Below the pieces are notes generated by a model, which searched no databases, was not told where the DNA came from, and saw only the letters and a list, made by a program, of their open reading frames with translations. The position numbers were made by a program, and so were the translations under genes. DNA of 64,000 nucleotides, from contig NC_088305.1 of NCBI RefSeq assembly GCF_032854445.1, positions 26,500,628 through 26,564,627 on the forward strand, in the 5' to 3' direction. Origin of the DNA: Liolophura sinensis. Lineage: Eukaryota; Mollusca; Polyplacophora; Chitonida; Chitonidae. Shown here one piece after another: positions 1 to 64,000 of the stretch (its first letter is position 1; each line of letters starts with the position of its first letter).

Positions 1-2691
1 CACAATTCTGTTCATTTCAAAATCAAAGGTATATAACATAGTTGAAGCACCCATACAAGCTATATGATCATAAAAGAGATTTTTTTAAATGAATGTTTAA
101 ACGAAGCACTGTGTTTTTAATTTACATTATGAACATCAACGTTAACCAGAAAATATCTTTACTGAAACTTTCATGTATGTATTTCTACGTGCTGTCAAAG
201 TTTCGTTTTGGTTAACGTTTGTCTTCAAATGTAAAACATTAACTTGATAAAGTCATAATTTTTTTAAGTTTAGCACAGTTTCTGGCGCTGTGGCCCATTG
301 TCCGCCTTGTAATACCAGATCATTTGAGGATTCCTCGCTCACACGGTTCTTGGAGTCTGGGACGATAAGTGATCGACGGCACCCGTGTTGCCGTTTACTT
401 TCAACAAATATGGTGTAAATATCTGTACCATACATGTGGAAAAGCTCTCCAGTAACTTGCCAAAGCTCGGTGGTTTACCCCATGCACACGGTCTCTTCTA
501 TCTATGAAACTGCATTGTGTGTCTGCATGTCCTCTATCATTTTGTGTGCTCGTCAGCAACTATATTTTTCTACGGAAAAATATATTTTAAAATGGATTTA
601 GATAGTCTTAAAGTTAAAGTATGGCTTTTATCCGGATCGCATCCTGATTCAGGAAATTATTTAGCAAGGTTTTACCATTGTCAAATGCCAATGAAACAAA
701 TCCATTTTATTTTGGTGGTCATTCGTATCTGAATACAAATCCAGGGTGGTTTGATACGACTCTTCACCCTTGATTCTACGCAGGATAATTCTCGTACCAC
801 GCACCTTGACATCGGAGGGGAGAAACATTTTGTATTTTCTTTCTTGGCGATGGGCCAGCAGTTCCATTCCGTAATAAGTTGGACGACCTAGCTACCACAA
901 GTAGAAGTTATAAATTTTATTATGTATATCCTTTATGTATACCAGTGACTGTCCATTCGGTTACTCATATTTCAAGACACTGACAAGTCAGGTTTTGCCA
1001 GTACAATAATTCGTGGGGACAATTCGTTTGTGTGCACCAAACCACAATCTATGGAAGCCCATAACATCCATTGGCCTTGATGCTATATCGACCATGTCAA
1101 AATGACGAGTAGATGATAACGATTTCTATACATCACTCAAGAAATAAGAAAAGACAAAAAGGAATGGCCTATAAAACTAAACCAAACTTTAGCCGGCTTT
1201 GTAACGCCTTCAGTCTGTGGCTTGTGAGATTTTGTGCCAGACTATAGCTCACATACGCAATTCGTGCAATTGGGTGCAAAGATTTGACTCCGGACTGAAG
1301 TGTGAAGGAGCACTGATTGGATAATATTGGCACATAGACATTTTAGGTTGTTGATACACTATAAATATCCGCACTGTTAGTTTCTACCTAGTTAAAATAT
1401 ATTAGGATTTTGTCAGTTTTGGACTGAGCTGAAATTTTTTTGCCAGTTTTACTTCCTACCCGCCGGAGGTTACCAAGGTAACAAAATGCTTCGACTTCAC
1501 TTCCAGCAACCATAGCTAAAAAAATGAAGGCGATGCTAGGTTGATGTTTTGAGAAAATGTTATAGAGAAAAATGCAAGCTGCGTGTGGCAGTATGGTTAG
1601 GGGGTATATATTTTTGAGGTTGAAGTTGACAAATTTACTACATAAATTGTAAGGAAAATCAATGCGCTGGTGTAACCTTTATTGCAGAGTGAATCTCACA
1701 TGTCTATAAAACAGCTGAATGTTATCCAATAGTTAAACAGCGGTCGGTCGGTATATGAATGACAGACGAAAAATGGAAATAGACAACCGGACTTAACGAT
1801 GCTTTAATCGCTGAAAAAATCCAAACACATTTCACAGTTAGTTTTGTATGGATAATAATTATTTCAGACCATTTACCAATAAAAACAAAGTGCTTTTAAA
1901 AACATTTGTTAATTTTTTAGATTGTAGATTTTCGCAATGGGTTTGCTCGAGAATATTGTATGTAACACGTCTCATCCGGAGACCTCGCTGACTCATTTCT
2001 CAGATTCGACTCACGGTGGTTCGGCTGCAAAGTCAGGAGGTTTTTGACGTACGGGGCGAAGGGCGGTGGTTTTATTCGGACACTCCGGTTTCCTTGTACT
2101 ATAAGCCTGACCACGGTGGCATAAGAGAATAGTTTTTTAAAAGAAAAGACAACAATAGACAACAATGTATGTATGGGTTGATAAAGAATTCCACATAAAG
2201 TTTAACAAGCATCATTTTTTTCTGTAACCCGAGAATGTGCATGTTTCTGCCGACGTCATGCGGCCATAAGTTTGCCTTATAGCCATAAAATCGTCGGCTC
2301 CTTGGACACTTCATCATGTCTCTAAAATGGCGTTAGCCATGACCTAGTAAGAATTGCAGTTTACAAGTCGATTTGTAGAGTTACCTGGCAGGTGAGAAGA
2401 TAACAGGCCTGTTTCCACCCATCATTTGAAATAACTATAGGCTATATTATTTGTTGGATTTTCTTTAAAGCTCACCCGAACACCATTTAAATAAGTAAAG
2501 AAATAATAAGAATATACATGTACATGTAACTGTTGCACTTGGCCATGGAGATGGATTTGGACTCGCTGTTTCACAGGTATAGGTGTTCGAACTAAGGCAA
2601 TTCAGATAACAGGGCCAAAAAAGATACAGAATACATGTATTTGTCAATTGTCAGTGACGCGTTGCTTTTTTCTAAATTTTGGTTTGCGCAG
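1..2691. other. Left edge: no exon seen; probable intron 1 of the + SLC5 gene
   Basis: Intron 1 of the paralogue is about 3.4 kb, so exon 1 of the + gene would be expected just off the left edge. Family C fragments occur at about 280-505 and 1985-2110. No SLC5 N-terminal motif is found in six frames. Confidence 0.5.
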
Positions 2692-5600
2692 TATCTGGAG
2701 AGACGGTTCCAGCATCGTGCTGTGAAATTGGTGGGTTCCGTGATTATGCTGATTCAGCAGGTAAGTCACCCATGTAGAACTTTCTGAATTATACACTGAT
2801 ATCTATTCTCGTTAATCGTGCAGCTATTTATCAACACAAAGCGCTCCGGTTTGATGTACCCATAAAACTGAACGCCTTTCTATACGTGAAAATTTCTTGA
2901 GTTTCATGTTATGCAAATAATCAAATACATAAACTGGTTGACCCAGTTTCACTATAATGTGGCTGGGCGAGGTGTCATGTCTGGTTCCTGCGACATTATA
3001 CTTCAGTGGCGGCATGGACTTACTCTCTCACACACAATTAATGACTTCTAGTGGCTATATTACATAAAACCTAAGCATACATATCCCCCCCCCCCCCCCC
3101 AAAGAAAAAAAAATGGACGCAGCATATTGTTTTCTGTTCAGGACTCTGGCTGTTTAAACCCTTATAGTGTCGTTTTCGCCAAATCTCAGTGGCTCTTGAC
3201 CAATAATATCACAGGTTCGAATCCAGCTCTCGCTGTTTCTACTGCGGTTTAAAGTCTGGTTAGTCCGGTAAAATGAAAAACCAATGTCTTCAATTTAACA
3301 TAGTTTTATGTTTTGTGAGTGATGGTAGAGCAGATCATGTCACTTGTGGACAACACAATGCTTTGTTACACCAACAACAGTAATGTGACATCCCCCATAA
3401 ACTTGTCAGTCGTTGAGTGTAAAGAAAAAGAAATACATAGATATTTTCTGTTACAGACTTTTTTGTATTTTGATTGTAGATACTGTACATGGGTATCGCC
3501 TCTTATGCTCCATCCACAGCTCTGGAAGCAGGTGCAGTAAATCATATGTATTATATTTAGTATATGGATATGACAATTTCACTCTTAAATGTAGTGCCAT
3601 ATTTTCTCGCCAAGTCCAAGAAACAAAAAATGTATTTATTTAATTATTTCCTTATGCAATGGCAGCGACTATTTTGATGAGGTAGGGTCTGCTGGAACGA
3701 ACAGTCGGAGAGGAAGCCAGCATGCGCTCGACTTCCTAAACAACATATAGTAAAGACTTATTTATTTGATTTATTTGATTGGTGTTTTACGCCGTACTCT
3801 AGAATATTTCACTTATACGGAAGTCAGCATTGTTGTCAGAGGAAACCGGGCAGAGCCCGGGGAAACCGACGAACATCCGCAGGTTTGCTGCCAAATCTTC
3901 CCACGTACGGCATATAGTGAAGACATATGGTTACCATGATAACGGTGTTTGGGGTAGTGTTAAGGCAGCTTTGTAAGACGGGACCAAGGTACTCCCAAAA
4001 AAAACACTTGAGTTGAAATCTGAAACATCATGTTGTGTTGTTTTCATTCAACACAGAAATGTGTTACCTCAACACAAACGTTAAATAAACATGTTTGTTA
4101 CAAAATAATAAAACACAAACTGGTGTTGAACTAAAATTTATGCATGTCGTGCGCAGTTGTATTGGTACCACAAAACTTGTGTATAGCATCCCACGCATCT
4201 TGTGTTCAATTCTTTCAACACAACACCTTTTGTTACTTAAAACAAGATAGAGTTGTTCAAATATGACACAAGCCTTGTTAGACAGAACACAAGTGTTTCT
4301 TGCGTTTACCTAATGAACTTCGTATTTTTACTTATTGTCCTTAAAGAACACACTAATGGGGGGACCGAGTTTGAACTCGCACATTGTAAATCTCGTGGTA
4401 AGGAGTTTTGCGCCTTGATCACTGGTAACTGAACCACATGCTGCTCCCTACATCTAACATTTTAAAGAAGATTTTTTTTCACGTCATGTTACATGGAGTA
4501 CAACGGTTCATTTTACCTTTCTCTTTTTTTTCTTCAGTGACCAAGTTCCCAGATTGGGCTACAATCATCATTGTCTGTATGGTGGCGACCTTCTACACTA
4601 CACTGGTTTGTATCTAATGACTGCATTGGTACTACCAATCTCTATTGTTTTATCAAACATTCGCAATAAGTGATTAAAATAAGAACATATATATCTAATA
4701 TCAAAATCCTCGTAACGGCCCCGATAGCTCAATTGGTAGAGCGTCCACGTCAGGAGTGGTAGATCCAGTTTCACTCCTGGATCGGGTCACACTCTTACTT
4801 GCCTTCGGTAAATCATCTCAGTGAAGCAGCACTAGATAAAAGAGCAGTGGAAATCAAGGAGGCACATTTTCGTACATGCGCTCTAAGGACTCGTTCGTCG
4901 TCATATGATTGAAAAATTGTACGATGTTAAACCCTAAGCACTCACTCACTCGAAACTCACGCAAAAGAACATGTATAAATGTAATATCTCTGCATTCCTA
5001 AATGGTTAAGTGACTGAACCAAAAATTCTCCCTTTGGTGATAAACTGACGGTCTGACTATTCTCAAAAATAACAGTGACGTTTTTAGTTTTGTCTCGAGT
5101 CAAAACTTATGTCGTAGAATAGGACAGCGATACTTATGAAGTGAATTACTGCGAACTCTAAATATAAGGATGCAAAACAAACTGTACTTTACCCCAAGCG
5201 TTTTTATGTAAAGTCTATAGCTTCTCTGCAGCTTACAATCCCTAACTAATCAGCTTTCTTTGGTTAGGCTGCGGCTTCAAGTCAGGCAAATGTATGATAC
5301 TTGGCGATGGGGCGGTGGTTTACTCCGCCTGTGTACTCTATGCACAAGTTATCAATACCCATAAAAATTGATGGTATTCCTTTTAATAGCGAAAAATCCT
5401 GAGTACGGCGTTAAACATCAGTCAAAATCAAATCTTAAGTACGGAGTTAAATTTAATCGACATCAAATATTGTTGTAAGGCTTTTGGCACAACTGTTTTT
5501 TTAGGGTGGGATGAAGGCCGTTGTATGGACAGATGTATTCCAAGCCGTTATCATGGTTGCTGGGCTGTTCGCTGTGATAATACAGGTATTGAACATACAT

Positions 5601-8600
5601 AGTGAAATAAAACTAGAAAGTGGGTGAACGTCAGCGGATGATAAAAGAAAACTGGAGATAAAACTACATTTGCTACTTTGTTGCTGCCTCGCTTGGCGCT
5701 TAGCACTGAGGTTAGAGCAAAGGAAACAGTACTGCTTGGCTCGGTGTCAGTATAATGTGACTGGGAAGGGTGTCATACCTGGTGTCGTCGGCCGGATATT
5801 CCAGTGGCGGCATCACTTTGGCGACCATGTCGCACAGTATAGGTACACACACCTGCTACCTCCTCGTTGTTATATGACTGAAAATCGTTAAGTACGATGT
5901 TAAACCCCATGCATAGGGACATATATTTGCTTGTATTATGAAGTAATTTGGCATCATTGATCTTGTCGATAACTGTGGTGGCAGTCAGCTGTCAGTTTTT
6001 CTTTATTTTTACCTTTGAAACAATTTGTTGTTAAATTTACTGTAGTGTAATGGTCACCCACGTAAACAGCGTGTTCATACATTAAATTGGGGTGTGGGGT
6101 GATAAATGTGTTACGTCACGGATCCTCACCACACCGGCGTAATAGTCAGACGTTTGGCTGTGTTTATTTCAGTGAAAACTTCGAATGAAATATAATGAAA
6201 TGGTAATTCCACACATCACTTCAGCAGTCCCTTCCTCCACTGATGGTGAATTTCTTGTTCTTTCATTTTAAATAGAATTATATAAATAGACTACACGTGA
6301 AAAATAAACGCGTTTCTTTTACATTTGTATATAACCTTTCTGCAAGTTGAATATGCATGGTCCGGGCAAGCGTTTATACACTCTACGCTGTGTGTGTAGG
6401 GCCTAAACACAAAGGTCGACACAATCTTGTTTTCACTTTTTAAGCACATGATTGGCTCAATATGTGAGGAGAAAAGGTGTTTAGGTTGAAATGTGGAGGC
6501 ATTAAACATGTGGAGGGCACCAAATATTTTTTGTCTGGGAATCCTAAACATGTTTACCTCCAAAACACATGGTAAGCTAAACATATTTGATACCTATGCA
6601 CAAATCCACTGCATACCTTCGCGCATTACCTGCTTAAGCTTTTTTAACATGTCATTATGTAAACATGTGTAAAAAAGGAGGTGCTTAGGTTGTTCTACTA
6701 TGGAATTAATTGTCTTCATTCACACCAGCATTTAAGGAAGGTCTGTAAAGTATGCAACATTTAAGTATTAAGCATTGAAGTAATGTTGCAAATGACATTA
6801 AACCGTAGCAAACAAACAGATCTCTCACAAGACCTATGTACAACCATTCTACCTGAATAGTTCACCACTATTCTACTACAACCAATGTCTAATAACTAGG
6901 TTGTTTTTGCTGTGAGTTAGTGTTTTCATCTAATAACGTAATAATTAATGCAATAATAAAATAAAAACTGATCAAAAGATATCATGAATGGAACTTTTAA
7001 TCATGCCAATGTAATAAATAAACATTTCCATGGAACCACGTTACTATGGAAACAACGATAATAACGAGGGATACATGTCTACTCTGTTTACCTGAATTGA
7101 AAGCTTAAATTATTACAACAATATGCAGTAATGTAATAATTTATTTTGTGAACAATCCATAACGTCAATGTGGGTCAGTCTTCAACTATAATGTTTCCAG
7201 ACAACTTTCAGAAACAAATAACTTATACAGACATGTCCACGAAAACATTATTTACACGTAATTAACCACTGAAACTGTAAGTCTTGTTATTATGATACTG
7301 AAGTGACTTTCGCTATGCCACAATTTACCACCTTCACAAATCCTACGTCACGTTGGCTTCCCTACAGTAGGACCCTTGGTTGAACAGAACACTGCAGTTA
7401 CGTATAGTTCGACTTAGTTACAGGTGGTGGGCCTTCGTACTCAGCGTAATGACCCAGGAGTTTCTCACTAATGTGGTCCCTGTGAGTTTAAGTCCAGCTC
7501 ATGATGGCTTTCTCTCCAGTCGTACGTGGGAAGGTCTCCAGCAACCTGCGGATGGTCGTGGGTCTCCTCCGGGCTCTGCCCGGTTTCCACCCACCATAAT
7601 GCTGGCCACCGTCGTATATCTTGAGTACGGCGTAAAACACCAATCAAATAAATAAATAAAAAAATAAATAAATAAAGATATGCAAATGTACAAGGGCAAA
7701 ATAATATGGCAATCTGTATTATCTGTACACCAGTCATAAATTGGTAAAATTTGATGGACTTGTCCACACTGTCTTCTTCAGGCATTCGGCAACTTCAATT
7801 TATATAAAACACAAATTAGTGACTTCATTTTATTTTTGAAGCAACAGAACTGGTTTAATACCAGTAATATGTAATATATAGGTTTATGATAACCGTGCCT
7901 CACATTTCACTTCACATACGTCTGGCTGTCAAACGCAAATGAAATAATACATAAATATTTTCGGTATTTTGCTCTTGACAATGAATATCAATATTTTGGT
8001 ACCCGGTACAGGTAAATACACAGGTTCATTGTATAGGCCTACATGTAATAAGTAAGCTAGTGTTCCTGTACATGCTGCCATGAACATTCAATGCTATGTT
8101 GTTACATTCTAGCTAGGATTTCGCTTCGATTCCTAAATGTATCTGCTCTGCCAGTGTGACAATACTTTCTCAAATCAAGGAAAACACACCTTTAATCGCA
8201 TACATTGCTTCGCAGTCCTTTCATGTTTAGATGTCAAATTTAGGCAGTTTCTGAAAAGTTAGGAGGAGTAAGCATCGATCATATTGCATAAATATGCGAG
8301 TCATCATACAAATACAGGCTGATTAACACGCTGACTGCTTCAGTGCTTCATCCAACGCTGAATATGACTGCAGTGATGTTAGTTTGAAGCTAATTGAAGT
8401 GTATCAGAATTTTGCCGGATTTGGGCAGAACTGTGAACTGTTTGTCAAGGGCTTTTCGTATATAATGATGCACAATACAACATAAACTGTACAGCAGACA
8501 CAAACACAAACAATTTTATGAGAAAAGATAAAAACGATCAGTACATACCATGACCACAATTGCCAAATACAGAGACACTTCTCGACATCTTCTCTTCCAA

Positions 8601-11600
8601 AAATGAGCAGACGACCAGCCTCGTTTTCAATCAGATCACGTGTACTATGGCACGGGGCCTACACACGTTCAGACCAAACATGTTTGGTTACCAACTGAAC
8701 TAAATAACAGCGTCATAAATATCATCATATAGACATGTTTAGCTGTTACGTGTGTTCTTAATAATGTGCTTACTTTTCCGTGAAGCAATCTTACGTGTTT
8801 AGGTAGATGAGTGCTTCGCTTTGTGTCATCTTTGTGTTTAGCTCGGATATGCCCTATGGCCAATAAACCACGATTACGTGTTTACACTAATCGTGTGTAA
8901 CAATTAAACGTCATGAAACAGATTCTTCGTGAATTTTTGCCAAACGTGTTTAGCATGTTGATACATTGTGTGACATGTCAAACCTTTTCAGGTGTCTCCG
9001 ATGTGTGTTAATCCTTCACGCCACATTTAGAGTGTAGCTTTATGCAACGAAATTTTACCGAAAGTGAAAATTTTCACATCTCCGTATAAATACAGTATCG
9101 TTGATCGTATGCATAATCTTGTATTTCAGAATACTTCCTGAATTAAAGAAATAAGTAAATTAATAAGTTGATCATTAAATATTAGCCAAGAATTAAAATG
9201 GTATATTTGTTTGACTTTCGTATAGGGTGCCATTTCGGTGGGAGGTCTAGGTGAGGTTTGGAGACTGAACGAAGAATGGGATCGGATAAACTTTCCAACG
9301 TTAGTATCAATTATTTGTTTACTTAATTGATTGGTGTTTTAACGTACATGACGACGATCAGTGAGGGAGCAAATCGTTAAAAAATTCTAACCTGAGATCG
9401 AGATCTGGATTCGAACCCACGTCATGATTGACATCCCAGGGCTTGACATCTGCAGCAAAACAGGCTCTTTAGGCCCAAGGCCATCCGTAAAAATTAATAA
9501 AAAATATCTGCGCCATGATTTTGGGGGACGAATAGCGAAAAGCACATTTATAGCAAGGAAACATGACTGGTTGGCCCGGCGTCAGCATAATGTGACTCGG
9601 TGGGGTGTTACAAGAGAACACAATATATATCGGTTTAAATTTCAGACCCCCATTATAAGAAGTCGAACTTTATGCCCAAATATGAAGTTAATGTATACCG
9701 AGTTCTCCTTGGCCGAGAGGTTCGCGTGCTAGCGTATCACAGTAAGCCTCCCACAAATGATTTATTTATTTATTTATTTGATTGGTGTTTTACGCCGTAC
9801 TCAAGAATATTTCACTTATACGACGGCGGCCAGCATTATGGTGGGTGGAAACCGGGCAGAGCCCGGGGGAAACCCACGGCCATCCGCAGGTTGCTGATGG
9901 ACCTTCCCACGTACGACTGGAGAGGAAGCCAGCATGAGCTGGACTTAAACTCACAGGGACCGCATTAGGGAGAGACTCCTGGGTCATTACGCTGCGCTAA
10001 CGCGCTAACCAACTGAGCCACGGAGGCCCCTCCTACAAATGATTTATTTATTTCACTGGCGTTTAACGCCATACTCAAGAATATTTCACTTTTCTACGAC
10101 GGTGGCCAGCATTACGGAGGGAAAAAGTCGGGCCGACCATCCGCAGGTTGGTGGCAGACCTTCTCACGACCTCCCACAAATGCAGTTGATGTGAGTTTAA
10201 GTTGAGCTCTTGCTGTCTTCTTTTCCGGCCGTACATGGGAAGGTCTGCCCGGCATTATTGAAAACTGATGACCGTTTCTCTCTTGTGTGTTACCGGCTTT
10301 ATTGCTTATTTGTATAATTTCTTACAGACCTTTGTCTTTGGGAGTTAGTGTTAAACGTTGTTTTGGAAATGGATCTGCGATTATCGTCTTGGAACGTCTT
10401 TTACGGACTACGAATGGTATATGAATGTCGGACTTGACGCTTATATTCAAGCAGCCTGCGGATGGTCGTGGGTTTCTCCCGGGTTCTGGCCGGTTTCTTC
10501 TCACCATAATGATGTAATATGTAAAATATCCTTGAGTTTGACGTAGGACACCAATAAAACAAATAACATATAATGTATTCCCGCAGGTGAAACTTGCAAT
10601 TTAAAACATACAACTAAAATACTGTCTATGGCTTTTAAATTCTACCCTAGGAACTTTTCTGTCTTAGATTTCACCCCGATCCCACGATAAGACACAGCTT
10701 CTGGAATCTATTTGTTGGCGGCACAGTCAGCTCTATGTCTAACTTCGCCATCAGCCAGGCCAGCGTTCAGCGCTACTCTACACTGTCCTCTGTCAGGAAA
10801 GCTCAAGTGTAAGTATTCGTTGTCTCGATTTGACGAACATATGGTAAACGGCAAATCTAAAGCAATGAGGCAATCGACATGACAGCACCTCTACGTAAAA
10901 CCCTAAACTGCAACAACAACAAAAACAAATAATCTTCATCATCATGCAGACACCCATAGGACTGTATCTAGAGCTGCTTCCCATGTACGATGTCCCCTTC
11001 ATTGATCATCATTAAACGTTTTTATTTAGTTTTGGATAATTCGACCATACTCCATAACGTATGACGTCACAGGAAGTTTCTCCAACTCTAATCACGACAG
11101 TGACTTTTTTTTTACTCATGACTGTTTTTTTTTACCCATGACTGTTTTTTTTTACCCATGGGTAGAAGATTACTGATAAAAGATTCCCAAAAATTCCTTC
11201 CTACTGTGAACATCAGGAAAAAAGGTAATGTGATGCTAGAGTTCCTAGATACCGTCAGTATGGCTCATAAAGCCCACCCTATTATTCAAATATTTAAATG
11301 CCCCTCAAAACGGTAAAAAAATTAAAGTATATTTACGTGTAGTTTTCAGGTGTCTGTATGATGAACCTTACTTTAGCCATAAACATTTATTCTAAAGTGG
11401 GGGGGGGGGGGGGCTTACGGCTAATTCTGCTTAAGCCATAGTGCTGGCGGTGTGTGAGTTATTTAAGCATTTACATGAACAGCCAGGATAAAACACCAGA
11501 GCCTCTATGGCCAAGTCGTCAGCAGGTTTGGATATAGGACAAAGCAAAAGATAACAACTTTTTATTCCAGGTCACTGTTATTGAACTGTATTGGAGTTGT

Positions 11601-14600
11601 ATTGATGATGACTCTGACATGTCTGTCAGGCGTGGTTATCTTCTCTTACTACGCCCAGAAAGGTTGTGACCCTTTGGCTTCCGGTGAAATCAAGAATTCA
11701 AACCAGGTGCGTAATCTGTAGGTAAGGGGAGATTTTTTTGTTTGTTAAGAATTTTTTGTATTTGTTTTCTTATTCTTTTATTGAATCCCCCAATCAGGTT
11801 CTTTGTTTATTTGTCTATCAACAGTTTCGAAGGAAAAGTGATGCACATATTTGCCTGAAATTATGTTTCCATGCGGCAACCTCTTACTAGATAGCCACAT
11901 CGAATAACTTTTCCATAGCTAAGCGAAGGAGTCGACCTAACTTTACAAAAAACAAAATGGAAAAATCTAATGGACAAATAGAGGAGCGTGTCTGTTTGGT
12001 AGTGTTCTCAGTTCTGTGTTACAATCCCTTATCACCAGATCGCCCCATATTTTGTAATGGAGGTCCTTGATTACTTAGGCCTACCTGGTCTGTTTCCAGC
12101 GTGTCTGTTTTGTGGAGCTCTCAGTTCTATGTCACATTCTCTCTCCACCAGATCGCCCCATGTTTTGTGATGGAGGTCCTTTGTTACCCGGGCTTACCCG
12201 GTCTGTTTGTAGCGTGTCTGTTTAGTGGAGCTCTCAGTTCTATGTCACTTTCTGTCTTCACCAGATCGCCCCATATTTTGTGATGGAGGTCCTTTGTTAC
12301 CGGGGCTTACCCGGTCTGTTTGTGGCGTGTCTGTTTAGTGGAGCTCTCAGTTCTATGTCACATTCTCTCTTCACCAGATCGCCCCGTATTTTGTGATGGA
12401 GGTCCTTGGTTACCCGGGCTTACCCAGTCTGTTTGTGGCGTGTCTGTTTAGTGGAGCTCTCAGTTCTATGTCACATTCTCTCTTCACCAGATCGCCCCGT
12501 ATTTTGTGATGGAAGTCCTTTGTTACCCGGGCTTACCTGGTCTGTTTTGTGGCGTGTCTGTTTAGTGGAGCTCTCAGTTTTATGTCACATTCTCTCATCA
12601 CCAGATCGCCCCATATTTTGTGATGGAAGTCCTAGGTTACCCGGGCTTACCCGGTCTGTTTGTGGCGTGTCTGTTTAGCGGAGCTCTCAGTTCTATGTCA
12701 TCTTCCCTGAAACGCTGCCGCCACAGTCACATGGACAGATTTCCTCAAGCCTCGTTTTGGACACCTTTCCATGAAGAAACAAACTCTCATTACGAAAGGC
12801 CTTGGTAAGTGAACTTTATTGGTGATTGAATCTGTCGCTGTGTTTAGAACTTATGAAATTGTGGCAGTCATCTAATAAGGAAGGAAATTATTTTAAATGA
12901 TTATTGATTATAAATTTTCGAGCAACGCATGATGTACTTCAACGGCGTTATGTTCAAATAGGTTGGCGGGGGGCATCAACAAAATGAAATCAAGCCAAAC
13001 TAATATCAAATCAGAACCCTAAAACATTGAGAATCCTGTGATTGATTTGACAAATCCTGCTACCATGTGATATAGGCCTTGAGCAACAGTCGTGGTATCA
13101 CAAAATGCGAATACTCTGTTACAAATGAATTGCGATTTTGCCTTTCTCAACGATCAACTTCTGCAGTGTAATGACAGACAATGACTCTGGTTGAAAGTTA
13201 GGTCTACAGTTTAGATTATAATGAAAATAAGGCAACCGAACAGCTATAATTGAAAACAAATATCATATCATATTATCACTATCATTATTAATTAATTAAT
13301 TGCAGTCGTTGGATTCGGCGTTATAGGAATCGCCATGTCCTTCATGGCAAGAAGTCTTGGTGGTACAGTTATTCAGGTAATTTCTTGTCTGTTCTACTTT
13401 TTAGCAAAGTAAATTAATACGCGCTTTGTCGACCAAGGTATTAAGAATCTAACTGTTCAGTTAAAGGATGCATGAAGGCTTGATTTTTATTTCTTAATAC
13501 AGAGTTTATGATGTGGCCTAAATATGAAAAGTACATAGAAGCCTCTCAGCTTTTTTCGTGGGGCGTGGCTTTAAGCTAGAGTTTTTCTGAGGCCTCAGCG
13601 GTCAGTCCGGAAACTAAGCAGCCTAACCTGGTGATGCCAACGATTATAGCTGTCAAAACTACTTTGATGGGGAAAGAGCCCGATATGATTGTAAAATGCT
13701 GGTCTGTCGTTCACAGTATGTTCATAGATGACGTCATTTCCGACCATTGACGGAAAACATACATAAGATAGAGGGGTTATTAAACAAGTATTAAATATGT
13801 CTCAGAAATCTTTTTTTAAAATATATTTTTCGGCTTATATTTCTTCATTTGCTTACAACAATACTCGCCTTTTTATAGTACTCTTTCATGTATTCTTTAA
13901 ATTCTGCACAGTTGCATGCCTTGTGCTGTTATAGTCTCTTTGTGGTATGTTAGTCTCACCCTCTATCGATGCGTCGTCGACGCAAGGGCACTCTCAAGTT
14001 GGCATTTGTCACGTGACGAGTCTGCAATTAATCAGGTTACCAACCGATAGGCTTCTTGCAAATCATAGTATAAATGAGAACAAAATAGAGAGTAAAACCG
14101 GAGCAATGAGCGTGATAGTTTTTTTATGCAATTTGATTAGTAGGCCTTCCGGTGTACACCAATTTACAAGTTCATGAGTCGTCAAGAGATCGAGTTTTAC
14201 CCACTGAAATCCCAACAAATCTATGTGTGGACATAATAAAACAAAATAAGTCTCCTGTAAATAAATATTTCCGAACGCGATGTTCTGTATTAGCGCTTAT
14301 CTACCGGATTAAAGGGTAAAACAATTTAATCACGTGATGAGCTCGTATTGTGTTCCTTTCAGCCGTTCGGATGTTTATTATATTCATTCTTTGCTTGTTC
14401 TGCAGGCAGCCTCGGCTTTTACTGGATCAGCATCGGGGCCTCTGCTAGGACTCTTCCTTCTCGGTGGTGTCTTTCCCTGGGCTAATTGGAAGGTTCGTAT
14501 GTACATGCAGCGACGGAGAATATTTGGCTAAAATTCCGGTGCGGACTGTTTACTCGATGTTCTTCAAACGAAGGGTGTTTTGTCACATTTTGCGTTTCCG

Positions 14601-16966
14601 GCGCATGTCAAGTTGATGTCCATATGTGATGAAGTAATATCCAAAAGTTATGCAGCCATCACGTAGCTGAATATATGTATTTGTTTATTTAGTTTGATTT
14701 TTGCGCCCTAATCAAAATATTTCACTTATACGACGGCGGTAAACATTTTGATACATGGAAAAGAGCAGACCCAGGGTGAAACCTACGGTTATCTGCAGGT
14801 TGCTGAAACAGCTTCATACGCAGGATCAGACATGAAGCCCGCATAAGTTGGACTTGGACAGTATCATTATGCTGTGCTAGCACGCTATAACCACTCGGCC
14901 ACGGAGGCGCCCTAGATGAATGTAACTGTGTGTACGTGTTTTAGGGAGCCGTGGTCGGGGGCATAGTTGGACTGGCCTTCCCAATGTGGATCAACATAGG
15001 CTCGTACACATTGGACCCGGAGAGTCATAATCTCCCCTCCCCCATAGAAAACTGTGATCCCATCGTCACCACACAGCCGCCGTCCGATGTGGGGGACATG
15101 TAAGTATTGTATACACATGCACACGCACCCACGCACGTGCACCCACGCACACGCGCACCCACGCACACGCGCACCGAAATGATAAGGGGAAACAAATGAT
15201 TTATATCGCTGGGGCTACTTTCATTAAACTTCGTCGATCAAATTTTTTGGTAATTGGCTCTTTTTCGTAGATGGCGTTGTCTGGGTTATATCGCGCCATA
15301 AAACTTTACGTTTTGTGAAAGTGAGAGCGCAGGTACGTTAGACAGCGATCTGAGCGGAACAGTGCTGGAGCTAGTAATAGTCAAATAATATTTCACACTT
15401 AAATTTAACTTAAATTTAGCAGCATTCAGGTTATTTGAAATTCTGTTCATAAAGTGTACCTTTTAGTTGATTTATTTATTTGGTCCAATGATGTTTTATG
15501 TCCTACACAAGGATTTTTCACTTCTACCTACATGTATATGAGGACCGCAGTACCGAAGTAAACCACTGCCCTTCCGCAAGTATCTGACAAACCTTCTGAA
15601 ATAAAGCAGTTACAGGACCAGTGAGAGCTGGATGCGTGATGTAGGTAGAATAATTTATTTTATTAATTTCATTAGTCTATTGTTAGTTATAAACTACAAG
15701 TCACAACGACTGTTCTATGCGGGGAAGTAATCTAATACTCAAGGATACTTCACTTAGACGACTCCGGACAGCATCATGGTGGATGAAACAGGACATAGCC
15801 CGTGAGAAATAGCGAGAATAAAGCTTGAGGTCCGTTAGCTTTGGTGTCAGTTGTAATATTGTATTTTTCTATTTCTCCCAGCACTGGTATCAGCAAACTG
15901 TACACGGTATCCTACCGATGGTTTGCTTCCGTTGGCGTCGCCACGTGTGTCATCGTGGGTTTGGCGGTAAGCTTTGCCACAGGTAGGTCATCAGGTAGTT
16001 AGGGGCGATGATTGCTCTCTAGAGAAGCGGGTGGGATGGGCTATCCAACATGGCCTACACAAATAAGTAACCACTGAAGTAATGTAATTCAGCAATGTTT
16101 TGCTGCTCCCGAAATGTTTTATTCACACAGTACACATTCACCAGAAAGTTTAATATAAGGACTTACTATATAAGAGAACGAACAAAAGAACACGTAGATC
16201 TGAAATGCTTTGTTACAGACAGAAAGGGCTTTACCAGGCCACGATTATTATATATTTAGACGGAAGTGTGCTAAACGTAAAACACCTTCACTGGTTAACT
16301 TCGTCCGTTAAATCTGTCACTTGGCCATATATCAACCTAGTTTTGTTTCTTCAGTTTTTATGTTCCATTTTACCCTGTGGCGTTTGTTTTCACTCATGCA
16401 CAGGGCCTACAAAGCCTGACCAGGTTGACCGGAAGTACCTCATTCCGATTTTTGATAGACTCTTCTGCTGTCTCCCGGAGCGGGTTCTGGGTAAATGCCG
16501 TTGTGGAACAACTTCTCAGGAAGACGAGGTAATTTTGGCGCAGTAATTTTGAGTGGACGGCAATCCTGGTTCCATACATAGGACCCAGCAACGTATAGAG
16601 GCGATTGCCCGTCGATCGATTTCCCCCCACAAAGTGCTCTGTAATCTAAAACTCATGTTTCTATTTGTATTTATTCAGTAAATCAAAGGTCCGTAAAACC
16701 TACCAATTCTTTGTTATGTACAGGATGAGGAGTTGGATGATCTGGAGACGAGCACTGATCTAAAACAACAGTCGATAAAAGGAAACAAAGTGGCGCCAGC
16801 TGAGTCTAATGAAACCAACACTGATTTCAAGCCACGGTCATTAAACGAAAACAAAGAGGCACCGATGAAGTCTGATGAAGAGATGAAAGAGCCAAACGGA
16901 ATCGAAAAGGGGGAATTCAATGAGAAAAAGGGAGATAACTCGGAAACCATTCAACACGGGATTTAA
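2692..16966 (+). CDS. SLC5-family sodium-coupled solute (monocarboxylate-type) transporter, + paralogue, exons 2-15
   Basis: Fourteen exons with GT-AG junctions and consistent phases: 2692-2760, 3480-3531, 4538-4605, 5505-5585, 9226-9299, 10668-10808, 11571-11706, 12605-12804, 13306-13376, 14406-14492, 14945-15099, 15882-15982, 16404-16528, 16724-16966 (TAA stop). The translation carries SLC5 hallmarks: [13 protein letters not shown], the [15 protein letters not shown] helix, SMSSSL, and GPLLGLF. By family knowledge this is a plasma-membrane Na+ symporter with about 13 helices; SLC5A8/A12 carry lactate, pyruvate and short-chain fatty acids, but SLC5A5 (iodide) and SLC5A6 (vitamin) are close relatives and substrate cannot be read here. 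The N-terminal exon is not visible in 1-2691 and probably lies off the left edge. Exon 9 has a one-base insertion (AAA at 12710-12712, AA in the paralogue) that shifts the frame and gives a stop at 14483-14485 in exon 11. So this copy is a recent pseudogene, a null allele or an assembly error. The C-terminal tail is hydrophilic and Lys/Glu-rich. Confidence 0.9.
2930..3016 (+). repeat. SINE B-related fragment
   Basis: CTGGTTGACCCAGTTTCACT, ATAATGTGGCTGGGCGAGGT and CAGTGGCGGCATGG match the centre of the copy at 5680. Confidence 0.65.
3757..3912 (-). repeat. SINE A copy, 3' part
   Basis: Begins on + strand with TTTATTTGATTGGTGTTTTACGCC (tail complement) and ends at CCCACGTACGG; the tRNA-like head is missing, as is usual for 5'-truncated SINEs. 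Confidence 0.85.
4717..4957 (+). repeat. SINE B copy with internal deletion
   Basis: GGCCCCGATAGCTCAATTGG (tRNA-like head) to AACCCTAAGCACTCACTCAC. Relative to 31045-31410 it lacks about 115 bases between the head and CTTGCCTTCGG. Confidence 0.85.
5680..5925 (+). repeat. SINE B-related copy, different internal module
   Basis: Starts at CGCTTGGCGCTTAGCACTGA, has GGTGTCAGTATAATGTGACT and ends GTACGATGTTAAACCCC. It shares the 3' part with SINE B but has its own centre. Confidence 0.7.
5925..7420. other. Intronic A/T-rich stretch without recognised features
   Basis: Lies inside intron 5-6 of the + SLC5 gene. Words such as AAACATGTG and GTTTAGGTTG recur between 6400 and 6700, and similar TTACGTGTTTA words occur near 8700-8960. 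No exon is supported. Confidence 0.4.
7425..7675 (+). repeat. SINE A copy, near full length
   Basis: Runs from CAGCGTAATGACCCAGGAG (tRNA-like head partly lost) through GTGAGTTTAAGTCC (box B-like) and the body with GGGCTCTGCCCGG to GAGTACGGCGTAAAACACC and an (AAAT)n tail. Confidence 0.85.
9510..9615 (+). repeat. SINE B-related fragment
   Basis: GACTGGTTGGCCCGGCGTCA, GCATAATGTGACTCGGTGGG as in 5680-5925; 3' end lost. Confidence 0.65.
9758..10031 (-). repeat. SINE A copy, full length, with target-site duplication
   Basis: Best reference copy for family A. The minus strand starts GGGGCCTCCGTGGCTCAGTT, GGTTAGCGCGTTAGCGCAGC (tRNA-like, box A), then GAGTTTAAGTCCAGCTC (box B-like), a GGGCTCTGCCCGG hairpin and the (AAAT)n tail. 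It is flanked by CCTCCCACAAATGA (from 9747) and CCTCCTACAAATGA (from 10029). Confidence 0.92.
10036..10182 (-). repeat. SINE A copy, 5'-truncated, inserted at the same site
   Basis: Immediately adjacent to the previous copy and in the same orientation. It lies between CCTCCTACAAATGA (10029) and CCTCCCACAAATG (10170), the same short sequence that flanks the first copy. Confidence 0.85.
10188..10565 (+). repeat. SINE A copy, interrupted
   Basis: Middle part GTGAGTTTAAGTTGAGCTC to GGGAAGGTCTGCC (10188-10250) and then GCCTGCGGATGGTCGTGGG to GACACCAATAAAACAAAT (10452-10565), split by about 200 bases of other sequence. Confidence 0.7.
11100..11165 (+). repeat. Short tandem repeat, about 21 bp, three copies
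   Basis: TTTTTTTTTACCCATGACTG-type units. Confidence 0.8.
11420..11510 (-). repeat. Family D right-flank remnant
   Basis: GGCTAATTCTGCTTAAGCCA and TTTAAGCATTTACATGAACAG are the complement of the family D right flank. A 15-base G-run lies next to it. Confidence 0.65.
11982..12604 (+). repeat. Tandem array of partial exon-9 units (113-114 bp) in intron 8 of the + SLC5 gene
   Basis: The acceptor motif CACCAGATCGCCCC starts at 12033, 12146, 12259, 12372, 12485 and 12599, a spacing of 113, 113, 113, 113 and 114. The last one is the real exon 9. Each unit has a pyrimidine-rich intron end and AG, then about 96 bp of exon 9 up to TCTATGTCA, then jumps back to the intron end. No unit holds the second half of the exon or a donor site, so these are not usable alternative exons. 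Unit boundaries are sharp and units differ by only a few bases. Confidence 0.9.
12605..12804 (+). CDS. Exon 9 of the + SLC5 paralogue, with a +1 frameshift
   Basis: The exon is 200 bases, against 199 in the - paralogue, where phases require 199. It follows the acceptor CACCAG and ends at CTTG/GTAAGT. It encodes the helix starting [17 protein letters not shown] and the serine cluster [11 protein letters not shown]. In the related iodide transporter this region includes Ser/Thr residues of the sodium site (family knowledge). After TCC CTG the paralogue reads AAC GCT GCC; here an extra A makes AAA CGC TGC and the frame is lost. Reading through from upstream array units does not rescue the frame: the frame of a preceding unit runs into TGA in the next unit (ATT TTG TGA). 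Confidence 0.85.
14677..14912 (-). repeat. SINE A copy, diverged
   Basis: TTATACGACGGCGG near the tail end and CTCGGCCACGGAGGCGCC at the head; many substitutions suggest an older insertion. It lies just before exon 12 of the + SLC5 gene. Confidence 0.75.
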
Positions 16967-17285
16967 CTTAGCTGTACGCATTTGTGAAGACTAAGAAACA
17001 CCCACTTGAAGATCCCCCTTAAAGACCATTAAACACTTACCAGGAAAAAAATTCAATATTTACTTCTTTTAGGATTTTTCCCAAAGAACAAAATCCATTT
17101 AAAACACTGGATTCTATGGTGGCCTTCCTAGCCATAGTGTGACCACTAACGCCACGTCTGGTTTTTGTAGCATAACGCACACGAACTCTTGGACTTCTGC
17201 ATTCCCCGAATACTTTTTCATATGGAGCTGTTAATGTATTCACCGAAATGACATTGAAACAAAGCAGTTTACTAGTTCGAAAAAA

Positions 17286-17291
17286 AATAAA
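17286..17291 (+). promoter_or_regulatory. Possible polyadenylation signal of the + SLC5 gene
   Basis: AATAAA lies 320 bases after the stop codon and is followed by T/G-rich sequence (TTATCGTTGTCTTTTATTTG). A plausible 3' end, but A-rich DNA is common here and there is no transcript evidence. Confidence 0.4.
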
Positions 17292-17873
17292 TCGAGCTTT
17301 TATCGTTGTCTTTTATTTGACAAATACTTGTTTTATTTACCTTTAAATTTTAACAGTAGGCTTTGAATAGCACAAAACTATATTGAATTATTTCAATTCC
17401 ATGTACGGTACCTGATTTGTAAAGCAAACCTATGTGCATCTTCTTCGAGGCGACTTCTGGGATATGTTATGCTAGGTCTGATAAAACATTAAAGAAAACT
17501 TATTACGTGTATAATTCCAGAATACCCGCGTCTATGCACGTTAACTGAAATTGAAAATCAAGTAACTTCATCTCAAAGCCGTTTATTAGATGTGATAAAT
17601 CTAACACTAATATAATGGCCTTGTATAGAAGATAGTGCACCCGCACGAAGACCTGCTAACCTCAAGATGGCTTAATTGCCATGACAATATTGTATCTTCA
17701 GAGCCAGTTACCCGTGTTGTCATGTGTACATAACGCCATGAAGTGGGCCAAGGCTCTTGTCTCTAAAAAGGAAGTTCTGATTATAAGACATTTTATACGT
17801 TGTCATAATATTACCCAACACAATAGAAGTCAAACTTTCGACAGAACGTCATGTGTCCTTTTTGATCTATTAA

Positions 17874-18050
17874 TATATATTTATTTATTTATTTGATTGG
17901 TGTTTTACGCCGTACTCAAGAATATTTCACTTATACGACGGCGCCCAGCATTATGGTGAGTGGAAACCGGGCAGAGCCCGGGGGAAACCCACGACCACCC
18001 GCAGGCTGCTGCTAGACCCTCCCACGTACGGCCGGAGAGGAAGCCGGTAT
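17874..18050 (-). repeat. SINE A copy, 3' part
   Basis: Well-conserved tail and body (GATTGGTGTTTTACGCCGTA, GGGCAGAGCCCGGGGGAAAC) ending at GAGAGGAAGCCGG. Confidence 0.88.
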
Positions 18051-18447
18051 ATTAATTTATAGATTAAATAAATAAAATGCCCAGTTTAAACCGCCGCATT
18101 CGCGAGGTACCTGTCAAACCAGATAAATTACGGACACGTAGGCTTTATTCGACTAATCCGACAAGGACCCTCTGTCCTTCATTTAGAGATCATACAAACG
18201 GCACAAAAAGTACAACAATGCATTTTCTGAAAGTCTGTAATATCTTGAATTTCATAGTTGCCATCATCTGCTTTGAATAATGGAACCTTCTGTCCATGTA
18301 AAGCCGCGGTGCGATTGTTGATTCGAACGAAAACAGGACATCTAGGATAATCTGTGTGATAAAACCATTGGACATGTCGAACCATCTTAAACCGTCCCGT
18401 GGAATAGACCTGTCCAATTTTCATTCCACGAGTGGAAGTCGATAGGT

Positions 18448-18670
18448 TTTTATATATTTATTTGATTGGTCTTTTACGCCGTACTTAAGAATATTTCACT
18501 TATACGACGGCGGCTAGCATTATGGGGGGGGGGGGGGGGGACCGGGCAGAGAAGGTTTCTGGCAGAAGTTCCCACGTACAGCCGGAGAGGAAGCCAGCAT
18601 CAGCTGGAGAGAGGCTCCTGGGCCATTACGCTACGCTAGCACATTAACCAACTGAGCCACGCAGGCCTCT
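18448..18670 (-). repeat. SINE A copy with G-run
   Basis: Tail, body and tRNA-like head (AACCAACTGAGCCACGCAGG) are present. A run of about 15-16 G replaces the usual GGTGGGTGGAAACC, with a deletion after it. Confidence 0.85.
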
Positions 18671-19053
18671 CCATGAGTTTTTATCAGAAATTCTCAATGT
18701 TGCTATGTTAAAATGATTAAGACTTGTTTCAGAGTTACCTATATAACTTATACTTAACTTATATTTCAGACCAATCTTGCGTTGCTTAGAGCAAAGGATT
18801 GTGTAAACATGTAAAAACAGTAAACAAGGTTAAAGAAATGAAGACGGAAATGCATTTATGAAGGTATTTTAATACATAATCATTTGTACACGCAAAAAAG
18901 ATCCCGAAATTTACAGAGTAAGTAAACTTTACTATTATTACAATTCATGTTAAAATGGACGGATATTTTCATTAATTTAAATGAGATAATTTAAAAGAAC
19001 AAGAAAGCGAACTGCAGACTTCTATTGTTTTGTTCAGCGTCACGATGATAATA

Positions 19054-22000
19054 TCACTGGATCATTTTCCTCATCGTTACCATCCTCATATGATTGTTTT
19101 TAGTTTTCTTCTTCATGGACAAGCCACCATTTTGGGCACCGTCTTGGCTCTGGCTCGTATACGCCTCGTCTAAACCTTCCTTCGTCTCTAATGGCGCCAC
19201 CTGATTGTCCTTTCTCGAACAGGCTTTGATGTCGCCGTGGTCTGCCACATTATCCAGTTCATCACCCTAAAACATTCAGGCAATCATTTAGTCTCTAATT
19301 AGGACCAATTCCACAAAGTTGATTTGGATATATGTCTGCATCAACGGCCAAATTTTAATCCTTGGATTTAAAATTAGTAACACGTAAACACGAAGATGAA
19401 CTTCGTTAGACGCAAAGAATGCAGCGTAAATTATTTAAGATTTTGACTCAAGTCAAAACTAGCTTTGTGAAGTCGACGTCCTGCAAATTAAATACAGGGT
19501 GACTGTGTTACGTGGTGACAGAAGAAATGAGACAGAAAACAAAACACATTTCAATTACTTTAACAGCCGGCTTAATTTCGGAGAAGACACCTAAAACATC
19601 ACAAGGTAAACTGGTAAACTGAGATATTACAGATACTCTGGTAAATTTTGAAGCCCCTGACCTAGCTTGAGAGGTGCCGGGCTATACAAAAGACTATACC
19701 GTCAGGCAGCAACCTGCGGATGGTCGTGGGTTTCCACCCGGCTCTGCGCGGTTTCCTTCCACCATAATGATGGCCGTCGTCGTATAAATGAAACATTCTT
19801 GATTACGGCGTAAAACACCAATCAAATCAATCAATCAATCAATCAATCACTCACTCACTCACTCAATCAATCAATAAATAAATAAATAAATAAAAGACTA
19901 TACCATACAGAGAGTAAAACCAGAGCAGCGACGAGAATGTGATGGCTGGCAAATAATCACGTAATCAGTGACCTCTTGTCAATTTACCTCGGTTAGGGTT
20001 TTATTCTAACTGTTCATGAAAATTCTTAAATGGTAGTAAATTACACGCCCCATAACACTATGGCCTAAGAAGAATTAGGTAAAAAATATGCGGTGATGTT
20101 AATTGCAATATATTCGACGTCACAGGTATATAAGGTTAGACTGCCCTTCTTTGGGTAAACGATCCAGTGGTTGCTAACTAGGCTGCGGCCGTGAGCAGTT
20201 GTCAGGTAGATAACGAAGTTGTTTAAACGTCTCGCTTTTAATATTCATTGACTGGCCAGATATTTCGATTGTTATCTGGACTGATCATTGAACTGTTTTC
20301 TGAAATGTTTACTGGGCGATGGTGAAGAACTGTTCTCTGCCATGAGAGCGACGACTTAGACACTTAGCCACCGATTCTCGATGAATTGTGGAAACAGTAT
20401 TTGTAATTACCTCGTCCTCTTCTTCAAACGTTCTACCACATCGGCATTTGCTTAGGATTTTGTCCGGTAGGCAACAGAAAATACGATCGAAGATCGGGAT
20501 GAGATACTTCTTGTCTAACTCATTCGGTTTCATAGGACCTAAAATGAAATTTCACGAAAAACAATTAAAATTAGATTATACAAGATAAATTCAAAGAAAA
20601 AGAACATTAATGACTTTCTATCACGTTGTGAAAGAAATAAAGTGATTTGAAAATCCAGGGTCTGCACATAATTTACACGTATTACACATACATGTACTCA
20701 TATATTGGTACTGGGTTGTTCCACGCTGTTGGTGTGTTTACACGTTTCAGTGGTTACGCTATCACACTTGGACACTATGAAAAACCTCGAAACTCTGAAA
20801 AAGACGGCTAATATAACTATAACCACAATTATAATTTCTGTATCAATAATTATTTATTAATTACTAAATAATCAATCCAAAAATCCATATAGTTTTAAAA
20901 CTTTAATTATTTCAAAATTTATATGTTCAATTTGTTTTTCATTACCTCATGTGCATGTTTTCATTGTCTTATAGACTCTATTTTCTGCAACCTAAGTATT
21001 GTATATTTGATTTGCCTTTATATATCCAAAAACACGTCTTTGAAACTGTATACTATATTTTATAAGCCTTTGGCTTTAGGTGTACTTTTTTAATAAATCT
21101 GCATTCAAAACAAAGAACAAGAACATGTACAGGTTTTGATTACAAATATAGAAGGTGTGAGAACTGGATGAACAGAGAACCTTTTCCGGGCATTATCTGA
21201 GTAGTCTCAGCCTGGCGTTTTGATGACGTTTGTGAGAAAACTGGTAACGTATTACTCGTGCATTGCAAGGGGACAATGGCCTATTCAGATTGGACCCGAA
21301 TGACCACTGCTTGCGTACCTTGTTTCAAGCTTACCTGAGGCAAAACTCACAGCTAGACCAACGATGACGCAGGTAGCGACCCCAATCGACGAGAACCACA
21401 TGTAAGAAACTGTATAAAGATTGCTGATCCCCGAACTGAAACAATAAGAATCATGATTAAATAATGCGCATATCTATTTTTGCCAGCAACCATCAACTTG
21501 GGATTGGATCTCGATGAATGCGTGGTCCAAATGTCCACTTTACGCTGCCATCTCTCTTTCAAAATTTACCAAACAGAATTTCTTTCTTTATTTTTTGTCT
21601 GTTTAATGTTTTTTTTTGAACGATGACTCTGAGGTTTCTAAGTGGACGAAACTGGAATACCAGAAGTAAACCACTGCATCATCAGGTATTTACATACCTC
21701 CTGGCGTAAAGTCGCAGCCAAGCCATATAAAGAGGGAGACTGTTGGTCAGTTAACATGAAATCAACGCCTTTGTTAACAAAGCCAGGGATGGCCCTTACC
21801 TCAACTTATATATTAAAATTTAAAAATATGCCAGTCTTTCGTCTGTTGTGTAGTGTGTGGTTTGGCTTTCATCGTATCGTAATGAAATATTCTTGATTAT
21901 GAAGTTCAATTCACAAAGTAAAAAAAGAAAGAAAGGAACAAAGAAAGAAACAAAATACAAACAAATAAACTGACAAACAATAAGCAAATAAATAAACAAA

Positions 22001-25000
22001 CAAACAAACAAACAACCAAACAAAAAAAATAAACCGTTTGTGACTTACATCTCGGTGACGGTAGTTGGGGGTGGCGTGGTGATATTCCCAGGGCACGAGC
22101 CTGTGGGGCCGGGGAGGGTATGACTCTCTGGGTCAAGGCTATACGAGCCTATGCTAATCCACATGGGGAAGGAGAGCCCCATTATCCCGCCAACTACTGC
22201 ACCCTGAGGAGGAAAGTACGAATAAATGAACTGTAACAGAGTGCGTATGAGAACGAGTGTCGGGTAACTTTATTTTTGATAATTGACTAATGGGTTGAGT
22301 GTGGCAAATTCTCCAGTTTCAGCCATACCCCTTACAGCGCATGCGTCGCTCTCATCAAGTTTGCTCACCTTAGATCACTGCCACCGCTAGACAAGCTTGA
22401 TCTTTGAAGCATGTGCGAGGCGCGCAAGCGTGTTAAGACTTAGCCCCATAGCTTGTGCGCTATCGCGAAACTATTTAATCAACCTTCATCAACAAAATTG
22501 ATTCGTGCGGATGCTTAAGAGTCATGCTGTACAAACTTTAAACAAACAGAGTGAATGTGTGTAAAACATTTTTAGAAATAAATGTTGACGCAGAGTTTTT
22601 GTGTTTTCTGACTTCCCTTTTGCGTCATCATCGTGATCCCAGTGACCTTGGCGTTGTTCAAGATTTCTGTAAATTTGTAAGTGGTGCCAGTGATGTATAA
22701 CACAGAGATCGGCATATGTGCTGTAAAGAGTATGAGTTACAGCTCTCCGGGTATAAATTACCATTTTCCATTTCATATTCATCACAATTCATATGCAGAC
22801 ATAGTATGACCAAACCTTCCAGTTAGCCCAGGGAAAGAATCCGCCGAGGATAAAAAGTCCCAGCAGAGGTCCAGAAGCTGAACCCGTGAATGATGCCGAG
22901 GCCTAAAATATAAATGATGTCAGATTGGTGAGAATAAAACATATAAAATCTATTTATTTATTCCTTATGAATTTTACTAAAGAAGTTTTCACTTGTACAA
23001 TGGTACGTAAGTTTTATGTGTGAAGGAAACCGGCGAGTGCCCGTTGTAAACCACCGACCTTTGGCAAGTTATTGACGAGCTATACCACCATACTGAAGGA
23101 AGTGATCTTCAACTCAATTTTGGCTGCCAGACCCAAAAGCGGCCACACAGGTGTCGTCGACCGCTTATCGTCACCAGCGACAAGCGGTGACCGCAGGGAA
23201 TATAGAAATTCTACATCACAGATAATTATGAGACATCCATTGTGTTAATTCTACAAGGCATCATGAAGATAATTTCAAAATTTGGATTTTATGTTTTACT
23301 TTCAGAAGCTATTAAAGGTTTAGCAACTGAATGGGTTTTTTTTTCAGTGTACAAAACAGACATGATATTTGTACATTGGCAGTCATTCGACATCCATATA
23401 AACAAATAGCCCATAAATGATATATATATATGACAAAAACCAAAAAATAAAAGTGTAAGGACCTGTAAAACTGTTCCGCCCAGACTCCTCGCCATGAAGG
23501 ACATGGCAATTCCTATAACACCAAATCCTGCCACTGGAAAACATAGAGTAGAGGCATATGTACCTATTTTATGTCGTACCTATAAACTACTATGGTGCAC
23601 TACATACGGAATGTGATTCCATTCTTTCGCGCAAAACATTACTTGCGTTTTTCTAACATTATTGAAAAACGTCCAATTTGGTTGACAGCTGGTATACGGA
23701 TGCCTTCACGCTAAGATTCAGGTGCTGGGGGATTGTTTCCATCAGAGTTACATGTACGGCGGCGGTCTGGGTTTCAGCGTTAACAAGGCTAAAGTGACTA
23801 AAGCAATATAACCTATGATGACGAAAAGGTATCCATTTTAAAGCTTGCGTTTACTTCACCAGTTAAAAGATTGAAGACTAATTTGTTAATGAATGAAATA
23901 GTGGCCAAAATTTTAGATTTACTTACCTAAACCTTTTGTGATGAAAGTTTGTTTCTTCATGGAGAGGTGTCCAAAACGTGGCTTGAGGAAATCTGTCCAT
24001 GTGACTGTGGCGGCAGCGTTCAGGGAAGATGACATAGAACTGAGAGCTCCGCTAAACAGACACGCCACAAACAGACCGGGTAAGCCCGGGTAACCAAGGA
24101 CTTCCATCACAAAATATGGGGCGATCTGGTGAAGAGAGATTGTGACATAGAACTGAGGGCCCAGTTAAACAGACATTCCACAAACAGACCAGATAAAACC
24201 GGGTAACTTAGGACCTCCATCAAAAAATACAGGGTGATCTGGTGAAGAGAGAATGTGACATAGAACGGAGGGCTCCGTTAAACACACACGCTGCAAACAG
24301 ACCGAGTAACCAAGAACCTCCATCACAAAATGCGGGACGATCTGGTGAGGAGAGATTGTGACACAGAACTGAGGGCCCCGTTAAACAGACATTCCACGAA
24401 CAGACCAGGTAAGCCCCGGGTAACCAAATAGACTGGGTAACCCCAGGTAACCAAGGACCTCCATCAAAAAATACGGGTGATCTGGTGAAGATTGTGATAT
24501 AGAACTGAGACCTCCACTAAACAGACACGCCACAAACAGACCGGGTAAGCCTGGGTAACCAAAGACCTCCATCACAAAATACGGGGCGATCTGGTGAAGA
24601 GAGATTGTGACATAGAACTGAAAGATCCACTAAACAGACACGTCATACATAGACCGGGTAACCCCGGGTAACTAAGGACCTCCATCACAAAATACGGGTG
24701 ATCTGGTGAAGAGAGAATGTGACATAGAACTGAGGGCCCCGTTAAACACACACGCTGCAAACAGACCGGGTAACTAAGAACCTCCATCACAAAATGCGGG
24801 ACGATCTGGTGAGGAGAGATTGTGACACAGAGCTGAAGGCCCCGTTAAACAGACACGCCACAAACAGACCGGGTAACTAAGGACCTCCATCACAAAATAG
24901 GGGTGATCTGGTGAAGAGAGATTGTGACATAGAACTGAGGGTCCCGTTAAACAGATATGACACAAACAGACCGGGTAAGCCCGGGTAACCAAGGACCTCC

Positions 25001-28000
25001 ATCACAAAATACGGGGCGATGTGGTGAAGAGAGAATGAACTGAGTGACATAGAACTGAGAGCCCCGTTAAACAGAACGGGTAACTAAGAACCTCCATCAC
25101 AAAATGCGGGACGATCTGGTGAGGACAGATTGTGACACAGAACTGAGGGCCCCGTTAAACAGACATTCCACAAACAGATAAGGTAAGCCCGGGTAACCAA
25201 ACAGACCGGGTAACCCCGGGTAACTAAGGACCTCCATCACAAAATAGGGGCGATCTGGTGAAAAATGGATGACTGTTTCTCTCTTACCATTTATCAGCTT
25301 TTTTTTGCGATTTTATTATTATTCCTTACATATTCCTTTGACACCTTTTGCTTTAAGTTGTTTTGGAAATGGATCTTACGATTGGTAACTTGGAACTCCC
25401 ATTCACAGATTATGAGACTCTTTGATCTGGTAAACTTTGATCTAAACCTGTTCAGCATTGCCTTACCTGGTTAGAGTTTTGTATCTCCCCTGCGTACAGT
25501 GGATCGCAGTCTTTCTGGGCGTAGTAAGCGAAAATCACCACTCCAGCGATACAGGTTAGACTGACCATGAGGATAACTCCTATACAATTCATCGCCAAAG
25601 ATCTGTTGAGAAAAGGGTTAATGTCTGCGGTCACTGTGGTTCTCTTCATTCCATATACATATACATGTATACAAGTATAAAAGCACGCTTGATAATAAAA
25701 CTATATTTTTCTATGGTTACATTTTAGGCTTATTGTTGGAATATAATGAGAACATTCGACGGGCCACAGACAATTGTCACTACACGAATCTTTAATACAT
25801 CATTATATCCTATGTCTACACGAGGAAAATTGACAAGTGTCTGTATTTCATCGATTACGTGTGACCATTTACCAACTATCTCACTGTCATGGTTATACCC
25901 TCTATGTTATAAGTCTTTCATTATACTATAGTCAGATTTAAAGGAGAACAAAATTTAAAAACATGACACTATAGGCTGAAAAGAGCACATTTTTTTCTAT
26001 CTGGTGGCCCTGCTGCATAATTTCGCGATTTTTCCTCGCCCAACACGTAAAGCCTGAAAACGGCAAAGCTGGCATAAATTGCTGAGTCCATGGCGTCCTC
26101 CATCTTTAACACCCTGTAATTTATGCTGGGGGTGTGTTGCCTCTGAGCCAATGAGAGTCATTAAAACTGCCGGCTTGTTCGTGTAAACTCGGAACCTACG
26201 TCCAACATTCCAGATTCTCGATCGTCAAGCGGAAAACGAACTGTACTGTTCGCTATCTCCTGGGAAGAAGAGTTTTACCAGAACTGTACTAACTGCACTT
26301 TGGCGGTTTCCGACAGCAATTCTCCTCCTAACAAAGAACACTCCAGGACTAGTACTTAAGCAAAATGGAGTAGCCCACATCGGATTTTTGCGCTGACTTT
26401 ATTTATAATTTATCAACTTGAGGTACATATTGGAATTTTTTTTTATGGCATGCACCTGCGAGGAAATACTTACTCTTTTCAATGGTATTTGATTGATATT
26501 TGAATTTTCCTTTAATTGTGGAGGAAATCGGAGTACCGGTGGTAAACCACGTTCTTTTGGCAGCAATCTGATTTTCACTGGGCGATCTCGATGTCCATGC
26601 CATATTTTAGAAAAGGAAGGAGTCTCCAAACAACTTGACATAAACGACTTAAAAGAGCCGATGAGGGCTGTGAACAGTGCGGGGTTGGGGAATCAAGAAA
26701 ACACCGAAGATGAACTCACACCATCTTCGCTTGACCTTACAAACATAGTTTTCTCTAACGGTGGGAATTAATCGGTTGGCAGTAAACTTGTCCAGATCCG
26801 CTACAGCAAAGCTGCAGTCTGTGAAGCATGCAATAGCAGCCTGTTTGAAAAGAATACAATGAAACGTAAATTTAACGAATAAATCATGGAGTGCACAACA
26901 CTCACAATTGAGCCATCCTGACGGTGGGGAGCGTGGAGTAACGCTGGACGCTGGCCTGGCTGATGGCGAAGGTGGACATTGAACCCACGGTTCCACCCAC
27001 AAACAGGTTCCAGAAAGTGTGTCTAATGGTTGGGTCCGGGTTAAAACTTAGGGCGGAAAGGGGATCATTTAGTGAGATAGTGTCATGAAATAACGCCATT
27101 GTTAAACAATGTACAGATTATCCATGTTTGAAAAGTAAAAATATTGTACTGCTGATCTTTGTCATTACTAAATACTTCCTCAGTAATACGATTATTATGT
27201 AAGCACGTCAAAAACATGGTTAATCAAATGAAAACATGGTTCATTTGATTAGCGCGCTAAAGCAGCGTAATGACCCAGGAGTCTCTCACCAATGCAGTCG
27301 CTGTGAGTTCAAGTCTAGCTCATGCTGGCTTCCTCTCTGGCAGTACATGGGAAGGTCTGTCAACAACCTGGGGATGGTCGTGGGTTTCCCGCGGGCTGTG
27401 CCCGGTTTCCACCCACCACAATGCTAGCCGCCGTCGTATAAGTGAAATATTCTTGAGTAAGACCAAACAAACAAACAAATAAATAAATAAATAAATAAAT
27501 AATGTTCATTGCTTTCATTGGTCACATGTTTCTCGGTAAAATATGCCAGAAACATACGTATCTGTTTTTTTTGGCTCAGTATTGCTTGCAACTGTTACAT
27601 TACTTCGTTCAGATCTAAATGGTGTTACCCATATGACAGAACAATCCACGTTAACCCCAAGCATCCATTCATTCACATGATGGTATGGTGGCATTATGCC
27701 CTTAAATTCAAACCAAAAAGTATCATGATTGCTATTTTCAAAATACGTCTTACACGAGTTCTCAGTGGTTAATGATGAGCAATGGTCTCGAGCTTGCTAA
27801 GTACATCATATGACCTTTTGAAGCCGGCTTCCACAAAAATGAACGATCCATCTACAGTGCAAAGCCTTGACCTCGCGATAGTACACGGTTTCTAACGGCA
27901 CGGTACTGTTAAGACCAAAATTGACAAGTACTTTGTGGCATCTGTTCTGTACTTTGTGACAATTTGATGTCAGTACAACACAGTTAATGGCTGTATGGTG

Positions 28001-31000
28001 CAGTTCAGTGATGGGTTATAGTCTTGTTCTGCTGGAAAGCATCGTGAAGCAGATGCCCGGTAAGCTCTACTGTGTGGTAGTGAGCCATACAATATAGTGT
28101 ACTAGCTGGACAGACCTTCATGGTTATAGTACGGTCCGGCTGCTGCTTACAGTAATATGTGGTTGTAAGACAACAGCACCGTGTATCAGCTGAAATAATG
28201 TTTTGCTTACAGTTTTGCTTGCAGCAATGTGCACGCGGTTATGAGACATACAGTACCACACAGTACCGTGCTGATGCTACTCAGTTAAGTACAGTTGTGA
28301 GACATACCGTACCATGTACCAGCTGCATAACACCGGGCTGTTACGGTACAGTACCATGCGGCTGTTATTTGAAATTGAAAATTTGAGTCGACCTTTCTGA
28401 TCAGTACCGTTCAGTCACCTGTCAGTACCATGAGGCATTACTTTTGCTATGTTCTCGGTCTACATGTACCTGGGGAATTTTATCCGACCCCAGTCTTCAT
28501 TTAACTTCCACACTTCTCCAAACCCTCCCACAGATATAGTTCCCTAAGAATTAGAAAAAAAACCATTTATTATTTTGTTTATTTGACAGGAACATTTCAC
28601 ACTGAAGACAAATCCTTGAGGAAACCGTGTATCTGAGAAACATCCTGACATAAAGCCGCATGCAAACTGAACTGAACTGAACTGAACGAACTGGATTTAA
28701 CTAGGCATTTATGTGATATTAATATTCAATTTCGTTAGTTGAAGCTACTTCCATAATTGTCGAATGGACAATATTGAATTCTTACCTACATTTCGGAAGA
28801 TTGCATTTTTTTTTAGAAATGTGATTAGCTGTTTAAATTTTTTCAAGCTAACAATCCTGTTACCTATCAGATTTTAATGCCTTAATCTAATATTACGTCG
28901 GAATACATGTTCTAATTCAAAATCTTTAGCGATTGTAAATAGAGGATATTACCTGTATTACAACAGCTAGAAGACCAGTTAACATTACCACAGCCTGGAA
29001 AACATCAGTCCACACTACAGCTTTCATGCCGCCCTGAGAACAGTAAGACATAAAAGACTTACAGAGTGGTAGAGCTTCGAATTAGAACTCTTTTGTCTCG
29101 AAAGTTCTACTGTATGATCAGACCTGTTCAAAATGTTTAGGCTAATGATAGAGAAAATTAAGGAGCTGAGCGGGTGTGAACTTGAGAAGTTTCTAAAGGA
29201 AAGAGTTTTCATTTTGTGCCTCTGGAACACAGTCGGATAGAAGAGTTCGAACCCGAAACTCCCCACGCTCTCTTGTCAGTTTACTTCCGTGAGGGTTTTA
29301 CATGTATTTGTAAGTCTTCACGTGAGTGCTTAAATGGTGGCAACTTACACGCGTTGTAGCTTAAACCGAATTTGTTTTTTTTTTTTAAAAAATGCCTGTT
29401 GCGATGTAAATAGCAATTTATTAGACCGGCTTAGAATAACTTTTCTTGTCTTACTGTTACCGTGGACGTATACATGGAGGTAATACGTTATAACAAATGC
29501 TGTGTTGTCTTAAAATTTCATAAGCACATGAAATCAAGGCAACGGGACCAAGTCTCGGATCTTGATAGTCCACCAGCACAATCCTGGTTTATGCAGGCAT
29601 GAAGTAAAAAAATACTGCTGCAGGTTACAGAGGAAAATCAGAACAATTTTGCTCTCTGTACGACACATTTTCTGAGATTAATACATTAAACGTTGCTACT
29701 ATGAACAGCATTCATGGTGATTCACGATAAGGTCACAAACTGTATCTTTTCACCTTATTCCTTTCGTCAAAACATTTATTTTTAATCTTAAACCTCTGCC
29801 AAACATATATTAGTTACACTGTCCATCCACAGCTCGTCGTATCACCGTTAATACCGCGTGGCTCGCCATTTAGGGATTAAAACCCATGACTTTGAGCAGC
29901 TAAATCCAGCAAGTTGGTGGATTGTTGGTGGTGATGTACATATTATCTGCATCAGCCATTTCATAGAAACACTACAGCATTGAGAGTAAAACCAGAGCGG
30001 CGAAGATATGATAGTTGGCAAAGGGTTACACGTAACTGGTAAAATACGGTCTCTTGTCAATTTATCTCATTTGAGGGTGTTCCTGTAGGCCTAAATGCCT
30101 AAACAAGTTACACGCTATCTGGAATCATGGTTTAAGCAGAATTAGGTAAAAAAGAACGTTTAGAATGGTAATTGTTTAGAATACAAACCAGTGTTGTGTA
30201 GAATGTCGCCACGAGGCCAACGATGATAATGGTAGCCCAGTCCGGAAATTTGGTCACTGAGGAAAACAGTATATATGAGTGGACATAAATCGCAGTCTAA
30301 AAGACGCTCATTCAGTTTAATCAGAAGTACATAAATACAGCAAAGTATGCACACAGCTCTCTATATATGATTCCTTCCATCTAGGTACCCCCGCTCCATA
30401 CTGATTGATGCATACAGTCATAGCAAATAGCATCGATCTAAAACTCCTTTCAGTAGGGAAACTGACAGTACTTGCTTATCCTGACATGCAAAATGCAAAT
30501 TATTTCCCATAATTCTTCAGTATCACCTTGTGTGTTTAGTAGCATCGCCCCAGCGACGTATCAGGAGAGTACAGACATGAGAATAAGCATTTAAGGTAGT
30601 GGCAAACTTCTCTCTATTTATGTAGTTCTTGTGTAACGCAAACATTTAACGGCGTTAAAGGAAAGACAATGGACGAAAATGAAAAACGGCGTTAAAGGAA
30701 AGACAATACAGCAATATGAAACACGGCGTTAAAGGAAAGACGAAAGAACAATATGAAACCTAATTAACTTTAATCAATAGGCAAACTTGCGCTCAAAGAT
30801 TTAGCTTTGTGGTACCGTTCTTTGCCATTTCTGTACAAAACCTAATATCAACACGTATACAGTAAGATACAATTTCCTATCAGGATTAATTCTGTGCATT
30901 TTTAAAGCTTAATTAAGTTTTAAGATGGCAAAGCTGTATTTTATTATTTCCTTTTCAGACAATAGTGCATGTCAGTCGATGGCCGAATTCATCCATAACA

Positions 31001-34000
31001 TGTGCACTCATTTGACCTTGTAAGTTATTTGTTTCTGGCGAAGTGAGTGAGTGAGTGAGTGCTTGGGGTTTAACGTCGTACTCAACAATTATTCAGTCAT
31101 ATGACGACGAAGGAATCATTAGGGTGCATGCACGTGTAATGTGCCTCCTTGTTGCAGGACGGATTTCCACCGCTCTTTTATTTAGTGCTGCATCACTTAG
31201 ACGACTTACCGAAGGCAAGTAAGCCGCCCCGCTCGAGCCATTATACTGATACGGGTCAACCAGTCGTTGCACTATCCCCTTCATGCTGAACGCCAAGCGA
31301 GGAAGTTACAACTTCCTCTTTTAAAGTCTTAGGTGTGACTCGACCCAGGATTGATCCTGGATCTACCGGTCCCGAAGCGGACGCTCTACCAACTGTGCTA
31401 TCCGGGCCGGTCCTGTTTCTGGCGAAGCATAATATTTCATTCTGAACATCGCACCATGATTTGTACAGCTGGAGGGAGCGTAAATGGTTATTCTACCACT
31501 TTTAAATGAAGCTGATAACACCACAGCGAAGTTCTACTAATGATTTTAATGAAACATTTAGGGCAAAAACATTGGAATTGTCTTGGCATTAACATTTTTT
31601 CAAAACTGAGAAATGTCTTTCGTAGATCGAATGACCTTGTAGTGCGACATACCTGCTTCCAAAGCTGTGGATGGAGCATAAGATGCTATTCCCATATACA
31701 GAACCTGGAATATAAATAATACAACGAACTGCTTTACAAACTGTTTCTTTTATGTTTAAAAAATAACTGACCAAATTATGCATCAAATGAAATAGGATGT
31801 GGCAAACGTTACTGGATCATCTTTTAAGAAACATCTTTATTACATACTTAAAATGTTCCCGTCACTATTGGAAATATTTGTCCTTCAGTACACAAGCAGA
31901 ATATTTACGGTTTGGAACGGCTTGAACAGTAAAACAACGCAAACAATAAAGGCAAGATGCACACAAATTACAGTGCTGACATTTGCTTTCACAATGTTTT
32001 AAGCGATGTTCATGGATAGCATATTAAACAATATATTTATTTATTTGATTGGTGTTTTACGCCGTACTCAAGAATATTTCACTTTATTAAACAATTTAAA
32101 ATGTGAGGAAATCATTAGGCCTACTAAACCCGGAATTGAAAAGCGTATATCTAAGACAGCTTGAAATTCCTCAGAAAAGGTAGACGTTTTATGTGTGACT
32201 TGAACTATATACAACCAAAACCAAAAATTCAATGTCAGTCTATTATGTTCAATATAACAGACGGTAGCATGGAGAGTAAAGCCAGGGCAGCAACGACAGT
32301 GTGACAAATAATCACCCGTAACCGGTGAAATATGGCTACACCATAGAGAGTAAATCCAGAGCAGCGACGACAGTGCGATAGCTGGCAAATGGCCACACAC
32401 AACCGGTGAAATATGACTACAGCAGAGAGAGTAAATCCAGAGAAACGACGACAGTGCGATAGTTGCAAAATGGCCACACGCAACCGGTGAAATATGACTA
32501 CAGCATAGAGAGTAAATCCAGAGCAGCGACGACAGCGTGACAAATGGTCACACGCAACCAGTGAAATATCACTACAGCATAGAGAGTAAATCCAAAGCAG
32601 CGATGACAGTGTGATAGTTGACAAATGGTCACTGGTAACCGGTGAAATTCGACCCCTCGCCAGTTTACCTCAGTTAGGGTTTTATTCTAATTTTTCGTGT
32701 AAATGCTAAAATATGATCAACTTATAAACTCCCAAGCCGCGTGGCTTAAGCAGAATTCAGTATGAAATGAAGTGATGTGAATTGCAGTATATTATACGTC
32801 ACTGGTCTAGAATTATTCCAGATACAGTGATCTCACCACATTTAACGGAAATTACCTGCTGGAGAAGCATGATCGTGGCACCGACCAGCTTTGCTGCTCG
32901 ATGTTGAAACCGCCTTTCCAAGTACTGGCAATACAAAAGCATACAATGTATTTATTTATTTCAGTGCATGGGAAAAGTACATTGTGGGCATGCTGAGGAA
33001 TTTTGACCACCTGACCACCGATAGATGTATGTCTGAAAACCATTGTCCTTGGCCAGATAACCGTTGAGATCGAATACCAACAAGAACGCGTTAAATGATT
33101 GAGCCAGGTCGTGGTCTGATTTGTTGTATCAAGTTTTCAAGCGCCAACCTCTTGTGTATATCACCTTTGGAGAAGGTCTGTTGTGAAATGTACCACTGCA
33201 CTGCAGTTATAGGTACTATAAATTATTCCATTTGCTGATACACAAACAAACTGAATTATGGCGCTTATCTTGATGTTTTGATTATATATATACATATCAA
33301 GATAAGCTCAATATTTCAGTTTGTTTGTGTATGTAAAAAACTAGTTTCACCGTATCTTGACGGTTCTTCAGAACTTTTTTATGTCAACATATTTTGCGAC
33401 AGACATATAGCGCAATCTACCTGCATGTATATATACCTGTCGCAAAATCTTAACTTCCACATAAACCGACATACCACAATGAATATCAACCGTCAAGTGC
33501 AGCACGGAGTGCAGAATAGTGATATTTTACTCAATACAAACCCGTCCATGTCAGTGGTACCAAGTTAAAAATAAGTTTTTGAAAACCATGTCAACAATAT
33601 CAAAAGTAGGCTAATGGTTACCAGGGGCTTAATACTTACATGTACATAACTTATATCCATACTAACCAACGAATTTGCGTAAAATCTAAACTATAACTTC
33701 GACATTCATCTACCACAGTCGATCAAAAAACGAATGAGTGACCAACAAAATTCGCTGTATAGTTGCTCCAGCAGAAATGTCTATTGACATCATTGTGGCC
33801 TTTTAGTATTTATTTATTTAGTTGATATTAATTGTTATTGCCTTGGTATACAACATAAAATAGTAAATGTACATTGTATGTAACATTTGTGTGTGGTTAC
33901 CGTTCTTTGTCACGTACATGTATGGTAATTTGTGTGTGATTACCGTTCTGTATCACGTATGGTAATTTGTGTGTGGTTACCGTTCTGTATCACGTATGGT

Positions 34001-36701
34001 AATTTGTGTGTGGTTACCGTTCTGTGTCATGTATGGTAATTTGTGTGTGGTTACCGTTCTGTGTCACGTATGGTAATTTATGTGTGGTTACCGTTGTCTG
34101 TCACGTACATGTATGGTAATTTGTGTGTGGTTACCGTTCTGTGTCACGTACATGTATGGTAATTTGTGTGTGGTTACCGTTCTGTGTCACGTACATGTAT
34201 GGTAATTTGTGTGTGGTTACCGTTCTGTGTCACGTAAGGTAATTTGTGAGTGGTTACCGTTCTGTGTCACGTAAGGTAATTTGTGAGTGGTTACCGTTCT
34301 GTGTCAGGCACATGCATGGTAATTTGTGTGTGGTTACCGTTCTGTGTCACGTACATGTATGGTAATTTGTGTGGGGTTACCGTTCTTTGTCACGTATGGT
34401 AAATTGTGTGTTTGGTTACCGTTCTGTGTCACGTACATGTATGGTAATTTGTGTGTGGTTAGCGTTCTGTGTCACGTACATGTATGGTAATATGTGTGGT
34501 TACCGTTCTTTGTCACGTAAGGTAATTTCTGTGTGATTACCGTCCTGTGTCACGTCCGGTAACCGTTATGCTTGGAAAAAGCAACAAAGTCATAAAACAA
34601 TGGTTTTTATTCTCGAGTGTAAAGCAATGTATTTTTAATTAATGAGCGTGCAAGCACAATGGTTAATGCATGTCACTAAGAACGGTCAGCTCTACACAAA
34701 TGTTGCGTAAACTCCTAATTATTGGTTACATTCAAAGGGCATACTGCTTTAAATTGACAACACAGATAAATGAAAAGATTCCCCGTTGTAATTCAACAGA
34801 GAAATTTCCAGGCCACACATCTGCCAGTATTTGCCGTTGTAAATTTTCGATTTTTATAACGTTGAAAATCAGTGTTCATACCATCCAATAACGCCACATA
34901 CCCAATAAATGAAATTCATTTATCTTTATACACTTTTACACAATGGTACTACCAGAATATCGGAAATCATTTCATAGAAACAATCATGTGTCGTTTATAA
35001 AAAAAAATCTGCAAGAAGGTTCTGAATTTAATTATTTATTTATTTGATTGTTGTTTTACGGCGTACTTAAGAATATTTCACTTATACGACGGCGGCCAGC
35101 ATTATGGTGGGAGGAAACCGGGCAGAACCCGGAAGAAACCCACGACCATCCGTTGGTTGCTGGAGGTCTGAATTAAAACAACCCTGAATCTTATCCAGGT
35201 CGCCATTGAACCAGCAAAATTCCTCGAGAGATCTCTTAATCTGAACATTAACGATACAATTTCTAACCTGTTTTATTGTTAAATATAGAATTTATCACCA
35301 ATATATAAATATTCCAACGTTTGTAGAAATATATTTCCTTTTGGCAGGTAAATAATTGATCTGAAAAAGAGTACAGACATGTGTTTAAAGTACTAAAACA
35401 TATCCCAAGCGCACAGGGGACGGTAGAGTACGTGTATTTTGCGTGTAGTGTTGGAAATTAATGTGGCTTTTTTATCTGGTTTGACATTTTTACGTGTGAC
35501 AAATGCTATTTAAATAAAATGAATGGTGATGACTTGACCTTCATTGAAATCCTTCCTTCGTTTAATGGCGGAAGATCACGCCGACAGCCAATGTGTGTGA
35601 GAACACAAACCAATATCTGTCCACTTTAAATCTAAGCCTTTATGCACTCATTTTGAAGAAATAAACAGTGTGGGACGTAATATGAACACGAATACATCAA
35701 CCTGCTTCATTTTAGTACAGAATACTTTATTACGTGCGTAATTTGCTTTGCTTCGATTAATTTATCTTCTTGTTTATCTATTTTGTTCGTTTCATTGTTT
35801 GCTTACGGCTCGACGTTGGTTTAAACATTACTGATGTCATATCACCACGGCGTCAACTTGTAGAAGGTAGGTCCCATTGTGAAAACATTTATATTGCTGC
35901 CTAATTGGAAAGCCATGTACAAGACACCAGACAGGATGTCTCACTAAGTAACAGTATTCACGTATTGACACCTGGCCAACCAGAGCTTGGCCACGATGTC
36001 TGAGATTCCAAATGAGTGAAGTATCAGATTTTCCAGTTTAAGCGTATAGGCATGACATGACCAGGTGTGTAAATTGTTTATTTATTGGTTGATTGTTGAA
36101 CGCCGTGTTCAAGAATTTTTCGTACGTCTGCAGTCTAGTTCATGGTTGTAGGAAACCGGAGTACCCGGGGTAAACCATTGTTCTTATCCCAGTGCGTCTA
36201 TCCGACAAGCATCATGACTTGAAGGCACAGATGTACAACCGAGAGATAGATTCGAGACAGCGACATAAACGATTCGATCGACTGGGAGGAGAACATTGTT
36301 TTAGCCCAGTTAGCCATCAAGAGACCCGTGGACAATTAGAGCCTCTGTGATACCCTTACCTCGTATGAGCTGGTCAGCTTCAAGGGATGCAGCATCGGAA
36401 CAAAGATAATGGCAGCTAATAAGTTGGCCATACTCATACCACCAGCTAACATCCAGTACTCCGTCCCAGCCGTGTACATCTCTGCCGGCGTGCCGAGGAT
36501 TAAAATTGCAGAAATAAAGGACACCAGAATAGAGACTGATATCGGCAGCAGCCTCATATTGCGGTCGGCCATAAGGAACTCTTTGGTGGTCTTCTGCTTC
36601 CCGCCGGTAAAGGCGTAGAAAAGACCGATGCCCGCGGATATGACTAGCATAAGGGCAAAAACCACGTAATCCCACGGCCCAAAGACGCGTACATCCGTCA
36701 T
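19054..36701 (-). CDS. SLC5-family sodium-coupled solute (monocarboxylate-type) transporter, - paralogue, complete
   Basis: Fifteen exons, all with AG acceptors and GT donors and consistent phase: 36701-36360, 32924-32856, 31704-31653, 30256-30189, 29033-28953, 28543-28470, 27046-26906, 25602-25467, 24125-23927, 23533-23463, 22902-22816, 22203-22049, 21435-21335, 20538-20411, 19266-19054 (TGA). They sum to 1917 bases, 638 residues, a normal SLC5 length. Residues 1-114 hold [21 protein letters not shown] (first helix; 20 of its residues are [20 protein letters not shown]), EFLMADRNM and LGTPAEMY. Exon 5 has [13 protein letters not shown], exon 9 [20 protein letters not shown], and exon 14 a Cys-rich segment CRCG. 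The ATG at 36701 follows an in-frame TGA eight codons upstream, so it is the likely start. CTTTTTTGACCAG just upstream could be the acceptor of a 5' UTR intron. Role by family: Na+-driven uptake at the plasma membrane. Substrate is uncertain (SLC5A8/A12 favoured; A5 and A6 possible). Donor of exon 10 is GTCCTT, weaker than the GTAATT of the paralogue. Confidence 0.93.
19700..19895 (+). repeat. SINE A 3' part with (CAAT)n/(CACT)n/(AAAT)n tail
   Basis: GCAACCTGCGGATGGTCGTG to GGCGTAAAACACCAATC, followed by expanded tetranucleotide repeats. Confidence 0.85.
19911..20130 (+). repeat. Family D element, one unit plus right flank
   Basis: AGAGAGTAAAACCAGAGCAG, then CAATTTACCTCGGTTAGGGT, and CTAAGAAGAATTAGGTAAAA at the right. 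Confidence 0.8.
22950..23110 (-). repeat. Family C interspersed repeat (old)
   Basis: GGAAACCGGCGAGTGCCCGT, then GTAAACCACCGACCTTTGGC and AAGTTATTGACGAGC. Related wording occurs at about 280-505, 1985-2110, 5285-5345, 15540-15600, 21640-21720, 26515-26590 and 36110-36230. Copies are heavily diverged and ends cannot be set. Confidence 0.55.
23927..24125 (-). CDS. Exon 9 of the - SLC5 gene (sodium-site helix), intact
   Basis: The exon is 199 bases and in frame, running from [14 protein letters not shown] through [15 protein letters not shown] to ITKGLG. Only 9 substitutions separate it from the + copy's exon 9 (plus the + copy's inserted base), and only one falls in the first 104 bases. Other exons of the pair are far more diverged. 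It is the end unit of a long array of partial copies of itself. Confidence 0.9.
24126..25262 (-). repeat. Irregular tandem array of partial exon-9 units in intron 8 of the - SLC5 gene
   Basis: On the + strand GATCTGGTGA-type acceptor complements occur near 24124, 24236, 24339, 24479, 24588, 24700, 24803, 24905, 25018 (mutated to GATGTGGTGA), 25113 and 25252. Spacing varies from about 95 to 140 bases. Units are the same intron-end plus half-exon-9 segment as in the + gene, but with deletions, internal duplications of the GGGTAACC part and many substitutions. Longer blocks recur: one starting TGCGGGACGATCTGG at about 24331 recurs about 774 bases on, which indicates higher-order duplication. Confidence 0.88.
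27248..27502 (+). repeat. SINE A copy, near full length
   Basis: ATTAGCGCGCTAAAGCAGCG, CCAGGAGTCTCTCACC, TGTGCCCGG and an (AAAT)n tail; it lies in intron 6 of the - SLC5 gene. Confidence 0.85.
29970..30160 (+). repeat. Family D element, one unit plus right flank
   Basis: GAGAGTAAAACCAGAGCGGC, CGTAACTGGTAAAATACGGT and right end GTTTAAGCAGAATTAGGTAA. A right-flank-only remnant is at about 29270-29400. Confidence 0.78.
30645..30760 (+). repeat. Three-copy tandem repeat, about 37 bp
   Basis: ACGGCGTTAAAGGAAAGACA at about 30650, 30687 and 30723. Confidence 0.85.
31045..31410 (-). repeat. SINE B copy, apparently full length, tRNA-like head
   Basis: On the minus strand it starts GGACCGGCCCGGATAGCACA, GTTGGTAGAGCGTCCGCTTC (box A), then a degenerate box B (GGTAGATCCAGG), a body with CTTGCCTTCGGTAAGTCGTC, TCGTCGTCATATGACTGAAT and a 3' end TTAAACCCCAAGCACTCACT with (CACT)n. 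The head looks like a tRNA but lacks a clean box B, so it is a SINE, not a working tRNA gene. Confidence 0.85.
32031..32090 (-). repeat. SINE A tail fragment
   Basis: TTTATTTATTTGATTGGTGT, TTTACGCCGTACTCAAGAAT, ATTTCACTT only; strongly 5'-truncated. Confidence 0.75.
32262..32820 (+). repeat. Family D element: about five 81-bp units plus right flank
   Basis: Units at 32262-32640, then a right flank with CAGTTTACCTCAGTTAGGGT, TTTATTCTAA and GTGGCTTAAGCAGAATTCAG. The flank is shared with single-unit copies at 19911 and 29970. Confidence 0.85.
33239..33332. repeat. Imperfect inverted repeat (about 35-bp arms)
   Basis: Left arm ATACACAAACAAACTGAATT, ATGGCGCTTATCTTGA (33239-33273) pairs with the right arm TCAAGATAAGCTCAATATTT, CAGTTTGTTTGTGTAT (33297-33332) around an A/T-rich loop of about 22 bases. 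A MITE-like or hairpin relic. Confidence 0.8.
33890..34565 (+). repeat. Minisatellite with 37- and 43-bp units (about 17 copies)
   Basis: Unit GGTAATTTGTGTGTGGTTAC, CGTTCTGTGTCACGTA, with or without an extra ACATGT-type insert. Units with and without the insert are mixed along the array. It lies in intron 1 of the - SLC5 gene. Confidence 0.92.
35026..35166 (-). repeat. SINE A copy, 3' part
   Basis: Tail and body up to CCATCCGTTGGTTGCTG, in intron 1 of the - SLC5 gene. Confidence 0.82.
36360..36701 (-). CDS. Exon 1 of the - SLC5 gene (N-terminus and first helices)
   Basis: A 342-base exon encoding 114 residues beginning [15 protein letters not shown] and ending at SSYE before a GTAAGG donor, phase 0. 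It covers the first helix, the EFLMADR loop, a second helix and [16 protein letters not shown], all typical of the SLC5A5/6/8/12 branch. It is the only copy of this exon in the window, as the + paralogue's exon 1 is not present. Confidence 0.93.
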
Positions 36702-37189
36702 GTTGGAGTTCAGAGTTGCTGGTCAAAAAAGTTACAGGGGGAAACAAAGAATTAAAATAAGCGACGGTCCTCTGTCGAGTTTATCCTCAGGTCCCAGTGG
36801 TAGTTTTAATGGGACAGCATTGGTACGGACTCGCGATGTTGTTAATCATACGTCTGAAGGCTTGGACGGACGAAATCACATAAATCCACAAAAGTATTTT
36901 CAAGCATTGATAACAATAGCCATTGTAAATCAGCAATGAAATAAGATATGTCATCTGTGACCACGATCACCGTAAATCTTTCGAATGCGTATATGTTGTC
37001 TAAGAGTACTTACTATTAAAATAAGATGCGTGTGTCCTTATACAAACCCTATAGTTCAATTGTCAGTCCTTTGCCATCAGAAACTTTGCAGTTTTGGCCT
37101 ATAGTCACGTGAACTCCTAAACGTTGAGGATACGGACGGCACGTGCCATGTAACAAGCGTCGTTGAAGTATTTTACAACTGTAAAATAC

Positions 37190-37695
37190 TTCCAGAAAAA
37201 GTAGAGAGTAAAACCAGAGCAACGACGAAAATGTGATAGTTGGCAAATAGTCACACGTAACTGGTGAAATACGGCTACAGCATAGAGTAAAATCAGAGCA
37301 GCGACGAAAGTGTGACAGTTAGCAAATAGTCACACGTAACCGGTGAAATACGGCTACAGTATAGAGAGTAAAACCAGAGGAGCGACGAAAGTGTGATAGT
37401 TGGCAAAATGGTCACACGTGACAGGTGAAGTACGGCTACAGCATAAAGAATAAAACCAGGGCAGCGATGAAAGTGTGACAGTTAGCAAATAGTCACACGT
37501 AACCGGTGAAATACAGCTACAGTATAGAGAGTAAAACCAGGGCAGCGACGAAAGTGTGATAGTTGGCAAATGGCCACACGTGACAGGTGAAATACGGCTA
37601 CAGCATAAAGAATAAAACCAGGGCAGCGACGAAAGTGTGATAGTTGGCAAATGGTCACACGTAACCGGTGAAAAACACCTACACCATAGAAAGTA
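37190..37695 (+). repeat. Family D tandem repeat, about 81-bp units
   Basis: About six units with AGAGTAAAACCAGAGCAGCG, TGTGATAGTTGGCAAATGGT, CACACGTAACCGGTGAAATA. The same unit is found singly or tandemly elsewhere. Confidence 0.88.
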
Positions 37696-37984
37696 AAATA
37701 ACAATTCATTCTTGAATGACTCAGACAACAGACTTTTGAGTGTAGTTACCCAAAATACTCAGAGTACTTGTTTGAGTCATTGTTGTTTTTCATCGCACTT
37801 AGCAATATTTGCCTCATATAACAGCGGTTAGGTTTACGTGCGGACGAACTCAGACAACGCCCACGGAAAACCACCCCTCCTGGCCATATCCCACATGTAT
37901 CTCTTGACTGCACCGTGGACTAGTCCGCGGAAGCGGAGCTCAAACCCGAGACTTCTCAGGAAAGTGGAAAGGGTTTTCAGAATA

Positions 37985-38092
37985 AAAGACTCCAAGATAA
38001 GAGTGAAACCAGAGCTGTGAAGACAGTGGGATAGCTGGCAAACGGTCACACGTAAGTTGTTAACTTGACTTAGTTATGTTTTTATTCTAGCT
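37985..38092 (+). repeat. Family D element, partial unit
   Basis: AAGAGTGAAACCAGAGCTGT, GGGATAGCTGGCAAACGGTC, then TTTTTATTCTAGCTGTT of the right flank; a SINE A copy follows. Confidence 0.7.
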
Positions 38093-38237
38093 GTTAATTT
38101 ATTTATTTGATTCGTGTCGTACCCAAAAGTATTTCTTTTATTCGGCGGAAGCCAGCATTAGGGTGGAAGGAAACCGAGCAAAGTCTGGGGGAAACTCATC
38201 AAGATCCGCAGGTAGCTGACAGACCTTCCCACGTTCA
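38093..38237 (-). repeat. SINE A copy, diverged 3' part
   Basis: ATTTATTTGATTCGTGTCGTACC, GGCGGAAGCCAGCATTAGGG and GACAGACCTTCCCACG. Confidence 0.75.
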
Positions 38238-38239
38238 TG

Positions 38240-41200
38240 TATTTGCTTAAAATATAGAACATAATTAAACTCACCATAAACTTCATTCATAATCGAATAT
38301 GGAAGAACCTATGTAAATTTTCAGAAAAATTTCGATAATCCCAGCTCATCATTTAGATATTTATTTAAAAGTCTTTTTGCAGATGTCAGTAATTTGGTTT
38401 TTATACTTTATAACTCCCCGTGCCTTCACTATCAAACTTTCTTACAATTTGAGACATAGTCGTTCGTCCTTCAATTGAGAACTATAATATGTTTCATAAC
38501 TTGGCAGAACCTTTCTAATTTGCAGTTCTCTAGATAAATCAACAACTGTTAGTTTATCTTTCGTTCAACGCCTAGAGTAAACCATCGCTCGTCATCAGGT
38601 ACCTGACCGTCCCTATGACTTTGGCTTGTTTCTCGCACAGCCGGATGCCCCTCCACCGGCGGTATGAGAGCACAGTCACCAGCAGTGCACAGTCCTTCGG
38701 CACCAGTGATGTTGAAACAAGTTTAACTTCCCAGGTCACGGCCGGATAAAGTTTTCATTGAGAACACTACAACCGCCGACCACGGTCGACTCAACCGTCG
38801 GCCGCCGGGTGAAAGAGAACCTGGGCCCGTAGTTGTCAAACGTCATAAGACTTTAGTCAAAATTCAAACACATCTACAATTAAAATGTTTCGATTCAGAA
38901 AGTTTAAAATTTGGACACTCGTTTTTTCTTTATTGCTGAACAACCTACTAACCACAATTTGAGTTCTATTCTGTTTTGGTTTTAGTTTCTTAAGGACTTG
39001 CTATTGATGGCTGTAGTCATGAGATGCTTGATAAATAGGGGCCCATGGTTAAAAGCCAGTTGGATACCACCTTGTGTGTAACGCCGATAAGATTACTCGA
39101 GAACACAACCTCTTGATGCCTACTGACCCACAGAGTGATCAGTTTTATTCACTTTTTATTTCACAAAAAATGATGATCTTTCTACATCATTCAAAATTTG
39201 CTTTAACACAAAAACAGCAGTTAATCTCACAACAATTCAATACAGTTCGGTAACAGTTGCAAACACATTCACTTCTTGTTAATCAGTACACAACTGCTTT
39301 TCTAAACAGATTCCAGGAGACATCAGTCTATTCTATTTTCACCACTCGTAAAAGAGCGAGACAGAACAGCTGTTCATCTACAGCACATAATTTGCACTCC
39401 ATTTTCAGATACCCTATACCAGACTTTGAATTCCGAGTTGTGCACTATACCATGCACGTTAAAAGCTGTTTTGTTTTCCCTGAACAGGCCCAAAAAGCAA
39501 CTACTGGCCCTTCTACTCCCACACCCCCTTACTCGCCAAATGTTGGATAAAACCCTACCCTAAACCCCAAAATGTCCCGCATCTAAAGACAAAATTTATA
39601 CATTCTTTGCCATACTGAAGAAACACGGCCACCAATGTCCACAAACGTGCCAAAGACAACACGACTGGTTGCAAAGTTTCACCAGAATTAAGTAGGCACA
39701 AACGACAACATTGATCACGATTCCTCACACCACAGTTCTAAACTAGAGCTATGCCCATCTGGTCGATTTCCCTTTTGCACAGTTCTCGTTCTGTGAACAT
39801 CTGTGACGTCATTCATTATGTAACCATGACGTCAATTCATCATGTAACCATTACGTCACTTGCGCAGGCGAAAAAGTGCATCCAGTAGTCTGTGACGCCA
39901 GTCAACACCAAGTAACAGGAACGTGAGATGGTAGGGACATCTCCGCATGCGCAACTATATTCACATTATCCAACAGTTCCACATAAACCTACGGACAATT
40001 TGGATTCTGAGCAATAACGATGTTATACATTTAACGAAAGAGGATCAACAAACTATGTTACAACACGGTCCCTTGACTTAACAAGTTCTACAATTTAATT
40101 TTCCACCATTGGCTGGCCCAACCATATCATGCCTGGGTTATCTGAATTCCAGCCAAACTTGTTTTATTGAAGACGGTGTTATATGACTTTAATATTTTCT
40201 CCCGACAGTCAGAAAGTTAGCCTATTCTTCCAAGAATGGTTTTCGGACTTCTTAAAATCTAAGAGGCGCTGGGAGCGACAATAGCACTAAATACACGAAC
40301 AAACATTTCCTTCTGTTTCGTCTCTTAGACATTCGAACTCCATCCAGCGCACAGTGACACTAACCAGTGTTCATTGAAACTACTACATACACAAGTCTGT
40401 TCTTACAGACTTTGAAAACGATTTACAAAAAGAACAGGGTACACAGCGAGTACAAGTATCACGTTCGTACAAGTATGATGTTCGGACAAGGCCAGTTCAA
40501 GAAATACACCCGGCCCTAGACTGTGTAAAATGTGATAACGATGGTCCCTAGCAAATCGTCAAACGAAGGGTACACACCAAAAATTAAAAAAAGTAAACGG
40601 TAGTATTTTATATTAGGTATTGTTTTAACTTAATTTGTGTACATCTGAAATATTTGGTTTTATAGTGAAGAGAACATGCATCAAAGCATATTCTGTGGGG
40701 TTTTGAGGTTTTATAAATATCAGCAACCTATGATTTATCTGCTAGCTTCCACTTTGTGCCAAGAATTAAATTAAGCGGTTAAAGATTACAACGCTTTTAA
40801 GTCACGCCAGCATTTTTGCAGTTGTAATCACTGCGAAGAAAATTTTCACCGTTGAGTACAGCGACGTCTTACAAGGGGAGACAACTCCAGCCTGAGAGCA
40901 AAACGCTGCCGGTAACACGTTCTGTGGAACACCGTAACGTGCGAATTTGTATTACCACACCTTACACGTTAGTCAAAAAAAAGAAAAAAAAAAAAGAAAA
41001 ACAGACACAAGAGAACATACTGAATGTTATGTTCGCAATACAATCGAAATTTGGTAATCTGAATACCGCAGCTAATGTTAAAAGTAGCAATAACAAGAAC
41101 ATGTTAACAGAACATTAGGTACACCAACGTTTGAGGTATAACGCAATAGCGTGTTATTGCGCACGAATTCAAAGACCAAAAATTTCCAATATATTACCTA

Positions 41201-44200
41201 TATCTTCTATTGCTTTCTAATTCAGTGGTACATTTCTCCACATCAGCATTTTTATCACTAAAATAAACTAAAACATATTAATTAAGGATGAACCTCACTC
41301 AAAACAATGCGGCCTTAACAGGTCACGTGAGTGCAACACGTGATAAGACACATGTCCGAGGCGCGACATGATGGCTTCCAAAAAGAGGAAACAGTTCACT
41401 TGAAGGACCCTGCTTCGTCATTTTCCTCCGACCATTTCCACGATAAAAAATAGATCAAGAGATCAAACGTATGTACAAAGATAAGCAAAAACTTGTCCGA
41501 TGCCCGTAAAACGGTTCCCCATTCCAAACATGTGTCTCTCCACTTCCGCTTTTCAAAGTCATTCAAAGCATCCATATAAGTCTACCTGTTTATGCGGAGA
41601 ATTCCGCTTGAGTTAGATACATCAGCGATACTGAATTTACCTGATCAATTCCATCGAATCCGAACATCCCATCACTGAAAGGATAACTCTGAGCAATCCT
41701 AACATAGTTACTCCTTGAAGCCGGTTATATGAATGGCAACTTTCCTAAATGACAACATCGACTCTACATCTGTGAACAATTCCCTCCTTGGTGACAATTT
41801 CGTAATGGGGTAAATGGGTACATCACTTAATTAGGGCAAACACTAACGAGAAGCCATGACAAATGATGCATTTCAACGCGACATTACCATGATTCCTGCT
41901 CTTGCCAATACAACGGTCTCAATTAAGTCAACATGTGGCTAAACAAAGAAAACAAACCACCCTAGTCAACAGCCAACAGCAACGTCCCACGTAAATGGGC
42001 GCTGCAGAACGTCAGTACAGGTTCGTCACCATAATGCCCATTAAATACAATGTCAGGTCAACACGATCTTCAGAGAACAAATCGCACATAATATATTTGT
42101 TCCAAACCATCACGTGTTACCATAACGCTATAAAAATCCCCTTGTGCAACGCAGCTCTATAACGGAATGGGGAAATTCCTGCATGGTAAAACACAACAAC
42201 GAGAAATTGCCATGAAGTGTCAACATATCAATTAGAAGAATCCCCTACGCCATTTCCTGGAAGTCAAATAGACAATGAAAATACATATGCCAGTATTAAT
42301 TATTATTATTAATTAAGTTATAACTGTAAACCATGGTTAATAAAAAGGCACCCTTTCGCTTTCACTCACACCGCACCATGTGTCCATAAACAATAGGTCT
42401 AAAAATAGTCTCTGGGATTATTTATGGTTAAGATACGCCTCTAGAATAACTGACCGGTCATATTGGACCTTTATTATACCTCGTCTCCGCGACTTCCCAG
42501 ATTCGGCAAAAATCGCTTTCACTGAGAAATGAAAACACGCGGGCAGAAAAAACACTGTAAATTCTCTCAAAAACTAATATCAATCATGGAATTAGAGCCC
42601 AAAAAACAGAGTAATGAATATAGTTTGTAATAGAGAAAGTCACAAGAGTGACAATGCCTATCAATAACGTAATATTGTAATAATTTACATAATAGGTAAT
42701 ATGAATACTGTACGTATACTTCGGTCTGGTTATACTGAAGGCAAAAAGCAAAGTGTTGAAATATACATTTACAGAGAGTATAAAGTACCGGTAGGAATAC
42801 TAGAGCGTCGGAGGTATTTGTATTTACATGGTATGATTTTGTAGTCCTGCCACTTTACTCATTTTAAGCCATGGTTTCATGTTGACACCCAGATTACGCA
42901 CAGGCACACTGTATCCATCCTAGAATATTGTCGTACGACCCTTCTTTGAGAGATCAACCTTGCCATATTACATATCCATCTTGGTTTCCCTCCAAATAAA
43001 TGGATCTGATAAAGAATCCTGTCATAATTTCCAAAAAATTTTGAATCGGACGAGGCTGTAAATGATTTGTCAGGCTTATCTAATGACATTGGAGATCTAA
43101 CCTTTCTCATCACTATGGTTTTCCTTGTTCTACAGCTTGTTAAATTAAAATTTTCATGTATTTATGGCCTACAATTCGAAAGAAATTTACCAGTACAGGT
43201 TTAAGGGCTTGCTACCAATAAAGCGGACAAAATGCCGTTAAGATGGCCCCCAAAACAACACGACTCTTGCGTCAGCTTTCGGTGGCACCGAAATCTAAGT
43301 GCTTAATGGTCACAAATGAACTGTACCATTAGCTACAAACACTTGGGCCACCATGCCACTGGTGGGTCAAACCCATTAAATGAATGAGTTTGGAATTACA
43401 CAGGTATGCCCTCTGTTCTGTCGATGCGAATGTGGTGTTCATCGCACGACGCCGGTTCAGACGCTATATCCGCTTATTGTAGTGTGCTCACGGCATCTTT
43501 GACTTAGCCAAAACAGGTCTAAACGGCTCTACAGCAGTCCACGTCCTTACCACATAACGGAAACACAGGGAAGGCCAGTCGACCGATGGACGTTACTGCA
43601 AGACAACATTGCTGTCGTGTCTTTGTAGTTTGCAGGTAGCCACGCACAATATCACAATAGTTCTGGTGTACTGTTGCTGGCTTCACATAAAAATACCACC
43701 TAACTACAATTTGAAAGTCTAGCACCTACTTCCACATGTGCCTGGGACCGATTCCCCGTCTTATTGACTATCCAACCAACAAATGAAGAGAGCCCTAAAC
43801 CACAGGTCATTGCTTTTGGAGTTGTTCATTGACATTCTGTCTGTTTGAGTCAAAGCAGTCCCTGACTACATGACATGACTGTGACATAATTATATGACAT
43901 TATCTTGGTACAAGGCTTTCTCACCGCTAATAAACCTTTAAAAAATCCACTTGTACAAGTAGAACTAAAAAACTGGAGAAACTGAAGTTGTCTACGTCTC
44001 TAAACGTGCAGCCTTCTACCCTCACCATGCCAACAAAGTCATTCACCACACTGTGGAAAAGAAAATGCCCCTTAACTCCAAGACGCTTTGGCCTTCAAAC
44101 GTTGAGGATTCATAACCATTCTAACTTAATTCCGCTACGCGTTATTTATTTTGCGGTCGTATAAATTTAATTTTCAATGATTTTACGGACTATGTTGCGA

Positions 44201-46599
44201 ATTAATTTCTCTCCGTTGTTTTAACTGTCAGATGTCCAGCTTAACCGAATCATGTGATAATTCTGATATTATTAGCACACCGTTTATACCTCCAAATGGT
44301 AAGAGTGCGGCTAGGCAGAATGAAAACACACACAGCATGTCATACCTCCATTCATCTCTACACGTAAAATATTCACTTTAAACGCGAGGTGAAAACTGTG
44401 CTCCGACAACAAGTGCCATGATGTACTAATAACTATGACAAAGAGAAAATGTAATACAAACATCATTTCTGAATTTGACTTAATTTGACCATGTTGACCA
44501 GATGTTTCCCTGGATGTGCCGAGATGTCCTAAAGCGTGTACTGGACACAACGAATCAATTCTGGGCCGTGGAAATCAAGTTCAAAGTTAAATATATTACG
44601 CAAGCACAAGAGTGAAAAACTTTGATGGTGAAATATCTAATCATAGTTTGGAAGCCATTGCCAACAATTACATGTATATAATGAGCAGTGTTCTTTCCTT
44701 GCTCTGCTGAACATTTGTATTTGGTAAAACCCTAGCCTTCTTGTGCTGTACACGCTCAGACATTACCTGAAAACCTTATAATCGGCCGCGAAATAGAGCT
44801 GGCTTTATTCCAAAAGATAGTATGGTTAAAACAATATGTTGAACTTGTACAGGATACATATAAAACATGCATTTTAACATGTTCTGGCTTGTCGATATTT
44901 GACTGTTGGTACAAGGTATAAGGACCTTCTCAGAGTGTGTGTTAACCAGTGGTTAACACAAGATAAACCGTGTACTTCCGCGCATACTAGGTCTGTAAAG
45001 GTAATTTATCGCCACACGTAAAGGGTATTAGCAGGCCCTTTAAAATAATTTATCATAGACTTTGATTTCACAGGCAACTTAACAATTACAAATAGCTCAA
45101 TAAAACTTTGAAAATCAAACAATGAAGTCCCCATAGCATATAAAACACATAACCACAACTTTAAACTGACAGAGAAATAAAATAGTGAAGAAAAAAAAAA
45201 AAAGATATCAGTAAAATTTTAAAATTTATGACAATTTATAGGGTACCAATGGTATAAATCTTATTTAAAAAAATGTCTCATGCTGTGTAGAACTAAGATT
45301 AGTTAGTTGTGCTACGGTACGTTTTGGGTTTGTACAGCCGCAGCAAGTGAGCAATAATCTTGCAGGATTATCTGCTCCTTTCTTCCAATACACTCAAAAA
45401 GTTGAAAAATTCCACTGCTTTTAAAACCGACAAATTATGACAGCTGAAAAAAAAATAGAACGAACACAGCAATGCAATTTTGAACAAAATCATGTTTTCC
45501 TCATATTGGGTTTGGGTATATGATTGTTCAGTGACGATGAAAACCAGCCACTCTGGTTGCCGCATGCAGGTGAGGCTAAACTGCCACCCTAGCAACATTG
45601 CCAGCGAGGCTACAATGTGGCCTACACTACACATCACATGATTGCCAGTTAGTTAAAACAGCATCTATGTCTAAAAGGTGACAATGGGTGTAGTCTATAC
45701 ACTCTGGTAAAGTCTATTAGAAGGGCAAAAATTGGGATGCACTAAAAACTAACAGCACAAACTGTACAAGTCATCATTTATCATCTGTACACCATTTCAG
45801 TGTTTGGTAAAAGTATTTTACATATTTCAATCCACATTTATGAACATTTCACATAATTTGCACTTCATTTTGTCCTGCAAGCCACTGCAGGACAATTGAA
45901 AATGGTTTACAGTCCCACCGCTCACAGCTTGAGGTACTGGGGTCTATGTCTCTCTGCAATCTTGAAGGGAAACAATGCAAGCTTCCTGTAATAGAAGAAA
46001 CAAGCCAATTCAGAGCAGAAACCAACGACCAATGACATTCATGGTTTTCTATGAAATATGTAAAGCTTATACAAGGTTTTCAAACCTGATGTGCAATCCC
46101 ATAACAAGAACCTATACGATTTTATCAACATGGGGCAATATTTCGGGGAGCTCTTGAAGAAAACTATGCCAGATTGACAAAAAAACCACAAACACCCTTC
46201 AATTTTCGAGAAAGTGTCATAAAATAACAGAAATCAAAATTCAGATATCTAGCCATCACAAATAAACTTGGTCCACATGTATGTATACCAATCAAGAGTA
46301 GTACAATTGTTACGCAGGATACTGTGCCAAAAGCCAAACAACTCATCTCCATAACACTATCCAGAAAATGTCATTTTGCTGTAATTAAATTACGAAACCC
46401 TTCACAAATTGAATGGTAATGACTTTAAAATTACAGATTCTGTTTGCAATTGCAAGCAACTTTGATTAAAAGTCACTATGGCAATAAGACTTCATTGTTT
46501 TGTTTTTTTTTGTCCTGTAACTAGATGACAGGAATGATGTCCTAGATCTACTGACAGAGAATCCTTGACATTCAGACAAGTCAAGGGTCAAGCTAACGT
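38240..46599. other. A/T-rich stretch downstream of the RBMS-like stop; possible long 3' UTR or intergenic
   Basis: No exon with splice sites and family match is seen on either strand. There are almost no SINEs here, unlike 0-38 kb. A G/C-richer patch near 38575-38860 looks like an old degenerate repeat (family C-like wording GTAAACCATCGCTCGTCATCAGG). Long 3' UTRs are common in RBMS/Shep genes, but the end cannot be placed. Confidence 0.4.
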
Positions 46600-46757
46600 T
46601 TATATATTCATTTGTTTTGTTTGTTATTTGCGTTTCATGTTGTACTCGAGAATATTTGACTTTATATATGACGGTGGCCAGCATTATGCTGGGAGGAAAC
46701 TGAGCAGAACCTGGAGGAAACCCACGACCATCCATCCGCAGGTTGCTGAAAGACCCC
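46600..46757 (-). repeat. SINE A copy in the RBMS-like 3' UTR
   Basis: TGTTGTACTCGAGAATATTT, GGCCAGCATTATGCTGGGAG and CCATCCGCAGGTTGCTGAAA; sense orientation matches that of the gene, 27 bases past the stop codon. Confidence 0.8.
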
Positions 46758-46783
46758 AAATCAATGTATTACCTTTCCAGCTG

Positions 46784-46840
46784 TTACTTGGCCGGGTTGT
46801 ACTGGTAATGATGCTGATGCTCATCAGCCCCCATGTGATC
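46784..46840 (-). CDS. RBMS-like: RBMS-like terminal exon
   Basis: Pyrimidine-rich acceptor (CTCTTTGTAACAG), then [18 protein letters not shown] and TAA. The ending resembles the DHSPY...FQPNK end of vertebrate RBMS proteins. The 3' UTR follows at once and a SINE A copy starts about 27 bases after the stop. Confidence 0.8.
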   Translation of the reverse strand, partial: DHMGADEHQHHYQYNPAK

Positions 46841-49800
46841 CTGTTACAAAGAGAAAAAGAATAAATGTATGTAAATGTATGTATACATACATCTTACTTA
46901 ACAATTTTTCAGTCATATGACCATGAAGAGTCATTAGTGTACATGTATGGAAATACACTGTGTCTTCTTGTGGCACATTGGGTGCAAGCACCTAAAGTGC
47001 TGCTGCACTGAAGTATCATGTTGAGTTCAAAGTGCTGCTGCACTGAAGTATCATGTTGAGTTCAAACTGCTGCTGCACTGAAGTATCATGCTGAGTTCAA
47101 GAACACCAGACACACTACAAACTGAATGAATCTGTCAGAAGATGAATGTGCACGTGAAAAATGCTAACCTTCACGTGAACTACTCTCTAGGAAGGCATAT
47201 CCTCAAATGTAATGCTTTTATTTATTTAATTGTCTGATATGTGTTAAAAGCTGTACTCAGTTTGCACTTGTAAGATGGTGCTGGATTTATGGGTGGAGAA
47301 AAGTGGAGGAAACTGGAATGCCTGGAGAAATTGGAGTGCCTGGAGGAAAACTGGAGTTGCCTGGAGGAAACTGGAGTGCCTGCAGTAAACCACCAATCCC
47401 TTCCAGATACAGAAATTGAGAAACCTTCTTACATATATGCAAAGCTGGACAAGCAGCTGATGCATTTGAGTATGCCACATAACATGTCCGATGGCTAATT
47501 AGAAAATCTTAGATACTCAAGAACCCATGAAAACCGTTTGGAATTTCAGACTTTTAAGATATGACTTAAAGCTTTATGTAATCTCAGCTAGCTCCAAAAA
47601 ATAATCTGCATGCCAGCTTGGTGCACTTCCTGTACTGCAGTTAATATATGTGAGCTGCAGTATGGTTTTCGTTTAAACCCATACTCGTTTAATATGAAAA
47701 AGATGGAAGATTTACAAAATGACACTTTGCCACTAAGGGAACAATTTTACACCAGCGAATGTCTTTTAAACATTGACCTTGAGCTCTACACCTATTTAAA
47801 TCTAATTCTGATAGGCTGAAGACTGATGAAATTCAAAGTTAGTTACTCAATGTAAAACTAGTTCTGAAGGATTAAATGGCTGATGAAACTGAAAGTTATA
47901 GTTACTGCAGTGTAAACAGGATTCTAATTGGTTGAAGACTGATGAAGTCGAAAGTTACACAGTTACTACATTGTAAAACTGGTTCCAATTCGTTGACGAC
48001 TGATGAACCTACAATGTAAAACTGGTTCTAGATGAGTGAAATTTGATTTGAGCGCTACTGAAATATGGAAAACTGTTACAGATCGATTGCATACTTTACC
48101 TCTAGAGACATTGTTTGGATTACACCTCCTTGCTGCTGGTAATTCCCTGGAATGGGCGCATAACCTGTGGGTGGACCTTGCACATACTGCCAACAGAAAA
48201 AAAAAATGGATGAAAAGATTTTGATAGAAAAGGATTAAAGAATACATACTCTGATATAAAACAGGAACTGAATAAGGCATACACTTTGGCCTCAACTTTC
48301 TTTGCATTTTCAAAAATTGAATGAATGCACTTTAAATGAAATTGGCCAAATCCAAATCCTTTTTCAACATGATTGGTAAAGAAGCTACAAATGGTAATTC
48401 TTTGTGTCTGATATATTGGTAACTTTCAAGAAAATATGACGCATAATTGGATGTGATGGTGTCGTATAAGAAAGATCAGCATTTCTTCACATGTTATCTT
48501 GGCTAGATTGCCACAGAGCATGGGGCAAAAAACTGCTCATTGCAATGACACCATGACCTGCCCTTGGGTATGAAACTTTGCTGACTAAACAACTATTTAG
48601 CAAGAAAATGTTATGGTTTTCTTTGGACAATGAACTGTCATAGGAGCAAGAAACTCTCTTAATTGTACTGAGACAACGAACTGCCATGGGGCAAGAAACT
48701 CTCATAATTGTACTGAAACAACGAACTGCCATGGGGCAAGAAACTCTCTTAATTGTACTGAGACAACGAACTGCCATGGGGCAAGAAACTCTCTTAATTG
48801 TACTGAGACAATGAACTGCCATGGGGCAAGAAACTCTCTTAATTGTACTGGGACAAAGGAAAGCCATGGGTAAAAAGAAACGCTCTTAATTGTACTGGGA
48901 CAAGGGACTGCCAAGGGGCAAGAAACTCTCTTAATTGTACTGGGACAAAGGACTGCCATGGGACAGGAAACCTTTCTGATTGTACTGGGAAATCGAACTG
49001 CCCTTGAGTAAGAAAATGTTATGATTTTATTTGGACAATGATCTATCATTGGATAAAGAACCGCCTTAGGGCACGAAACTTGAATTTGTATTGGCCACAT
49101 AGGATACAGGATCAAATTTGTCATGATAGCCATTTGCATGTAAGAAGTTCCCAAATGAGCACAAAAGCACATTGGAGCAATTCATTCAACACATGAGCAA
49201 CACATGTTCAGTAAGCTCAGGTTTTACCATGTTTATAGCTTAAATATACAGATAATTCTGTTTATTCACATTTAGATTATAGACCTAATATGTACATATC
49301 CATTAAACAAATATTTACTGGAAACTGTACTTGCTTCCTGCTTTCAAATATTTCAACCCACCAGCCCTGATAAACACCCTAATAAACAAAAATATCCTGA
49401 TATGGTATTATTCAGTTGATATCTGTATTTAATGTTTAGCATAATCATAAGTTCATTTCATGTCGTGTTACATGCAGGTTACATGTCTTTATCCTGTCCT
49501 TTATGTTGGCATGCTATGTTTCTCTCTCGGGAAATCAATCAATCAATCTTAATGCAGACATGTTTATAATTATGCAATGTGCTCTTATTGAACCAATCAG
49601 AAAATAGCACAATTAAATATAATTTAGTTTTAATTCCTGAACTACACCTGAAATTGCTGTTATTTTCGAAATAAGTCATGAAGACAGAGTTAAGTATTAG
49701 AAACAAGATATGGCAATATACATATATTAATAGTAGAACAGATGTATACAGACACATACAGAGGTGAGTGAAGTAGAAAAAAGTACAAAAATAGCAGCAA

Positions 49801-52800
49801 CAAGAGGATATATATATATATATAGATATGGATATAAATATATATAAGAATAGCCAAGAAGATGTACGAACGGGTGACAATATAGTGGTGGATAGTAGGC
49901 ATACGTACAAGTGTGTATACATATATATATACACATATATATATATACATATTCATAAATACAGTGTTACAAGCAAAGGTAAAACAAAAATGAATACACA
50001 TAAATATTGGTATAAATATATATGTAGATACGTAAGTAAGAACATCAGAGACAGCAACCCATGCTCTGTTTGGTTATTACAAAGGAGTAAAAAATAAAGA
50101 TATATATATAAAGCTGTGTTTGAAGCGAAGCGAAGTCCACCACCGTGAGAGAGTTAATCAGCTTGTACAGGCGTAGATTTTGCAGATATTCATATACTCT
50201 ACCTCCGTGTAAACACCTGGGCAAGTGGATGACATCAGGCCGCTGATTCCCGATGAGGCTGACCTTATTTCTTGTGGCTTTTGTGGTTACATAACCCTGA
50301 CAGCTCCAAAAATTTACACAAAATATTGCAGCACTAAAAAAATGTATTTTGACCTTTTCTAATTCTTGTGTCATTTTTTTTAAGTCGCTGGGATGAAAAT
50401 TACACCTGCTAAATTTAAACAAAAAAAGGAAAGTATTCCTGACACTTGTTAAAATTTGATGTTACAGTTTTTGTGTAGTTTTGTTTGAAAATGATGGAAG
50501 TTTATTGATGGATTGTAAAAGAAAACTGACCCAGGAATTTAATACACGTGAACACATGGAATTTTGTTGAAGAACAGAATAGTCAAATTACATTTTTTGG
50601 GTCAAATCTGCTGCTGTGTATCGATGAAAGTCTAAATCCTGCACTGCTTCAGAAAGCAGTATTCAAGTCACCCATCATGAAATTCAGTTGTTGTTAGCAA
50701 TCGTTCCATTCCTCATCCTCTAGGCAAATTTCAATTAACACCATTTCAATTTCAGACACAATCTCAATGTGAAATCCTCATCAATGCCACCAACATTTTT
50801 TTATCCAATCAGAACACTCAAATGTGATCACAAAAATGGTGACCCAGCAACAGAAATGTGTTGTTTCATTACCAGAGCAGAAGATGCATGTGTTTTTAAT
50901 TATCAGAGAGAAGTACTGAATTCTGCCACAAAAATCTAATAATTTCATCAAATTGATCAAATTCATTAATGCCGAATCCAGTACATTTTCATCCAAAGGC
51001 AATCTAATACTTCAGGTGCAGAATTTACAAAACCCTGCAAGTTTTTTCAAGGCTTAACGCTCAAGGCAACAAAAATGAAGACATGCATCACCAGGGCAAA
51101 TGTGCTTGAAGCAACATTACGATGGCTTTCTAAAACAAGCCCATGGATGTACTTAATATTTGACACAGAAAGCAGGAATCATTCAAGTTCTTTAACTCTG
51201 GCAAATAAACAGGCATGCTGAAGAACAGATTACTGCGGCCATTTTCAAATTATCCCGAAACAATGTGAACTGCTGCTTGAATATATAAACAGAGAAAATC
51301 GAAAAGGAATTTTTGTCTTATTTTTGTCAGATTAAAATATCTAAATATTTACATAAGAAATTGTTTTGTTGCTCTATGTGTCTCTAAATAAAGAGCATAA
51401 AAACTTGCCATCTTTCAGGCTCACAGATAAACTGCTTTCTGCAACTTTTCACACACTGCCAAAAAAGTGATATGAATTGGCCACCACAGATGGCTGTTTT
51501 TGGCAATGTGTTAAAAGTTGCAGAAAGATGGCAGTCTCCTGAGAGAAAACCATTTTTGTCAGCAGCTCATATAACATTCATATACTTTCTTAGGACACGC
51601 TCATTGATTTTGTAGTTCTTATTTCCAAATCGGCAGTAAAGATAATGTTATGTGCCCAGTGAATTAAAAATTTTACTCTTTTCCTACAATGTTCTTCAGC
51701 CTCTGTAGACTACCAGTGGAAAAAAAGGGCAGAAACAAAGCAAACTTATTCCAAACATTTTATTTTCTCCAACACAGTTTTGATCAGACATTTAATTGGG
51801 CTTGTTTTTCTAAAACAAGCCCTCAATCAGACAACAGAAAAGCTGATCGCGCAAAATGCTAATCAAAGACAACCCAAAAGTCTAACATCTTCGACTTTCC
51901 CTGCTGCAGTTGTATACTGCACACAGCTACTTCTTTTAAAAAAACCCCTCTCAATCCGTATACTCTCATCTAATGTTCATTTAGCCTCCCCCCAAAAAAC
52001 TGTGGCTAAACGAGTGGTTTACCATCCCATCAACAGTCACAAAAAATATTGTGCTTCAACTTCTCCCCCCAAAAATATCACCAAAATTATGTACAGCATC
52101 TCACACCTTGTCCCACAAGTCTCATAAAAAAATCAATCAAAACAAATTGGTCTCCACAAAACTGTGAAAACTCTCAAAAAAGACAATTGATTAATTAATT
52201 AATTTCTAGTCATAACACTACCAGCACTAATTAATGTACTCACGAAAGCAGTCTCTTGCTTTTTTTATTTACAAGTGTAGGGAAAGAATTCTCCTCTAGA
52301 GAATAAACAAGGCCAACAATTTGGGGAAATAAACCTTTTCAAAAAAAAAAGAAAAAAAAAAACAGTCACAAGAGTTACTGGTGGTATTCTAAATTCTGAC
52401 ACAACTAAAACACCAGTTTTATATTCTCATCTGGTCTTGATACATGTCTGCTAAAAATATTAAACAAACCAAACAGCCAAGGTGTTACACTTTTACTTTT
52501 GGAAAAAAAATTTCATCAAAAAGATGTGAAGTCTTTATCTGTGTGAAGGTGTTCCCCCAACATTTAGCCTTGAATTATCCAGGGGAGATCACTCTCCGAA
52601 AGTTCTACACACATCCACCACCGCAATTAAAAACAGTAATACATCAAGCAAAATCATTCATAAAAATCTCCATAAAAGTCCAGCTATGGGGTCAGATATC
52701 TAATATGTCCTAAAAAAAGCAACAAAAAGCTACATCACTACAAATACAACATTTACACGGAATCAAAACTTAAACGTTGCAATGATAAAAATGTTAACTA

Positions 52801-55800
52801 TCCACAACCCCATCTCGAAGGGAAATAGTTAAAATGATTTCAAGCACTTTCACTTGACGTGCGGAAAAAATAACTCCGATAAAGCATTTTTAAAAATGGG
52901 ATACTTAGACAACAACAAAGACTTAGTGGAAAAATAGTCATCTCCTCTGCATAAGAGGTAGACAAAAATGTTAAAACAACAACGTTTTACACGATATAGT
53001 GGACATTATTAGTATTTTGGCTCATGAACTGAAAACAACAAATTAAATTGTGTATCGAGTTAACATTTAGCAATCTATCGAAAAAAAAAAAATAATCTAC
53101 ATGTATGCTAGAGACTTGCACAAATGTCTTGAAAAACTGAAGTTAAATCAAAATCTTCTGTAATGGACAAGACATGTGACATGATTTGCATACACCTGTT
53201 CAATGGAAATGTTAAGGCTTTTCAAGGAGTCTTCTTGGAGATATTCAAGTCAAAATGATGCCATTACTTGTCCTTTTATAAAAAAAAAAAACCCTGACAA
53301 TTGAAAAACTTTCATTATAGCTTATTTTGAACGATCACACTTCATGCTACAAGCTCTGGTTACAAAATTCTGTGTCTTCTTAAATGAAGGCGTACACAAA
53401 AAACAACATCGAAATGGCACAACTGATACACTTGTAACAACTTATCATGGATTGAATCTGTGTGGTGCTGAATTAGTGGAATATAATAAGGGGAGATAAC
53501 AAAGAGGAGAAAAAATAGCTGAATATTCATGAGTAGATACACACTGAGTGTAACACACTGTACATTATGGAGTAAAATGGTAACTGATTTTCAAAAGTCT
53601 TATGTTTTTGTACAAATAATTTATGGGCCTAGCACCATCAAAAGACAAGTGTTTCAAATCGTAACACCAACAAACTATTTGGTGGGCAAACCAGTGGCAT
53701 TCCTTAAGTACTAACAAATTTACATGAATGGAATTTGTGTGAGCGGGTTCAAGATGCACCACCAAGCCTTCCGGATAACAAAGGAGATTTGTTGCGCTAA
53801 GATTGTGCAGTATTTGCCTAGCAGTACACTTCTTGGTCCGGCAGTTTTTCTTCCATGCCTTCCCCTCACATACGCGAGCATTGACTGAAGTGGTAATTTT
53901 CTTCAAAAAAATTAACAATCCCCATTAATGACTTACATACAGTAACATACATTATAACCACCCTGAGTTTTTACATGGTCTTTGACAACAGACTCTGTGG
54001 CTTGATATCGTTTATTATGAGCAATACTGCATGAACTCACACTAAACACCTAGCTGATATGACAGGGTTCATAACCCTCCAGAAATAATATCCAATGTCA
54101 TCAATACAGAATATAATGGTTATTGTTTTGTTGTTTACATTTGTCTTTGCCATGACAAACGATATCAGACTGCAGAGAATGTGCATAAAATTAGACACTT
54201 GAGGTAAAAGGTGCCTGACGCAAAACTTTGTATAACGTCTTCTTCAGAGTAACACTCGTACAAATAGTCTAATAGCTATTTAAATCAAACTTCATAAGTT
54301 GAAGATAAAAAAAAAAAAATCCACTATTCTATTAACTAAGGATAAAGGTATTCTGCGTCTTCACAGAAAACTATATCTTAATTCACTCAGATTATAAGAG
54401 AAATTACACGATATCACTGCAATTGTAAGAAAAAATAAAAGTACACAAAAAGTTTTGTACATCTACAAAAGAAATAAATTAGTACGTACTATAACTGTGC
54501 TGAAAGTGGCTCTAGCTATGGATCTTGCACAAACAAGATGTGTAACAGTTTAATTCAAGCAATACGAGGATATTAAAAATTTTTCTCAGCAATAGTGGCG
54601 CCATCTTCATATCCAATAGAGATACAATTACAAAATAAAACTCACCTTATTCAAAGGAAGCAAGGCATTCCTCTACAGTTGCATGGTTTTGGTCAGTACA
54701 ACAGTAAAAACTAATTACTGAGAAGACACTTCCAAAAAAAACATATATACGTGTTTTTAAAAAGAGTACTATTCGTAGGGACAATCCTTAATATACGTAT
54801 TCATATATCGTTTTTCAGCTTAATATTCAGAACTAACAAAATCCTGGTGCATGTAAAGTGAAGAATAGAAATTTATGTAATGTAACTGCCATTTAATAAG
54901 GTACTAGTTTATTTAAAACAAACATCAAAGGCTCAAAAAATACTGAAGAGATCAAAATATCCTTATTTTTCTTTTGGAAATTTCCAATAACAACAATAGT
55001 AGACACCATATTTGATACAAAATTAATCATTCTCAGTTAACAGGGTTTACTGTATATGTAACAGATAATAAGATTTCAAACAGGTTTAAAGTTATCTTGT
55101 GGTTTTTTTAATTCAGGACAAGTGAAATTTATTAGATATTATATCAATGCTGCCTTTATCTAATTTTACTGATACAAATGTTACAGCTGTGAGTAAACAG
55201 TGAGATACAAGCAGACATATTGTCCAAATCGTAACAGATAAGACGTGTTGTCCAATGCGATTTAATTTTACACATTTGCCTCCCTTGACGTATCACCTAC
55301 ATTAAAGTCATTTATATTATCACTTACCAGGCTTAATTCAAAAAAGTGAAAAAGCAACAAAAACATAAGCAAGAAAAAAACCTTTTGTGTTAAAAATAAA
55401 CTAGACAAATGTACAATTACCTACGACTTGGATTAAATCACATCAATGTAGAAGCAATTTATATGTATCGATTTAAAACACTAACGAGTCAGAAAAAAAA
55501 CAGACAAAATAGAGATTATTTTGGGAAGGACATGCTTAGGTCCTTAAAATGACACCTCAAATTGTGTAATCCTTGTCATTACAAGAAAACCCAGCAAAAC
55601 AAAAACACAAATGCACTTGAGTACATTTCACAACTGAATTTCTGAATTACTTCCCTTCCTGAAGACACTCTTCAACAAATCTGACATCAGGAATCACCAC
55701 AAATGACATGGCGATTATGCTAAAAAAATTCTACATGCGCAACAGAAAAGCATCACAATTAACAACAATATACATAAGACAATGATTGGTTAGTTTAAAA

Positions 55801-56213
55801 CAAACTGGTTAAGCAAATCTAACTAAGACAAAAAAAATAACAAATCTGAAATTTCCTCCCCTCTCTTTACTCTACCTAACAATGAAACAAAAATACAGGG
55901 TATTTTCTTTCTCAATGTTTTTACTTATAATTTCACAACACTGTTGCTCTGCCAAAAATATATTTCCATGCCCTTCTTTTGTTTTTCATTCAAAAAGAGT
56001 GGAAGAGTCCACTCTGATGTCATAGGGGAGATCTAGATATCAGTGATCGCGGAATCAGAATACATGGTCCTCCGTATCCGTGTGAGAAACCAGCCTCTCT
56101 TCAGCGGAACCTACTTCACATCAACTAAAAAACCAAAAACAAACAAACAAAGAAATGATAAACTTTGAAATCAGAAAAAAAAAACAACAAAAAAAAAAAA
56201 AACATCTCCGTAG

Positions 56214-56266
<53 letters not shown>

Positions 56267-59200
56267 ATGTGTGCCGTAAAAATTCAACAGTAGTAAATAT
56301 CGGTCAATTATGACCGCTAGCAATTCCTAAACAGCATCTGGAAAAAGTCCACCAAAAAATAAATCCTCTACGTATCTTTTTATTATCTCCCCTGCCTCTC
56401 TGTTCGCTTTTTATTGCCATGCTCATAGGCGTACATCAGCGTCAAGGCAAATATGCTGTAAAATCCTCAACATCACACACACAATCCCAAAAACCTATCT
56501 ACATATATGGTATCATTCGAAACCGCAAATACACGCAAAATGAAAAATAAAACTCAAAGAACTCTTTGTCAAAAGAAATGGGAAAATGTTTGGTTTGAGT
56601 CAAAGGGGCTTAAAGATGTGGTGGCTGATCGTCGCCTACCGAGGCACCGGCTAAAGAGAGTGAAGTCATCTGATTGGCCAGCGGGGGCAAGATCCCATTA
56701 TGGTCCAATGAAGAACTCCCGTGGGGCATGTTCGAATGCATCATCTACAAAGAGACAATGCCCTTTGTTTAGTGCAATGAAACGCTTAACGCATATGCAA
56801 GCTACCATTTGCTACTTTTTAATTTTCGAAAGTGAAAATCTTTAGCACTACCTACAAAAAGCTCCTCTGTTAAATGAAAACTTTTGAAATGAGAGAAAGT
56901 CTTTCTTACACTGACTTCGACTTACAACTAAAAACTGAATGTTTTAAAGGCTAGGTTTTCCTTCAAAATACAGTTAAATTACAGTCATCTCAATTTAAAG
57001 AGAATACGGCAGAAAGTCTACTTTTTTGGAAAGATTTCTGCAATTTAAATTTGAGGCACAAGAGCACTGTAAAAAGTTATTCCTAAAGGACAAAGACTAG
57101 TCAAGATTGGTAACAACTAACATCTTAAATTTTTAAAAGCCATCACCTTAACAACCAATGTTATTCCACTCACCATCATCATTTAGTACTAACTCTTTAA
57201 ACTCAGGCAGTTTAACCGTTTGCCATATTAGACAGTTAATCAGATTTTAGTGTTTTAGATTAACTATTACCCATTAAAGTGCTTTCAAAAAATTAATTAA
57301 AATGCCCACAAACAATTAAGAATGACTTTAATTCAACTAAAAGCCTCGGTAGCAACATCATCTCATAAAAAATGGCCGTCCCTTAAATTTTATACCCCAA
57401 AAAAATTAAAGTACCTCATCTAAAGCATGAGAATTCCAGGCCAGATGTCAACAAATTCAGCCCAGTGAGAAACGAACCCAGCATCCACCACCTCATAACT
57501 TTGGAATGCAAAACTCTAAGAAATTTGAAAAGTTCCTCCAATGCGCAAATCTTACACAAGTGACCTTGATACATGAAAACAGGTGCTACCAGATCATTAC
57601 CCCTGTGCTGGTCAAACAAGCCTTGCAACTTCATGCTGACACAGATTTGAAGCTTAAATAATTAATTGAAATCAAGGTGTCCAGCAACTGGAGATGTCCA
57701 AACTGACCCCTCTCCTAGCTTAAAACACATGGGTGTCTACCATGGCCCTTTTCTAAGCCTTTCATCTAAACAGGATGTCGAAAATGGCCATTCAAGCTTA
57801 CATTGGTGTCTAACATGGCCCTTTTCTGAATCTATCAGCATATCAGGGTTTTCGAAAATAGCCCTTCAACCCTGCATGGGTGTCTAACGTGGCCCTTTCC
57901 TGAACCTTTCAGCATATCAGGGTGTCGAAAATGGCCATTCAACCTTACATGGGCGTCTAACATGGCTCTTTTCTGAGCCTTTCAGAAAACCGGGGTGTTA
58001 AAAATGTCACTGCTCAAAATTTTGTTAAATTAATGCCCAAAAGAGGCCAGTTACTATCTCTTCACCTATATGTGTCCAACCTATTTGAAATGAACTGTCG
58101 GGCAGAATAAATGAAATTTTCTGAGTTCAAGAAAGGGAAGAAACTAAACAAGAACGCATGCAACACCTGAATTGCTTCACAACGTAGAACTATTAAGTAT
58201 TTGTACTGAAACAGGGTGTGGCTATTAGCACTGTGTAATTTACACATTAATCTAGTAAACATGCACAGGTAAAACTCAATTCTTTGGAAAATAACTAAGC
58301 AGGACTCATCAAACGGGTGATTATTCCACAGGAATGCAAAATATTTGATGTCAGATGTCAGAACACCACAGAACTTTCAGAAAACGAATAGGAAATGTAT
58401 ATTAAATGCTCACAAGTTTACTTTTCTCTTTTCATCGCATGAAAAATAACTTCAGATATGGCAAAAGTTGTGCCAAGAATACACATTCAGATATTAAGTA
58501 GGGATATTCGAAGGAAAGACAAATATTGTATTCCTTGCTTAGGGGGATTTGAGAGAAGACAAAATGATCACATGCTGCGCTTCGCCCCAAATAAACAGTC
58601 AGTGCTGTTTCAATTCACATATGATCTTTCATTTAAATCAAATGCCCACCCACTTTCTACCTACACAGGTACACCAAACCATTTGATAAATTATGCACAA
58701 TCCAAGTGCATCATGACTTTGTTTTAGTACTTGACAGTTTTCAACAAATTTGCACTCAACATCAAATTAAGTCTTCACGCATGCATTTTTAAAACACAAA
58801 ACATGTAAGTTAGAAATACACAACTCATAAAAACAGCCTGCCAAAAGCCACAGGTTCATCAGCAAATATTATTATTTAGTGAAGAAAAAGTATTTTGTGT
58901 TTGTGTGAATGCAATCCAGCATCTGTGTCATAAAAAATGTCAAGGCTTTCAGACAAAATTACAATCACTATAACAAAAAGTATCAGGGATGTGTCTTTCA
59001 TAACAACCTCCCGTGAAGCACAATGCTTATGTTCACAGTGCAATTTGTTCCTATTTGTATTATAGCACGTAGTTAAAGCTTGCAAGCACTGAACTTGTTG
59101 TTTTTTCTTTACTTTTTTGAAAATTATATTCATTTGACCTAAAATTTTGTCCATGACAAAGTTTCCACAGTTTCTGGTTCTGAGAGTTCTGGTGAATTCA

Positions 59201-62200
59201 GAACAACGTTTTGAAATTATATCACACTGGAAAAAAATTATGTTTCAATTCCTTTAGTAATATTTATGGCGTAGATTTACGTCTGTAAACGCCCTTTTGA
59301 GGTGAATTTACATGGAAAAATACATTAAGTTGTATAAAGAAACTTTATGTATGACAACTTGTAATATGTCAAAATGTCTGAGTGAACTTACAGAAGATAA
59401 CTGGATCTGATTTCATTGTTTTTTTGTACTTTTAGTTATTTGTATTTCACCTAAAATTTGCAAAGTACAAATGGACTTTCAGAAGTACATTAAAGCTTTA
59501 AATTGATTCTTTGGTGCCAACATTTAAGTTTTCCTGATAAGAAATTAATCAAACTTCACAAAAAAACTCTTGAGTGGATCTATAAGGGAGATGAATCCAT
59601 TAAAATCAAGAAACATGTTTCACTCGAAACATTCTATGCTTTAGGTGAAACAGAATACTTGTATTTCAGGAATACAATATCCATCTTTTAAGTTAGACAG
59701 CTACTTGTCTTTTCTGCTTCAATGGTAACATTTTCCCCAGAAAATGCTAAAAAACAAAATACCCTCTAAAAACTTAATGCTCTGGAAATAACATTATCGT
59801 GACAAATCAACATCAGCTACTGAACTGAATTTTGTTACAAAGACATAGATACTATCTACATGGCTTTTGAAAGGCTGTTTTTGTTTATTTTCTGGGTGAA
59901 CTCAAAGGGTGAAATTAAGCTAGACTTACCGCCGTCATATGGGGCTGCATGATGTAATGAGGGTGGACCCAGCCGGCGTTTGATTGGACCTGGTACGAGG
60001 TTGCAGGGGTCGTCGCCATGGAGTAGCGTGACAACATCCCTGGGCCTACCAACGTCTGGGTAGGGACACTGTAAGGCATATACAAACTGTACCTCTATAA
60101 GTTCGTCTGCTATGGTTAGTCGATTAGATACACGCCAGCTGGCAGAAGTGCAACTAGGGAGGACACCCATGAATTTAAAAAGGGAGGTAGCTCTGATAAT
60201 GCATGATTTCTTGATCTCAATAGATGCTAATTATATCCCAAGTAGATACAACATTTCGCATGTGAAATGTGGCATGTCCTTATAATATCAAGAATCCTTC
60301 TGTAAAATTCTTAGTTCGATTAAATTTCACAGAAAAAAAACCAACAACTGAACTCAATGAACGAAATTCCACGCATATTTATATTTTGAGTAACCTTCAG
60401 TTTAACAAGTTGCACTTCTACATTATGCCACTAATAAAAAGCACAGAATGTTTCCTACACCAAATCTGGCAATTAAGGATAACAGAAACAGGCATATATT
60501 AAAAAGCAATCACAAACAATTCACACAGAGTTTAATGAAAAGCTTAAGCAAACCACTGTTCCTTCAGAAACACTAGATCTTTTAAAGTGGTCAGAAGATT
60601 AATTTCATACTTTTTTGAATCGCATTTAAGCAATCTTTTAAGGTCAACTGCGAAACGCACTTCAATTTACTGGTCAAATTGCAGCTGTGCCACAACACTG
60701 CAAAAGCTGCATATTCAAACTGTCACAAGCTACCTTAAGTTCATTTATCTCCCGTCACACGCCTTCAACACGATTACCTCCCTTTATCCACTGACACAAC
60801 AAATTATATCCAATACTCAAGAGTAGATGAGTACTGAACTGGTTGGGCACATCATTAATTTTGATACCAGTAATAAAGCTTGGTTAGCACTGTTTTAATG
60901 ATTAATCACATTTACTTGCTATACTGACAGTAAGAATGGGCATTTGAAGATCAACGCATTACTTTTGTCATAAAAACTGGGCAAATCTATCATAGCTCTT
61001 TTCAACATAGCATTGCCAACTGTGATATTATGAAAAACATAAGTCAGTACATGTACATGTTACAGAAAACAGGCAAATTGCCTTCTTTCACTTTAATTAA
61101 TAAAACCAAATGCTTTAAAATTTTTGACTCAAATAATCAATGCAAAGCCTTATGGTATTCAGTTCTGAGATATAGTATAAGTATAAACTGGGAATTTATG
61201 ATTACAGATCACACCCAATGCTTTTCACACAACAGTATTTGTATTCAGCAATTCTCAGCAAAGCTTTGGCAAACAATTATATAACAGACAGTCAACTCAC
61301 CCATTTTGAGCAAGTTGCGACTGTTCATAGGCCAGGGAAATTGGCTGTAAACAAAAACAAGATTTATGTAAACATATGCGAGTATATAAGGTAAATTCTA
61401 TCCATAAGTAACACAAAAAAAAAACTCTTACTATAGTAAAAAATGCAGTTTCAATTTCAAAACTGAAGTATAAAACATTTTCAAGCTTGTTTTCATTGGC
61501 ACTGGACAAATACTCTTAACACTCAACAAAATAATGGGGATCAAGGGAAGTAACTCACCTCTGCCCGATCTCCCCAGATTTTATTCTGTTGAAATTGATT
61601 TTTCTTCTTGTTTCCGCCATCAGCAAATTTCACTAAAAGTTTTTCTGCTGCTCCTGTTGATGAGGCCAAACAAAAAAAAGAAAATAAATGATTTATGATT
61701 ATTTTTCTTTCATAAAAGGTGTAGATAAAAAGTTATTTGGTGAACAGCATTTTGATCATTAACTGATCAACATATCACCCCACAGACGTACATGGAAGTC
61801 AGACTTGTACAGGTATTTGGTAAAAAAAAGGGGAAAAAACACAACAACAACAACAAAAAAAAACCAAAAAAAAAACGTTGGTTTCTAGAAGAATCTTAAA
61901 ATGACAATAACACTTGAAAATTGTCTGCACCAAACACTTGGAGGAAATGACGACATAGCTTCATACACACATGTACTTCTACACAATATTTACGATATCC
62001 GGCTATTACATGGATCGCCTTGGGTCAAATGCAGCAACAACTTACAGAAAACCATTTCACAAAACGACAGCAACATAGCTCTTTTTGCCAAAATGTACAC
62101 TAATCTTGAAAGATTGTATTATTTAATGAATACTTGCCTGGAATAATTTTTCCATTAAACGCAGAAATGATCTGTTCACATTTTTCCTTTGATTCCATCC

Positions 62201-62357
62201 TTGCAAATCCCACGCCTCGGCTAATTCCATCTTGATTTCGAAGTATCCTTGTTGATATAACGGTTCCGTAGCTTTTAAACATACTCTCTAACTCTGATTC
62301 AGAATAAAATATGGGCAGATTTGCGATGTATAAATTTGTCGGATCTTGCTCTTGTTG
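46784..62357 (-). CDS. RBMS-like: RBMS / alan-shepard-like single-stranded nucleic-acid-binding protein, 3' part of gene
   Basis: Exons with consistent phase: 62357-62138, 61653-61559, 61344-61301, 60068-59930, 56744-56640, 48186-48100, 46840-46784 (TAA). These give 248 residues. The first exon is RRM2: NLYIANLP (RNP2) and RGVGFARM (RNP1), preceded by QQEQDPTNL, the typical RBMS linker. Then [13 protein letters not shown] closes the RRM, followed by a low-complexity tail with [39 protein letters not shown] and a His/Tyr end [11 protein letters not shown]. By family knowledge such proteins bind A/U-rich RNA or single-stranded DNA and act in mRNA stability, splicing or translation. RRM1 and the N-terminus must lie beyond the right edge; I found no RRM1 exon in 62358-64000. 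The order and motifs match RBMS1-3 well, but the vertebrate-like segment between SLSL and YVQG is short or lies in an exon I missed. Confidence 0.88.
46990..47102 (+). repeat. Three-copy tandem repeat, 35 bp
   Basis: GTGCTGCTGCACTGAAGTAT, CATGTTGAGTTCAAA starting at 46997, 47032 and 47067. Confidence 0.9.
47285..47395 (+). repeat. Short tandem repeat, about 21-23 bp
   Basis: GGAAACTGGAGTGCCTGGAG-type units repeated about four times; looks like expansion of the GGAAACCGGAGTGCCCGG core of family C. Confidence 0.7.
48100..48186 (-). CDS. RBMS-like: RBMS-like Gln/Pro/Tyr-rich exon
   Basis: 87 bases, phase 0 at both ends: T-rich tract, GGCAG acceptor, then [20 protein letters not shown] and IQTMSLE before a GTAAAG donor. 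Composition fits the disordered C-terminal tail of RBMS/Shep proteins. It fits phase with the exons on both sides. Confidence 0.78.
48599..49050 (-). repeat. Minisatellite, about 45-bp units
   Basis: ACTGCCATGGGGCAAGAAAC, TCTCTTAATTGTACTGAGAC repeated about seven times; the central units are exactly 45 bases (starts 48681, 48726, 48771). Because 45 is a multiple of three, a 15-residue repeating frame stays open on the minus strand, but it is intron DNA of the RBMS-like gene. Confidence 0.88.
49051..55980. other. Long A/T-rich intron of the RBMS-like gene
   Basis: No recognised exon, SINE or conserved motif. Many A-runs and T-runs. Region 50045-50422 has a long minus-strand frame with somewhat G/C-richer sequence (50130-50310), not matched to any family I know. 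Confidence 0.5.
56033..56125 (-). other. G/C-richer island with open frames, possible unrecognised terminal exon
   Basis: On the minus strand a T-rich tract and GATGTGAAGTAG are followed by an open frame [20 protein letters not shown] and AITDI then TAG (56110-56033), phase 0. Another frame reads [16 protein letters not shown] before a stop. It lies in the 8.5-kb intron after the 56640 donor. No homology recognised; could be an alternative last exon or chance. Confidence 0.3.
56215..56275 (+). repeat. (TA)n(TG)n microsatellite
   Basis: TATATATAT run joined to GTGTGTGTGTGTG. Other simple repeats: C-run 3086-3100, G-run 11398-11414, (TA)n at about 49810 and 49921, A-rich (CAAA)n at 21995-22030. 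Confidence 0.9.
56610..56744 (-). CDS. RBMS-like: RBMS-like exon with two possible ends (internal donor or in-frame stop)
   Basis: Acceptor TTTGTAG, then [14 protein letters not shown] and [16 protein letters not shown] donor TCG/GTAGGC at 56640 keeps phase 0 and joins to [11 protein letters not shown] at 48186. If not spliced, translation goes on for nine codons (VGDDQPPHL) to TAA at 56612-56610. So an alternative shorter C-terminus is possible. The 8.5-kb intron that follows is the longest in the gene. Confidence 0.75.
   Translation of the reverse strand: MMHSNMPHGSSSLDHNGILPPLANQMTSLSLAGASVGDDQPPHL
57720..57998 (+). repeat. Tandem repeat, about 74-bp units, four copies
   Basis: GGGTGTCTAACATGGCCCTT, TTCTGAGCCTTTCAGC, then CAGGGTGTCGAAAATGGCC; in the 59.9-56.7 kb intron of the RBMS-like gene. 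Confidence 0.85.
62138..62357 (-). CDS. RBMS-like: RRM2 exon of the RBMS-like gene, followed by a GC donor
   Basis: 220 bases, phase 0 in and phase 1 out. It encodes RNP2 (LYIANL) and RNP1 (RGVGFARM) about 40 residues apart. The exon ends CCAG and the intron begins GCAAGTAT, the classic strong context of a GC-AG intron. The next exon starts with GAGCAGCAG after CAACAG and restores [15 protein letters not shown], which confirms the junction. The genomic frame runs on past it (GKYSLNN) before stopping, so retention would truncate the RRM. Confidence 0.88.
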
Positions 62358-64000
62358 CTGAAAAAAAAATAAAAAAGAAAAAAAATATTTATTATTGAAT
62401 TCTTTACATCTTCAAAAATAATATTCACAATTCAAACATTACAATCCATTATTCACTACATTAAAGTTTTAATCTTTAATTAAATGCACCAATTGCTGAA
62501 AATACATATGACCTTAATTTGAGACATATAACTGACACATTCATGTAACTAAGAAAATTTATTCTTGGATTTAATTAAAGGTCAAACACTCTGCCCGGTT
62601 TCCTCCCACCAAAATGCTGGCCATTGTCATGTAAGTCACATATTCTTGAGTATGGCGTAAAATACAAATCAGATACATGTAAATAAATAAATTCAAACAA
62701 AATCCACCCAAAGGCAACTTGTCATGGAATTTATATTTGATGCCACATTCAAATGCACAAATTACAGTTTAGCAATTTTTGTAAAATGGAACAAATATGT
62801 TATAAAATAAAATGGGCTGTATCTGACAGAATCTTTCATATCAAACAGATAAATTCAAATTGTTCTCTAACATTATTGTCAGTTTCATTGCTTTTTCCTC
62901 ATATTAAAAACAATATTTTGCTCTTTCAGGTGTGAGACAAAAATAACTGCAATAACAGGACTTCTGAGACACCAAAATCCACTGATATATTTATACTTGT
63001 TTATTTACGTGTATTTAATTGTTATCTAATGCTATTTTTCACTATAACTCCCATGGCAGTCAATTTCAGAGCTAAAATCCTGTTAAATGAAAACTAATCC
63101 TCTCTCCCTCTTTCTCTTAAATCTAGGTCAAAACATTTGGAAGTTTGGATTTCAAGTTAATTTTAAGGAACACAATATCTCTTGACCCTTGACCCTGGAA
63201 TATAACACTGCCTGAGACGAATGTACAGTGTCAAGCTACATGCTGGTCAGCAGTGCACACATTCCTTCAGGTACATCATAGATATATTCTACAGAGACAC
63301 TGACACACACAAAGTCTAGCTTGATATGTATGGACAGTCTCTGGGATTTTGTCTGCAAATGGTCAGAAATTTGATGTCATCAACGCAATTCTGATCCCCA
63401 GACACCTCCCCACCCCCCACCCCCCCCACCCCTCTTCAGACTCTTTCCCACAGAGGTGTTTTGACAGTATCACGTCTGAAGATACATCTGCAGGCAGGCT
63501 TTTTTGTACTTTCACAATTGCATGTTAAAACATTCCCTAAATTGCACATTACAAAATAAAAAAAACAATCAGTTTATGTATCCCTAAATGATTACAATGG
63601 GCCCTCATGAGCTCTGTTTGCCAACTTTATCCTGCCGCTTTGTAGGCGTCCTATTTATGATTAAAGTAGACTTAATGACTGTAATAGGTTTCCTCTCAGT
63701 GCAGTTAGTCACGACGTAGGACAAGTATAAATGCTATGTATAGAAAGGCCATTGATACCATCGGAGGGAAAATGTTTAATGATGTGAATTTATTTTTAAG
63801 TTAATAGATACCAATAGCTTTCAACTCTATTTGACACAGTTAAAAAAATATTTTATTTCCACTGTAGCATACGACTATTTTTTCAAGTTAATGGGAGATC
63901 TGAAGATTAAAAAATCTCTGATAACAAAAGCTACAACAAAGCACAGTACATGTAAATACAATGAAATAAACACTGAAATCGAAAAGAAAAAGGCAATTTT
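62358..64000. other. Right edge: intron upstream of RRM2
   Basis: Contains the SINE A fragment at 62588-62692 and a C-rich run at 63406-63432. No RRM1 exon found. Confidence 0.5.
62588..62692 (+). repeat. SINE A 3' fragment
   Basis: CTCTGCCCGGTTTCCTCCCA, then ATTCTTGAGTATGGCGTAAA and an AAATAAATAAA tail. Confidence 0.78.

Follow-up and report, generated by a model that had tools for sequence, protein, structure and literature searches.

Minisatellite-like tandem duplications of an intron/exon boundary, known as mirages, are described in sections of two reports for globin genes of amphioxus and for Adh3, troponin C and PGBD5 (PMC3087553, PMC3902484); the sections on lancelets propose them as raw material for new introns (PMC3087553, PMC3902484). 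For the amphioxus globin gene BflGb6, the account of the locus gives 6 units in one haplotype and 3 in another, each 150-160 bp long and 81-100% alike, with splice signals in many, not all, of the units and concerted evolution from which the edge units are excluded; the same account reports normal splicing by RT-PCR (PMC3087553). Among the matches listed from the open-access literature, none was a mollusc mirage.

Two convergent SLC5 genes and the arrays before exon 9

The stretch of DNA analysed here (64,000 nucleotides, referred to as the window) comes from the chiton assembly GCA_032854445.1, whose species name has been corrected to Liolophura sinensis (PMC12441733). It holds two SLC5 genes, named plus and minus after their strands, and each of them has an array built from the same unit in front of its exon 9. 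The features are as follows.

2692..16546, + strand: plus SLC5 gene from exon 2 to exon 14; its exon 1 is outside the window, 1,625-1,966 bases upstream (C11:26498662-26499003)
11986..12604, + strand: mirage-type array before plus exon 9; five decoys, each with an acceptor, 96 nt of exon sequence and a linker of 17 nt, from repeat finding and unit alignment
12605..12804, + strand: plus gene, real exon 9; length 200 nt, with its donor GT at 12805
12708..12710, + strand: AAA where the minus gene has AA, a +1 frameshift in plus exon 9, from the alignment of the pair
20309..36701, - strand: minus SLC5 gene, an open reading frame over exons 1-14 with an SSF domain (PF00474)
23927..24125, - strand: minus gene, real exon 9; length 199 nt, open
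24126..25264, - strand: sister mirage-type array, ten decoys, acceptors at 25254, 25115, 25020, 24907, 24805, 24702, 24590, 24481, 24341 and 24238
25254..25278, - strand: 5'-most minus acceptor, with non-repeat intron ahead of it; candidate for the original 3' splice site

The two genes converge and have the same 14 exons each. The product of the minus gene matched PF00474 at E 7.8e-34 and, among solved structures, the sodium-dependent multivitamin transporter (1.7e-129) and the sodium-coupled monocarboxylate transporter 1 (3.4e-125); by sequence similarity the pair are SLC5 symporters of the sodium-coupled vitamin/monocarboxylate-like kind. Exon boundaries were placed by hand in the window genes and, in the paralogs, from tblastn matches and the closest AG or GT, and all internal splice sites placed in exons 1-13 of both genes read AG or GT.

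Tandem Repeats Finder (threshold 50) gave the plus array, 11986-12700, a period of 113, 6.3 copies, 91% matches and a score of 1141, which is not chance. The word CACCAG|ATCGCCCC occurs six times on the plus strand, with the first exon base at 12039, 12152, 12265, 12378, 12491 and 12605, so that the acceptors are spaced by 113, 113, 113, 113 and 114 nt, units 1-4 being 113 nt long and unit 5 being 114 nt long. In each unit, 96 nt taken from exon 9 are joined to a pyrimidine-rich linker of 17 nt whose last letters are AG, and pairwise identity among the six ranges from 84 to 96%. Both the word search and the repeat finder thus bear out the earlier note, which had described six 3' splice sites at a 113-114 bp period, each followed by the first part of exon 9; its statement that only the last acceptor is followed by the rest of the exon and a donor also holds (12605, with the GT at 12805). 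Its term "broken acceptors" does not fit, because the acceptors are intact and it is the exon copies that are truncated, giving five decoys and one real site.

A second array made of the plus-array unit, absent from the earlier note, precedes exon 9 of the convergent paralogous gene (24126-25264, - strand). It comprises ten decoy units within intron 8, with an acceptor spacing of 95-140 nt. AG is kept in 6/6 plus and 10/11 minus acceptors, the exception being the minus acceptor at 25020, where AG has changed to AC. A genome search with the unit placed 19/19 matches within C11:26512613-26525889, that is, at these two loci, the counts being lower bounds since the search skips very common words; across the two loci the units are 72-97% alike. 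In the minus units conservation was 0.90 in the 17 nt before the exon and 0.91 in the first 20 exon nucleotides versus 0.81-0.83 elsewhere in the unit, a pattern that selection on splice sites could also give; in the plus units the splice part was no better conserved (0.92 vs 0.92-0.99).

The anatomy is that of a mirage: tandem duplications span an intron/exon boundary, and each unit joins an intron end carrying the splice signal to an exon edge, the signals being kept in many of the units (6/6 plus and 10/11 minus AG). The word GTCATC is found both at intron position -19 of the 5'-most minus acceptor and at exon 9 position 93, and the pair is a candidate microhomology for the first duplication; against it, the two copies lie 111 nt apart vs a unit of 113, and a six-letter match may arise by chance.

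Intron loss, frameshift and apparent exchange in exon 9

In the other SLC5 paralog loci the sequence of exon 9 is divided between two exons, 9a and 9b, found apart in 18/19 of the loci read (L005 shows 9a only, and some of the 9b matches are weak, with E up to 0.47). The 9a donor, AG|GT at the position of the fusion in the window pair, is visible in 16/19 of them. Exons 9a and 9b are fused in both window genes (12605-12804 and 23927-24125), an intron loss, and given the paralog counts the fused exon 9 is the derived state. The array unit spans the fused 9a/9b joint, so the array is younger than the intron loss. No exon-9 array was seen at any of the 19 other SLC5 loci read, of 25 such places listed; weak extra exon-9 matches occur at L009 (E 0.40) and L018 (E 0.04).

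The real exon 9 of the plus gene had been located by the earlier note, which missed its +1 frameshift. Exons 1-8 of the plus gene are open and exons 10-14 are open to the terminal stop in the frame of the minus gene; the frameshift puts the first stop of the plus reading frame at codon 438. None of the six plus acceptors gives an open frame through exon 11, and a start of exon 9 at 12691, considered as a rescue of the frame, was rejected as it meets a stop inside the exon. The AAA at 12708-12710 could be a genuine lesion, an allelic variant or an error; since exon 9 is frameshifted, the plus product is possibly defective whichever acceptor is used.

Exon 9 differs from the rest of the coding sequence in its similarity between the genes: identity is 190/199 vs 1030/1374 in exons 1-8 and 10-13 together (Fisher 3e-13). 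The minus exon 13 used in the boundary counts had its acceptor off by 1 base and its donor by 16, and the corrected exon leaves the figure of 1030/1374. Divergence at silent sites (dS) was 0.04 in nucleotides 1-105 of exon 9, where there is one difference between the plus and minus genes, 0.35 in the rest of exon 9, 2.16 in exons 1-8 and 2.40 in exons 10-13, the values above 2 being saturated and rough. With dN/dS at 0.05-0.06 in exons 1-8 and 10-13, the gene pair was long under constraint. The near-identical stretch of exon 9 includes the part homologous to the array and stops about 50 nt past it.

The arrays themselves display similarity across the genes. P6 and M11, the two terminal units, are 97% alike and pair as sisters in the unit tree (88/91), the decoy units P4 and M7 are 96% alike, and the plus units cluster with M6, M7 and M11 (91/96, branch drawn open), in a tree that is poorly resolved, 1/14 inner branches being starred. 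Within the plus array, P2-P5 are mutually 94-96% alike and the edge unit P1 is 84-85% alike to the other plus units, which is the mirage pattern of concerted evolution within a cluster with the edge units left out, as far as a weak unit tree can carry it. Plus and minus units do not fall into two clean groups, which argues for homogenisation between the clusters too. Taken on these similarities, the first half of exon 9 and the array look as if recently converted between the genes. The near-identity of exon 9 might instead reflect strong constraint, the exon lying within the conserved SSF domain; this is very improbable, since the silent sites are near-identical too (dS 0.04 vs over 2 elsewhere) and the non-coding units are also alike across the genes (96% for P4 and M7). 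As to direction, conversion from minus to plus would fit, because the plus array begins mid-unit at its 5' edge and the minus array begins at an acceptor after non-repeat intron.

A further, tentative idea that we hold to be rather less probable than its converse is that mirage arrays act as exon reservoirs, in which intronic edge copies serve ectopic conversion; the frameshift, which sits 10 nt past the array-homologous part of plus exon 9, would then be a scar of exchange. Were this so, paralogous array and exon would overwrite each other, and a segment of the protein would evolve in concert while the other exons saturate. If the array drives conversion, a non-coding repeat steers the evolution of a coding exon.

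Similar arrays at other exon edges

Exon 1 of the plus gene has a donor-side mirage, in which copies of the exon end and donor (CTCCTATGAG|GTAAGT) make up two tandem arrays downstream of the exon (L020 590-1894, C11:26498989-26500293). Exon-1 donor copies were seen in 0/19 other SLC5 paralogs, of 32 listed besides the pair. An acceptor mirage at exon 8 of an SLC5 paralog (L021 joined with L015, C2:26464058-26464684) has 14 copies of a 45-bp unit made of 24 nt of intron and 21 nt of exon, and the array terminates in the real exon 8. A weaker 41-bp array at L003 2411-2756 includes the exon 8 acceptor of another SLC5 paralog with few exon letters.

Outside the SLC5 family, a mitochondrial-carrier exon (L055, C10:4935605-4938829) is flanked on its acceptor side by an array of 56 bp in 14 copies (760-1537) and on its donor side by one of 74 bp in 3 copies (1714-1932). 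It was the one clear mirage among 17 distinct carrier loci, obtained from 20 loci cut from 80 matches after dropping 3 that repeated a gene; at a further carrier, L048, an array reaches the acceptor without matching exon letters, and L046 scored 17. AG is kept in 10/13 of the units found at the exon 8 mirage and in 8/14 at L055, where the first of 15 pattern matches was omitted from the count as a non-unit.

Enrichment of such copies at exon boundaries was examined with windows of 16+16 nt on 170 SLC5 boundaries (174 placed, 4 with too little intron). A copy in the adjoining intron was found at 3/170 boundaries and at 0/170 in the best of 5 shuffles each; exon-interior windows had a copy in 2/170 and intron-internal windows in 62/795, or in 49/780 without the windows of the three arrays. 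An enrichment of mirages at boundaries was rejected on these counts (3/170 vs 49/780, the three arrays still counted among the boundaries; Fisher odds 0.27, p 0.015). With windows of 24+8 nt, 4/171 boundaries pass, L003 being added. The L015 boundary, whose piece is cut short, scores 15 alone and 26 when joined with L021; counting 4/171, the odds were 0.36 and p 0.042. Since boundaries are no richer in copies than intron interiors, neutral slippage is favoured, and from these counts we read the boundary mirages as ordinary minisatellite birth sometimes landing on an exon edge.

Other repeats were also observed. Two arrays in the window, at 32294-32648 and 37202-37698, have a similar 81-bp unit (AGAGAGTAAAACCAGAGCAGCGACG...), like a single stretch at about 14085, and perhaps derive from a dispersed repeat. 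A 73-bp array at 57727-58006 has an acceptor-like CTTTTCTGAACCTTTCAG in its unit. The open reading frames listed for 38000-64000 gave no further lead. The genome also includes a hemocyanin gene with eight units of PF14830, which we take to be the molluscan hemocyanin family.

Splice-site choice, origin of the arrays and known systems

Splice sites were scored with a matrix built from 83 acceptors and 88 donors of the SLC5 family in this genome. The plus decoys scored, in order, 5.6, 9.4, 10.8, 10.0 and 10.0 bits and the real acceptor 7.8, so the real site is outscored by 4/5 decoys. Donors inside the arrays were poor: the best GT of the plus array reached 4.2 bits (8th percentile of the 88 family donors) and that of the minus array 5.5 bits (11th percentile). 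By computed read-through a stop follows after 24-43 codons in 5/5 plus decoys and after 5-77 codons in 10/10 minus decoys. Two expectations of the earlier note, acceptors of similar strength (5.6-10.8 against 7.8) and harmful decoy choice (a computed stop in all five plus decoys), agree with these values. As judged by score, no unit holds the usable donor and acceptor that a new intron born from duplication of an AG/GT proto-splice site calls for. A tandem array of mutually exclusive exons does not match the units either, with no good donor in them and stops in all plus (5/5) and minus (10/10) decoys.

The account we prefer, with a probability of roughly 0.8 for the whole of it, is that the exon-9 arrays are mirage-type minisatellites, born by slippage, neutral, with decoys that are spliced out and with ectopic conversion between the genes. 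The ancestral intron between 9a and 9b would have been lost first; slippage or unequal exchange between short matches flanking the acceptor, for which GTCATC is the candidate, would then have started the array, which would have grown and shrunk as a neutral minisatellite. The spliceosome would pick the last acceptor and the decoys would stay intronic and be spliced out, because that acceptor is the only one followed by a donor at a distance of about 200 nt (exon definition); we infer its use from exon definition and from the RT-PCR described for the amphioxus gene (PMC3087553). Misuse of a decoy would bring an early stop, and the transcript would presumably be degraded. The array and exon sequence common to both genes would offer homology for ectopic gene conversion, by which one gene would recently have received the other's version of the first half of coding exon 9.

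A functional role is the first thing to weigh against that account, the decoys acting as a splicing brake that competes for the exon 8 donor, so that stop-bearing transcripts lower or time the expression of the transporter. Such a brake would make sense of the 4/5 plus decoys that score above the real acceptor, of the early stop computed for every decoy, of the AG kept in 10/11 minus and 6/6 plus acceptors and of the slightly better conserved 3' splice site region of the minus units. It sits badly with the number of decoys (5 vs 10) and their spacing (113-114 vs 95-140 nt), which differ between the genes, with the occurrence of like arrays elsewhere, one of them beside a donor and others at different exons or in a gene family unrelated to SLC5, with the partial retention of AG at the exon 8 mirage (10/13) and at L055 (8/14), and with the amphioxus mirages, which the cited account describes as being without splicing disturbance (PMC3087553). 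We regard the brake as unlikely. The earlier note had offered both possibilities, slowing or tuning of splicing and a slippage product; nothing tested supports the former, and the latter fits better, because like arrays occur at other exon edges, boundaries are not enriched and the amphioxus cases are reported to splice normally (PMC3087553). The arrays are probably a by-product of slippage and not a means of control.

Two other explanations have still lower standing, both highly improbable. An assembly artefact, in which one unit was expanded in silico, could be suspected from the coverage, the description of this HiFi-based assembly giving 14x (PMC11068029); yet the diverged units (72-97% alike) at two separate loci are not copies of one read segment, and the mean HiFi read of 8,347 bp given in the same description exceeds either array (PMC11068029). 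The units might also serve as cassette exons or form an exon array from which protein variants arise, for instance as in-frame 24-nt microexons ending at the GT after ATGGAG or ATGGAA, and exactly 24 nt (8 codons) do precede that GT in 6/6 plus units (ATGGAG in units 1-4, ATGGAA in 5-6). The score of that GT, however, is 4.0 bits in the first four plus units and below 2 in the last two; in the minus array it does not exceed 5.5 bits (11th percentile of the 88 family donors), and several minus units are shifted by one base.

The arrays are a natural test of how the spliceosome chooses among acceptors of similar strength, first-come or by exon definition. Several mirages in a mollusc imply a process that is either widespread or of more than one origin.

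Among known systems, the variable internal tandem repeats described in human segmental duplications are alike in being minisatellites at exon-intron boundaries that differ between paralogs; according to the passages concerned they can form new introns seen in transcripts, whereas the chiton units have no good donor (PMC2812944). The dual-specific AGGT splicing described for UBC and other genes also involves tandem units each with splice signals, but there, as the cited passages have it, the repeat is coding and one site is both donor and acceptor, and the chiton units offer good acceptors only (PMC10809524). Closer are Adh3, troponin C and PGBD5, in which repeats lie over 5' or 3' splice sites and are said, in the sections dealing with them, to occur without aberrant mRNA; the genes and the phylum are other ones, and the units measure 10-72 bp in Adh3 and 60 and 108 bp in PGBD5 (PMC3087553, PMC3902484). 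With BflGb6, as described, the anatomy is almost the same, both consisting of an intron's 3' end and the 5' part of the following exon copied in tandem (PMC3087553). That case, in the account cited, is a single gene of a cephalochordate with splicing tested by RT-PCR; the chiton arrays differ from it in belonging to a mollusc, in their 113-bp unit, in their presence in two convergent paralogs and in the apparent conversion of a coding exon.
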